Source of the DNA: Sabellastarte sp. h YS-2021 | Lineage: Eukaryota > Annelida > Polychaeta > Sabellida > Sabellidae | Length of the DNA: 64,000 bases | Assembly (NCBI GenBank): GCA_964017235.1 | Contig: OZ024933.1 | Location: 60,742,255-60,806,254 of the forward strand | Direction of reading: 5' to 3' | Shown: positions 1 through 64,000 of the stretch, piece by piece | Layout: each line of letters starts with the position of its first letter | How positions within the stretch are numbered: position 1 is the first letter of the stretch | Notes under the pieces: generated by a model | What the model was told of the DNA's origin: nothing | What the model saw: only the letters and a program-made list of their open reading frames with translations | The model's database searches: none | Translations under genes and position numbers: made by a program

Positions 1-2230
1 CATTTTTTCACACATGTTGGCCCCAAAACACGCCAGATAATTCTGGAATCAGATACAGAATCATACAAGTTAGCCTGTTGTGAACTTCAGGGAAAGTCCA
101 AGACAGCCAAAATCGAAGGTGTTCCTGACTTATCCTGACAGTGGAACAGCTACATAAGAAATTTAGTATTTCGCCATTTCTGCTGAATGGATTTTGTTCC
201 GCAGAACTTTCCATCTGATCACAATTTCAAGCACAATACAAGTATGTCTAAACTGAAACTGAAAGCAGTATTTTATTTATTAGGTATATATAGGCTCTGT
301 AGAATATTGTGGTTGTTCTCAAGAGCTATCTGATAAACTAATAGCTACTGAATATTTACGTTTTGAAAAAATTGTTAAAAAACTTCATTGAGTCATTTTT
401 ATAAAATAGGAAAACTTCCTGCATAATATATGGGGGGGGGGGGGGGGGGGGCAAATTACGAATGAAGATGACGTGCACGGACATTATATTTTGTTCATCT
501 TCATGGGGGGGGGGGAACAAATTACGAATGAAGATGACGAGATTGGCATATGTGTATGTATAGATAAATGATATACAAATGGTATATATATATATATATT
601 TATACCAAATATACTTACATAAGTACATATTTACAAAAAAGAATACACACATAGCTGTGAATTATATACATAGTTACAGGCACAACTCCTCCAATTCTAC
701 ATCGACCATAATTAATGAAATATTATTGTTTAAACATTTACAACGCTAATTATTTTTGGTAAGAGAAGCCGAGGGACATATAAATGTACCCTATTTGTAG
801 AATCATGTTCAAATATGTTGTGTGGTGGGCAACAATACATATATTTCACACTCTGTGTGCTATAGGGAGTGATTAGGGTCATTCGCGTGGGAAAATTTGC
901 GGTAAATAAAATAAGCTCCGCCCACATGCGCAGTAACAATCAGTACTCACTGAAAACGACCACCGGAACGTGGGAACTACCATTTTAAAACTGGCAATTG
1001 ATTTGTGTGTTTTTCAGCCAGTTTAATGTGGTGGATAGCATGTCTAAATGAAACGAAAGTGAAATTTTCGAAGATTTTCATGTCTGAACCAAAAAGCTTG
1101 TCATTTTAAAGATGTTATCATCCTGGCTTTCAGTCCTTTGGGTGTTAATGATCATTTTAGTTGAAATAAATGTGAAAGGGTTCCTTTGAAAATGTATTTA
1201 AAAGGGCTTCTTATATATATATAGTGAAAAGTACAGAGAAGAACAACTGCCCATTAGTGAAAGATGTTAGACACTTTTAACAAAAAAAAACAAAAAAACA
1301 GGTGTAATTTAAATATATGGTGTTCAACACAATGTGTATACTATGTGGGAAAGTTGGTTGTTGCTTACCGATGGTCGACAGTTCAGAGTACAAAACCTTG
1401 ACCTACACCTAGACCTTGTACAACGTCCTTCCTTAGTGCACTATGATTCTATGAGAGCATTTCCCTCCAGAAGGAAGGAAGGTTAAAAAGGTTAAAAGGT
1501 TTTAATTAATTTATTTTGTATTTTGTCCTACATGTTCATTTATTCTGTAAAATCTAATCTTGCTTAGTGTTGTACTGTGACATCAATCTATATTTTGTAT
1601 CTGCTTGTATTTTTACATTTTATTTTGTTTGTTGTTTATGTATTGTTGACTGCTCTTTTTTACTTTGTTTATTCTAGTCATTTCGTATAATCTGTTTTTT
1701 TTGGTTGGTATTTTTGGCCAGTTTTTTAATTATTTGTATGTACATGTTTGCGAATATTAGTTAATGTATTCATAGTAGTTAATGTATTTATAGTGCAGTA
1801 TAACACATTGGTGTTTTACACTCAAATTTTAATTATCTTATCTTAAAACCCAAATAAATAAATACACAATATGTAGGTTTCTCTCTTAAACTTAGTTGGA
1901 CAGGATTCTGGGTCTTTTAGGTGTTTGGCTTCCTCATAATTTTAATTTAGTTAATTGATCTTTTTCTCTCATTCTATGTGTTAATTAAAATAAATCTAAC
2001 TGAAAAGTGGGGGTAAAATTTAAAGTGTGCTAATATGTTAGTTCTGTGGTATGAAGCGAGTTTCTTTTCATTAATGAAAATGAGGCAAGTCCATTGCCGC
2101 TTCACCTAATTACTATTGTTGATACCAGTTTTTATCCAATTTATGTAAAGTACCTTGTGCGAGAATACATTATCATATTCGCCATGACACAAGCCCGGGA
2201 TCGCACCTTGAGACCTTTAATTCTGATGTC
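1..2230. other. AT-rich sequence without a recognisable gene
   Basis: No reading frame here resembles a known protein and I found no convincing exon. The stretch holds poly-G tracts near 432-451 and 505-515, a short TA repeat near 580-600, and otherwise AT-rich sequence. It should contain an intron or later exons of the minus-strand HSPA12-like gene that starts at 2583, but I could not find those exons. Confidence 0.5.
432..540. repeat. Two-copy direct repeat with poly-G tracts
   Basis: A run of 20 G (432-451) is followed by CAAATTACGAATGAAGATGA. About 65 bases later a run of 11 G (505-515) is followed by almost the same sequence (518-539). The arrangement looks like a local duplication with the G tract drifting in length. 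Similar long G tracts occur at 21.6-22.6 kb, so poly-G expansion (or its mis-assembly) recurs in this genome. Confidence 0.8.
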
Positions 2231-2256
2231 AATTAAAAACAAAAGGACCAGTTTAC

Positions 2257-2583
2257 CTTATTATGCAAGGCCATCTTGAAATGTCTGTACAGGTCCCACT
2301 TATTCTTGTCTCCTTGACCTTCTACCAGTTCTCCATATTTCCTTTCGGCATCATATCCGAACGAGTCAAATTCTCCATTGGGACCAACCAGGACACAGGT
2401 CGGGGTTTTGTAGGACTGGAAGCCTACATTGCTGCCCCAATTCTTGTTCATCTTAATATCATCCTTGGAGCTCTTAAAGGAGAAGGCATAGCCACTGTAT
2501 GTGGTTCCAAAATCAATGGCAACAACAATAATATAATCCTTTGTACTTCTATCCGGTATTTCCCTCACCAATTTCTGCTGCAT
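2257..2583 (-). CDS. HSPA12-like HSP70-family protein, first coding exon
   Basis: The 109-codon exon encodes the start of an HSP70-superfamily ATPase of the HSPA12A/B type. The phosphate-1 signature DFGTTYSGYAFSF is intact at about residues 24-36, followed by the family pattern ending in WDLYRHFKM. I chose the ATG at 2583; an alternative is a splice acceptor a few bases inside (ATGCAG/CAG). The exon ends at AAG before GTAAAC on the minus strand, in phase 0, the same splice position as the paralogous exon at 15698. HSPA12 proteins are cytosolic, divergent HSP70 relatives, greatly expanded in bivalves. The rest of this gene lies to the left and was not found. Confidence 0.82.
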
Positions 2584-4300
2584 TTTAATGGAAATTGTGT
2601 TTCCTTAAATAAATATTCCTCTGTATCACTTTTATTTTTAAAGATCTTGTACTTATAAGGAAGTAATAAGTAGATACATATGAACTAATAATCCTGTAGC
2701 TTCTTAATGTCCTTGAGAATAATATAATTCTGTACTTGTTGATTATCTTAGGACAGAGTTTCTCCTCTATTGCTGCTAACAAGTATATTATTTTACTTCT
2801 GCCTTTCTGAAGTCCTTTCCAGTGTGTCCTGTTCTGGTTTTTTTTCCTGTTGTACAAAGTGTGCTTTGATGAATGACTGGTAATTTCGTCTACAAGTACC
2901 CGGCAAATATATTCAACGATATCATTGAAACTTTCATGTCAAGGTTAAGAGAAATATTGTTTATGTGGCAGAAAATTAATAAAACACTGGAATGATCTTA
3001 ACAACCATATATTCCATTCTCGTCGTTGTCCATACTGGTTTAACACTGCGGTCTTTTAGTTGTGTTTCTACTATAATACAGCCAGTATTTTCACTTTCGT
3101 TTTAGTTCTGAGCCTGATACAGATAATATCAGGAAAAATCAATACCACAAGGTTACCTCTTATACTGTGGTCGACTAGAGGTTATTTGATAATACTTATG
3201 CAGAAGTACTGTAAACACTTTAACCATATGACAAGAATTGAAAAGTGTATATATATATATACCAGGCTGAACGAAAGAAATAGCATGAATATATGAAACA
3301 CCATAATTCACATTTATACTTAACTGACTTAACAATCCTCACCAGCTTGAACATTAAACGTTTATTTGAGAGTATTTTGTGTGTAAATCAACATAGATTT
3401 CTAATTATTATATAACTGTTCATTTTGTGAGTTCATTTAAGTCCCATTCAAAAGTTTGGGTTTTTATGTGTGGGTGGGGCAAGGGTTTTATGGTAATTAT
3501 AATAGTATTTTATAACGCTTAATCTCCATCTAAAGACAGACTCTAGGCGGACCAAACAAAAAAGGCAGAAAACTATAATCATTAAAATGAAACATAGCAG
3601 GGGTCGCAAGAGGAACCAGGAGAAACAGAATCAACACTAACTTTTCAAATTGGCACACAGACAGCAACGTATTGTAAATACTTTTGTGGTTTGGTAGTGA
3701 TGTGAACTGATTGCATATTGAGTCATCTGCGTATGATTGACTATGTTGCGTAATATGAATAGATTTCAAGTCCAATTATGGTTAATTTGTGACGTGTTTC
3801 CCTTTGATAAAGTATGCAGTATTTAAAATCATCTGCATGAAATGTCTTTTGTGCTTTTGGATGAAACAGTGCCCACAATTTTTGAGAGAATTTCTGCATA
3901 AAATATTTTATCTTAGGAGCCATTGTTATGGAACCCTATAAATTACCTTAATTCTTTTATTTGATGGAAAAAACAAAATAAAAAGAAAAGTTACTAACAG
4001 GCAAACACAAGTGCAGACAAAAACCTGTCATAGAAAATCTGCCTGTCCCTCCTCTCCCAAGCTAACAAACTATTGGACAATAATTAAAGCATTCAAGACA
4101 ACATACAGATGAAAACTTCAGTATTTATAAGTTAGATCGGAGCCCTTCCCTTCTTGTTATCTCAGCAATAAAGATCTTGCCAGATCAGATGATCAGATGT
4201 CAGATCTATGATCCAGAAATAGTGAATTTTTAAGAGAGAGCTCCGGCGAGGCTTAGAACTGTAGAGATCACTTTTTTTTCATTTTTTTTTGTCTCCAGAC
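2584..4300. other. Intergenic AT-rich sequence
   Basis: This lies between the start of one HSPA12-like gene and the 5S-like fragment. I see a short TA repeat near 3247-3261 and scattered short frames without family resemblance. A C-terminal exon of the upstream HSPA12-like gene could be expected here but was not recognised. Confidence 0.45.
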
Positions 4301-4312
4301 TTTTATGAATTG

Positions 4313-4470
4313 TGGCGTAGGGTAACCAGTATCTGTCCGGTGACTGAAGTTAAGTGGCAATGAGCTACGTTAGAAAACTGGGATGGGTGACCACTTCAGT
4401 GCACTACTTGTGTCTCTGATGGCTTTGCGGCCGCACTAGTAGACCGAAACCCCTTTCGGCCTTGTTTCTT
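4313..4470 (+). repeat. 5S rRNA-derived sequence (SINE head or 5S pseudogene)
   Basis: The stretch contains blocks in the order of metazoan 5S rRNA: CCAGT-TCTGTCCG, then ACTGAAGTTAAG, then GGGATGGGTGACC. These correspond to the 5S central region with the A box and C box of its internal promoter. The sequence between blocks is diverged and the 5S ends are not preserved, so it is not a functional 5S gene. After the 5S part comes a GC-rich piece with a small hairpin (CCGAAACCCCTTTCGG). 5S-headed SINEs are known in animals; a SINE is the most likely source, but no tail or target duplication was established. Confidence 0.6.
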
Positions 4471-5560
4471 TATTATCACTATTGCTATATTTAATACCGA
4501 TTCGGAAACAGCTTGTATAGGGAGACAGAAGGATAAGACCAATTTAAACCGACAATACACAAGAGCCCCTGACTGGGTAAGTGTAAACTCTAGTTACCAT
4601 TCGGAAGGACTGAATGGACCAAAACTGATATGATATTATTTTATCCAAATCATTATTTTTTCAGTTTGAAAAATTCTCCAAATTTTATCAGATTCATGGT
4701 ATTAACCAGGATTTGAATTTTTCCACAATTATCTTCAGTTTAAAGAGAGTTGGTATCTGAATATATCACATTAGATCATGTCAGATTGGTATGGTATGTA
4801 GCAGACCTTAATCTGTAAATTTTGGTGGTTTTATTCTCTTTATCCTGAAACAGTTTTCCGGAAAACTGAAAAAAAAACCTTTAAGGACAATGGCGAGTCG
4901 TCTAACCAGTTACATTAAGAGAAATCAAAATACCTGTACACAAATGCTTCAACTGAATTCACTGAAGCTAATTAGAATCTATATAACTCACTTATCATGT
5001 TAGCCCATTCATTATTGGTAAATCTTTGTATAATAAGCCATTAAAGTCCCAGTGCCAAAGTAACAAACTTTTGGTACAAAATCAGGAAACTTCGTTCTTG
5101 AGTTGTTGTATTGATAAAACAGTTTTGCTACATATAGTACCACTTTTTGAATAATAAACATGATATGTAAAAGTGTTACAGTGATATTATTTACAGTAAA
5201 CCTGTTTCATCAATACTGCACACAACCTTTTTTACTGTAAAAGATAATAGAACTGAGGCATATGGTAAAAGAGAAACAAAAGATTTTTTCAGAAAATGTT
5301 ATTTTCACAATTGACATTTAATTATATTTATACAGGGGTTTAACATTGCCAGTTGTGGCATTCACATTGTTGTACAACAGGTATAACAATTATTTCTACA
5401 GTTAGTTTTACAAATGGATCGAAGTTATTTCAGAACTTATCACACTTATTAATTCTAATGATATTCAGGCAACATTAAAATACAAACTGAAGTTGTGGTG
5501 ACAGATTGTACAATCTTGACATGTTAAACATGAACGATAACATTTTTTATAATCCAAGGT
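4471..5560. other. AT-rich sequence, no gene recognised
   Basis: The region downstream of the HSPA12-like gene's last recognised exon has no convincing coding sequence, terminal repeat or RNA gene. Poly(A) signals are plentiful by chance at this base composition. Confidence 0.4.
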
Positions 5561-5566
5561 GTCATA

Positions 5567-6305
5567 TCACATCAAACGTGGCTGTTTGGCAATTATGTCA
5601 GGATTGTGACCAAGGAGAGTAGCTCCTTTAATCACAGAAAGTCTGCCGTCTTCTGGAATAAAAACATTACACCGCCCAGCAAATTTGTTTTTCAATGCTT
5701 CCTGCAACACGGCATATTCTCCAAAGATGCCAACTATAGCAATATGTTGGCATGGGGGGCACACAGGAGAAATAAAAAAAATGGTGAATCTCGGATACAA
5801 TATCCTCTGTGACAGGTTTGAATAATGACTCCATCACCGATGATCCTATCACAAGATGGCCATTGATAAATGAGATTTCAAGATGTTTTAAATCATTGAA
5901 AACGTCTGGCATATGCTTCTCTTGGATTTCATTAAACTTTCTTTGAATTCCAAAAGGTATTTGTATGCCAAAAAAGGTTTTACATCCATTCAACAAGTGC
6001 CTTTTAATTTCGTCCATGAAATTGTACCAGATTTCTGATATATCCTGCTTCATCCTAGCTATAACATCAGCACCCAGGATGTTTTGTAAGAGTTTCATAA
6101 AGTTTTTCTGTATGTCATTGCTTCCTAGCCCAACAGTGCCTTGGGTTACTTCTTTCAAACTATTATGTGCTAATATCTTCCACACACTGAGATCTGCTGA
6201 CTCGTCTGCAGATGAGAAAATAAGGAAATTAACCCTTGTCGCATATTTCTCACATTTTGTCACCACAGTAGACAAATCAATAACATGTTTCCTTTTGTGA
6301 AAAGT
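5567..6305 (-). pseudogene. HSPA12-like exon 5, frameshifted
   Basis: The exon begins after GTAGCTTCAG and encodes the second half of the HSP70-like ATPase, including FMKLLQNILG and the C-terminal lobe VFIPEDGRLSVIKGATLLGHNP. The frame breaks at a run of eight T (plus-strand A, 5774-5781). One base fewer would link HHFF to PVCPPCQHIAIVGIFGE, and the exon length of 739 is exactly one more than a multiple of three. The GGGT phosphate-2 loop is replaced by ADES and the adenosine-loop GGF by GIF. The homopolymer position means a sequencing error is possible. Confidence 0.75.
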
Positions 6306-6427
6306 CTGAAGCTACAGTGTTTAAAATACTCTTTAAGAAGATTAAATATGTTAAATTATCTGCTGTAAGGGTCATCTACAAGCATTTATTTTTCATAAAA
6401 AGTGCATAGCTTACATTTTGCATTTAC

Positions 6428-6562
6428 TAGTAGGTAATGGCTGCCACACTGCAGAACAGGATTTCTTTCAATGTCATGGTTCATCTGATGCAAACAATAG
6501 TATGACGCTGCTTCTGAGCATATGATAAGCTGTTTAGATTCTGCAGATATTGCCAGACCAGC
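6428..6562 (-). pseudogene. HSPA12-like exon 4
   Basis: This 45-codon exon runs from TTCTTAG/GCTGGTC to CTA/GTAAAT in phase 0 at both ends. It encodes AGLAISAESKQLIICSEAAS and more, matching the HSPA12 stretch after the helix REAA that ends in EPEAAS. It is too short to be called alone; the support comes from family resemblance plus phase agreement with exons 3 and 5. Confidence 0.68.
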
Positions 6563-7042
6563 CTAAGAATTAAATACATTTTATGAAAGCAGCTTGCGCT
6601 GGCTTTTGCAAAATACCTCAGCAGTTACAGTTTATATGTAGAATTACAATTATAAAATGGGAAAAAATAAGATAAAATAAGGTATCCCTTTTAGGGAGCT
6701 CTGTTTATGCAAAATATTGTATAATAAACTTCATAGAACCATTAAACACGATAAAATTAAAGATTGTTTGCTCTTCCCCATCACCAGATCATGTATCTTT
6801 ACGGTTAGTACCAAATGATACTTTGACATTTCTAGCTGTATAAAAGGGTCTTAAAATAACATGCAGATAGTATATCTTTGTGATCAAAATAAGCCTGTAA
6901 ACAAAAATAGCTACAACGTACAGTTACATGACACAATGCTGCAAGGGATGAGGTTAAGGTAAACAGAATTATGTTCTGTATTCCGGACCATCAATGCTGG
7001 GAGCCACTATAAGCTCATTATTTTAATAAATATTGAAAATAC

Positions 7043-7136
7043 CTGGACAGCAGCTTCCAGCATGAACTAAGTACATCTTGTCATACCTACTGGAGGTTCA
7101 ATGAGGACCCATCCATAAAGTTTGTCACCAAGAGTA
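7043..7136 (-). pseudogene. HSPA12-like exon 3 with in-frame stop
   Basis: This 94-base exon starts after CACACAAAG and ends at CCAG before GTATTTTC. Read in the phase handed over by exon 2, it gives GWVLIEPP, then a TAG (plus strand 7067-7069), then FMLEAAVQ. It corresponds to the HSPA12 segment WVLTVPAIW...FMREAA. The stop replaces a residue just before the conserved helix, so the copy is probably non-functional. Confidence 0.68.
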
Positions 7137-9400
7137 CTTTGTGTGAAGAAACGAAAACATTAGTGTTTCGTTGTTGCACATATATTCTGTTCAGATATTT
7201 AACAGGCATTAAATCCTTGTACATGTACACATGTCTTCAGATGTATTAAAAGTAATTGTTCTCGTTGTACGGTTTTAGCTCTCTTTCTGCTGTGTGTGAC
7301 AGATTATACCCAGGCAAAATTTAAGTAATACAACAAATCTTAAGTATGGAGTTACAAAGTCTTGAGATCTACAAACCCAAACTACTCTACTAAATTTACT
7401 GATATTAGTTTGTGGCTACGGTATGTAGAGGAGATGTATATTTGTAATTCAGATCTTCCAACCTATCTGAGTATGGTTCCAAACTTAGAGGTCGTCTTAC
7501 TGAACAGCAAAGTCAATAGCTAACCGAATTGAATACTTCAACATGGTGTGAAGAAAACGTGGGTTTATATAGATCCCCAGGTGACAGAAAAAGGCACCAA
7601 ACTACACGAATTCTAAATATATTTGAGCAATTTATAACAGGAGGACAGTCACTGGCAACTGGTGACCCCAATTTGCACGAAATACCTTAACTGCATTAAA
7701 ATCAAAAGTGGAGGCAATCAGAGGTATTGTGTCCCATTTGCACCACCTCATGGATTGAAATACTGCACAACTACGTGTCACCACCACAATTAGCTGACGG
7801 CGGACTTGAGGACAGATATACTGGCATATTATTTCGTCTATTATATTACAAGCTTCATTCGTTCCTGGCTTATCCAAAATTAACAATCATCTCATCTTGG
7901 AAGCAAGATATCACATCCTTGGAAACTATTAAGCCAGAATGGATCTACAACTATTTGAGGAGCTACTCATTTGGGTGGTGCCATAAATAGCAGAGAAGGG
8001 CGTCAGATGCCCATCAGGTGAAGTGTGTAGACTTGCTATTACCATTAGGCATCTGGCCTGAGGGGCTAGCTTTTACATATTGATATTCATATTTAGGTGG
8101 CCAACTAAAATGTTACTCGCAAAGATGTCTGTACCGCTAAAGTTATACATTTTTCTGCCAAACATGCCCTATGAATGGCTGTAAGCAGACGGTTCACAGA
8201 AAAGAGCAGAACTTTTATCATGGATACTCCCCCTGATAATCATGATCACCTTCAACTGTAGAAACTTCGATTCAAATTATTATATGACTGGATGTAGTGA
8301 TGATGCAGTATTTTTGAAACAATGGGTCATTTCAGACGCTCAGATCTTTAAGGCATATGTTCTCAAACAGAGAATTAGCTTTTGCTGGCTTAGGAAATGT
8401 CTACTTAAGCCTTCTTCCACATGATAACAGACACCTCTAATTGCTGTTCATCCATTTCTCGTACTTACTTGTATGATAAAATTTTTCAAAGTCGCCTGCA
8501 CACAATAGGTTATTCAGAGAGAAGACCTTTGGTATGATGGTGAACAGTTTCTTCTTTATTTTGAATAAAATACAAGAATTGCAGTAAATTACTTGTAACT
8601 GCCTTTCATTGACCCTGCCCTGAGGCAATTCATTTCTAAAGTGGCCAAAATTGTGTAAATTATGGGCGAAAACTCAGGACCCTACATAATGTTTACAAAC
8701 ATGGTTCCCAACTACAAAGTGCTAGGTTCAAATTCTAACCACAAATTCAATTAGATTCACCAAAATTGAGTCGTTTTTATTCATTAGGGATTTAAATTCC
8801 GGTTTACAGCAGTTTACATCCTTATAAGAACAACGAGAGTTATTAAAATAATTTATGGCAAACAGTACCACATTGCCTCCAGTTAGGTCAACACATGAAT
8901 AAAACCCCAGTGTGGGGAATACTATTTTTATTCATTAACAGTTACTACTCTATCATTTATTTACAATCATAACATATCTACTAAGATTACATTGACATTG
9001 ACATCTAGCCATTGACCATATATTTACATTTTTGACACATATCATGTCAATGGCTGTTAAAGTCTAGCAGGTATGATTAATTATTATTACAGTAGCCTAG
9101 CTAGGCAGCAGTTTGAGGTGACCCTAAGCCGAGTTTGAGTTTTAATTTTTTGAATCCAAAAGTTATGAATAAGTTAGGGTGGCCTTAGCTCCAGGCTTGG
9201 CCAGAGTTAAGGTCAACCTAAAGTTTAGGTATGACTACTATAATTTGAGGTACTGACAGAGGTACTGACGTTTAGGGTGACCTCAAAGTTAAGAGCTTAC
9301 ATATAACCTGTGAGTTTAAGTTAAGATTTAGGTTTAAGCTTGATGTTTTAAATTTGGTCACAGGTAAATTACTTATGTCTAGAATTTGGTTAGTAATTTG
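7137..9400. other. Intron 2 of the HSPA12-like gene, distal part
   Basis: No coding sequence is recognisable here. Minus-strand frames at 7632-7886 and plus-strand frames at 7727-7990 and 8242-8424 are open but match nothing I know. The part next to the Ngaro-like element (about 8.9-9.4 kb) probably holds that element's 3' end. It has short imperfect repeats of the type GGTGACCTNAAG at about 9115, 9175, 9210 and 9275. Confidence 0.4.
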
Positions 9401-9467
9401 AATTTAATTTTGGAATATAAAGAAAAGGGGAGAAGTAGAGGTTTGAGTTGAAAGCCCCAAGCCCCAA

Positions 9468-10511
9468 CTAGTGAGTAGGGGAAAGGTAGAGATGCTTTTG
9501 AAAGTTTTTGGCCACCTCATGAGAGGAATTATGATCAAGGGTGATGTATCTCCAGACGCATTCCGACGTCCAGGTGCCATGGCTCTGGATATGTTGAAGT
9601 GGAACATTCGAATTAAAGGTGAAAGAGGCACCTGAACGACGGAATGCGTGGAATGTGAGATTGGAATTTTGGAGATTCAGTTTTGACAATAGATTTTTAA
9701 AATGTCGCCTGACGTGGTTGTCTGTGAGGGGAAGCCACTTAGTGGAAGTCTTATATTGAAACAGGGGTGAGTTGTTGGATCCAGGGGTGATTTTAAGTAA
9801 ATTTTTTATGGCCATAACTGGACAAATGGGGTTAGAACCCAGATCAGGAATTTTTAAAATTTTGACAGATTTCCTATCCTGTATAGTTTTACTCCATTTG
9901 ACTATTATCTGAAGGCCTGGGTTTGCAAATAAGATGTCACCTCTGGCTAGGTGATAGAGGGGGGAAAAAGTTTTTATTGAATGAGGGACCAAGTTAGATA
10001 ATCTTAAAAATGAGAAAAATGCCAGAGTATAAACAGCTTTAAACACTTGTCCCATATAAGTAGAGTCACAGGCTCTAACCAGTAGTTGAAGGGTATCAAT
10101 ATCAATCACACTTTTAAGTGAGGGTTTGAAAGATGATCGAAGTGTGACAGCTCGTTGAAAATATTTGATTCTGGGGTCTTGAAAAATGAGGGTGGGGATT
10201 CCATACAATGACAAGTTTGCTTTAATAGCCGCCAAATGGTTTGCTAGGGTGGGGCTTGACAAGCCATTGGAAGCTAGAAATTGAAGGTAGGCTACTATTG
10301 TCATAGGTTGCAGTGAAAAAAGTGAGACTTGCATAAATACTGTGAAGGCTATGAATAGCCTAAACATACTTTGGTAACTGCTTGTGGTACCAGGTCTAAA
10401 TGCCAATTTGGTCTTCTTGGCTGCTTCTTTGGCCAAGGGAGCCAATCTAGGCGGCAAGCCTGTCAAATACACCAATCGAGATGTAAGTGAGTTTGTTGGA
10501 TCTCCACCCAT
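9468..10511 (-). CDS. Tyrosine recombinase of Ngaro-like element A
   Basis: This intact 347-residue tyrosine recombinase would integrate the circular cDNA intermediate. Catalytic residues can be placed: R170 in FLRLSNL, a candidate lysine in KWSKT near 210, H288 and R291 in HAFRRSG, H311 in SHGTW, and the nucleophile Y322 in WRYI. The start ATG at 10511 overlaps the end of the RT frame by 49 bases in another frame, an arrangement common in this retrotransposon group. Residues 36-110 form the N-terminal helical core-binding domain, beginning LAFRPGTTSSYQ. The frame has no lesions. Confidence 0.88.
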   Translation of the reverse strand: MGGDPTNSLTSRLVYLTGLPPRLAPLAKEAAKKTKLAFRPGTTSSYQSMFRLFIAFTVFMQVSLFSLQPMTIVAYLQFLASNGLSSPTLANHLAAIKANLSLYGIPTLIFQDPRIKYFQRAVTLRSSFKPSLKSVIDIDTLQLLVRACDSTYMGQVFKAVYTLAFFSFLRLSNLVPHSIKTFSPLYHLARGDILFANPGLQIIVKWSKTIQDRKSVKILKIPDLGSNPICPVMAIKNLLKITPGSNNSPLFQYKTSTKWLPLTDNHVRRHFKNLLSKLNLQNSNLTFHAFRRSGASFTFNSNVPLQHIQSHGTWTSECVWRYITLDHNSSHEVAKNFQKHLYLSPTH

Positions 10512-12247
10512 TGGTGTTGGGGAAGTAACCTATTTAGGTTTACCTGGGGATCTCCCATAAGAGACCAATGTGAGAGCAAGTCAGCAATATGGTTATCCTT
10601 ACCTGCTATGTGGTTAACCTGAAGGTTGATATCCCAGGTAGCCACCTGGAGTTGTATTTTTCTGGCAATTGCAGCTAAGGTCAAGTCCCTGGTCTTGCCT
10701 GAGTTTAGTACATGTACTACAGCCTCATTATCACATGCAATACATACTTTAGATTTAGCCCAAGTACTGTTCCAAACCCTGAGAGCCACCAGAATGTTGA
10801 GCATTTCAAGGTGCACGATATTCAGGTCCATGTAGCCCAAGGGTATTGGGAGAGCATAAACTTGGTTGCCACATCTGGCCCCAAGACCCTGTAAACATGC
10901 ATCCAGCTCAATATGGAAGGCAATGGTCCTATGGTCAAAAATGGTTATGCCGTTAAAGGTGGTGAGGAACTTTGAAAACCAGTTTATATCTTTCTGAGCT
11001 TCAGTTGACAATTGTACTTGATCCTTCTCATGCACACTGCGCAAAACGTCCAGGAGACGATTGAGGAAGAACCTCGACGAACGCACGCACTTGCTAACAT
11101 ACAGTAAACTACCAAGCAGGGATTGTAACTCACGCTTTGTACAGCGAGTCCTGCCACACCATGAGGTGCATTTGTTCTGTATTTCATGCAATTTGTCATC
11201 TGGGATGGACAATGTGAAGTTCTCAGTATTCACTAGTATTCCCAGACAGTTGACGCAAGTAGCTGGCTTGACCAGCTTGTTATATGAAATTTCAAAGCCT
11301 AGGTGGTTAAGAAGGGCACTTAAAGCGTCAAATGAGGCGTCAACACGACTTGGAAGTTCAATTCCAAGGATGTCATCAATATAATTTATGACGTCAAAGT
11401 CGCGTTGATGCATCATGTGACGCACAGCGTCGCTTAAACGCTGGAACAGAGCGCTCCCGTGCCTGAATCCAAAGGGTAGGCAGGTGTCCAGAAACCAGGC
11501 ATTGTGATGCAAGCCCAACAGATCATACTCCAAAGGGTCCAATTTTACATGCCTGAAGGCGCGTTTGATGTCTATCTTATAGATTTTGCAACCCTTACCC
11601 AACAGCCTGACACGTTTCACTACATGATCAATTGTGGGCAGTTTGAGCAGGAAGGGGGTGTTAAGATAAACATTTTGGGCACTACCAGCATTTACAGACC
11701 TACCCTGGGGAAAGCTCAGGTCTACTATGACCCTCCTGTTATTTGAGTGAGGCTTATCACGGGTCATGAAGGGGGAGGTATGTAAATTAGGCAATGGTGG
11801 GGCATCAAAAGGTCCTAGTATGGCGTCATAAGTTCTTTCCTCCTCCAGATAGGCCCTTACATCTTGAGGGAAATCTTTGGCTGAGTTGTGATTTTCCAGG
11901 TGACTTTCCAGGGGTGTTTTTCTGTCAAAATCCAGGGGGAAACCAAACCTGATTAAGAGAGGAAGTTGGGTATCCCAATAACCCTTTAACAGTTCATCCC
12001 AAGCATCTGGATTGAGTTGAGATTTGATGTAAATCTGACACTTTTTAAAGTTATATTCCCCAGAGGCCTTGATTATTTGGTGAAGGGTCAAGGGATCTGC
12101 CTTGGATACTGATTGGACTACTGCAGTCGGCACCTGTAAGTCACCCATTGGTATAAATCCTACCTTGAGGGAGTTTTGTTTATCCCACAACTGGAGGGTA
12201 GGGCATGAGGCCATAACTTGGTTATAATCGACTTTTTGATTTTTCAA
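10463..12247 (-). CDS. Reverse transcriptase/RNase H of element A
   Basis: The frame encodes a DIRS-superfamily reverse transcriptase followed by RNase H. The fingers motif ends in RRVIVDLS, the first catalytic aspartate is in YKIDIKRAF, and the catalytic box is NYIDDILG. RNase H begins near HIELDACLQGLGA and continues through CDNEAVVHVLNSGKTRD and ADLLSHW. The frame has no ATG at its 5' end: it directly follows a TGA at 12248-12250 that ends the preceding ORF in the same frame. It would need read-through, reinitiation at an internal ATG, or that TGA may be a mutation. Otherwise the 594 codons are intact. Confidence 0.88.
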   Translation of the reverse strand: MKNQKVDYNQVMASCPTLQLWDKQNSLKVGFIPMGDLQVPTAVVQSVSKADPLTLHQIIKASGEYNFKKCQIYIKSQLNPDAWDELLKGYWDTQLPLLIRFGFPLDFDRKTPLESHLENHNSAKDFPQDVRAYLEEERTYDAILGPFDAPPLPNLHTSPFMTRDKPHSNNRRVIVDLSFPQGRSVNAGSAQNVYLNTPFLLKLPTIDHVVKRVRLLGKGCKIYKIDIKRAFRHVKLDPLEYDLLGLHHNAWFLDTCLPFGFRHGSALFQRLSDAVRHMMHQRDFDVINYIDDILGIELPSRVDASFDALSALLNHLGFEISYNKLVKPATCVNCLGILVNTENFTLSIPDDKLHEIQNKCTSWCGRTRCTKRELQSLLGSLLYVSKCVRSSRFFLNRLLDVLRSVHEKDQVQLSTEAQKDINWFSKFLTTFNGITIFDHRTIAFHIELDACLQGLGARCGNQVYALPIPLGYMDLNIVHLEMLNILVALRVWNSTWAKSKVCIACDNEAVVHVLNSGKTRDLTLAAIARKIQLQVATWDINLQVNHIAGKDNHIADLLSHWSLMGDPQVNLNRLLPQHQWVEIQQTHLHLDWCI

Positions 12248-12895
12248 TCAAAGTAGGAGTTCATATTTACTAGTACTACTGGTATCTGACTCACTGTGAA
12301 GAACATCCCCCTGTCTATTAGGGGATTCAACCATCACACAGGGTTTTTGGTTAAGTTCGTGATTAGCGTCATTTTCTGACGCATGTTTGGGAGTACTGTG
12401 GGAGTCAACCATATGGTTGCCTTTTTCTGTCACATTTTCGGGATCATTTTCAACATTTGGAGGAAATTTTTCAGTATCATAACTTTTCGACACGAGCCCG
12501 TCGCTTTTGTGAAACACAGCATATCTGTTATAGCATGTCACTGGGTCTGTACTACAGTACTTACTTGGCTTTCTGCTTTTGCTGCTGATTACCTTGACGT
12601 CATTGTTACTTTTTGCCTGACTTATTACCTTACCTTTACCAGGATCCACCAGAAGAGTGTGCACCTTAGTAAGATTCATACCTTGGTTCGAACCCAGATG
12701 TTTTTTGGCAATAAAAGCTTTAGTGCCTCTTTGAAGCACTTGTGCATATGTGAAACCTTTATATCTTTGATAATCTGATTTCCAATTCACACTTTCCCCA
12801 TTGCCCCATACATTACTACTCACTACACGTGTTCTGACATGGTTACCACTGGCAATGGTGATATTCGGTCGATTCGAAACTTTGGATTTTTGCAT
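12248..12895 (-). CDS. Unknown ORF between gag and RT of element A
   Basis: This 215-residue basic, serine- and asparagine-rich protein has no domain I recognise. Its ATG lies six bases after the gag stop in another frame, and it ends at a TGA in frame with the following RT. The plus-strand Ngaro element has a comparably placed, broken low-complexity stretch between its zinc-knuckle region and RT. It may be the N-terminal tail of the polymerase polyprotein rather than a separate gene, with the stop being either recoded or a mutation. Confidence 0.55.
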   Translation of the reverse strand: MQKSKVSNRPNITIASGNHVRTRVVSSNVWGNGESVNWKSDYQRYKGFTYAQVLQRGTKAFIAKKHLGSNQGMNLTKVHTLLVDPGKGKVISQAKSNNDVKVISSKSRKPSKYCSTDPVTCYNRYAVFHKSDGLVSKSYDTEKFPPNVENDPENVTEKGNHMVDSHSTPKHASENDANHELNQKPCVMVESPNRQGDVLHSESDTSSTSKYELLL

Positions 12896-12900
12896 TGCAG

Positions 12901-13923
12901 TTATGCAGTGCCTGATTCGTTTTTTGAATCCGTATTGACACGTTTTGAATTTCTACATTCTTTGACAGGGTGGGGAAAGCGTTTTCCCAGTGTATTGCAA
13001 AAGCTACATATATGCCTGTAAAATTGTCCCCCAGTGTGGTGGTCAGTCTTATGGGGACATTTCTGTGACTGAAAAAATTTACAGGGGACACCCTGGGATT
13101 CAGTATTGACCTTTTTTGGGGCTAGATTGATCACTTTTTGGGCATGTGCCCTCCTAATCCTATCAATTTTTTCTGTCATACTCCAGTTAACTTTGCACTC
13201 CTCCATCGGACACAGGAGGACTGTATAGGCACCTTTGGCCGAAGGCCACCCAAAATCCTGGGCATCGTCCATCAACTCGGACATATAGTCCAACATTTGA
13301 TTTTTGGTGTTTACATTTTTCTCATCTTTAATAATTGCACAAAATCCCGAGACCCACTGGAAGGTACTTAAACTATCATAAGTAACTCTACTCTTGGAGG
13401 TACCTGCGAGAATATGATTTTGGGGCCAAGGTATTTTATTTTTTACTGTTACTTGTTCGTTACCTCCACGTTGGGATTTGAACATACCTCTTTCGTTAAG
13501 AGAAGCGAGTTCTTGAAGTCGCCTGTCCACAGCATCTTGGATGCCTCTGGAACTTTTGAGGAAAGCAGGGGTAGGGGTTACTGCCTCCTCATCCACATCA
13601 CTGTCAACCAGTGAGGGTCTGTGTGAACTCAGACTTGTGGGAGAGTTGACACCGTCAAACGGTGATGCAGCCCCTTGTTGCAGTTGTTCCTCTGTTTTTT
13701 GTATACGCTGCTCGATTGCAGACAACCTGGAACTGACACTGGTTAACGCAGATATAATATCATGATTTACACTGTCAGTGGTGTTTGTATCAGTATTAAT
13801 GTTCGAATTCATACTATTCGAACTACTACTTTCAACATTTATATCATCTTTGAACTGGCATTTCACACCTACTGGTCCTTTGTGTTGGCCACCACAGCCA
13901 GAACAATGAAAGTTCTTGGGCAT
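12901..13923 (-). CDS. Gag-like protein of element A
   Basis: The 340-residue product would package element RNA. It starts with a small cysteine motif (CSGCGGQHKGPVGVKC), has an acidic and serine-rich linker, a helical segment near 75-95, and a capsid-like central region with WVSGFC and RIRRAHAQKV. It ends with cysteine/histidine knuckles (CKFFQSQKCPHKTDHH, then HICSFCNTLGKRFPHPVKEC). The same order occurs in the broken gag at 21.0-22.15 kb. The ATG at 13923 is supported by conservation of the N-terminal cysteine motif in that copy. Confidence 0.78.
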   Translation of the reverse strand: MPKNFHCSGCGGQHKGPVGVKCQFKDDINVESSSSNSMNSNINTDTNTTDSVNHDIISALTSVSSRLSAIEQRIQKTEEQLQQGAASPFDGVNSPTSLSSHRPSLVDSDVDEEAVTPTPAFLKSSRGIQDAVDRRLQELASLNERGMFKSQRGGNEQVTVKNKIPWPQNHILAGTSKSRVTYDSLSTFQWVSGFCAIIKDEKNVNTKNQMLDYMSELMDDAQDFGWPSAKGAYTVLLCPMEECKVNWSMTEKIDRIRRAHAQKVINLAPKKVNTESQGVPCKFFQSQKCPHKTDHHTGGQFYRHICSFCNTLGKRFPHPVKECRNSKRVNTDSKNESGTA

Positions 13924-13994
13924 TGCTACGTTATTGACTTGATATCATGCACAGGATTTAAAAGAAAACTATTTACACTATTTATGTACACATC

Positions 13995-14087
13995 AAGGTG
14001 GAGTTAGCGGGACAGATTAAAACGTTTAGTTAAAATGATAAAAATTACTATTACAAGTAATAAAAGTAACCCGCCAACTCACCTTAA
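13995..14087. repeat. 93-bp imperfect palindrome upstream of gag A
   Basis: AAGGTGGAGTTAGCGGG at 13995 is the near-perfect inverse of CCCGCCAACTCACCTT ending near 14085. The inner part (TTACTATTACAAGTAATAA) is also partly self-complementary. It lies about 70 bases outside the gag start of element A and could belong to that element's 5' end or be a separate small foldback element. Confidence 0.6.
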
Positions 14088-14446
14088 GTTACAGGTCCTA
14101 CCCGTGCATACAAGCAAACGTATTCCAGGCACCAACACAGACCAGCAAAGCGACCACAGACTGTAACCAGCAAAGTACCAGATAAAATTACTAAAGTTAA
14201 AATACAGGTTTAAAAATATTTTTTTAACTTCAGTAAAATGGCGACTGCCTTGTTTGACTTCCACTGCAAAAGTGATGCCAAACTGGTTTTTAGCGGGAAA
14301 GAACTGACCCTAGGTCAGAGGTCACCCAATGAAATTGAATTACACAGAAACAAGAATAACTGTTTTAAAAATAACTGAGGCAATGAGTTGCGTATAACTA
14401 AAGTGATACCCAATCAAAGGTCAAATACATAACATAAATTTCCTAC

Positions 14447-14574
14447 CCAGACATTAGTTTGTTGATGTGATTCATTGCATATGACTTCATGTATTCCAGA
14501 GATATAGTGTAGATGTCAATCAATTGACGTATATGACCCCTGGTTGAACTAATGCTAGTACTTTTTGTTAAAAT
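14447..14574 (-). pseudogene. HSPA12-like exon 2
   Basis: This 128-base exon follows GTGTTTCAG and ends at TCTGG before GTAGGA. In the phase set by exon 1 it reads through to IDIYTISLEYMKSYAMNHIN, which fits the HSPA12 segment with the pattern A-x-VFT-x-x-LEYLK. It hands over phase 2, matched by exon 3 across an intron of about 7.3 kb. Confidence 0.72.
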
Positions 14575-15697
14575 CTGAAACACACACATGATTACAATTA
14601 TACTCGCTCCAAGTCTTTGTATCCATCAGTAACCTGAATAGTTAAATTTAAATTGGAAACTTACAGGAGTTCATTATACCACTAGCATTCTGGAGTTAGG
14701 GGGATAGTCTCTGAAAAAACTGTTTCTTCAAAAGTCAAACAGTACTCATATATTTCACAAAAGACAAAAGGACTTGATGAAAGTCTAGATTACAATGTCA
14801 ATGCTGCAAGTTCTATTCTCCACAAGAGAGTGGGCATTAGACGTGTTGTGATATTAGATTAGTCTATCATTTGTCATTTCAAGACCACTCTGTTCCTCCT
14901 CTTGTGGCTATGTGTTCGAATCCAACTCTTGATAACTGTGAACCCATTCAAAGATTACAAAATCTAACTTTGTCTCTGCTTTTCCATTTTTAGTCTGGTT
15001 ACAGAATTTGCAAAATGTTTGCTCATGATTGGAGCAGGGCATTACTCCAGAATCAAGGATATTGACCCGATCATGCCCAAATTTGATTAAGTTCTTTCTG
15101 ATATAAGTTCTGGTGCTTCATAAAATGTCATTACCATCCTTGCAGTAGTTATGGAGTTATGCTGTAAACAAATCACAAGAGAGGTTGATCAACAACTACA
15201 TCATTACTGCTTCGCGCCATATCATAGCACAAACCTTAACATGGAACAAAATAGAAGATGATATACTTATTAACATTGATTGTCATCGGTCAAACTCGTG
15301 CATTTTTGCTTACCAAATAAGGAAATAGTAATGACGACAATCAATAAATTAAATTCCTTCGGTACTTTCCGTATGCAAATTTTGCCAAGTTTGAGCACTG
15401 AGATTTTCTAAAAATTATATCATCGCCCCATAAAAAGCTTTGGAAAACAATCATTGTTTAGATTTTTTGTTAAAGTACCTATGTGTTTGCTCTAGTGTCA
15501 ATACATATTTTTATCGATAGAAATCCACGATAAACAGGTAATAACCACAAATAAAGGTATTCTGTCCATAGTGTGCCAAGTACCATTATGCTAACAGACA
15601 AGCAAACGCCCATTCCACAAATCTCCTTTTTGGGGGTTAATTATAAGTTTCTGTAGTATTTAATGTAATTTATCATGTTGAACTAATGCTCCTTTAC

Positions 15698-16007
15698 CTT
15701 AGTCTTCTTCAGTTGCATGTTCATGTTTTTATATAAATCCCAGGGTTCCTTTGCTGCCTCTTCAGACGCCTTAAACACATGATACTTTTCTTCTGCATCA
15801 TACCTAAAGGCTTCAAACTGTTCCTGTGGGTTGATCAAAACTGAAGTTGGTACTACAGATGTTCGACACCCCACACGTGAAACCCAGCTTTTATTTATTT
15901 TGATATCTCTTGGCGTACTGAACAATGAGAAAGCATATTCGGTTTCTGTTATTACAATACTGACAGCAATTACAACTGCCCTTCCTTCCATTTTACATTT
16001 AATGCAC
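15698..16007 (-). pseudogene. HSPA12-like exon 1 lacking the phosphate-1 signature
   Basis: The exon starts after a strong acceptor (nine T then GCAG) and ends at ACTAAG/GTAAAG. Translation probably begins at the ATG at 15991; an upstream ATG at 15998 is followed at once by TAA. The 98 codons give MEGRAVVIAVSIVITETEYA and then a segment ending PWDLYKNMNMQLKKTK, collinear with the intact paralogue exon at 2257-2583. The DFGTTYSG loop is replaced by SIVITETE while the flanking sequence is kept, which points to specific loss of nucleotide binding or to decay. Confidence 0.72.
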
Positions 16008-16009
16008 CT

Positions 16010-18200
16010 GCAAAAAAAAATTGAAGGTGTAACTGTTGGAAACTTTGAAATCCTCGTCATTTGCATAGGTCATGGTGAACTGTTTGAAAATTTTGTGATC
16101 AGTCATCAACTGTTTTATCTACATTATTCATTGTATGGTTTTTCTTTATATTGTAACCCCATTAAGCATGTAGTTTTACCGTATTGATGTCAAATTTAGA
16201 CTTTGTATCAGGTGTTTGAGATCCCCAAAGGCCTAATTGCTAGCAAGTTTGGCATCTAATCATAGGCTGTCACCTCTGTAGATTCGACTCCCTCAAGTGG
16301 CAATTGTTGTGGACCTATCCCAATACAACCCTTGCTGTTGAATGTAATGTACAACGCCAACTGTACTTTGATTTTATATCAGCCATAGTAATTATTGACA
16401 ATCCCTTTGAAGATCTTTGATGTGTTACTCAGGGTGGTGATGATGGGCTCACATCTTCTTAGAACAAAGGAAAAGGGATAGACATTCCACCTCCTTAATA
16501 GAAGGTGTGGTTTAGAAATATGCGAAGCTGCAAGATGACGCTCATAGAGTTAGGGCATGATGCCAAGAACTAAAATGACATGGATGCCAGTATTAATACT
16601 CATACTGATCTTTTACAAACTTGATGCAGTAGAATAAAATTAAAGCGATTTCAAAGTACTGGTTACACATGACACCTGATTATTTAGTAACAGTGAGACT
16701 TTAGGTGTATATTTTAATATTTCCATGTAATACCTCATTCACACTACAAGTAGTGTCCCCGCAGGTAGGCCGCATTCAGTAAAATTTCCCTGTCTTTGAA
16801 TCACCACCTGATGTCTGTGTGCAAACTTGCAAGTCAGTGGAGAAGCATCCATTGCCTTGTGCATCCTATGGAAATTCTAAAATCTCAGAATTTGGTAATA
16901 TGGGCATGTGCAAATGAATGTGAGCATGCACAGATGAATTTCTTGTTATGGTAACTGAAGGTGTGGTCCACAGTGTATTTAAGGTTTTGACTCGGTCATC
17001 TTTTGTTTAATATGGTGACATAAGTGGAGGTACATGGACGTTTTGCCATTGTGTCACAAGATTACACACAAATCTCAGAAAGTTGTGAAGGACAGGGGCG
17101 TTTCACCCAATGCCAAAAGCTGCAAATTACACCACCTGAGGTGTGAATGATACACCAAATCTCGTAAGTATGAGGCATCCTTAGTGGCAGTTCTGCCACA
17201 GAATACCACCGCCTGTAGTGAAATGGGGCATTAGTGATGGACAACTTTATGATAAATTTTGAAAGTAAGTGGATGCATGTGGGCTAGGAATCTGTTTTAG
17301 CATAAGAATTTTGATTGATGAACAACTTGTTTGTAATTCCATGTATAAATGATGTACAAATTATGTGACAAACCTATAACAAAAATAAGTAGTTGTCATG
17401 TCTTATCATATGTGCTTCAGCCTATAGACCATCTGGATTGATGCCATCCAGCTCCGGATCCAGAAGCTGAAGAAATTGGAGCCAAGGCACAGCAGAAAGA
17501 ATGATACACAGGGGGTAGGACATCCAGGCCCAGCACTGTAACATTGGAGACGTCCACCAAGAGCCTTCTCCAGAGGTAGTGCAAATGCAACCTAACTATG
17601 ACTTCTCTAGCATCAATAAGATGAGTATGAGAAAGGAAGCAGCCAGCAGCATGTTACAGTAACTTCACAGAAGCCTTTTGAACATGAAGGGTCAGACATA
17701 TAACCAGATTGCCTTGGGCCACTGGATAATGAGTTAGATTTCCAACATCCATCCGGATGTCTTGCTGCACTTTTTATTCCAGGCATCTAAGATAATGCAA
17801 GCTGCACTGAGAAAAATCAGGCTGGACAATGGGGACAAGGATTCGGAACACAGATAACACCAAGAAGACTTGCAGTTGACAAGAAGACTAGCAGCAACAA
17901 CAACAATGCTCTGGCAGCAAAAGCTGTAGCAGCAGAAGCTGCCACAAACGTTTTTGCTCCAGTTATATCTTGCAGAGAGTCCGGGTAATGGATCAAATTG
18001 TGACCCTAGCTAAACTTCCTACAGTGGGGACCCAACCTGACAATATCCAGGTCCTTTTTATCTCCAAGGAATGACTTCAATATCAATGACATCTTGCCAC
18101 CCTCAGACTTTGTAGCAACCTACTAAACCAACAGCCATCTACAACTTCACCTTGAAGAACCTTCGACGTTGCAGTTATGAATGTAAGTTGTAATATATTA
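16010..18200. other. Non-coding sequence with decayed repeats
   Basis: A tRNA-like B box (GATTCGACTCC) near 16282-16300 follows GGCCTAATTGCTAGC and may be an old tRNA-derived SINE. From about 17.4 to 18.2 kb a glutamine- and alanine-rich plus-strand remnant with many stops is present. Its general look recalls an accessory protein of a DNA transposon, but I cannot assign it. Confidence 0.35.
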
Positions 18201-18210
18201 TGTATAAAAC

Positions 18211-19760
18211 TTACTGTATCATATATATGACACAGTACCTTGTATCGTCAACATACAATCGAGCAAAATGTAAGAGGGGCAGCATACAGTTATAATAATC
18301 ATTTAACCAGACATGGGGAGGTCTGCACCACAGAGAAAACACCAGGCAACAACAAAAACTAGAGTGGGTAAGCTTTTGCAGAGTTTTCAACGTCTTTCTG
18401 AACAAGGAACAAGAAGTGGCTTGACATACACCACCAGATCCCCCCAATTCATTGGCACATCATATGTAAAGCTGATACCGAAATGCTTAGAAGACTTTTT
18501 TCTGGTAAGGCAAAGTGTGGCCCCTCAAGCACGAGACCATGCTTCTCTTTTATTAGTATTGCACGCATTCTGTCCAGGTTTAAAAAAGGTTGAAAATATT
18601 TAAGAACTGGTACACCAGTGACACCAGTCTTAAACACAGAGTGATGCTCAATAAGCAACCAATGGAAAGTCTTTCTAACAGAAACTATGTGAGAGCATTG
18701 GAAACAAATTTAGCAAGACTGTTCTTGACTCTTGCGGCAAAGATCAAGGGCAGAGAGACTCCTAAACATTGAATTGCAGTAGCTGAGTGAGTTGCCAACC
18801 AAAGCAGTAGCAGCCATAAGAGCAGTATCTCGCTTAAGATACCATCTGAGTCACTTGAGATCCCTAATTTGAACAAAGCAAACCTTAAAGTTGCTCTGAA
18901 TATGCTTTGAAAATCACAATCAAAGCATACACCAAGGTCCCTGACAACATCAGAAAGAGAGAGGCAATTGCCAAGTAAGTTTTCACATTGAATCTTTGAT
19001 CCAAATTAAAACAAAACTCAGTCTTATCGTTATTGTTCATCAACTTATTTGCAGAAAACCACTTTTTGACATCATTTAGGCAGTTTTTGCGACCTGTTAA
19101 AGACTTGGGCCACATTTTTGTGTTGAAGATGAACATATAGCTGTGTGTCACCTGAATAGAAGTGAAATTGTATGCCAGGATGCTTTTGAATAACTTTGCT
19201 GAAGGGGATAATATATTATGGGAATAATGTTAGGTCAAGGACAGAAGCTTGGGGAATATCATTCATGATCGTCTAGGCCTCAGACAGAATAGACACAACT
19301 CTGATGCACCGAGAGCAATAAATAAGGTTAGAACCAGTCACCTACTCCGAACCTAGAACTCAGACCATCTAGGAGCGTATGATGGGCAATTGTGTTGAAG
19401 CACAACAACATTAAATCAACAATAATGCAGCTTACTTCGAATTGCCAAGTTTGTAAGCTGGTTGGTATTCTCAAGATCATTAGAAATGATGTATCCACAT
19501 ACTCAACAGGTTTTAAGGTGAACACAACCCAGACAAATTGTAATAGTTTTTGAGTTCATCATGCGGTAGTAGGGGCTTTTTTATCAATGAAGTAACGATA
19601 GCTGTTTTCTGGAACAATATGTTCAACAGGGAACGGTTAAAAAGCCTAATTAATGAGGGCAGAAGAATGTCCAAGCACTCTTTAACCAAAAAAGTGGGTC
19701 AAGGTTTCAAATAAAACAAGGCTCCAAATTTTGTGGTAGATTTGGTGATTGGCTTTTTGA
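18211..19760 (-). pseudogene. Decayed CR1/L2-type LINE reverse transcriptase
   Basis: Reading the minus strand in changing frames gives RT landmarks in the right order: IKKPLLPHDELKNYYNLSG (RT motif PLLKK...LKNYRPVS), then FNTIAHHTLLDGLSSRFGV (AFDTIDHxLLLxxL), then CLNDVKKWFSANKLM and DKTEF, then SDVVRDLGVCFDCDF (VKNLGVxLD). Every stretch is separated by stops and frameshifts, so this is an old dead copy. It resembles, but does not closely match, the CR1/L2-type element at 45.3-49.3 kb. Confidence 0.65.
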
Positions 19761-20343
19761 TGATTTCGTCTTTAGATACAGTCTTTAAAAAGTCTAATTT
19801 AGGTGGGTTTGTAGGAACAGGAATCTTAAGAGAGTCAGTACCTGAGACATAATCTCTTGTATTTGATATTTGGTCGGAAAAAAATTACACAAAGTGATTA
19901 GCAGGACATTTTCTATTAGTCATGGGAAACAAATACTGTTTCAGGAATGTAAGACCTGCCAGAGTTTCTTTGAGTCATGGCCATTTTCATCAACAAGATT
20001 GCTGTAGTAGTTGGCATTGTCCATGTTGCATCAGACAATGTATTTGTCATGGACAGATCAGACAGCATAAAGCTTATATTTCTGAGCATGGAATAAATAA
20101 AAATACTCTAGTGGGCCTAAATTAAAAAGAAACGGACTGCGGGACTGAGGGACCACGGGAAGTCTCATTTAGGTGTTAATAATCAGTCCCCCTGATTTCA
20201 AAATAAAAGTAACATAAAGAATAACTGGAAACAATAAAGAATATGATAATATCAAAACATGCACAAAAAAGACAAGGTTAATATCCAGCATGAAATTAAA
20301 TGTGTTTTACAGGTACCAGAGAGCTGATCTAATGGTGAAATTT

Positions 20344-20625
20344 TCTTCTGGGGCGTTCAGGCGCCTCAGGTGTCAGTCCTGCCCCAAGGCAGTCAATTAT
20401 GTTTGATCTACCTTGAGAGGTCATCTGGTGACCAGTCTAATGGTCAGTATATGACATCACAAGGAATTCCTGTGTACTTTACATGGTTACCTGTGTATTT
20501 AGGCCTGGTTACAGTAAACAAATTATGTAATTGGTTTCCCACCTCTCAGTTGTTGGAGTCCTTGGCTTTGTTCCTCAGTTTCAAATTTGACTTTGAGCGA
20601 GAGACATGGGAAAAAATTTTACTTT
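20344..20625 (+). repeat. Split direct repeat A1
   Basis: The repeat begins TCTTCTGGGGCGTTCAGG and ends GACATGGGAAAAAATTTTAC plus TTT. It is repeated as A2 at 26320-26610. Only A1 lacks the segment TGGGCAATCT found in A2. Confidence 0.9.
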
Positions 20626-21007
20626 TACAATTTTTTCTTTTAGTGTTTTTATGATATCTTAGGCTTTTAATCTGTAAATATGTAAATACATGGACGGTCC
20701 TTTAGTGTGCAACAAGTTTTATATAATTGGAGGAAAGTGACTGTATGGCGTTACAAACTGTTAGTTGCACGGGACTGTGTTTGAGGCTGAACTTAAACTG
20801 TCAGAATTTTGTGGTCATCAAGTCTTCAAACAGGCTTTGTGTTTCAGACTAACAGGGATGGTCTAACCTATATTCTGCATATTATTTTGCGCATGCTAGT
20901 AGCCATTTAGCTGAAATTGAAGCCTATTTCCTGACTTGCAGACCACTAAAAATTCTGAGTTCCTTGTATATTTTCAGTGAACTTTGACTTAAAATTCGGG
21001 CTAGAAA

Positions 21008-22149
21008 ATGCCTAACAAAAAGTATTGCAAAAAATGTGACACAAAACACGTACCACCTGTTGGGAGGAACTGTAAAATTGCAGTGGAGGAATCAGAAGAG
21101 GACAATGTGACTGTGAATGAACTGTATAGAGATGCTGCCGTATCCAATGAGGCTGATGGAGTGGCCTACAACGGACAGCAGGTCCAGCTACAGATTCTGC
21201 AGCTACTGGAGAGAGTAACCAAAAGGTTGGACAAGGTAGAAGGCAGGATGACCACAACATCGCCAGAGTCGCCTCAGAAGCTGAGTACATCTAAGTTAAG
21301 TACCTCCAGTGTTACTTCTTCTGTCAAAAAAGTAAAAAGTAAAAGAAAGTCATGTGTATATACTGATTCGTCCTCTGATAGTGACACACCTAGTCTTGAT
21401 GTATTGAGGTCTCCCCAACTTCAAAAGCGTGTTGATAGACGAATTAGGGAGTTAACACATAGTTCACACTGCTCAGGTATGGATGCATGTGGAAAGTTAA
21501 AGTCAAAAAGGGGGGGAAATGTAGATGTTGCGGTAAAAACCAAGGTAGCCTGGCCACATGAGACCATTCTGGGGGGGGGGGGGGGGAGGGGGCGAGTAGA
21601 CAGCGCATTAACTATGACCAATTATCCCTGACCCAATGGGTCCATGGTTTTTGCAAAAACATTCTAGATGAACCTTCTGTTAGTCGCAGAGATGCTATGG
21701 TGTCCTACATGGGGGATCTCATGGAGGATGCCTCAGATTTTAGCTGTCAAGGGGCTAAGGCAGCTCATGCCGTCTTACTTTGCGAGATGGAGAGAGGGAA
21801 GGTAGATTGGGGTGATCAGGACCGTATCGACCATATCCGCAGAGCGTATGCACAAAAACATGTGGTACCTGGCAAGCAAAATTGGGTTAAATCGAATGAA
21901 ACCGGTAGAAAACCCTGGTTTTGTAAAAATTTTCAATCTGGCATTTGTGGTTTTCAAAAAGATCACGAATTGAATGGTAAACTCCACAGGCATATCTGTG
22001 CATATTGTCTGTCAACAGGCAAACAGCTAGGTCATGCTGAGAAGGATTGTGCCCACAAGAAAAATGCGTCAAAAAACGACGGGGGGGGGGGGGGGGGGGG
22101 GGGGGGGCTGCCAGTCACTAGGGCTGGTCAGCCACAAAAAATTGTCTGA
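21008..22149 (+). pseudogene. Broken gag of Ngaro element B
   Basis: The frame starts MPNKKYCKKCDTKHVPPVGR, matching the cysteine motif at the gag start of element A. It is thrown out of frame at a G tract (21571-21592). It resumes in another frame through the capsid-like part (YMGDLMEDASDF, RIDHIRRAYAQK) and the zinc knuckles (CKNFQSGICGFQKDHE, HICAYCLSTGKQLGHAEKDC). A second tract of 27 G (22081-22107) follows. Gag A has ordinary sequence at the first position, so the tract is a change in this copy. Confidence 0.75.
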
Positions 22150-22598
22150 TCAGATTGTCAGAGAATCAAGTACAAATGTTCCTCAAGTTGAAAATATTGA
22201 GTTTAAAAATGTTGCCGGACATGGTAGTGAAAGATATTGTAACAATAGCAATTCTGTTGTTTCATGTGAAGGGCCTGGCAGAGTAGCCCATAATGCTTCT
22301 GCCTACAAAACAAGGTTGTTTTACAACGCAAATGTTAAACCAGGAGATATTGAAGCCATTTTGGCTAACAGAGGTAGAAAGAATAAAAAATTGGTGGACA
22401 AAAGGGTGGTGAAATCAATGATTTTTTAGAGGTGGCAACTCTGCTGGGTCAGACACGGTCTTGCAACAACAATGTAAAGAAAGTCAAAGTAATGATGTTA
22501 AAAATACCCACACTACGGATAGTAACCCTACCAAGTCAAATGGTGGGTCTGTTTGTGACAATTGGGGCAACAACCCTGAACATCACCCCATGCTTGGT

Positions 22599-22632
<34 letters not shown>

Positions 22633-22648
22633 CGAGAGTCAGTCAGAA
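22150..22648 (+). pseudogene. Broken linker ORF between gag and RT of element B
   Basis: A low-complexity stretch corresponds in position to the unknown 215-codon ORF of element A. It is read in several frames and interrupted by a 33-base G tract at 22600-22632. No domain is recognisable. Confidence 0.5.
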
Positions 22649-24528
22649 ATGGTGTCGTTTTGTGTTACTGAGAATGTTGCTTTCACACAACCCCCAGTAC
22701 TACCAAAAATCACACAAAAAATTGATTATGATTCAAATCACGTTGGCATTGAAGACAAGTTCATTAGTTCAATACTGAATGAAAGTACAAAGAAAGCCAA
22801 TACCCCCATGGAACATAATTCAGCCCTTTTCAGAAAGTGGCAAGCCCAGTCTGACTTCCCATTTGGCTACATTCCCATTGATGAACAGGTCATGCCCACT
22901 ACCAATGTAGTTAACCGCTCAAGTGGCTTCTCTCCTTTTAGTGCCCATGCTCTCGTAAAAGCCACTGGAAAACCTAATTACATGGAGGCTAGGCTCCCTG
23001 TCCCTTCTCAGCTAAATGTGGAGACTTGGAAGTCATTATTAACTGAATATTGGGATCAGCAGTTACTCCAGCTTTTGGAATTTGGCTTCCCCCTGGATTT
23101 CAACAGAAATTGTCCTCTAAGGTGTGACAACAAAAATCATAGTTCAGCTACTGAGTATCCAAATGATGTGGAAGCCTACATCAAAGAAGAATCTGATTAT
23201 CAAGCAATACTAGGCCCTTTTCCCAAAAATCCTATACCTGGGGGCCACTGCTCACCTTTTATGACCAGAAGTAAGCCAAATTCTGACAGGCGTCGAGTTA
23301 TCGTCGACTTGAGCTGGGAATGTATTTGGGAAGCCAATTTGACTTGAACTTCCCTTCAGTTGATCATATCACTGAGGAAGCCAAACGTATTGGCAGGGGT
23401 GCTTTGCTTTATAAAGTGGACGTCAGCCGTGCGTTCCATCACGTCAAGGTGGATCCCGCTGATTATGACCTTCTGGGCCTGCAATGGAACGGAACGTACA
23501 TGGATACGTGTCTTCCGTTCGAGACATGTCACGGAAGCCAGATTTTTCAACGTATAAGCAACGCAGTGCGTTACATGATGCGTCAGAAAGGCTTTTGCAT
23601 CATTGATTACATTGATGACTACGTTGGCGTGGGCGTCCCGAGCGTCGCGCATGCATCATATCACTTCCTCTTGAATTTAATGGAACGCCTAGGTCTATCT
23701 GTCAGCCAGAAGAAACTGGTTCCTCCAAGTACTCGTGCTACTTGTCTGGGAGTACTTATTGACACTGACGCAGGTACTATTTCTATACCTTCTGAAAAGC
23801 TAGCTCAAATAAATGAAACAGTTCAGCAATGGCTTACTAAGCGTTCTTGTACTAGGCATCAACTTTAATCCCTGCTTGGACTGCTGTTGTACATCCACAA
23901 ATGCATCAAGCCCGCTCGAGTTTTTCTGAATCGCATGCTTGAACTTCTCGGAAGTGCCCATGGTAGTAGTTTTATTACCCTCACGTCAGATTTTCGACGC
24001 GACCTTCAATGGTTTGCAAAATTCTTGCCATCTTACAATGGCGTCAACTATTATGACCATAGAAGTGTTGACCACGTCATTGAGCTGGATGCATGTCTCA
24101 CTGGCCTAGGTGGTTGTGTGGTGAGATTTGTGTATCATCTCCCCTTGGAAAAAGGCTACAAGAACTGTGGTATTGTCCAATTGGAAATGGTTAACATTCT
24201 CTTGGCCATGAGGCTTTTTTGGCGCCTTTGGTATACCAAAAAGATTTTGGTTAGGTGTGATAACTATGCTGTGGTTACTGTACCCAGATCTGGGAAAACC
24301 AGAGACCCTTTCCTGGCTGCCTGTGCTAGGAACATCTGGTATTGTGCTGCCACCCATGACATAGATGTCAGTTTTACCCATATCAGAGGCTCAGATAATA
24401 AGATAGCAGATTTGCTTTCAAGATGGAAAGGAAACACTCAGGATTGGGGTACTTTGTTACAGTGGGTCCCCCACCCTTGGTGGGTAAGTGTGAACGAGGA
24501 CATGTTGTCCTTCCATCCTGATTTATAG
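22649..24528 (+). pseudogene. Broken RT/RNase H of Ngaro element B
   Basis: The polymerase is collinear with that of element A. The first part runs through GFPLDFNRNC and RRRVIVDLSW to about 23320. A deletion of some tens of bases there removes the segment between VDLS and YLGSQFDLNF and changes frame. The catalytic region follows (YKVDVSRAFHHV, DYIDDYVG). A TAA at 23866-23868 stands where element A has a glutamine codon (CAA to TAA). RNase H follows, with IELDACLTGLGG and ADLLSRW, ending at TAG 24528. The copy is non-functional. Confidence 0.83.
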
Positions 24529-24768
24529 GTGTTGACTCTCCCTCCCCCTGTCCACCTATTGTTCATTCATGAATTTGCGTGTCATTTTGTATTCAAAGTG
24601 TATTTGTCATCAATTAACTTGTGTAGTAGTATGGTGCCCCTACAGGGCCAGTTGCAATAAAAATTTATTTTTGTCAGGTTTTTGTAATTGTTCATATTCC
24701 CAGTGCAGGGGCTGTCATGGTTATGGTTAAAAGCTTAAAAGATACTATACTTTGTTGTAGGCACACAG
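24484..24768 (+). other. Possible intron between RT and recombinase in element B
   Basis: A consensus donor TGG/GTAAGT occurs at 24484, 45 bases before the RT stop, in phase 0. The recombinase frame has no ATG upstream of its conserved part and is closed by a TAA just upstream. Acceptor-like sites TTTGTTGTAG (to 24760) and GCACACAG (to 24768) follow; the latter preserves phase. Element C has TCTCTTTTCAG directly before its recombinase coding sequence. This is inference from sequence; no transcript evidence is available. Confidence 0.4.
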
Positions 24769-25746
24769 AGATATAGTTCATTGGCTGGGAAGGCTTCCTC
24801 AAGGCTACATCAAGCCTTCAGGCCCAAGACAAGCAGAGCCTACTGTGCAATGTTCAAAGTGTTTGTGGCCTTCTGTGTCCTCATGGGAGTCTCCCTGCGT
24901 CATCTGTCTGTGGAGATTCTGCTGGCCTTCCTGGAGTGTCTGCTAGCTAATGATGTGTCAGTTGTAGTATTATGTAATTATTTGTCAGCAATAAAAGCTC
25001 AATGTATCATGTATGATTTGAAATATAATGTATGTGATAGTGTAAAAATAAAATATTTCATAAAATCTGCCAAGATATCCAGACCTCTGTGTCTGAAACC
25101 ACATAATGTCATGGATCTTGCTATGTTGCGAGCATTGATTATCAAAACAGCGAATCTCAAGCATTGTAGGGTCATGAAAGCCATAGTATTGACAGGCTTC
25201 TTTGGCTTCCTCCGACTTTCCAACCTGGCCCCTCATTCTAGAAGTTCATTTGACCCTTCCCATCATTTAACTGGTTCAGACGTATTTTTTACTCAGGATT
25301 ATGTCAAAATACTGCTAAAGTGGTCGAAAACATTGCAAACCAGGGACAAGGCCCATGTCATAACCCTTCCTAGATTGAAAGACAAACTTATTTGTCCTAG
25401 AACTGCATTGAAATCCTTATTTAGATGTTATCACATGTCATCTGCTACTTCCTTATTCCAAATTCACACTTCTTCAGGGTGGGTCCCCTTAGTTGACTCC
25501 ATAGTAAGGAAATCACTAACTGCCTTGAATGTGGCTCTGGGTTTGAACCCACACCATTTCACTTTTCACAGTTTACGTCGCTCAGGTGCGACCTTTGCCT
25601 TTAAAGCCCATGTCCCCATTCAGGATATCAAGAGACACGGGACCTGGAGCTCTGAATGTGTCTGGACCTATATCCAAAGTGACCATGCTTCTGGGGAGAA
25701 GCTGGCTAAGTCCCTAGCTTGTAATATTGATAATAAATGCCCATAA
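24769..25746 (+). CDS. Tyrosine recombinase of Ngaro element B
   Basis: This is an intact recombinase of about 325 codons. Counted from the TTG at 24781, the catalytic set is R145 (FLRLSNL), K in KWSKT near 183, H263 and R266 (HSLRRSG), H286 (RHGTW) and Y297 (WTYI). It would recombine the circular cDNA with target DNA. No ATG starts the frame, so it is probably joined to the polymerase by splicing or frameshifting; the nearest in-frame codons upstream of 24769 reach a TAA. It is about half identical by eye to the recombinase of element A. Confidence 0.83.
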   Translation, partial: RYSSLAGKASSRLHQAFRPKTSRAYCAMFKVFVAFCVLMGVSLRHLSVEILLAFLECLLANDVSVVVLCNYLSAIKAQCIMYDLKYNVCDSVKIKYFIKSAKISRPLCLKPHNVMDLAMLRALIIKTANLKHCRVMKAIVLTGFFGFLRLSNLAPHSRSSFDPSHHLTGSDVFFTQDYVKILLKWSKTLQTRDKAHVITLPRLKDKLICPRTALKSLFRCYHMSSATSLFQIHTSSGWVPLVDSIVRKSLTALNVALGLNPHHFTFHSLRRSGATFAFKAHVPIQDIKRHGTWSSECVWTYIQSDHASGEKLAKSLACNIDNKCP

Positions 25747-25776
25747 TGTTGCTACCTTCCCTAGGGTTGGGCTTGG

Positions 25777-26319
25777 TGGCTTTCATATGCTTTAGAACAC
25801 TAAATTCTACACCACTATTTTCTCTATTGTAAACCTGGGGGTTTCCTCTTGTGTGGCAGTCCCCTCCTCCACCTGTTGTTTTCATCAACTTAAGCCTGAC
25901 AGGCCTGGGGTTCAAACCCCTTGGGGGCTACTGTTCAAAATTTCAGGGGGGTCTTTGGTTTACACTGCCTCACCTTAGCTTTCCTCCAGGGGCTTATTTT
26001 ACATTATATTTTATTGTTTTTATGTCTTACAGTAATTCTTAAACTCCAGTATTTGCATGTTTTTGAACTGTAATAGACTCTAATTTGAGATTGGAGTTGT
26101 AGTATATATAGATTTACTTCTTGCATTCTAGTCATTGCTTATGAACTTTACAGAACTGTAATTTACTGACTAGAAACTTAATTTGTATTTACTTTAAAGG
26201 ATCTTATGTGTACTTTTTATCGACTTGTAAATAATTCTTAGTATAGTTATGTATATATTATGAATAAAGTACCTAGTACCCGCAACTGAGTGTCTTACTG
26301 TCTTGGGGAGTGGGGACTG
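25777..26319 (+). repeat. Split direct repeat B1
   Basis: The repeat begins TGGCTTTCATATGCTTTAGA and ends CTTGGGGAGTGGGGACTG, directly abutting A2. It contains a short palindrome GGGGTTCAAACCCC. It is repeated nearly exactly as B2 at 26663-27206. Confidence 0.9.
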
Positions 26320-26610
26320 TCTTCTGGGGCGTTCAGGCGCCTCAGGTGTCAGTCCTGCCCCAAGGCAGTCAATTATGTTTGATATACCTTGAGAGGTCAT
26401 CTGGTGACCAGTCTAATGGTCAGTATATGACATCACAAGGAATTCCTGTGTACTTTACATGGTTACCTGTGTATTTAGGCCTGGTTACTGGGCAATCTGT
26501 AAACAAATAATGTAATTGGTTTCCCACCTCTCAGTTGTTGGGGTCCTTGGCTTTGTTCCTCAGTTTCAAATTTGACTTTGAGCGAGAGACATGGGAAAAA
26601 AATTTACTTT
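26320..26610 (+). repeat. Split direct repeat A2
   Basis: This second copy of A1 abuts B1 without spacer. It is followed by a (CCCT)n-like microsatellite at 26611-26634 and then by B2. Confidence 0.9.
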
Positions 26611-26662
26611 CGCTCCCTCCCTCCCTCCCTCCCTGTGTATTCACATGGATCTCTTTACACCT

Positions 26663-27206
26663 TGGCTTTCATATGCTTTAGAACACTAAATTCTACACCA
26701 CTATTTCCTCTATTGTAAACCTGGGGGTTTCCTCTTGTGTGGCAGTCCCCTCCCCCACCTGTTGTTTTCATCAACTTAAGCCTGACAGGCCTGGGGTTCA
26801 AACCCCTTGGGGGCTACTATTCAAAATTTCGGGGGGGTCTTTGGTTTACACTGCCTCACCTTAGCTTTCCTCCAGGGGCTTATTTTACATTATATTTTAT
26901 TGTTTTTATGTCTTACAGTAATTCTTAAACTCCAGTATTTGCATGTTTTTGAACTGTAATAGACTCTAATTTGAGACTGGAGTTGTAGTATATATAGATT
27001 TACTTCTTGCATTCTAGTCATTGCTTATGAACTTTACAGAACTGTAATTTACTGACTAGAAACTTAAGTTGTATTTACTTTAAAGGATCTTATGTGTACT
27101 TTTTATCGACTTGTAAATAATTCTTAGTATAGTTATGTATATATTATGAATAAAGTACCTAGTACCCGCAACTGAGTGTCTTACTGTCTTGGGGAGTGGG
27201 GATTGT
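26663..27206 (+). repeat. Split direct repeat B2, 3' end of element B
   Basis: This second copy of B1 ends in GGGGATTGTTCTTC. Comparison with the B1/A2 junction (GACTG/TCTTC) and the A1 start (TTTTCTTC) suggests recombination at a short TTCTTC-like core. Confidence 0.88.
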
Positions 27207-27209
27207 TCT

Positions 27210-28970
27210 TCGACTAGTCAGTCAGAATAGACCGTTCCATAGGCTCTGCCCACTTGCAATATTTCAGTACTTTAGTTGACACTGCCTGACAAACAAATGG
27301 CAAAAATGGCGGGAAATGATATGTTAAAATCGAAAAAAAACATTACATAGACTTAATTATAGCTGTAAATGGTGGGATATGTTGCGAAAATTAAATGTTA
27401 CGATAGAAACATAAGTGTATTGTTGTGACAAATATTTTCTTGGGCATTTTCTTTATTTAGAAACACTTCCTGGTTTGGGAAAATAGGGAAAATCTTGCAC
27501 AATTTTACACTTTAGCATGGAAACCTAATATTTTAAACCTAATCATTTATAACAACCATCTATCCATCCAATATAAAATGCCCAGCATATGTAAATCACT
27601 GTTATATAAGAACATAAGTTTTTTTTTCGAAAACAATTTTTATGTTAGCTTGAATTTTATAAATTGAAAGAATGTATTCATGTCATTTTAGGACAAATGT
27701 ATGTTTTATTTTGACAGGCTTATCAGGATTTTAATATGTATGAAGGATATATTTAATTACCTTCGGCCTAAATCTTTACGAAGTCTTCTATGCTACTCTT
27801 GTAGTGCACAACATTAAATATCTCCTGTAATGTAAAGGTTAACCAAATTAACTGCATATTTAAGTTACAGGACAACAATACAAAGTGCACAGCCTATTTG
27901 CTATTAGGCGTATTTCACAAGCATAACCTATGTAATCCAGATTTAGATTTGTATTCTTTGGTTTAGCTACATTCGTGAAATACAATTTCCTTAAACAAGA
28001 ATCCAAAGTGGAAAAATAATATAAACCACTATAAATATTATTAGGGAAATATTTTTCCTCTGCTTTGTGAGCCCTAATAAGACTAATTACTCCAGGATCG
28101 GAATTCTCAATAGTTAGGGACCAGATGTATTCCAGTCAAAAGAGGCATATAACTTTCTATCATTATATTCACACATCAGCAATATAATCCAATGTTGAAT
28201 ACAAGTATTCACTTATTTCAGCCAACCACAAGGCAAAATATTAACAAGTATTTCAAGTAATCCTTACATTTTAGCAATATGTGTTGATCCAATCATGACA
28301 GACTATTTTTACCAAGGAAAAATATATTTCACCAGTGACTTTTATAACGATTCTGAAGGTTACAAAAATTATAAAGATCAGCACTCAAGGATACAGCCTT
28401 GTCTGTCCTTGTATGGAGGTTAAAACATTTGACAGGTCCAAGGATCAATCCATGACAGTTTGTGTTAACCTTGTTTTGCATTCAGATGGGAAGGCCACAA
28501 CATTGACCTTAATCAAGGATGCAGTTATTGCACAACTTCTCAAGGATACAACTGTACTAAATATGGGACAGCTATATATGTTAGCACCAGTTAACCACAA
28601 TCAGTAAAATACTACATTTTTGGGCCCTGAAAGGTTATCTTAACAAATTAAAGATTTTATAGCCGTAATAATATCACAAAAATTACTGAATTTTTAAAAA
28701 ATTACTGCTACCATTTGTAGCCATTATTTTGCAAAGCATAATGGATCGTCTAAAACCTAAATCCATGAATCCACCCCACCTCAAGAGGTAGATCAACAGA
28801 TTCATAATCCGGATTAGGATTCTGGTCACATCACAAGTGAATCCATTAATTTGTGGAATCCAGATTCAATGGATTATGTCAGTGGACTATACTTACGTTG
28901 TGGTTATGTTAACATATCTGGCATGATTTAATGTATGACGTATTAATCGATTAATCCATATATGTTAGCT
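27210..28970. other. AT-rich sequence, no gene recognised
   Basis: A 90-codon frame at 28335-28607 is open but matches no family with confidence. No terminal repeats or RNA genes were found. Confidence 0.4.
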
Positions 28971-28973
28971 AGA

Positions 28974-29202
28974 TCTGGAATGAACTCCCTCATGATATGC
29001 CCAGTTCAGCATCAGTTGTCTCCTTCAGAAATAAACTTAAAACTTACCTGTTTGCAAAAGCATATCCCCCACAGCCTCTCCTGTCACCCTGTGTCTTCTT
29101 GACATGACCTGGCTATATCCTCGGATTAATGTTAACCACCTTGCTTTGTGTTCAGTTGCGCCTTAGAGTCCATCAGTGATGGAGATTAAGCGCTATAAAA
29201 GT
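28974..29202 (+). mobile_element. CR1/L2-type LINE 3' end fragment
   Basis: In changing frames the sequence gives the RT C-terminal tail pattern (WNELPHDM, then FRNKLKTYLFAKAYPP). It ends in GCGCTATAAAAGT, like the 3' end of the LINE at 45.3-49.3 kb (GGCGCTATATAAGTG). It is therefore a 5'-truncated insertion of a related family. Confidence 0.72.
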
Positions 29203-30150
29203 CCACATTAGGTTAGATTAGTACAAGTAAATGTACCACTTACAAATTTGTAGATACGTCACAGTTAAAAATGCAGAATAAACGTAATTTATCATAGACT
29301 GTAATTTACACTACATTCTGTAGGTTTCACTACTAGGCTGTAACAGATCAGGCCATAAATGGTTACAAATCTCTCTTATTTAGGCACGAAATGATTTGTT
29401 ACTCACAGTAATACTAAATAGATCCAAACATAATAGTATTCTCTAGTGACTGACACACGTATCTGAAGCGTTTATGAAGCATAACACTCTATATGAAACT
29501 CAAAATGTATTGATCACTTTGCCAATGACTGCAGAAAATTTTTTTGAGTTTCTGTAACATAAATTCACAATGTCATAAGTACGGAAGAGTAATAGGGCCA
29601 AGTTATAGAGTTTTTTCCCAATTTTCAAATTAATATCTCAATAATTGGAGATAATTATCACGTCCCAAAGTTGTTAAATCAAGGCAATTATCTTACTTTA
29701 TGGAGATACTAGGTGGACAATTAGAGAAAAAAATATTTTGAAAAAATAATTTTGGTCCTACTTATCTTTCATTCACCAGACAAGGTTTGATCTATTTTGT
29801 ACTATATCTTTTAGACCTATATTGTGTGCATCAACACATCACCATGTACACTGCTTGAACACAAACGAGAGGTTTTACTTATGAAACTTTTATAACTCTA
29901 ATAGTACTTTTATAGCAAAAGACAGACTCTTAGGAGAAACAACAAAAAAAAACATGAGCAAAGAATTCATAGTCCAGAGACACAGAAGGGATCAGCACCA
30001 CAGAGCTGATTAGCTTAAACCAAATTACTTAGATGACTTATAAACATATAGAATAAACTGTGCCACACCAAAAGTTTCACCCTCCATACGGCTACTCCTT
30101 GTATTGTAAAGCTTTTCCTGGGATTCAAAAATGCTCTGAAGTAGTTAACC
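29203..30150. other. AT-rich sequence, no gene recognised
   Basis: I see no coding sequence, terminal repeats or RNA genes in this interval. Confidence 0.4.
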
Positions 30151-30163
30151 ACTCTGAAGGAAC

Positions 30164-30440
30164 TTATGGACTATTGTAGCTGTTTTGAGTACTGACCATT
30201 GTTAAACAGGCACAAATACACAAACTCTTAAGTACTCGAGTTATATGTGAATATCTGGTTGTGTTGGTGACAATCCTAGCTGATCTGTTCTGCACACTTT
30301 GGAGCTTCCTAACATTAAATCCTGAAAGACTCTTGAACAAGGTATTACAATAATCTAGCCGACTGCTGTCTGTTGAAGATGCTGTCTGAGTCACCTAAGA
30401 TCCTCCAGTTGTGACTTTTGTGAAAGACATTTGACTTCAT
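30164..30440 (-). pseudogene. LINE reverse transcriptase C-terminal fragment
   Basis: The minus strand encodes SRLDYCNTLFKSLSGFNVRK followed by LQSVQNRSARIV, the thumb/C-terminal pattern of CR1/L2/Jockey-type RT (SRLDYCNxLLxG...LQRVQNxxARxV). It is a fragment with no catalytic region. Confidence 0.72.
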
Positions 30441-30481
30441 TATACAGATAGAGAGGATGCCTTACTTATGGTCGTTTAAAA

Positions 30482-31725
30482 ACCTGGGTCTGTATTCACG
30501 AAATGTCTTATCTTAAACTTTGTCTTAAATCTAAGACTTTTGTCATACCTTTGGACAAAAACTTGTTACGACATTTGTCTCAGTCTTAAAACAATTCACA
30601 AAAGGTTTTAGCCTTCTCTTAGTCTTATCTCTGGCCATAACTCTAAGACTGAGTGGGGGTGGTCTTAAATATTTAAGACCAGTCCTAAAAACTTTATATG
30701 GCTAAAATTAAGTTTAAAATACTTAACATATCTTTGCAAAGTATTTTATTTCATATTTTAAAGTGGTTAGAAGGTTTCCAATTCCAAAAACTGATCCCTT
30801 TCTGATTTATGTATTAACAGTAAGTGGAAAAGTTTAACAGTGTACATCAACACATATTCAGTTAAATACATAAAACAAGATTGCTGTATGTAACAAATAT
30901 TTAACACATATCCATTTCTTGTTGTAATTGATTTAATGCATGACTGATTACATTAAGGTGCTCTCAGTCATCTACTGTAATTATAAAATGGAGAAGTTTG
31001 TAATCATAATGTGTCAATAAAAACAATTTAGTAATTTTCTACAGTTTCATAATAAAACACGAAAAAAAACAAAACAATTACGGTTACTACAATTTGAATA
31101 ATTTCGATATCCTTATCTGTGAATATTAATATGCATACATTGTTTATTTGAATTTATATGTTTTCAGTCTGACATATGTTGTGATATCACGGCATGTTAT
31201 ATATAATTAATGTATTAATTAACTATATATATTCTAGACTTCCCAACACAACTGCTTGACAGTTAATAAAAAGATGTGTTAGATAATGCTCTCTTATTGC
31301 ACTCGTGATGCCTGTAGTGCTTCCCATATATATTTTGTACCTGTCAGGATGCAAGATAATTTGTGAGTAACTGATTTGAATTTACCTTGTTATTATGTAC
31401 ACAGCTGTGTCAAAATTCATGCTCAATTATATTGTTATTTTTGGTATCCCCAAATTTGCTGTCTGACATGCCAGCAGAATTGTATTTACCATGTAACTAC
31501 ATAAAGTGTACTAAATGAAGTCATATGACACAGAAAACCACTGTGGTCATATGATATATCAGTCTTAAGTTGGTCTTAAGTTTAAGGCATTTGTCTTGGC
31601 TAAGACTTGCTTTGTGAATGCCTATGTATGACAAATCTAAGCTGGGACAAAAATCTTAGATTTATGATTGGGCTTAGCCTAAGATAAGACTAAGTTTAAG
31701 ACCTTTCGTGAATATGGCCCCAAAG
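30482..31725. mobile_element. Non-autonomous TIR transposon, 1.24 kb, 9-bp target duplication
   Basis: The left end ACCTGGGTCTGTATTCACGA is the imperfect inverse of the right end; the right end inverted reads CTTTGGGGCCATATTCACGA. Both continue into GTCTTA-rich sequence. CGTTTAAAA flanks the element at 30473-30481 and at 31726-31734 as a perfect 9-bp target duplication. There is no coding capacity. A 9-bp duplication is compatible with Mutator-like families among others, so the superfamily is not fixed. Confidence 0.75.
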
Positions 31726-31734
31726 CGTTTAAAA

Positions 31735-34700
31735 TTTAAATTTGTAACAGTCTTTCTATCAGGATTTGTTATCACATTCGTGAAATAATAGCCAACACTA
31801 TACATCACTTACAAGCCATTTAATTCATGATTTCCAATACCTGATTTCAAGCAAGCACTTAGAATTAGCAATGTTTAATGCTCAGCCACTCGGATGAGTT
31901 TTGGGCTCAAATCCATTTCATTTAAGCTGACCAAGCTGATACTGGTCTTACCCAAAAGTCTCAGTTATAAAATTGAATTGATTCTGATTATTCAGTTTCT
32001 TTTCATCACATATAGTTTAGACTAAGGTTTATATAGTCACAGATGATTGACGGAAAATATTTCAGAATCTTAGCAGAAACATTGAGCCATCTTCTTGTTA
32101 GTTTCAAAGCTGAACCCACCAATCAGCCAAATCACAAGTTCAGTTTCTTTGTGAAATCACTTGAGGTTCAGTCTGTGCCTGGAAATATAGAGGTCCTCCC
32201 TGATCTATGGGTTAGAAAATTTGGCATCTAATGTTAAGATGAATGGGACATAACAAATGTTTAACCCCAAAGTCTCAAAATTGACTCTAAACCAGGCTTA
32301 AGCCCTTTCATGAAATCGTCCAGATGTATAATTGGGATAATGGCAGTCTGAACTATCCCCATGTCTTCCATTTCTGGTATACTCTGACCGTTGTTTGTCA
32401 CCGTGAATGAGCCTAAGTTTTCCTGACTTTCTTTATAACCTGTTTTGTCAACCATCCTTTCGTTTTTGGAGAATACGTTCAGTAACCACACTTCATAGTA
32501 AAGCGTGTTTATTTTATCTGATAACCTGGAGTATGAATTTCTTCTTTCATTGCAGTCTTCTTTCTTCTCAGTTGTATATATAATAATCGATGTGGGTAGC
32601 ATGAATATCATTTGAGCTGTGAAATTATTCAAACCTAATGGCTAAGTATGCTTCAGTACCACGGCATAAATAATGATTGATCACAAAAAAAACACTGTAA
32701 TAGATTGTATTACTTTATATTGATTTCATTATGATCATAAAACAAATTCACCTCTTTTTGGATTACACTAGTAAATTGTTAAAGTACTAAATGTAGCAAC
32801 ATTTGAATAACTTTGACAAAAAATCAACAAATGCCAATTAAACAATTTTTTTATATAAAATGTATAAGAGCCAAACCAATAAAAAACTTAATTATAAAAA
32901 AATCACCCTTAAACCACCAGTTTTAATACAATTAAGATACTGATACTATTTATATATACCTCATTTTACATTTACATGAAATCTGTTTATGTGTTAAAAA
33001 TATACCAGAAACATTTTATACAAAAAGGAGAAATAACAGATTGTGCAGACCTGTGTTTGTGGAGCCATGGTCTCATAAAAAATGGATCTGTCAGTGTATC
33101 CAAAAAAGGTCTTTCACTTGACTTTTGTATTCAAATATAGCCCCCTTTAGCCTAAGATTCGGCTAAACACTTCGTGAATTTCATCGTTTGGGCCAAATGT
33201 TTATATAAAGTGAAGAAGTATTTAAATATCGCATACTTCTGTGTGATTTATTGTCCCTTGATATCATCTGTTTTGGATGAAAGAAGTAATGTCTGAAATA
33301 CCTATGTGTTTAGCTTTTACTGGCTCACTACTGTAATAGGGCCATTACATTATGGCCAGCTTATTGTGAAACTGCCTCTGGATTGGCAAATATAATACCG
33401 AACAAATAGATATGTATTTAGGATGGCTTTTTGACATTTTACCAATAGCTTTCTTATTTGCAATTGCAATTGCATCATTAGTTCTTCTGATACTGTCCTG
33501 CAAAGTTTGCGATAGTATTTATAATAATAATATAACAATATTATTTACAAGCAAGAATATTAAATCATTTAATATGATGGAGAACAATTCCCAAACATTC
33601 AGATTGTTTCCTGATTCAAAGTCTTGGCCAGGAGATGATACCATATGACCTACGAATATTCCAATAAGGTCCAAAATATTCTACTTTCCTCCTTGAATGA
33701 CAAATTTCCAGGATCATAATCCAATCGGAGAGGTTGATCACGACAGTGGAAGAGCCCTATAAATCTAAGTAGATAAAAGTATTTCTAGATACAAACAAAC
33801 ATTACTGCTCTTTACCATAACTTTGCAAAACCCCAAACAAAATACTCATCAAGAGCTAGTTTCACCTGCTTAACCTTTAAAACTATTCATATTTTAATTC
33901 AGTTGTTTTCTGTTTTCATTTTATAATTCTCATACAAAGGCCTAAACTGTAACAAAATTAGAAATTGAAAGGAATATTTTGTTGTAATACACATTTACTG
34001 ATAGATAAGTTTATTTGATGCTTCAGTTCCGACTAAGCATTAGATTTTTCTTAAAGTTTGAAACATTTACAGAACGTTTTCAAACCCAAAATTTAGGTCA
34101 ATAAACTGTTTTAAGGTTTTAGTTTACATGCTAATGTTTACAAAACATTTGATACACATTCTCTATACAATTTCTTTCATTTGTAAAATAGCTAAAAATT
34201 GAAGGATAAGCTGGAAATTTTTTCAAACATTCATAATTAAATATGTGATAAATACCGTACGTAAAATATTTAAACATCATTTGTTGACAATGTTTTGTAA
34301 ATAGTTTAACTGAAAAGGGTTCACCAACATTCCATAAAAACTGGCTTTTCATATCCATCATTATAACATGTTTTTCAAATGTTTTCTATCAAATGTTTTG
34401 GAAAAGTTCTATCACACATGCTTTTGTATACATACATTCAGTATGCTTATTAAAGATTTACTTTTAACATTTGCAAACAAAGATAGCACTCAGTAATAAT
34501 TAGGGATTTTAGAGAACTGTGTCAAAAATTACCCCACATGCAATGCCTATCAGTGAGAGATGAATGGGCGCAGAATTTTTAAGCCACTTTCTTACATTTT
34601 TAGACATATTGTTTTTTGATGAGCAGCCTAAAAACAGGTTTACTTTGACATCTGACACCAATTAAGGTTAATATTGGCAGCCAATGCTGAAGTAATGTTT

Positions 34701-35680
34701 CTGAGACGTTGTAATATTCATTTGTTATGTTTTTCTAATATCTGTCATTAAACGTTCAATAAATGTTATAAATACATGTTTCCATATCCATCATTTTTTA
34801 ATTTTTACAAGAATTTTAATTTCAATTATTTACAGACATTTGAAATGTTTACTGGGCCAAACATGTAACTATTAAAAGTGAGAAATATTCTTTTAAAATG
34901 TGCATTTTTACTTGCTTAACATTACTATTAATTTGTGTGATTGTTCACATTCTCTTTGACCTATCATGTAAATTTAAAAAGCAAACTTTGACAGTGATTT
35001 CTGTTTAATACATATACAGTACCTGTAGTAAGCCAATGCACTTCATGTACTCTCTTATTGATTGATATTCATAGCTATTTCTCTATATTTAAACATAGAA
35101 AGCAATAGTTTGCATATATTTAAAGAAGATACAACACAGGTAATACCTTGGAAATAAATGTAATATAAACAAGTACAAAATTACACAAACTGGGATAAAT
35201 ACAGTATGCTACCATGTAATATTCATGTTTTATTCATATTGTAAACCCAAATCAAAAGATCAATGTAAGCTTTTGTAGTCCAAATCAACAGCCAGTTTAT
35301 AACTAACTAGTAACTATACTTACACTTATAAAAACGTCTACATGTAAAATATTTGCGTTTCTTTTACTTTGATGTCATAAAGTCATCAAATATATTCACA
35401 GCTTCTTGCCAAAAGAACAAAGTAAAAAAATAAACTTATACACCAATAAAATACAGAGTTATCACATGATATCTAATCAACTTGCTGTATAAAATTATCA
35501 AATACTCAATAAAATAACAACAGAAATACAAAACTGCATGATACACCAGTGTGTATTTTCCAGCTATATGACAAAAATACAAAAGACTGCTCTCAGAAAA
35601 AATATCATTCAGTTACATTTGGAAACCCTTGCATTTCATCCCTCAATAAATGACCCCTTTGGATGTTGTCCATAATTTAG
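31735..35680. other. Long AT-rich stretch, no gene recognised
   Basis: Open frames at 32043-32231, 32261-32632 and 33412-33648 resemble no family. Sequence near 33131-33190 (CCTAAGATTCGGC...CTTCGTGAATT) resembles the ends of the TIR element at 30.5-31.7 kb and may be a relic of a relative. Confidence 0.4.
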
Positions 35681-35681
35681 C

Positions 35682-35683
35682 CC

Positions 35684-35714
<31 letters not shown>
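35682..35714. repeat. (TCA)n microsatellite
   Basis: About eleven trinucleotide repeats of the TCA/ATC type. Confidence 0.9.
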
Positions 35715-35789
35715 GACTCACTGGCCTAGGTTATGGTTTTGATTGTTGGTCTGACACTTTCACAGTGGTATCTAAAATATTATCGTGTA

Positions 35790-36014
35790 GAGTAAGAAAT
35801 CTAAAATTCGCCACATATCTGAAATTCGCCACATGTGAAAATACTAATAAAATAAATAAATTGTGGTGAGATTTGTTGACTGTATAGTAAATTAAGGCTT
35901 TTTGAACTGAAAAATACCAATTTTTAGACAAAAACATCATTTTCTTCATAAAATTAACTAAGGTTTTAGAGGTGGCGAATTTTAGATTCCTGGCGAATTT
36001 TAGATTTCTTACTC
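35790..36014. mobile_element. MITE with 25-bp TIRs and TA target duplication
   Basis: The left end GAGTAAGAAATCTAAAATTC (then GCCA) is matched exactly in inverse at the right end, and the motif is repeated just inside each end. TA flanks both sides (35788-35789 and 36015-36016), as for Tc1/mariner-type insertions. The 225-bp length and lack of coding capacity mark it as a MITE. Confidence 0.85.
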
Positions 36015-36339
36015 TAGAGTCATTGAAGAATAGAGGCTGCTTGCAACATTGATTTTCAACAGGCAAAATTGTGTGATACAGCTATCCAGTATTCATGTAA
36101 CACAAACTTCAAAATAGAGTAAATTGTAAATTATATGTATACTTGTGCTTTGACGACTTCTATTATATTAAAATTTAGGAAAATCATTCTTTGGTCTACT
36201 GACGCCTGACCTCAGAGTTCAAATTTTGGCCATGCTATTTCAGATAAAGAGAGCAGTTACATGCTGATGTGTGTGTGTCGTTTTATGGTGAATAATCTTA
36301 ATTATGTGGGTGTTCCACCACACGACTAAGGCTCCCGAT

Positions 36340-36900
36340 TAAGGGTTTTTGGGGGTCGGTTTGAAATATTTGCTTAGTCCCAGACCTTCTGTAAGGGTCG
36401 GTTGTGGTCGGTTGGGGCCGTGTGAAAAATCAAACATGTTTGATATTTCACACGACTACAACCGATTCCTATTTCCCGCCGTCAACAAAATGTCCAGTCC
36501 CAGGCGTCCTCAGGCCTCCTCAGACCCAAATTTACAGAGTCGGTTGTTGTCCCAGGCGTCCTGCGACCCTTAGTCCCAGACCTCCGTAGCTTAGTCCCAG
36601 GAGGCCGGTTCTTAATCCCAGACTCAAATATGATGCGTATGAATTTCATGCGTCTGAAAGTGAGTCGGTTGCATTAGTCCCCGGAAGCCTCAGACCGTCT
36701 GCGGTGTCCTGCAACCCAAAAATCAAGGTCTGGGACTAAGAACCGACTAAGGGTAACCGACCCTAACCGATCCAAACCGGCCTCCCCAGGACGCCTGGGA
36801 CCACGCATTTTCAGTCTGCGGCGGCCTGAGGACGCCTCAGGCGGCCTGGGACTAACAACCGATTAAGAACCGACTGTTTTCCGCGCGTTTGAAATTAAAA
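36340..36900. repeat. Left subterminal motif array of the Harbinger element
   Basis: Multiple direct and inverted copies of GTCGGTT/AACCGAC, AGTCCCAGAC/GTCTGGGACT and CCCAGGCGTCC/CCTGAGG occur here. The matching array near the right end lies at 40870-41190. The local sequence is much more GC-rich than the host DNA around it. Confidence 0.75.
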
Positions 36901-36924
36901 CGAGGCAATGAGCAGGTCTGGGAC

Positions 36925-36932
36925 TATATAAG
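36925..36932 (+). promoter_or_regulatory. TATA box for the MADF gene
   Basis: TATATAAG lies about 175 bases before the MADF start codon, just inside the subterminal array. It is a good core-promoter match in an otherwise GC-rich stretch. Confidence 0.5.
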
Positions 36933-37105
36933 CGACCGCGCACACTTTGTCATTGTTACTGACTGTTTGGCTACTGAGAGACGTGTGTCACTGATTTGTA
37001 GGGGTTTTCAATTTTTATTTTACATTTTATATACTTGAGCTTAAGGCAAATTTCACAGTTAGGAGACACATTTTACTATTTTTTTATTATTTTGTCGACT
37101 GGATC

Positions 37106-38329
37106 ATGAGAAAAGAGAAAGGAGGGAAGAGAGGAAGGAAAAAGATGGATGAGAGGGAGAAGGAAAGTCAAGTAGAGGAGAGGAGTGAAGTTTTTACAGA
37201 AGAAGGAAGTGAGAGGAGAGAGGAGGAGGAGATTCAGGAAGATCCAGCTATTGGGGAAGCTGTGGCAGAAGAAGAAGAGAGGTGTGAGGAAGATCCGGAG
37301 TGCCATTCTTCAGCCAAGAGAGCCAGGGTGTGTGCCACTTTTACAGACAGTGATGAAGTTTCCATTGTAGAATTCGTCAAGCTGCACCCTGAACTGTATG
37401 ACAAGGAACATTCACGTTTCCACGACAGGAACAGAAGAGAGGCTCTCTGGGCAGAAATATCTGCAGAACTTAAGCTCCAGCCCTTTGATGTGAGAAGGTG
37501 GTTTGAGTCCCAGCGAACCCGTTATGGAAAGCTGTCTAAGCTCCAATCTGGCCAAGCCCCGAGGGAGATGACCAAGAGACAGTCCTGGGTCTACCAACAG
37601 ATGGGTTTTCTTAAAACCCACATCAGAAGAAAGGGGGCCAATAGAAGTTCAGGTTTTGAGGCCAGTCCAAATACCAGCAAGCAGGACGAATCACGTGGGT
37701 CAACTACTGACACAGAACACCTCGAGTCAAGTGTCCTGAGGGAGAGGAGTCAGTCCATCATTACATCAACACCCGTTTCAACTACAGACTCCAAGATTCT
37801 CGAACACTTTGAGCAGATGAGGACACTTATCTCAGGTTTTATGCATCAGAAGTCAGACAGGCAGCCTTTCTTTGACTACGTGGCATCAGAGGCCGAAAAG
37901 ATGACTCAAGAAGAATTTGAAGAATTAAAGGGCAAGATATTCAGAGATATCGAAAATATTAAGAGTAACCGCAGACGTCAGCCATTGCCCAGAAGATCAG
38001 CCACTGTTACCACGGAGTCCCAGAGGGTCGGCCTACTGCCAACAACCACTCCACAGGCGTCAAGTTCCACTCAAGCAGCAGCTAGCAGCAGTTTTGTGTA
38101 CTATACACCAAGCCCCATTGGCTTCAGCAACCCGACATCTGTCCTAACTGTACAGGACGAAGGGAGCAGACACAATCTGAGTGGAATCTTAAGCCAGCTA
38201 CCAGATCTGACATCAACACAGATCGTCAAGCAGCCTCAGCAGCAGCAGCAGCAGCAACAACCGCAGCAGCAGCTCTTTACTATCACCACTTCAGCACTGC
38301 CTCAACAGCAGCAGCAGCCTCCTCAGTAG
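37106..38329 (+). CDS. MADF-domain accessory protein of the Harbinger element
   Basis: The 407-residue protein begins with a highly charged region (residues 1-80, rich in Arg, Lys and Glu). A MADF DNA-binding domain follows at about 85-170 (IVEFVKLHPELYDKEHSRF, then LWAEISAEL, RRWFESQRTRYGKL, WVYQQMGFLK). A Ser/Thr-rich linker, a helical segment near 232-290, and a glutamine-rich tail (about 375-407) complete it. Harbinger elements encode a Myb/SANT- or MADF-type partner that helps the transposase reach the nucleus and DNA ends; this protein probably fills that role. A host MADF gene is unlikely because it lies between the TIRs. No disruptions are seen. Confidence 0.82.
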   Translation: MRKEKGGKRGRKKMDEREKESQVEERSEVFTEEGSERREEEEIQEDPAIGEAVAEEEERCEEDPECHSSAKRARVCATFTDSDEVSIVEFVKLHPELYDKEHSRFHDRNRREALWAEISAELKLQPFDVRRWFESQRTRYGKLSKLQSGQAPREMTKRQSWVYQQMGFLKTHIRRKGANRSSGFEASPNTSKQDESRGSTTDTEHLESSVLRERSQSIITSTPVSTTDSKILEHFEQMRTLISGFMHQKSDRQPFFDYVASEAEKMTQEEFEELKGKIFRDIENIKSNRRRQPLPRRSATVTTESQRVGLLPTTTPQASSSTQAAASSSFVYYTPSPIGFSNPTSVLTVQDEGSRHNLSGILSQLPDLTSTQIVKQPQQQQQQQQPQQQLFTITTSALPQQQQQPPQ

Positions 38330-39100
38330 CCATCCAGTCAGGGCGGGTCTTTGACCTGCCAGGCCCTTTTCAGGGCCACCAAATCATCCAAAAACAATTA
38401 TTCAGCTACGTGTTCTTCCAATTCCCCTCCCAAAACAAAAAAGTTCAGTACAAATACTTATCACAAGAAAAAAAAAATTAAAGTCCAACACTTACACCAC
38501 CCCAAACATGAAACAAATAACCCATGGTACTACACATAACAAAAAAGGCCACATAAAAAAAAAATTAAAAATAACTCCCAATATGGCCATTACTCAGCCC
38601 ATTTTTAGATTAAAATCCATGGGATAGTTTAAAATCTGTAATTGAAAAGTCCAACACTTACACCTTCCCTAGAGTTAAAAGGCATAATTACATACTTACC
38701 AACCCACAAACAGACAAACCCAATACCAAACATAACCCCCAAATAACAAACCCAGTACCAAACCTAATACCCAACTACCCCAAAAAACCCAACCCCAGTA
38801 ACCAACAAACACACAAACCCAAAAGTAAATAGAACCCATGCCAACGAACTGACAAAGTATTTAGCAAACACAATCCCCCATTATTGAAAGCAAAACTAGT
38901 TCCATGGTTATATTTTCCAAATTTTTGTGATTAGAAATGAATATTTAAAATTTAATATTTCCATAAAAAAATTTCTGCTACAAATAAGTTTCCCAGCCAT
39001 GAAAAAAGAAAAATGTTTAAATTAGGATGTGGATTTGAAAATATATAAAATAATAATTCAATTTAGGATATTATGTGTGACTTTGTGTTTGGCTTTTGTT
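38330..39100. other. Non-coding spacer between the convergent Harbinger genes
   Basis: This A- and C-rich sequence contains many short CAAACCCA/ACCCAAT-type repeats and no recognised gene. It includes the probable 3' UTR of the MADF gene. Confidence 0.5.
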
Positions 39101-39129
39101 TAAGAGTGGGTTTGTCTGTTTGTTGGGTG

Positions 39130-39372
39130 AGTAAGTTGTGTTTGTCTGTTTGTCCGTCTCAAGAAGTTATGCTTGGCATGGGGTTTGTCTGTTTGTCCGT
39201 CTCAACAAGTTATGTTTGGCATGGGGTTTGTCTGTTTGTCCGTCTCAACAAGTTATGCTTGGCATGGGGTTTGTCTGTTTGTCCGTCTCAAGAAGTTATG
39301 TTTGGCATGGGGTTTGTCTGTTTGTCCGTCTCAACAAGTTATGTTTGGCATGGGGTTTGTCTGTTTGTCCAC
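39130..39372. repeat. 43-bp minisatellite
   Basis: About five and a half copies of a 43-base unit containing GGCATGGGGTTTGTCTGTTT occur here, differing only at a C/G and a C/T position. Because 43 is not a multiple of three and the unit lacks stops, all three plus frames stay open and give the same repeating peptide in rotation. It is not a gene. Confidence 0.9.
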
Positions 39373-39403
39373 ATAGCTGATTAATTGTTTTGGGAATATT
39401 TGG

Positions 39404-39445
39404 TAGTCCTGAAAAGGACTGTTATAGTTAGTCCTGAAAAGGACT
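39404..39445. terminator. Duplicated hairpin near the transposase 3' end
   Basis: TAGTCCTGAAAAGGACT occurs twice (39404-39420 and 39429-39445). Each copy is a perfect AGTCC/GGACT stem with a short loop, just beyond the transposase stop codon. A role in 3' end formation is only a guess from position. Confidence 0.35.
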
Positions 39446-39462
39446 GTTTACTGCAACAGGAC

Positions 39463-40779
39463 CTATATTCTGCCATCTTGCCAGGCCACCGCTCCCTCAT
39501 TATTGAAGTAGTCCTTCAGGTAATCCCTCTGTCTTTTGGCCTCTCTAGCAGGGTTTCTGTCTTGGCCACCACCAGCAGCACCACCAATCAATCCACAATC
39601 ACCAGGCACATCATCATCATCATCATCATCCCCCCCAGGCTGCTGACCAGCAGGTTGACCTTGATACTGGCTTCTGAGTATATTGTGCAGAACCACACAG
39701 GTCATGACCACTTCTCTAACTGTTTCTGGGGGTAGTTCAATGGTGGTCCTCATGACTCTAAATCTTGACACAAGGATGCCAAAAGCGTTCTCCACAACTC
39801 TCCTGCCCCTTGATATTCTGTAGTTGGCAATCCTTTCCTCCCTTGTTAACAGCCTTCTGCCATAGGGTTTCATGAGCCAGGTCTTCAGGGCAAAGGCATC
39901 ATCTGCCAAAATGAAGTAGGGGACATCTGTACCACCCTGTGTTATAGGAGCTGGGTCAGGGAAGCCTATCCTGCCATCTTCAATCCTCCTCTTCAGCTGA
40001 GAGGCATTAAATATCTGGGCATCTGAGCAAGACCCTTCTGTACCCACATCCACCCATCTGAATTTGTACTGCCCATCTACCAAGGCCAACATGACAATGG
40101 AAAAGAACCCCTTGTAGTTGTGGTAGAGGGCTCCAGAGTTCTTTGGTTTCTTCAGGGCCACATGCTTTCCATCCAGGGCTCCCGGGGCATGTGGAACATT
40201 CCACCTGATCCTGAATTCCCTCTCCAGTTCTTTCCACTCATCTGGGGTAGTAGGACATTTGAGGTACTCTCTGGTGAACTCATCCTGGATGGCCCTGCAG
40301 ACCTCTGGTAGAAACTTGGAAATGGTGGATCTTCCAACCCTGAACTGACAGGATAATGATGTGTATGACTCTCCAGTGGCCAGATATCTGATGGTGAGGG
40401 CTAACTTCTCCCCAACACTGATAGGAGCTCTGTAGTTGGTGGCCTGCCTGGCTAGACGTGGTTCCAGTCTGGTCTTCATCATTTCAAAGAATTCTGGGGT
40501 CATCCTCATGTAGTTGGTGAATCCTGGAATATCTGTGGCATAAAGATCAGCCATAATGTTGTGGTAGGCCCCCCTCTCCTCTCTCTGCAGTAGCCATGGC
40601 CTGACCCACATGTTGTGCCTTCTTCTGGGTCTCTGTATGGGTGCTGGTGGTGCTGGTGGTGGTGGTGGTGGTTGCTGTGCTTGACGTAAAAAATGGAAAT
40701 ACATGATTATTTGTAAGTGAATAAAAACCAAAAAAGCCCTAAGTTGTTGTTGAATCTGTCTTCCATTAAAAGGTGGCAT
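39463..40779 (-). CDS. PIF/Harbinger DDE transposase
   Basis: The intact 438-residue protein cuts and joins element ends. A proline-rich N-terminus (residues 37-47) is followed by a helix-turn-helix-like region (GESYTSLSCQFRVGRSTISK at 136-155) and the DDE nuclease: D203 in GALDGKHV, D293 in LADDAFAL, E330 in RRVVENAFG. The block GSCSDAQIF, typical of the family, is at about 250-257. An acidic run of seven D (384-390) precedes a basic C-terminus. Length is normal for the family. The first 30 residues are unusually hydrophobic, so translation might start at a later Met such as M57. Confidence 0.92.
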   Translation of the reverse strand: MPPFNGRQIQQQLRAFLVFIHLQIIMYFHFLRQAQQPPPPPPAPPAPIQRPRRRHNMWVRPWLLQREERGAYHNIMADLYATDIPGFTNYMRMTPEFFEMMKTRLEPRLARQATNYRAPISVGEKLALTIRYLATGESYTSLSCQFRVGRSTISKFLPEVCRAIQDEFTREYLKCPTTPDEWKELEREFRIRWNVPHAPGALDGKHVALKKPKNSGALYHNYKGFFSIVMLALVDGQYKFRWVDVGTEGSCSDAQIFNASQLKRRIEDGRIGFPDPAPITQGGTDVPYFILADDAFALKTWLMKPYGRRLLTREERIANYRISRGRRVVENAFGILVSRFRVMRTTIELPPETVREVVMTCVVLHNILRSQYQGQPAGQQPGGDDDDDDDVPGDCGLIGGAAGGGQDRNPAREAKRQRDYLKDYFNNEGAVAWQDGRI

Positions 40780-40827
40780 CCTGGTGTGTTCCTAGAAAAG
40801 CAATGATGATTAGATCGCAAATTTTAT

Positions 40828-40842
40828 ATATATATATACAGA
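40828..40842 (-). promoter_or_regulatory. TA-rich tract, possible TATA element for the transposase
   Basis: A TATATATATATA run lies about 50-60 bases before the transposase start on the minus strand. It could serve as core promoter or be a simple repeat. Confidence 0.3.
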
Positions 40843-42048
40843 AAATCCAGCAACTTTGCAAAACAATAATCGGGGATCCTGGTCTGGGGAGGCCTGAGGA
40901 GGCCTGAGGATGCCTGAGGACGCCGGTAGTTAATCGTGTGTTAGTCGGCTCTTAGTCCCAGGAGGCCTGAGGCGTCCTGGGACCCGGTCGGTTTGTGTCC
41001 CACAGGATCGTGGTTGAAACCGACCCGAAAACTGGCTTAGTCGGTTCTTAGTCCCAGACCAGTCGGGGACTGTCTGCGGCTGCCTGAGGCGTCCTGAGGT
41101 GTCCTGAGGCGTCCTGGGGACGATCTGTTCTTAATCCCAGACTTTGAAACCGACCCAGTATTCCCGCCCATTTTTGTCTTTTTTCAACCGACTGTGCACG
41201 ATTAAGGGTCGCCGACAGGATCGGGGCTTAATCCTTTGGTGGAACAGGGGCATTAGTTATCTGCGTGCTTACATTTCAGGAACTTACAGTAGTTATGATA
41301 TGACTTGTAAAATCTGTGGGAAATCTAACAAAAGATGTGTAATTAGATAGGTGCTTGAGAGGCTTCCCGTCTTGATGTGGAGACGCCACCATGTCTTGTC
41401 AGACAGTTTCTTTTCTAGTGTTGGTATTGTTCTCTGGCTTGTCGGGAAGCAATGCCTATCAAACCAATTCGACGGCAAATGCTGTGTATGATAGTTGGCC
41501 ATGACAAGACATGAAGAGACAAGGACAAACCACTTGCCTAGTAGGTGGAACAAGTGTCAGGATGAAAACCCAGGGTGAATCTGTGATATTTCAAACATGT
41601 TTGATATTTAGCCAGTCAACCAAGTGAAGCCGGGAATTCATAACCCACCCTCCATAAGACTGCACACAAATGCAATCGACCCTTGAAAACACCTTGGTAA
41701 CCAACAAGATGGCTCCAGCAGGTCACAGTATACCATTATTTTAATCGGAATTCTAACTACATATTAACACCCATAAATGGTAAATACAGTGTAAAACTAA
41801 GTTTTGAGTTGACTTATATTTATTATGTTTCTCTAATATTAGTAATTTGAGGTTACCTTTAGTTCATGTGTAAGGTTTCCTTATGGAACAAATTTCATTT
41901 CTTATAACCTTCTTGCAGTGACTTCAAGTAACCCTAGTAATTTCCTGCAGCTAACGTTCAACTCTGGGTTGGTAAAATATTAACTTAAGGCCTCCCTTTC
42001 TGATGCAATATACATGTACGTAGATAAAAATAAATAATTGTCCTCAAC

Positions 42049-42162
42049 CTGTCAACCTGGGTATTGTGTCGGACTGCAATCCAATACACTTGTGGTGTAA
42101 CTTAACCTTCAATGTCTGCTGTTCAAGTGTGTGAGTGGGTTGTTTCAAAACATTTACAGCAT
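42049..42162 (-). CDS. RRM-protein exon 5
   Basis: From GTTTTCAG/ATGCTG to TTGACAG/GTTGAG, entering and leaving in phase 1. It encodes AVNVLKQPTHTLEQQTLKVK and more, the last helix and strand of an RRM that starts in the previous exon. Confidence 0.62.
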
Positions 42163-45100
42163 CTGAAAACAACCACAAAGTTATGATCAGTGTAAAGAGT
42201 CACACTAACTCATGGAATGATAACAGGATGCCATGACAAAGGTTTAAAATTATTATTTATTCATTTTACCTTTGCATGAACATACTAAATATTATTGGTT
42301 TCTTTTTAAATAACACAGGATTGTTGAAAAAGTAGAGTCAATACATAGTTGTTTTGTCAAATGATGAAGTAGTACCCGGAGAAAAGCATTGGGGCTGGGG
42401 GTGGGGGTGGCGGTGAGGGGGGTGTTTGAAACAACTGACCTTGCACATTTTTAAACTCCACAAGGGCACAGTCCTCATCACTGTGTATTGTAACAGTCTC
42501 CACTTTGCCCCCTCCTGACTTTCTGCTCTCAAAGTACAGACCCACTTTCTCTTTGCAGATGTTCTTGGGTTTACAGACACCATAAACCTGTAAGAATGTT
42601 ATAGCACTGTACTTATTATGTTAATGTGCATGAGTTACAGATGAACCTTGCATGTGTATCTTGCACATCTTTCATGAGTGTGCCTTAAATATGAGTGTGA
42701 CGGATTTTAACACTGAAGCAAGGATCGTGATTGATGGAAAAAACAGTTTTTCTCACTCTTAATTTTGTATTTTCAGTTTCATAGAAAACTGCTACTCATT
42801 CAAACTTCAAGTTACAGAATCATAATATTTACTTGTATACACTCAATCTTGAGATGATATGTCAAGAATGAGAACTTGTAAGCTATTTGCTAACAACTGC
42901 AGCATAAAGATTGATTAATTGATTGATTTACCGTCTCATTGTTCCTTTTATACTTTGATGGGAGTAAAGTTTAAGTGATTATCAAGCGTATGTGGGTCCA
43001 CATCTAGGTGTGGGCGAGTTCACTCCTCCAAACCCCATCCGAGTTTTAACAAGCCTTCTGTCCTACTTTCTTCTAAATTCATTGGTCACAGTTCAGTGCC
43101 CCTACAATCCTTCACCTAACTTGTCATTCAAACTTCACCTGCCAGTGGGGTCACATTGAAAATAGCAGACATCTTGCCTTCTTGTCAAAAACTGGACTGT
43201 GGTTTTATGAATTTATTTTATACTTTGTTTTTAATATGATCTTTTATATATTTTAGTTTCTTATTGTGTATTTGATATACCGTTAACACACATATGTTTG
43301 TATTATCAAAATTCTATATGTAATGATGTTCCGTTAGCGCACATAGAATATTTAGTGTTGGTTTTTCTATGTGTATTGATTTAACGTTAGTGCATATAGA
43401 AATATGATTTATTACATGTTATGAACTACCGTTAATGCATATAGGTAATTTACCTATTGCTTATATGTTGTTTCGTTAGTGCATATAGGAACTTTGGGAA
43501 ACTACTTCCGCGTTTTCTTCCAAAAGTGCTTGGATGCCATCCGCTACATTATGAAAAACCAAGGTTTTCCCACAAGGTTCAATTATATTGACGATTTGAT
43601 TTAGGTTGGGTTGCCTCACGAAATTGATCAGTCTTTCAAATTCCTCCAACATTTATTGCGAGATCTAGGCTTAGAAGTCAGTTCCAGTAAGCTGGTTTCT
43701 CCTACAACTCAAATAACTTGCTTAGGAATATTGGTGGACACAGTTGCACAAACAATCTCAATTCCTAGCGATAAACTTTGCCAGAAAAAAGGTATTTGCT
43801 CCTCTTGGTCCACCAAGACATACTGTAGCAAGCATGATTTACAGTCACTTCTAGGCTCTTTGCTCTACATTACTAAGTGCATTAAACTGGCCCGGTTCTT
43901 CTTAAACCGTATGTTGTCCTTGCTTAGACAGAATGTCGATCACCGAAAAATCCTCCTTACCCAAGCTTTTTTGCTGATCTCAATTGGCTCCTAACCTTTT
44001 TAGACACATATAATGGCACCACATATTATAAGGTCACGGAACAAGATGCCCAGGTCCACTTGGATGCCTCTCTTACAGGCCTTGGTGGCATATATGGCTC
44101 CCTAGTCTATGCACTGACCATACCAAGTGGTTACCGTGACTATAGTATCATCCACTTAGAGATATTGAGCATATTAGTGGCATGCAAAATCTGGGCGTCC
44201 CACTGGGAGAACAAAAAAATCCAAATATATCCGGCAGAACTGGAGGTGACACACTGGCTACCTGTGCAAGAAACATCTGGCTTCTCTCTGCATTGTATAA
44301 CACTCATTTCACATTTTCACACATTGCAGGTGTCCAAAATACTATTGCTGACCTGCTTTCCAGATGGGGGAATAGTCATAATGACTGGAATAAGCTCCAA
44401 CAACTCTGTCCTGATCATACTTGGGTTAATTCACATATTGACCTAACATTGCTGAATTATACTATTTAAATTTATTCTCTTTTCAGACTTACCTGCAGCG
44501 GCGGCCCAGCTGGCTTCTCTGGCTACTCGAAGCTTAAAGAATGGCTTCCGTCCTTCCACCTTCACACAGTATAGTAGGATGTGGCGGGATTTCCTTGCAT
44601 TCCAGGTGGCTGCTGGGTTGTCGTTGCATCAGGTGACTCCGCTGGTTTGACTAGCCTATATTCCAAATCTTATTAACGCCAGTCTGTCAGAATCCAATAT
44701 TTCAAATAACCTTGCCGCATTGCGAGCTTTCCACATAATGCATGGCCTCTCCATGGATGCCTTTCAAGATCGACGTATTCCTCTCCTCCTAAAGTCCATC
44801 ACAATTAATAGGCCCCTTGCTCCAAAAATTACTCAGGGCCTTCAATTGAACGATTGCATCAAGTCATTGCAATTTCCACTGGTCTCGAACACAATGTCAC
44901 ATTTACAGCATTGTACTCCTTCATCTTCTTTTCTTTTCATGCCTTTCCAATTTGTTGCCCCACACCAGCAAACAATATGATTATACCAGACAAATGGCAA
45001 GGGGGACGTCATTTTTTCACATTCTGGTGCCATTGTGATCATTAAGTGGTCAAAAACAATCCAGGATAGGAAACACACCCGTACCATTCAATATATGTCT

Positions 45101-48100
45101 AGGACACTCAGACATATGCCCTATTGTGCCTCTAAAAACCATGTTCTCGCATGTTCCAGGTTCCGATAATGATCCCTTGTTCATGATATTAAAAAAGGGT
45201 TCCCCTGTAGTATTGACCGATTCCATTGCTCGCAAACACCTGAAGAAAGTTTCCGGTGTGTTGGATAGACAACCACCACTGACATTTAATGCATTCCGCA
45301 GAGCCGCCTGCACATGGGCGTTTCAGCACGGGGTTCCATTGGATTTTAGCGTTCGCCAGGGGAGACGTGGTTTTTACATTTTCGTTTAAAATATTTTACT
45401 TTCTCCATAGAACTGGTCGGTATTTGATATATTTTACTGTAACTATATGTATTTTAGCAAATAATTGTAAACAAATAGATTACTGACTGTCACCATACCC
45501 AGATATCAGTTAACAGTGCTGTTTGTCATTAAACGGGTATTATCGCCCGCTCGATAATTCCCGCGGTAACACCTTCATTGTTTCCACACACAAAGCACAT
45601 CAAGTGTATTACATGTATGATTGTTGCACCTATTTCCAGTCTATTAACAGAATTGTGCAGGCTTTTTTCACTGTAACATTTGAAACATTTTACCGCACTT
45701 TTCTTGTTCCACAAAAATCGTGTGTATACCCAAAAACAATTCTATTTTAAGAATATATAACTTCTGTTTATATATTGGAACCAAAACATGCACAAGTCTG
45801 ATTTTAAAACCATTTAGACCGGAAAGTGGAATGGACCGGATTCTGGTTCATGAATGATAAAATAGATATATATCATAAAATATTGTGTACCAATTAATTA
45901 TCCCTGTCCACTGTTTGTTATATTCTAATCCCACACAACTATCTATCATATGCACTAATCTACTCCTTCCTAACCTACCATCTTTTGATTTTGGTACTGT
46001 GATGCTGTAATTAGAAAGGTTTGTACGTAGGAAAGGTAGGTGCACCTATTTCTAAATTTTAATTTTTGGCTTTCATTGGTCATGCATTGCACTTTTTGGT
46101 TCTGTTTTTCCATCCTCTTGACTGTTCGGTCAACAACCCCCACCAAGGAAAATAGTTTGCCATCACCAAAAATTATTCACCCAAGTTTACTCTCCTCTTT
46201 GGACAGTTGCAACATTGCTTTTGTCGCCCTGCAGGCCCACTGTCGTCAAGTGACGCACTGTTTCAGAAATGTCAACCCTTGGTGGTCCATCATCCTGATT
46301 CTTTCTGGCGACATTAGTTTGAACCCAGGTCCATCAGCCAGAAATATCAAAGCCTGTCATCTGAATGTCCGTTCATTGCGTAACAAAACATCAGCATTCA
46401 GTGATTTTGTTTTGTCAAATGATCTCGACATCGTTGGTGTCACTGAGACATGGCTAAGACCGTCGGACACACAAGACCTAATGGATGAGATAACCCCTGC
46501 AGGTTTCCAGCTTCACCAGGTCCCACGCGAGAACAAGAAAGGAGGTGGAGTTGCTGTCCTTGTTGGGAATGACATTGATAGCGTGCGTTGTCAAATTGAT
46601 CGGCGGAAATGTTTGAACACATTACCGTCAAACTGTCAGATCGACAGTCAAGCCAGCTCCTGGTACATGTAATTTACCGACCTCCAAGTACCAGCAAAAG
46701 CAGATTTATCGAGGAATTCAACAGGTTCATGGAAGCAGCTGCTTTGTCACCACATGAAAATATTATCCTGGGAGATGTCAATATCCAGCTTGACAGTCAA
46801 AATTGCTGGACAGAAAATTTCAACACAGTTCTATTGGATTTTGATTTTATTCAACATGTGTCAACACCTACACATATCCTTGATGTACTCTGCACTAGTA
46901 AATCCCTAACTTCCTCAGTTCACCATCATGTAAAGGACGGCATATCAGACCACCTAGCTGTCTTTTTACACTACAATCCCTGTCAAAAATTCCTGCAGAG
47001 TAAAACGGTTGAAAATCAGGAAACTTCGCAAGATAAATAAAACTGAATTCATGTCTGACATTGAAAATTCTGAGCTTATCCAGGCTCCTTACAAAACAGC
47101 TAGCTTACTTTCACACCAATACTTTCATACCCTTAGGAACATACTTGACAAGCATGCACCTGAACATGAATGTAAAACCCCACAACATGTCAACAAAGGG
47201 TTCATCAATAGTGAGATTTTGGCAGCAAAGAGACGTAAGCGCAAACTCGAAAGGGAGTGGCGAAAGGACAACTCTGCCATAAACCGCAGTAGGTATAGAG
47301 CCGCTGTGAACCATTTCAACCGTCTCGTGGAATGTGCAAAAACCAAACACTACAGTGATATGGTTAGGGAAAATGAGGATAACCCCAAGGCCTTGTGGAA
47401 TTCCATAAAGAAAGTCCTCCATAGATCACCAAAAATGGTACTTCCAGATTATACCACCATGAACAGTCTAGTCAACACTTTCGGCAGGTATTTTGCAGAC
47501 AAAATTGCTAAATTAAGATCTGGATTACTGTCTACTGATGCCGATCCCCCTGTCTCAGGTTCCTACAAAAACAAGTTTGTTTCTTTCCGGACCATGTCAG
47601 AGGAAGAAGTTCTTAAAATCATAAAGTTCACACCAAATAAATCATGTGACTTGGATCCCATCCCAACATCATTGGTCCTTCAATGTATCAGTGTGCTCCT
47701 GACTCCTATTACAAATATTGTGAACTACTCTCTACAGGAGGGCAGTTTCCCATCCTGCTTTAAGACTGCACATGTTACACCCTTGTTGAAAAAAGCTGGT
47801 CTTGACAAGAATATTCTCAAGAATTATCGACCAGTGTCCAACCTCAGCTACATCTCCAAACTCATAGAGAAAGCTGTGGCTAAGCAGATAAATGAGCATA
47901 TTGCTCACGAGGGTATATCTAACGAAAACCAGTCCGCATATAGAGCTTTTCACTCAACTGAAACGGCGTTGCTCAAAATACAAAATGACATTGCCACATC
48001 AATGGACAAGGGTGCAGCTGTTGGATTAGTCCTTTTGGACTTATCTGCAGCTTTCGATACAATAGACCACTCGATCCTATTAAACTGCCTTCAGCACTGG

Positions 48101-51100
48101 TATGGCATTGATGGGGTAGTGCTTAAGTGGGTCCAGTCATACCTCAACTCACGCAAGCAGCGCATCAAAATAGATGGACATCTTTCAGATGCTTTTCAAC
48201 TCCCTTGCGGGGTTCCCCAGGGCTCAGTTCTGGGGCCACTCCTTTTTACCCTATACACAACCCCTCTCAGTTCAGTCATATCTAAATTCAATGTCACCCA
48301 CCACTTATATGCAGATGACACACAAATTTACTTGGAACTCGACTCTAGGAACTTCGATTCCAGTATCACTGAATTAACAAATTGCCTTGAGGTGGTCCAG
48401 GCTTGGATGGGAAATAATAAGCTTAAATTAAATCCTGACAAGACAGAATTCATAGTGATTGGTGATGATCAAATTAGAAGTTCCCTGAAGTCATCTTTCC
48501 CAGTGAGTTTGCTTGGCAACACCATGGAACCAGCTGAATCGGTAAAAAACCTTGGTGTCATCCTGGATGCTGAAAATTCAATGCAAAGACACGTGGCTAA
48601 TCTATGTCGCATAAGTTACTACCATCTCCGGGAACTACGAAGGGTCCGCAGGTACTTAAATCATGAAACAGCTGTAAAGGTGGCAAATGCCTTGGTAAGC
48701 AGTCGTCTGGATTACTGTAATTCACTGCTTTACAACACAAAAAAGGCATATACTAGCAGACTACAGAGAGTTCAAAATGCCTTATGTCAGACGGTGTGCA
48801 AGCTAAATAAATACTGTCATGTTACACCCTTCCTGCACAAACTACACTGGCTCCCCATTCATTACCGTATACTGTTCAAATATAATTTCCTCATTTATAA
48901 AGCAATACATTTGAGTCAACCTCCATATCTCTCCGCTCTAATTAGGCGGAGTGATCTCACACGGGGCAATCGCCTATCAATTTCCTCATCTAAACCAAAT
49001 AAACGCTCAGGGCTACGCAGTTTCATAGCAGGGGCTCCTACAGAGTGGAACTAGCTTCCTCAAGCCATCAGAACCATAGAAAGCATTTCTGGTTTCAGGA
49101 AACAGTTGAAAACATACCTTTTTAGATTGGCTTATCCTCTACCATAGCCTATCTCCCCTACCTGACGCTAATATGGAAACGGACATCTTTCTGGAACTGG
49201 ACTATCCCTTTTTGCACATCAGCGCCTTAGAGGATGTTTACATCAAATTCGGCGCTATATAAGTGTTTCTTACTACTACTACATTCAGGCTCACGGCACA
49301 TGACAATCCAACGCGATCTGGTCATACCTCAGGGCGCTTCCTTCTTCTAACTCCCCTGTTGCTCAAACCTTTAGCAAACACCTTCATGTTTCAGTTTGGC
49401 CCTTGGGAGTCACAGATCATAGATTGTACCGCTTTTCATTAACTATGTACCCAAAAGTTGTGCTCTCTTGACATTTACTCCGTATCAAGGTCAGGTGGGC
49501 TCGTACAAGTTGTGCCTTTATTTTCCTTCAAAACTGGGGGATGTGTTCAGGGTCTCCCCCCTTTTAGTCAGGTCATCTTTTACATTGTACCTGTGTTTCT
49601 CATCTGAGGGTTTGACCTTTTTGACCTGCTACCTCAGATTGCTCTTATTTCTTGTTCGAGCTCCCCTCCCCCAGAGGTCAAAGGTTGATAAAGTACTCCA
49701 TTAATTGCATATCTGGCAATTATGCTGAAGTTTGAATCATTGCTTGTAATGATGCTTTAGCCTGGGTAATTGTAATTACTGCTTCGAACGAGTTAGACAT
49801 AGTAATTTGAATTTATAGTTTGAAGCTTCATTGTAGTTTAATTGTCTATTAATTGCATATCTGGAAATCATGTCGAAGCTTGAATTATTGCTTGTAATTA
49901 AAGCGTCACATTTACTAATTATAATTACAGCTTCAAACCAGTTAGACTAAGTAGCCTGAATTTATAGTTTGAAGCTTGATTGTAGCGTAATTGTTATTAT
50001 CGTGACGTATGTAGCTGAAGTTTGAATGCATACTCTATCATAACATTTATGTAACTATTTAGTCTATCATATTTTACATTTACCTCAGTTTTATAATTAT
50101 CGTTGTAATTGTGCTTGCTATATTGTAAAGATTAATAAAATTTTAAATCCCAATTGTCTATCTTTGGGTTTTGGGGGGAGTGAATATATTCATTTACACT
50201 GTAGCCCATTAGGAAAGAGAGATAAAGAATTTATGGTCAATTAAAGAGTCCACGTGTCTAATCTGTGTATTGTAAAAAGAAAAGAAGAAAATAACTTGAT
50301 TCTATAGCTGCTACAGTAGGTTAAATCAGAATGTCAAAACTATGTTAAAAACTAAGTAATGATCGATAAAAATAAAAAACAAAGCAAACAATGAAAACAT
50401 AAATTGATAATAAGTGGCCTTGGAGTTTGAAATTTGGCATATGATCAAAGACTGATGCATCTGTGTTGGTTCAACTCCCACATGTAGCAATGTCGAAAGT
50501 CTAATGTATAATTAATGTTAACCAATATTGGGGGAAATGGTTGTTTAAGGAAAGCCCCAAATTGCTTTTATGTACTTAAGTACTTTGGATAATATAATGA
50601 GAATTGACTTACTTCAATAATCCTTGACTGCTCCACCCTACTTGGTGTCACCATCTTACCCTCCAGAGGTTTCAAACAGAACTTTTCAAATAATTGCTCA
50701 AAATCTACAAACATGTCAATACATCAGAGGAAGACTTTGGTCACTAGTAGCACTGGGACAAGATTAAGTATTTATTTTTATTGGCTCATTAAAATATGAA
50801 ACTAAGCCATAAAAGAGTACATTTAGTTTGTGAAATTAGCCTTAAACAAACTACCTGGTGGATGGTGAAACTGAATCAAGGCACTGGACATATCATGACT
50901 GCAAACAATGTTGCACACATTCCGACCGCAGAAAGGTTCTAAAAACCTGTGTATGTCTTCTGATGTGATATCCGTTGGTAAACCCTGCAATATACACATG
51001 GATGGACTTTCATTTTATTCTGAACAATCTACAAATTAGTAATCGGTTTCTTATTTGGGTAATCATTTGGAAAAAATATGAATACATTATATAAAAAATG

Positions 51101-52573
51101 TTTACCACCACCTTTCTGCCCCTAGATATTCTGTCATTACAAATCCCTTCTTTTGTTGAGGGCCATCCTGGAGAAAGTCTTCATGAAGCTATGGCTTTAG
51201 GGAAAATTCATTATCCCCTAGTTGGAAGTAATTCATGTCTCTCCCACCTTCAAGCTGCAGCTCATATTTTTAGCTCTTGTTATCTATTTCCCAGCTTTGA
51301 AAATTTGTTCAACCGAGCATGAATCCACTGTAGTTTAGGTCAACCCAAATAAAGTTGTAGTCACCAGGGCCATCAACACAATGGATGCAATTCTTTGTAG
51401 TTTAAGTACTCACTTACTTCACGAGGTTGTTACTTGATAGCTACATGTTTCCCATCATGGACCCAACATCATCATGCAGGATGTTCCATTTTGTCCTGAA
51501 AACCTCATTCAGTTTCTACCAGTCTCCAAGGGTGTTGGTTCAACAGATGTATTCATTTTGAAATTCAGATATGATGGCCTTGCACACAGATGGTACAAAC
51601 TTGGTGATGCTGTATGTACCAACCCAGAATAAGCAGCAAAGAGAGAGCCGTAACATTTAATAGCATATTTCTCAAGGTGGCTGCAAGCTGGAGCTCAACT
51701 TCTAAAAGACTTTCTTAACTATATGACATCTGTTTGATATAGCATTCACTTCTGTCCTTGATTTTGTTGTAAAGTTCGGATGTCAGCCTGAGGAAATTTA
51801 TGTATGCCTGTTCATCTCAGGTCTTCAACTCTGGTTATAAGGATGTGTAGCATAATAAATAAATGATTCACAAAGCAGTCCCAATCGAGACTTTTTGCTG
51901 CCTATTCTTTATCTGGTCGGGGATCTTGGCCCATCAGATCCTATATCATTGACCGTCAATCTAAGTTCTGTGGTATCCTGTTATGTTGCATTATATTCAG
52001 AATAAATTGAATTTAAATAAGTCAGGTTAGGTCTGGAAAAATCAGGCCAATGTAGTTTCTGGTTTATCAATGAAATCATTTTTGATCTGAACATTTTCCC
52101 TTTCCATGGAAAATCCTTTCACTATCATTTTAAACAGATGCCACATTGAATGTTTACTTAAACTTAATTTGAATAGTCTAAATTATTTTATTTACTGAGA
52201 GTATAAATTGTATTTTAAGACACTTAGCAAGTTTCCAAAAGATGGAACCATGTTTTTTTTTTATTTTTAGTACGTAACATTTACATGATGTCATTATTGT
52301 GTGACACTGGTACCAGGACATATTTCTGGCGAGCAAATCCCTATAATAAGAGCATTTTGATAAAGTAATAATGAAATGTTGATGTTATCTTAATGCATCA
52401 GTAGCATTTTAATAAAGCCTTGGTGTTATATACCTTCACAAAAAGAATATTTTCTTCACAGACTTGCTCCACATTCGGATGGACATCAAGAGCTGGAATA
52501 ATCTCAATGTGGACCTTTTGTCCGTCAATTTCAAACGGTTTCTGCATATGCCTGCACATGACATATTCTGCTC
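42049..52573 (-). CDS. RRM-repeat protein resembling PARP10/PARP14-type RRMs, partial
   Basis: Five minus-strand exons join with matching phases: 52573-52434, 50983-50855, 50704-50613, 42587-42440 and 42162-42049. Together they encode the end of one RRM, a whole RRM (ILFVKGLPTDITSEDIHRF to EQLFEKFC), a linker PLEGKMVTPSRV, and another RRM (VGLYFESRKSGGGKVETV, CALVEFKNVQ, then the exon with TLEQQTLKVKLHH). The LYFES..SGGG pattern is characteristic of RRMs in PARP10/PARP14-type proteins. Exon 2 has a TTTT run where five T would keep the frame (length 129, with 130 needed). This is either a pseudogene lesion or a sequence error. No catalytic domain is in view; 5' and 3' exons are missing. The 8-kb intron between exons 3 and 4 holds the Ngaro C and CR1/L2-type insertions. 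Confidence 0.68.
42440..42587 (-). CDS. RRM-protein exon 4
   Basis: From TTCTTACAG/GTTTATGG to GTGCAAG/GTCAGT. It encodes VYGVCKPKNICKEKVGLYFE then SRKSGGGKVETV and CALVEFKNV. RNP-like strands and the SGGG loop are in the positions seen in PARP10/PARP14 RRMs. Confidence 0.7.
43280..43490. repeat. Degenerate tandem repeat with CGTTAGTGCATATAGG core
   Basis: Five diverged copies of a CCGTTAGYGCATATAGG-like core begin at 43281, 43332, 43384, 43430 and 43473, so spacing falls from 52 to 43 bases. The array ends exactly where the truncated Ngaro element C begins. Confidence 0.75.
43495..44466 (+). pseudogene. RT/RNase H remnant of element C
   Basis: Fragments include YIDD (43587-43598 region) followed by a stop, then LGLEVSSSKLVSPTTQITC, SLLGSLLYITKCIKLARFF, and RNase H pieces VHLDASLTGLGG and TIADLLSRWG. 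At least three frameshifts and several stops separate them. All blocks align in order with elements A and B. Confidence 0.8.
44500..45348 (+). pseudogene. Recombinase remnant of element C, 5' part
   Basis: The remnant starts just after a good splice acceptor-like TTCTCTTTTCAG. It encodes LASLATRSLKNGFRPSTFTQ, the core-binding domain start seen in elements A and B, then decays through stops and frameshifts to FNAFRRAACTWAFQHGVPLD, the H-x-x-R box region. The LINE insertion follows immediately. Confidence 0.75.
46040..49147 (+). pseudogene. CR1/L2-type LINE endonuclease/reverse transcriptase
   Basis: The polyprotein starts with a hydrophobic N-terminus (residues 5-30, signal-peptide-like) and a 2A-like motif at codons 90-98. 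An AP endonuclease follows (ACHLNVRSLRNK, VTETWL, GGGVAVLV, then VIYRPPS, ILGDVNIQLD, SDHLAVFL). RT runs from about 47.6 kb: NYRPVSNLSYISKLIEK, LDLSAAFDTIDH, CGVPQGSVLGPLLF, the catalytic YADDTQIYL, then VKNLGVILD and SSRLDYCNSLLY. Two compensating frameshifts break the endonuclease (near 46620-46670 and 47010-47040), and a TAG at 49052-49054 replaces a codon in the tail WNxLP. The RT itself is open for 681 codons, so decay is recent. Confidence 0.88.
46307..46333 (+). other. 2A-like translational recoding motif
   Basis: Codons 90-98 of the LINE ORF read GDISLNPGP. The 2A consensus is D-(V/I)-E-x-N-P-G-P; here serine replaces glutamate and all other core residues are kept. Just upstream is WWSIILILS, the hydrophobic lead usual for LINE 2A sequences. 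In active 2A sequences the ribosome skips the bond before the final proline. That would release a small signal-peptide-bearing protein of 97 residues from the endonuclease/RT. The E to S change may lower activity. Confidence 0.7.
49283..49470 (+). pseudogene. Recombinase remnant of element C, 3' part
   Basis: Immediately after the LINE, the frame resumes with IQAHGT, a stop where a tryptophan is usual (TGG to TGA), then QSNAIWSYLRALPSSNSPVA and SKHLH. It contains the histidine (HGT) and the tyrosine nucleophile region (WSYL) of the recombinase. Confidence 0.8.
49471..50600. other. Non-coding intron sequence of the RRM gene
   Basis: It includes the 147-bp tandem duplication described separately. 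Near 50413-50490 is a decayed tRNA-like stretch with a B-box match (GGTTCAACTCC). Part of this may be the 3' untranslated end of Ngaro element C. Confidence 0.4.
49699..49993. repeat. Two-copy tandem repeat, 147-bp unit
   Basis: The units start at CATTAATTGCATATCTGG (49699) and CTATTAATTGCATATCTGG (49846). Both end with TTTATAGTTTGAAGCTT and then a GTAATTGT-like end. They are about 80% alike, and a partial third unit may follow. Confidence 0.8.
50613..50704 (-). CDS. RRM-protein exon 3
   Basis: From GTTTGTAG/ATTTTGAG to ATTGAA/GTAAGTC. In the phase that exon 2 would hand over with one base restored, it reads FEQLFEKFCLKPLEGKMVTP then SRVEQSRIIE, and leaves in phase 0 to join exon 4. Confidence 0.65.
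50855..50983 (-). CDS. RRM-protein exon 2 with a one-base deletion
   Basis: From ATTGCAG/GGTTTACC to CCACCAG/GTAGTT. It starts GLPTDITSEDIHRF, then a run of four T shifts the frame to a TAG. In the next frame, EPFCGRNVCNIVCSHDMSSA and LIQFHHPP follow. The two halves make one RRM if one T is added, and that also repairs the phase with exon 3. Confidence 0.65.
51092..51830 (-). pseudogene. Decayed PIF/Harbinger transposase
   Basis: At nucleotide level the region aligns in order with the minus-strand transposase at 39.8-40.5 kb. An example is CTGCCCCTAGATATTCTGTC here against CTGCCCCTTGATATTCTGTA there; the blocks ACATGTTTCCCATC and GCAGGATGTTCCATTTTGTC have similar partners at 40.16-40.2 kb. 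Stops and frameshifts are frequent. It lies in an intron of the RRM gene, between exons 1 and 2. It shows that an older Harbinger wave preceded the intact element 10 kb away. Confidence 0.72.
52434..52573 (-). CDS. RRM-protein exon 1 of those visible
   Basis: From TTTTGTCCACAG/GAGCAG to GTGAAG/GTATAT, entering in phase 1 and leaving in phase 0. It encodes AEYVMCRHMQKPFEIDGQKV, the end of one RRM, then VCEENILFVK, the first strand of the next. Confidence 0.7.
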
Positions 52574-52579
52574 CTGTGG

Positions 52580-54770
52580 ACAAAATTTACAATTCAAATG
52601 TTTTTAACCAACTGAATATTCATATCATTGTTGTGATAGCATCACATCAGAGATTCGTTGACTTATGCCACAAAAATGGGCAAAATTAGGGGAAAATGGA
52701 GGAAATCATGAGAGGAAACAGCTAGTCACTTGAGGCCAAATTTGAAACAGTCTGGGAAATGTATAAATGAAACATGAGCACAGAAAGAGAAAGTTTTTGA
52801 AATGTGTAATATTTTTAATTTTCTTCCTGTTGGGGGAGGGGGTTTCAGTGATACGTTGCATGACAAGGCTTTGATGTGATGGAGGCATTACAATTACTTA
52901 AACAAGAATTCAGTAGAATTGCACTGTGTCACCAGCTTTGGTTATAGATTAAAATGGATGAAATTCAAAAGCATGCACTCTGTGCTTGAATGATGTAGTC
53001 AGTTGATTGGTAATATTTTTGCAGATTCAGACCATCTTTGAGGAGGCTGGATCCCACCCTGTTGGCTGGTTTTGCAAAAGGTCTCAGACTAATCCTGGAT
53101 TTAAGCTAAGTCATGGACTTAAATCAGAGCCGTTTGTCTTAGATATGTCTGGAACTTAAATTGATTTCAAAAAGGGTGACTCAGTTAAGACCAAGATTCT
53201 ATAACCACAGTGATTTTCTCTGTCATGTGACTCTTTATTTCTGGTCATTTTTTGGTCATTTATTTACTGGTGACATATATCCTTTATTATACATTTCTGC
53301 ATTGGTAAAATGTTGTTTTTCAATAGGACAACCTTGCAATCTAATTTAATTGGGCATCCTGTGTATTTATTCTTTAGTTTTAGGCATTTCAAATTTTGAA
53401 GTGAGAAACATTTGTGGTGGCCATATTTGAGGACAAAACGGTTTTATTTAATAAAGCCGTCTGATGTTCTTTCTCTAGCTGCGGTTATGTATGGTTCTGT
53501 GTGCTTTTTAAAAGGACTTGTATATGTGGCTCTGTATTTGCAGATAATATTAAGGTAATAAGGTAATAAGATGAAATAAAAAGGTAATTCATTCAGTAAA
53601 ATCCGTGGCTACTTTGTCTTGTATGTATGTGCTGTGTGTTCAGGCATAACTTTTTTAATAAAAAAAATTGGAAAATTCATTTACTTTGAGTTTTATTAAG
53701 TCTATCTGTGTGAGATTTTTATTGAATTCTTTTTCTCAACTATGAAAAATATTTATATGGATTAAAACATCAACAATTTCACAAATATTTGAAGAGTAAA
53801 TATCTGAAAAACAGAACCAGGTATGATATCAGAACATTATTGATCCGATTGGCTGTGTATGGAAACCTTTTAAATTTGTTTACATTGTAACTTGTTGTTA
53901 AATTTTGTTGATAAAAATGATATTTTTACAATGGCCATAAAAGGACTGTGTTGTGGTCAACAACACATTAATGAAAGATGTAGTAGTGACTGATTTATTC
54001 AATATAAATGAAATTAATAACCAAAATTAGTTCTGTAAAGGCCATCAACCATTTCCCAAATTATTCAACTCTATGTAAATTAGCAATAGAGATTCCAACT
54101 TGAAATTGAAAATTTGCTGACTCAGCATTTATTAGTTCCACAACATGGACAATACTTCGTAGTTTTCTGAATACTTTGTGTGGTGACACCAACTTTTTAT
54201 TAATTAATTTTGAGTGATATTATACTTACATTGCTTTCATGAAATATTATGAAATTTTAAATGTTAGCATTTTCACAAGTGACATTTTTATCTCCAGTTC
54301 AGTAAATTTTAGTCAGATATTTAGTCCAATTAGGAAAGCTGTGTCCTAGCTTTCCTTAAGTTAAAACTATCTTTACATATACAGTTCTTTAATTATTTTG
54401 CTTATTTTTGTAAAGTAAGTCAGTTTAAAAAAATTAATGAAATACTGAATTAAAAAAAATTATGAAAACAGCTTTATTCAATCATCTATGTAAATCATAC
54501 TGAATCTGAAAAATTATTGGACAACTTCTAGTTTCAATAAAAAACATTCAATGGTGACCCCCTATTTTTCACTGTATTGGAAATATAACATCTTGATGAA
54601 CTTATTTTTAAAATTTGGTGAAATTCTTAGTGTTAAAAGTATTTAGTAACGATTGTCTTTCTTTACATTCCAAAGAGACGTAGCCAAAAACTTAGGCTTA
54701 GAAGCCTTGTGAAACCCTCTAAGGCTAAGACCACAGATGTTGTCTGAATTAAAGGCATAAGTCTTAAATT
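52580..54770. other. AT-rich sequence and probable decayed TIR element
   Basis: No gene is recognised. Sequence from about 53070 (GGTTTTGCAAAAGGTCTCAG) is roughly inverse to sequence just right of the L1 insertion (60751-60785, GACTAAGTCCTTCTGTGAAA). The L1-type LINE may therefore have landed inside an older TIR element of the CTTAAGTC-rich type. Confidence 0.4.
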
Positions 54771-54780
54771 TAATTGTGAG
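54771..54780 (+). repeat. Left target-site duplication of the L1-type LINE
   Basis: TAATTGTGAG, repeated exactly at 60741-60750 after the A-rich tail. Confidence 0.88.
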
Positions 54781-55833
54781 TATATTGTTAATATGTTACC
54801 TCTGAATGACAAGGTTGTTACTCTGGAAAAGGAACATACACAAGTACAGAATAGGTTACTGAAAGCTGAACAGAAATGCAAGAGTCTAGAAGAAAAATTG
54901 ATATCTTTAGAAACATCATCTGGCAGAAACAATTTAAAGTTGCTGAATGTGAAAGACACAGATACTACAAGCTATGAGAGGGAAGACTGTGAGCAGATTT
55001 TTATAGACTTGTGTAATCAGCTTGGGATAAATATTGGTGAACAAGACATTGAAAGGATATATAGAGTTGGTCCTACTACAAATAAAGATCGCCCAATGAT
55101 TGTCAAGTTCAACCACTTCAAAGCTAGACAAAAAATTTTCCAACAGCGAGTAACATTCAGGACTGCAGGTGTCATTGTAGTTGAAGATTTTCCTGCTGAA
55201 GTTGTAAATAGACGAAGAAGGTTAATTCCTGCCCACAAAAATCCACAGAAGTTTAAAGCACGACTTCTCATTGATAAACTCCTACTCAACAACAAGCTGT
55301 ATTCTACAGACGACCTTGATGACATTCCTGAAGAGCTTAGACCATGCAACCTGAGCACTGTTCAAAATGGTCACATGGTGGCTTTCTTCACGTGTGACTC
55401 CAAGTTTTCAAATCACTTTCCATGCTTGTTTGAACATGATGGTCTTCAGTTTAGTTCAGTGGAACAGTTTTTAATGTTTCAAAAGGCTAAGCATTTTGGT
55501 GATGACAGCATAGCAAAGGAGATTATGAAAACCGATGATCCTGCTATAACGAAAGCCCTAGGGAGAAAGGTGAAGCATTTTAAGCTAGAAGATTGGAAAA
55601 AAGTGTGTGATGAATATATGCGTAATGGCATCTGAGCTAAATTTACACAGAATCCATCTCTTGCCTCTGCATTGAAGGATACACAGAAGAACATGCTCAT
55701 TGAAGCCAACCCAAAAGACACATATTGGGGCTGTGGTCTTTCACTCAGCGACAATAACATATGGACTCCTGCAAAATGGAAGGGCCTAAATATGTTGGGA
55801 AAGATGTTAACAGAGCTGAGGGACAGTTTGTAA
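54781..55833 (+). pseudogene. LINE ORF1: coiled coil, RRM, CTD and NADAR domain
   Basis: Counting from the ATG at 54793, residues 8-40 form a coiled coil, and 45-115 an L1-type RRM (NNLKLLNVKD, IERIYRVGP, RPMIVKFNHFKARQKI). Residues 120-185 match the L1 ORF1 C-terminal domain (GVIVVEDFPAEVVNRRRRL, LLIDKLLLNNKLY). From about residue 199 the same frame is a NADAR/YbiA domain: FSNHFPCLFEHDGLQFSSVE, QFLMFQKAKHFGD, LGRKVKHF and a conserved W. A TGA at codon 281 (55633-55635) interrupts it. The rest follows in the same frame (FTQNPSLASALKDT, LIEANPKDTYWGCG) to TAA at 55831. The TGA stands where YbiA has arginine and may be a CGA to TGA transition. L1 ORF1 proteins are RNA-binding chaperones; NADAR enzymes hydrolyse ADP-ribose-type N-glycosidic bonds. 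Confidence 0.87.
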
Positions 55834-56780
55834 TTTTCAACACAACTCTTTCCACACGTGCACATCAAAACAGAAGATGCTGAGTTTTATCTACTGGACA
55901 ATGGGACAGTCAAATAAATTCTTAAATGCAACCTCCTTAATAGCTGCATGAACTTCATTATTTTTGTCAAGTGACTTTATAAAGCTGAACTAATTAGATG
56001 ATTTTTGCACAGTGTCTTTATTAAGCAAGAAAGATTAAGTTCTTTTGATTAAAAGTGACCAAGTGTGTAGTAACAGTATCACATATGCCACAATAGTTAA
56101 TACTATTTAGTGATGAGGCTTTGTTTATCAAGTCCTGTATTTATCCAAAAGATAGAAATTTTCAGTTTTCCTACAATTATTAACTTGATAAAAAGAATGT
56201 TTAATGAAGGAGTGTGTGAATACATACTGGTAAATAATACTTATTAATAATAAAATGTTGTTTATTATGTTGTATTGTACATATATTGTACATATTGTAT
56301 ATATTTTGATTACTGGATTTTCAAAATACATCAACTTTTTGTAAATTACACTAAATCTTGTATAAATAGTTTCATCCAAGGTTGTAAATTTTTCTCCTAT
56401 AATAGTATTATTTAATTCAGTAGCATCATATTATAATGTTTATTTTTCTCTGAATTTATGATTAACTTACTTTAAATCCTCATAACTCCACAGTATTGAA
56501 TACACTTTCAGTTGGCGTATTTTTCCTGGCATATCATGCTGTTCTTATTTTGTTACTTTCTAACCTGTACATATTTGTTTGAAGACAATAGCATAGTCAT
56601 ATGTACATATAAACTTTCTATCCTTTGCAATGCAGGACACAAGTTTATAGATTGGGTGAGTTTACAAAATGCATATAGAATGAAACTAAAGACTCCTTTA
56701 AATGATATTTTCATTTATTATTTATTCGATATATCAGGCACAGTTGGGAATATGAGTTGGATTGCAGCTAACCTTAATTA
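55834..56780 (+). other. Spacer between LINE ORF1 and ORF2
   Basis: This AT-rich sequence has no recognisable domain. An 89-codon frame (56512-56781) ends with a TAATG overlap onto the ORF2 start codon, which could allow termination-reinitiation or be chance. Confidence 0.5.
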
Positions 56781-59700
56781 ATGGGAGATTCTTTGAACAT
56801 ATTTTGCTTGAATACTAGAGGTATAGGAGATATTAAAAAGCTGAAAGCAGTTTTTCTTTGGCTCCAAGAAAAAGGAACAGGCATTTTCATGTTACAAGAA
56901 ACACATTCAACTGTAAAAACTGAAACAGATTGGAAAAAACAATGGGATGGTCAAATTATGTTTTCTCATGGTTTATCAAATAGTAGGGGTGTGGCAATCC
57001 TCTTTTCCAAAAATATTATCACATCTATTTCCAACATTCAAAGAGACAGTAGTGGTAGATTTCTCTTAATAGATTGCAATATAGCCGATAAGAGGTTCAT
57101 TTTTGTTAACATTTATGCACCCACTGTTGACAAAAAAATGAGCAAACAGTATTCAGTGAATTCCTTATTAAGGAGCTTGAATGCTACACAGGTGAAAATC
57201 TTATAATTGGCGGTGATCTAAACATAGACTTGGATGTATTTAGCAAAAACCCTACCTTGAGCAAAAATTTAAATTATAACAAATCCTTGTCTCAGTTTAT
57301 GCATATGTTTGACGTTATAGACATATGGAGGCTAAAACATCCAGACATGCTATACTTGGAGAGAAAAAACTAGATATGGCTTTACTCCATCCAGGATTGA
57401 CTATTTTTTTATCTCTTGTCACTTGCAATATTTTACACAGCATGTTAATATTCTTCCAAGCATAAGGTCTGACCATAGCTTACTAAAATTAACGCTAAAG
57501 CTTGAAGAAGAAGAAAAAAGAGTCAGAGGTATTTGGAAACTAAATACTAGTTTGCTCCTAGATGACAATTATATATCTCATATGAAGTCCACAATTTTAA
57601 AAGCTATAGAAGACTCTAAGCATTTACAAAATTCCTTTCAAACATGGGATTATATAAAATGTATGATACGTACAGAGTCAATTACATACTCAATCAATAG
57701 AAGTAAAAGAGATAAAAACATGCTGAAACAATTATCTGATAGACTTTCTGTTTTGGAAGAAATAGTCAGCAGTACACCCACCACAGATGATGTTGATGAA
57801 TATGATTTAATTAAAAAACAAATCGAAGAAATATACAAAGAAAAAGCATTTGGTGCCATTATTAGGTCCAGATGTCAAATGTTGGAAGAATATGAAAGGC
57901 CTACTAAATACTTCTTGAATTTAGAAAAGACAAAACAGAATGTTAAGCATATTCGAACATTAGTGAATGATGGTCACAAAATTTCATGTTCAGATGAAAT
58001 ACTCGAACTTGAAAAAAAATATTTTGAAAGGCTTTACTCTGAATCTGATGTTAACTCTAACACAGATGTCTATTTAGATACATACCTAAATAACATAAAT
58101 ATACCCAAAATTTCTGAAGAAAGCCAACAAATTTGTGACAAAACTATTGACTTTGATGAAGTATGCAAAGCGGTTGATGCTTTAGCTAACAATAAATCAC
58201 CTGGTATGGATGGAATTCCTGTCGAATTCTATAAAAAATTTTGGAATCAAATTGGAGAATATGTATATGGCAGCTTCATCCAAGCATTTGATAAGGGTGA
58301 ACTCTCTGACAGCCAGCGTAAAGGAGTAATAAACCTTATTCCAAAAAAGGACAAAGACTTGACAAATCTGAAATCTTGGCGCCCACTCTCGATACTGAAT
58401 ACGGACTATAAAATAATAGCCAAAGTGCTTAGTAAGAGATTGAAAACTGGGTTAATGGACATAATAAATCCAGATCAAATAGGTTACATGCAAAACAGGT
58501 ATTGTGGAGAAAATGTCAATCTAATAGCCGATGTTATTGACTACTGTAAGTGTAAAAATGCTTCCTGTATTATTTTGCTAGCAGACGTTGAAAAAGCATT
58601 TGACACAGTTAAATGGAGTTTTATAAAAAAATTATTACACAAATATGGTTTTGGAAGCAATTTTCAAAGGTGGATTTCAGTCTTGTATAACCAAACAGAA
58701 AGTTGTGTCACTAACAATGGTTACTTATCCCCATACTTCAAACTTGGGAGAGGAATAAGACAGGGTTGTCCTGTCAGTGCATTATTGTTCTTATTAGTAG
58801 CAGAAGTAGTGGCAATTGTATTACGTGAAGCTAAAAATGTTAAAGGTTTATATGTTAAGCAAACTTGTATTAAATTGCTATTCTTAAAAGACACTATTTC
58901 AGTTAAATACGCCATTTGTATATTTGAAGAATTTTATAGATATGCGGGATTGAAATTAAACAAAAGTAAGACACTGGCCTTCATTATTGAAAATGATACA
59001 AAAATTAATCCAGATACTAGCATTGGCATAGTTTGGACTAAAAATCCATTTAAGACTTTAGGTATATGGTTTGCTACAAATTCTACTGAAACACAAGCTT
59101 TAAACATAACCGAAAAACTAAAAGTTATCCAAAATATTTTAAAGCTATGGCAGCCCAGATGTCTTACATTAATAGGCAAAATCACAGTTATAAAGTCCTT
59201 AATTATACCTCATATTTTGCAGTTAGCATCAGTTGTATCATTTAGTGACAAATTAATATCAAAGCTGGATAAGTTGCTCCAAAACTTTATTTGGAATAAT
59301 AGAAAACCACTTGTGTCTAAAAATACTTTAATACAATGGCCAGAATATGGTGGCTTAAAAATGGTGTCAGTGAAACATGTTGTTTTACCTGCAAAAATTA
59401 TGTGGTTTAAATGATTTGGTAATAGTATCCCTGCAAAATGGAAAGTACTCGCAGAAGAATTAATGGGAATGAAAAAGATAAATATTTTTAAACAACAAAG
59501 TATTCAGAATGTATAGCATCACATCAAGTCAAAATTTTATTATAATTTATTATTAATATGGTTTAACTTTCTCATTTCTAATATTACATCAGTACATGAT
59601 CTCTTAAAGGAGAAGTTATTTGATAATCCTCTAATCATGGTTGACAAAAAGCCCATAATGATAGAACATAAAGATTGGTTTCTTCTGGATTTTCCTTGGT

Positions 59701-60517
59701 ATCGGATATTTTAAATAAAGACTTAAAAACTTTTAAGACAAAACTATGTTTGCAACAAGAATATAAAATTAAAATATCTGATATGAAATATAACCAAATT
59801 GTTAGTGCTGTTACAGATAAATTGCATAAAGTATCCAAAATCAAAAGAAAAAGCTACAATTCACAAGGTGCAAATATTCCTATGCAATGTCTTGTAGATA
59901 TAAGTAAAATCAAAAACTGCCAAGTATATAAACATTACATTACTACAACATATTCAATTCCAATTAATCAAGATAAATGGACTGAGTATTAGCCATTCTT
60001 GGAAGCTATTGATTGGAAAAATATATATACATTACCTTCCAAAATAGTCTTAGATACTTACCTAATTTGTCTTTAATATAAGATTTTGCACAGGGTATTT
60101 GCTTGTAATTACAAATTGTTTGTATGGAAAATAAATGACTCGCCACAATGTTATATTTGTGAAGAAGTAGACAATTTAGAACACTATTTCTACTACTGTA
60201 CAAATACAAGGTTCTTTTGGAAACAAGTAGAAAACTGGATACAGTCAATCATCCCTGTCACTCTGCATCTCACCGTATTGGATGTCCTGTTCGGCATAGT
60301 AAATGCCGATCCAAAGTATTACTATTTACTCAATTATGTGATTCTGACTGCTAAATATTTTATATTCACAATTAAGAAACAAAATGAAGATTTGTTTATC
60401 TTGAAATTCTTACATATCTTGAAAATGAAGCTAGCTACCGACAAAAAAGTATTTAAGCAAAAAGGCAAAACGGAGGTTTTTGCTGAAAGATTTGGTTTGT
60501 TATATAAATTTATTTAA
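56781..60517 (+). pseudogene. LINE ORF2: endonuclease and reverse transcriptase, inactivated
   Basis: An AP endonuclease starts at the ATG (LNIFCLNTRGIGD, MLQETHS, GVAILFSKN, NIYAPT). Two frameshifts near 57150 and 57350 split it; between them is LIIGGDLNIDLD, and after them RIDYFFI and SDHSLLKL. RT spans about 58.1-59.2 kb: NNKSPGMDGIPVEFYKKFW, SWRPLSILNTDYKII, LADVEKAFDTVKWSFIKKLL, RGIRQGCPVSALLFLLVAE. The catalytic xADD box is absent: IKL runs straight into LFLKDTIS, an in-frame loss of about six codons. Stops follow from 59414. A cysteine-rich tail (CYICEEVDNLEHYFYYC) typical of L1/Tx1 ORF2 survives at 60.14-60.2 kb. Confidence 0.87.
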
Positions 60518-60740
60518 AATCTGGAAAATCAGTATTGAAAAGATATCCCACTCCCAAATGTGGTATGTGTTTTGTTTAACTTAATTGTTTAACTATTAAC
60601 ACTCTGTTCCAATAGATTGTCTTTTTAAAAAGTTTGTACAAGCAAATGTGCTTTAAACATTATATCATTCTGTATTGTATAACATAACAATGTATTGCTA
60701 CTGTCTTTTTTTTGTTTTAAAAATAAATAAAAAAAAAATG

Positions 60741-60750
60741 TAATTGTGAG
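60741..60750 (+). repeat. Right target-site duplication of the L1-type LINE
   Basis: TAATTGTGAG directly after the A-rich tail, identical to 54771-54780. Confidence 0.88.
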
Positions 60751-61190
60751 TCTTGGACTAAGTCCTTCTGTGAAACATGCCCAGGAGTGTATGGTCACCC
60801 TACACTACAGGTCTTTTTCAGAATATTTTATAAACATAAATGCAAGGAAAATACAGGAAAAAGTGTTTCCATGACAAATATTTGTTTTCACATATTGTTG
60901 AAAGTTAGTCACCTCCGATCTGTGCAGGGGCATCCATCCAAGCATTCATACAATTACAAGTCCTAGGCCCAGAAAAAATTAGTTGCCAATTCAAAAAAAA
61001 GGTAATCAGCTCCAGTTCCATTAGGGAAAAGAAACATATTTTACAGTGTGCACAGGTTTTGAATGCAAAGCACCCACGAAATTTTTAGTGAAAATTCAAT
61101 TAGTGTCGCAAAGGCAATAGTTATAACCAAATGTTGCCGATCAACATAATCACTAGTTTCCAAGGTAACCTGAACTCCCACAGACTGGGG
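60751..61190. other. AT-rich flank, no gene recognised
   Basis: The first 35 bases (TCTTGGACTAAGTCCTTCTG and on) look like the right end of the older element split by the LINE. Nothing else is recognisable. Confidence 0.4.
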
Positions 61191-61670
61191 AAAGTTTAAT
61201 GTCACCTTACCATGCGGGCTCTGTCCGAAGTTGGATATATATCCAGATCTGAAATATGCTCAGAATACATTGCACAAAATTAGAGATAATGTGCAAAATT
61301 CGCAAATTTAAAGTAAATAAAATTCTGTTTTCTTGGGAACTTAAGGTCACCTTAATGTAGGGCACCTCCCTAAGACCCGTTCATGTATATGCCAGATAGA
61401 AATCAAATATATCACTAATCTCTGAAAACGAAGAAATTAAATTAGCTTAATATATTTGTGTTATAAGCGTGAGTTCAAGGCCACCTTAAAGTAGGACACA
61501 TCTCTGACAGCTCTTCATGCCTGATTCGAATATAATCCATTGGACACTGCCCTGAAAAGAAATCTGATGACAATACTGACCATATATGCCATCATCATAG
61601 CTACTGATACCACAAAAATAGTGTTATCTTCAACTCATAAGCTATCAGCAGTTTATGGTAACCTTACAAA

Positions 61671-62150
61671 AAACAAGAGCACTCGGAGAGTGCAGATCTC
61701 CGCCAAAGGGAGCTTAATTCCTGGACTTTCAAAAGCTACCATTAGCGCTGATATTTCATCCACCCCCTCTATTTCAAATATTTGCCGATAGTGGTCCGGA
61801 TCACTCCCAATTTATTTTTCGTGGATCCAGACAGTGATCCAGATCACTCCCAAAATCTAATCACTTGTTCCTTGTTCCATTTAGGACATGTCCTAAAAAT
61901 TTCATCAAAATCCATCTATAACTTTTTGAGTTATCTGTCTTAAAATATTACATGTCATAGATCCAGAAGATCCAGATAGTGATCCAGATCACTCCCAAAA
62001 TTTAATTATTTCTTGCTTTTACCTTTTCAGACATATCCTAAAAATTTCATCAAAATCCATCCATAAGTTTTTGAGTTATCGTGTTCACAAAAGCACAAAC
62101 AAACTCACAAACAAACCCAGGCAAAAACAGAACCCTTGGCGGAAGTAATG
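61671..62150. mobile_element. TIR element with CTCCGCCAAAGGG ends and an internal duplication
   Basis: CTCCGCCAAAGGG near 61698 is the inverse of CCCTTGGCGGAAG near 62134. Between them a 112-base segment is duplicated in tandem (61824-61935 and 61969-62080), each copy ending CATCAAAATCCATCYATAA, then TTTTTGAGTTATC. I recall similar sequence as a common repeat in marine invertebrates, but that is memory, not a search. Confidence 0.65.
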
Positions 62151-62442
62151 ACTTGTATCTAAAAGAATACTTTTTATTTAAAATCTCAAAAATGAGATAC
62201 TCTGTCGCTGAAGTAAATTTTTGTGACATGACCTTAATACTCTGCCGCAAAATATTTTCCAAACACAAAACATTGTCCTAACCTTAAACTCGTTGCTAGT
62301 TTGCAAAGGTAAGGGAGTTTAGAGTAATCTTGTCATGCAAGTTCTGTTCGAGGTTTGTTACATTCACAACAAAATGTGCCAAGAATCAATTGCAATCTTT
62401 GAGAGTTTGTCCGAAAAAGCAAAACTTAATGAACATTTATTT

Positions 62443-62765
62443 GCCACTGAGGCCTAGTGGCTAACACACTCATTTAGGAACACAGAGGACGTGGGTTCAA
62501 ACCCAGATACAGGTGGATACTTAATGTCTCGGATGATCACTAAGAAATGGCAATCTTCTGTCACTGGGTTCTATCCCAGTTGTAGGCTAAAAAACCTCAA
62601 GGACATTAATAAATGGTCATCCTTGAGCCTCTGTCTTTCAGTTAGCGGAATATCAGTAACTTGAGAGCTTGGGCTGTACTTGTGGAGTCAGTTGGGTCAT
62701 ATAGCACTTTGAGTTCTGTAGTACATGGGGATACTGCACTGAGTATAAAATACAATACATTTTAA
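62443..62765 (+). mobile_element. tRNA-derived SINE
   Basis: The head has an A-box-like AGTGGCTAACAC (62456-62467) and a B box GGGTTCAAACCC (62493-62504) at tRNA spacing. An unrelated body of about 250 bases follows, ending near ATACAATACATTTTAA. No tRNA cloverleaf with intact acceptor stem can be drawn, so it is not a tRNA gene. Confidence 0.6.
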
Positions 62766-63110
62766 TTCTATTACTAATGGCAGTTTCTTTTTTTAAATTT
62801 TCACCTTTATGTAGGGTGCTTACCTAACTGCAGTTACGTATATAATCTGTGAAAGCACAGAAAATCTTATATTCAATATGATTCCTTTATACATAGAAGT
62901 TTAAGGTTATCTTAAAATAGGGCACATCTTGAGAACCAATTCTATCTACATGCCAAATTAAAACTGTTGATTTATTTTTGAGGTTACCTTAAAATAGGGC
63001 ACATCTCGAGAACCGGTTATATCTACATGCCAGAAAAATGAATCTGTTATGAGGTTGCTTTAAAATAGGGCACATCCTGAGGACCAGTTACAGCTATATG
63101 ATAAATTCAA

Positions 63111-63660
63111 TTCGTCATTTTTGAAATACTGACTAAAAATAAATAAACCCAAAAGTTTTGTGTATGTGTAATGGTATGTGAAGTGTGTGTTCAAAGGACG
63201 AAGGGGGAAATTATTATAAATTTTATAAGGAATTGTGACATATGGACTAATAAATTTCGAACAGTTAAAAATAGCTTCGAATTAAGGAAAAGTAACATTA
63301 ATGAATTAAAATCTGATAAAACTGGTACATTTAAATGGCTGAGTGCACGGAAGTGGAACAGTGATGCATAAGTGTAAATTCAACTGATGGTCTAATGTGT
63401 GGATTTCTAATGTGCTGTGTGTGGTAAAAAGGCTTTTTCTGAAGTCTACATCACAGCTTAATAAATAGATGGATGCATATAATTGAAGGCATTCTGCATT
63501 TGGCAAACAGTATTGTGCAACCTGGTAATATTGAAAGTGTCATTAATAGAATAAAAACAGTTTGAATTTGTAAAATGGATCTTATTCAATATTTGTTCAT
63601 TTTAAGTGATTGTAGAGTTTTAGTTATTTTGCAATTTCATATGTACAGTTATTAATGCAA
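63111..63660. other. AT-rich sequence, no gene recognised
   Basis: A 66-codon frame at 63171-63371 is open and lysine-rich but unlike any family I know. Confidence 0.4.
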
Positions 63661-63679
63661 AATGCTTTCAAATGTCAAG

Positions 63680-64000
63680 AAAACCCCTATCATCTGGAGA
63701 AAAAAGGTTACAGCATCGGTTCGTGCCAGGATATCCACCAGAAAAGCTAAGAAAAATGGAACCTTTCAGAATGGATCATACCTACAAGAGGCTGTGAATC
63801 CTCGGAAGCTAAGTAAGTCATCTGTAAGACTGAATCCTGAATCTAACCTGTCACAAGCTACTTTTTGCTACCTACTTTGATAAATCATGACATTGCACTA
63901 TTTTAAAAACAAATGTTAGAATCATGGTTTACTTTTTTCAGCACAGCCAACAATGGTGCAAGAAATTTTGAGAGAAAAAATAGCACCGAATAAATGCATT
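63680..64000 (+). CDS. Possible two exons of an unknown host gene
   Basis: A basic frame (IIWRKKVTASVRARISTRKA, then FQNGSYLQEAVNPRKL) ends at a good donor, CGGAAGCTAA/GTAAGTC, at about 63815. After a short intron, TTTACTTTTTTCAG is followed by CACAGCCAACAATGG, reading QPTMVQEILREKIAPNKCI to the window edge in matching phase. I do not recognise the protein. The first exon's acceptor is unclear. Confidence 0.35.

What the first reader, a model, noticed from the sequence alone, without database searches (positions are those of the whole stretch)
54781..55833. L1-type retrotransposon whose ORF1 protein carries a NADAR (YbiA/DUF1768) domain
Seen: in a single frame, a coiled coil, L1-type RRM and ORF1 C-terminal domain run into FSNHFPCLFEHDGLQFSSVE, the W-containing helix, NPSLASALKDT and DTYWGCG, i.e. 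a complete NADAR layout of about 148 residues with one TGA inside. Known: YbiA/NADAR enzymes cleave N-glycosidic bonds of ribosylated compounds, and bacterial NADARs reverse guanine ADP-ribosylation of DNA made by DarT-type toxins. Inference: a LINE whose RNA-binding protein carries such an enzyme might remove ADP-ribose marks from its own nucleic acid or RNP, for example those made by host PARPs. I am not aware of a described LINE with this fusion.
Basis: partly seen in the sequence, partly recalled or inferred. Interest (0 to 1): 0.88.

Follow-up and report, generated by a model that had tools for sequence, protein, structure and literature searches.

The report
Jumping gene carrying a sugar-stripping enzyme
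A family of LINE "jumping genes" carries, as a fixed part of its RNA-binding protein, an enzyme domain that in bacteria strips ADP-ribose off nucleic acids; the combination was mentioned once in print for oysters, and here it proves to be widespread, intact and conserved.

Summary
Window 54782-60740 is a 5'-truncated L1-superfamily LINE with an 11-bp target-site duplication. Its ORF1 reads coiled coil, L1-type RRM, CTD and a full NADAR domain (Pfam E 5.9e-42), broken by one TGA. The ORF1-NADAR unit is no chance fusion. Of 121 proteins held, 80 carry both parts. The two parts share one history (tree-distance r 0.905). The window's own 1.79-Gb genome holds many families with open ORF1-NADAR frames (79 of 99 scored matches without a stop), including 99%-identical copies with open ORF1 and ORF2. 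Active-site residues are nearly invariant, and NADAR dN/dS is 0.13-0.41 in all 14 usable pairs. AlphaFold2 on an intact relative matches human L1 ORF1p and an ADP-ribose-bound NADAR. The window copy itself is dead. The fusion is already in print in one passage: NADAR in ORF1 of several Crassostrea gigas Tx1 LINEs (PMC12477816). So it is a new member of a barely described kind. What is added is breadth, intactness, selection and structure. The likeliest role is removing guanine-linked ADP-ribose from the element's nucleic acid; this is untested.

The parts
54771..54781 (.). 5' target-site duplication TAATTGTGAGT
   Evidence: a shared 11-mer arose in 0 of 1967 random 40x40-base window pairs
54782..60740 (+). 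5'-truncated L1/Tx1-type LINE insertion with A-rich 3' end
   Evidence: bounded by the duplication; ORF1 and ORF2 domains
54793..54942 (+). remaining part of the ORF1 coiled coil
   Evidence: long helix 40-116 in the model of relative P0005; aligned in A1
54943..55350 (+). L1-type RRM and ORF1 C-terminal domain
   Evidence: core profile residues 51-186 of the ORF; human L1 ORF1p matches of the family profile and of the model of a relative
55399..55830 (+). NADAR (YbiA/DUF1768) domain
   Evidence: PF08719 E 5.9e-42; TIGR02464 132 bits over cut-off 73.7
55462..55485 (+). active-site E (55462-55464) and K (55483-55485), equivalent to E43 and (by spacing) K50 of P. nicotianae NADAR
   Evidence: codons read; equivalence by the alignment and residue numbers in PMC11543638
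55633..55635 (+). in-frame TGA that breaks NADAR in this copy
   Evidence: P0002, 94% identical over the part it covers, is open across this place
55702..55728 (+). active-site E (55702-55704), D (55717-55719), W (55726-55728), equivalent to E125, D130, W133
55831..55833 (+). ORF1 stop TAA
56778..57206 (+). ORF2 endonuclease fragment
   Evidence: PF03372 E 9.7e-4, below the family cut-off; tblastn with the open ORF2 of L020
57336..59414 (+). ORF2 reverse transcriptase, catalytic DD box not readable
   Evidence: RVT_1 E 2.7e-27; L1 ORF2p E 2.4e-73
60077..60517 (+). ORF2 C-terminal zf-RVT fragment
   Evidence: PF13966 E 4e-5, below the family cut-off
60741..60751 (.). 3' target-site duplication TAATTGTGAGT

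Best explanation
A dead, 5'-truncated copy of an L1-superfamily (Tx1-type) LINE whose ORF1 protein ends in a YbiA-type NADAR domain. Shown: the fusion is a standing, co-inherited part of this ORF1 type; the insertions carry the marks of target-primed reverse transcription (target-site duplications, A-rich or poly-A tails, 5' truncation); and selection keeps the NADAR domain and its active site. Inferred: ORF1p trimers coat the LINE RNA and present NADAR, which hydrolyses N-glycosidic ADP-ribose, most likely on guanine, from the LINE RNA, its cDNA or the target-site DNA. That would cancel ADP-ribosylation laid down by a host transferase as defence or damage response.
Against: No activity or substrate is tested. 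The only curated equivalog over its cut-off is the riboflavin-intermediate N-glycosidase, so a small-molecule role is open. A search for Scabin-like (pierisin-type) guanine transferases in the own genome found none, but no control rang either. In several close pairs NADAR is less constrained than the ORF1 core (for example 0.34 against 0.10 for L035/L095). K is replaced by A in 3 of 47.
Confidence: 0.5

Rival explanations
1. NADAR is a structural or RNA/nucleotide-binding module: its fold binds ADP-ribose-like or RNA ends and helps assemble the RNP, with catalysis unimportant.
For: The nematode trans-splicing protein SNA-3 has three NADAR domains and works in an RNP setting (as stated in a passage of PMC11125620; of its own paper, PMC9303266, I saw only the listing and abstract start). 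K is lost in 3 of 47 copies.
Against: Both catalytic glutamates, D and W are conserved in 46-47 of 47 own-genome ORF1s; E300, K307 and D313 are invariant over 42 diverse ORF1s.
Confidence: 0.2
2. NADAR acts on small molecules (free ADP-ribose derivatives, NAD-derived signals or riboflavin-type intermediates) rather than on nucleic acid.
For: TIGR02464 riboflavin-intermediate N-glycosidase 132 bits over its cut-off 73.7; a small-molecule role is argued for phage NADARs in passages of PMC9503650.
Against: Fusion to an RNA-binding trimer places the enzyme on nucleic acid (inference); eukaryotic NADAR 8bau works on guanine-ADP-ribose (PMC11543638); PMC9503650 itself favours macromolecular targets for NADARs of eukaryotic RNA viruses.
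Confidence: 0.2
3. Chance fusion of a degenerate LINE with a host NADAR gene fragment.
For: The window copy has a stop inside NADAR.
Against: The same fusion is present in dozens of open frames and many families, co-inherited, and the duplication encloses it.
Confidence: 0.01

Closest known systems
Tx1 LINEs of Crassostrea gigas with ORF1 NADAR (noted in PMC12477816, Genome Biol 2025)
   Same: LINE ORF1 protein with a YbiA-family NADAR domain
   Different: Only a short observation from Repbase there (passages read); no Repbase sequence could be compared here, so Tx1 membership rests on that paper and on the L1-like RT
[quoted passage not shown]
   Same: Retrotransposon carrying NADAR
   Different: LTR element, Pol not ORF1; outside Ectocarpus its blastp hits were almost all bacterial by the paper
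Human L1 ORF1p (2yko, 2ldy)
   Different: The human match ends with the CTD (chain residue 323); the family's NADAR lies beyond it
Phytophthora nicotianae NADAR 8bau and E. coli YbiA 2b3w
   Same: NADAR fold and active-site residues
   Different: No ORF1 part (chains of 189 and 168 residues)
DarT1-NADAR and YarT-YbiA toxin-antitoxin pairs
   Same: Enzyme family that erases guanine-ADP-ribose (PMC11543638, PMC11125620)
   Different: No ADP-ribosyltransferase family was found in the ORF1 and ORF2 proteins scanned; smaller frames were not scanned

Membership tests
L1-superfamily LINE (L1/Tx1) | ORF2 with endonuclease and L1-like reverse transcriptase | tested here: met
   RT to human L1 ORF2p E 2.4e-73 against R2 1.1e-17; open relatives L020 and L022 have EN, RT and zf-RVT over cut-off; degenerate in the window
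L1-superfamily LINE (L1/Tx1) | ORF1 with coiled coil, RRM and CTD | tested here: met
   profile and fold matches to L1 ORF1p
L1-superfamily LINE (L1/Tx1) | target-site duplication, A-rich tail, 5' truncation | tested here: met
   window duplication 11 bp; of 3 full-length copies checked, L015/L023 has 15 bp with poly-A, L012 gave 9 bp and L014 none of 6 bp or more
Tx1 clade in particular | RT phylogeny with named Tx1 references | not testable with these tools
   no Repbase reference set; the clade name is from PMC12477816 only
NADAR (PF08719) | complete domain over the curated cut-off | tested here: met
   144.1 bits against 35.1, with X at the stop
NADAR, YbiA subfamily | glutamate at the E125 position (D in BC4488, H in phage gp30.3 by PMC11543638 and PMC11125620) | tested here: met
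   E at 55702-55704; 46 of 47 own-genome ORF1s
NADAR guanine-ADP-ribose hydrolase | hydrolysis of guanine-linked ADP-ribose | not testable with these tools
   needs an enzyme assay
DarT1-NADAR toxin-antitoxin | adjacent ADP-ribosyltransferase | tested here: inconclusive
   no transferase family in the ORF1 and ORF2 proteins scanned; between ORF1 and ORF2 of L020 no other frame of 200 aa or more in the element's sense, but shorter and antisense frames were not scanned

The most novel reading that the evidence does not exclude
A whole, old lineage of animal LINEs carries an ADP-ribose eraser as a fixed part of ORF1p, kept active by selection, because hosts mark LINE RNA, cDNA or target DNA with guanine-linked ADP-ribose. 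This would be a writer/eraser conflict between an animal and its own retrotransposons, parallel to DarT-NADAR in bacteria.
Probability: 0.35. Interest if true: 0.85.

Novelty: new member of a known kind. Interest (0 to 1): 0.55.

Why it matters
[quoted passage not shown] A retrotransposon that has kept the eraser's active site over much divergence points to a real substrate in the retrotransposition cycle and gives a natural test bed. It also means that NADAR copies in animal genomes may often be mobile-element genes, which matters for annotation.

Tried and rejected
Chance fusion to a host gene fragment: rejected. Relatives in viral contigs: none for P0005 or alignment A3; none in bacterial and archaeal genome contigs for A3. 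The stand-alone P0084 query hit 11 loci in viral contigs. Neighbours of three of them (L001, L005, L009) were scanned: 6 of 9 proteins matched a PHROG, so these look like phages. They fall near LINE NADARs with weak support. LINE NADARs as one clade are not rejected (AU p 0.577; 79 rows, 17 of the 96 dropped). In the first tree five rows labelled 'no core' (P0061, P0069, P0071, P0074, P0080) are by my reading truncated LINE frames (weak core hits at 0.002-0.005), so its count of 5 changes is too high, without them, needs 2. First dN/dS pass: 2 usable of 1081 pairs, hence the larger set, whose pooled value over four non-overlapping pairs is 0.419 for NADAR and 0.242 for the core. The binomial test (25 synonymous of 51 changes, p 7.8e-6) used three pairs that I picked by hand from the 14. 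L107-L112, fetched later, are not in any dN/dS count, and L026 was left out of them. PF22596 Scabin-like (accession recalled, name confirmed by the output) gave 0 matches with no control ringing: inconclusive. PF02994 Transposase_22 likewise gave 0 with no control ringing. A search of the own genome for NADAR-less ORF1s did not complete, nor were DNA searches for more copies of two other families.

Full report
What is there. Window 54782-60740 (+) is an insertion flanked by an exact 11-base direct repeat, TAATTGTGAGT at 54771-54781 and 60741-60751; none of 1967 random 40x40-base window pairs shared an 11-mer. It ends in an A-rich stretch. It starts inside the coiled coil of ORF1: relative P0003, 89% identical over the 59% of the query it covers, has 35 more residues upstream. 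ORF1 runs from ATG 54793 to TAA 55831-55833 with one TGA at 55633-55635. ORF2 follows about 0.95 kb later as endonuclease, RT and zf-RVT pieces in different frames. The RT resembles human L1 ORF2p (2.4e-73) much more than R2 (1.1e-17), but shows no [FY]xDD box. So this copy is a dead, 5'-truncated L1-superfamily LINE.

Not a chance fusion. Of 121 proteins held after two searches, 80 match both the RRM-CTD core and NADAR, 25 NADAR only, 16 core only; several core-only rows end before NADAR could follow (for example P0003, P0011), while others, such as P0013 and P0109, look like ORF1s without it. A third search with the core alone (residues 60-262 of P0005) returned 21 rows, the query included. 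Nineteen of the other 20 have Pfam NADAR precomputed, and the twentieth, P0039, ends inside NADAR. For the 54 rows with both parts complete, NADAR and core tree distances correlate at 0.905 (0 of 2000 permutations as high), 17 of 51 splits are shared (0.15 expected by shuffling), and splits of support 95 or more (8 and 10) never conflict. LINE NADARs as a single clade are not rejected.

In the window's own genome (1.786 Gb, 647 contigs). P0005 finds 99 scored matches among 3092 candidates; 79 of the 99 have no stop in the matched stretch, and many are full-length frames of 420-460 aa on many contigs. One family has copies 99% identical over about 7 kb, with ORF1 of about 423 aa and ORF2 of 1266 aa open in L020, L022 and L025 (1235 aa in L023). 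Of the other three stretches read, L021 has only ORF1 open, L024 has ORF1 open and an ORF2 frame that runs off the stretch, and L026 has neither whole. The full-length 5' end lies 593 bases before the start of ORF1 and is shared by L012 and four other copies. L015/L023 has a 15-base duplication and poly-A, L012 a 9-base one, and L014 none of 6 or more. The flanks seen differ, so no target sequence is apparent. The window's own family is small and old: by DNA, besides itself, five places of more than 250 bases at 85-97% identity (counts there are lower bounds).

Selection. In 47 own-genome ORF1s (53 complete frames less 6 that were the same places; mostly chosen as stop-free, so biased towards intact copies) the residues equivalent to E43, K50, E125, D130 and W133 of P. 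nicotianae NADAR are kept in 47, 44, 46, 47 and 47. Numbering follows PMC11543638 (passages) and the alignment; that K50 pairs with K95 of the E. coli C7 enzyme is my inference from spacing. Over 42 diverse ORF1s, E300, K307 and D313 are among seven invariant columns. NADAR dN/dS is 0.13-0.41 in all 14 usable of 1830 pairs (61 of 67 loci had a complete open NADAR); core 0.08-0.40 in 18 usable of 1891. Among saturated pairs median pN is 0.34 for NADAR and 0.37 for the core. In several close pairs NADAR is the less constrained part. Three hand-picked non-overlapping pairs reject neutrality (p 7.8e-6).

What it probably does. NADARs, including the eukaryotic 8bau, hydrolyse guanine-linked ADP-ribose, and a YbiA-type NADAR is the antitoxin of a transferase (PMC11543638 and PMC11125620, passages). 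Placing such an enzyme on an RNA-binding trimer suggests that it cleans the LINE RNA, cDNA or target DNA; this is inference. A clam guanine transferase, CARP-1, is cited in PMC11543638, but the host here is unnamed, and a Scabin-like search found nothing with no control ringing. That the host is a bivalve is my inference from the literature and recall, not a result.

Novelty. PMC12477816 (passages) reports NADAR in the Pol of Ectocarpus Gypsy elements and, from Repbase, in ORF1 of several Tx1 LINEs of Crassostrea gigas, with the suggestion that it processes RNA intermediates. Searches for NADAR with LINE and retrotransposon, 'NADAR domain', YbiA with retrotransposon, DUF1768 with retrotransposon, and Tx1 with LINE, ORF1 and Crassostrea listed no fuller description by title or abstract start; the first listing showed 20 of 100 papers. 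A bivalve transposon survey, PMC10294476, does not hold the words NADAR, YbiA or DUF1768 in its main text. The library lacks most subscription papers.

Noticed in passing
L113:1444-1947 (+) and L114; own genome: A second repeated NADAR carrier: the 38 best of 150 scored Pfam NADAR matches of the own genome lie in stand-alone frames of 167-179 aa (35 of 38 without a stop). L113 and L114 are 99.3% identical over 3.2 kb on different contigs, with a 166-base tandem array beside the gene; no other open frame longer than 121 aa in L113 or 101 aa in 4.1 kb upstream. Element class unknown.
   Followed up: partly
window 38357-38402 (+): Histone 3' UTR stem-loop (Rfam RF00032, 35.1 bits against cut-off 34) 27 bases after the stop of a MADF/Myb-like ORF 36995-38329, near a DDE_Tnp_4 Harbinger-like transposase ORF 39463-40791 (-). 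A histone-type mRNA end on a transposon-like gene would be odd.
   Followed up: partly
window 46040-49054 (+): Another LINE (endonuclease and RT) whose frame carries GDISLNPGP, resembling a 2A-type skipping peptide (motif recalled); the NADAR-less ORF1 protein P0013 has GDVEENPGP near its start.
   Followed up: no
window 9468-13944 (-), 21005-25746 (+), 43605-44446 (+): Look-alike sets of frames. RT matched at 10466-12247 and 23287-23865, and a tyrosine recombinase weakly, under its cut-off, at 24739-25743; the rest was not scanned. Probably DIRS/Ngaro-type retroelements (name recalled).
   Followed up: no
L012:1118-1406: The 5' UTR of the full-length LINE family holds repeats about 142 bases apart (cross matches at 90-92% between copies).
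   Followed up: no
L001:5972-6670 (+): In a phage-like viral contig a Sir2 protein lies about 0.5 kb from a NADAR gene.
   Followed up: no
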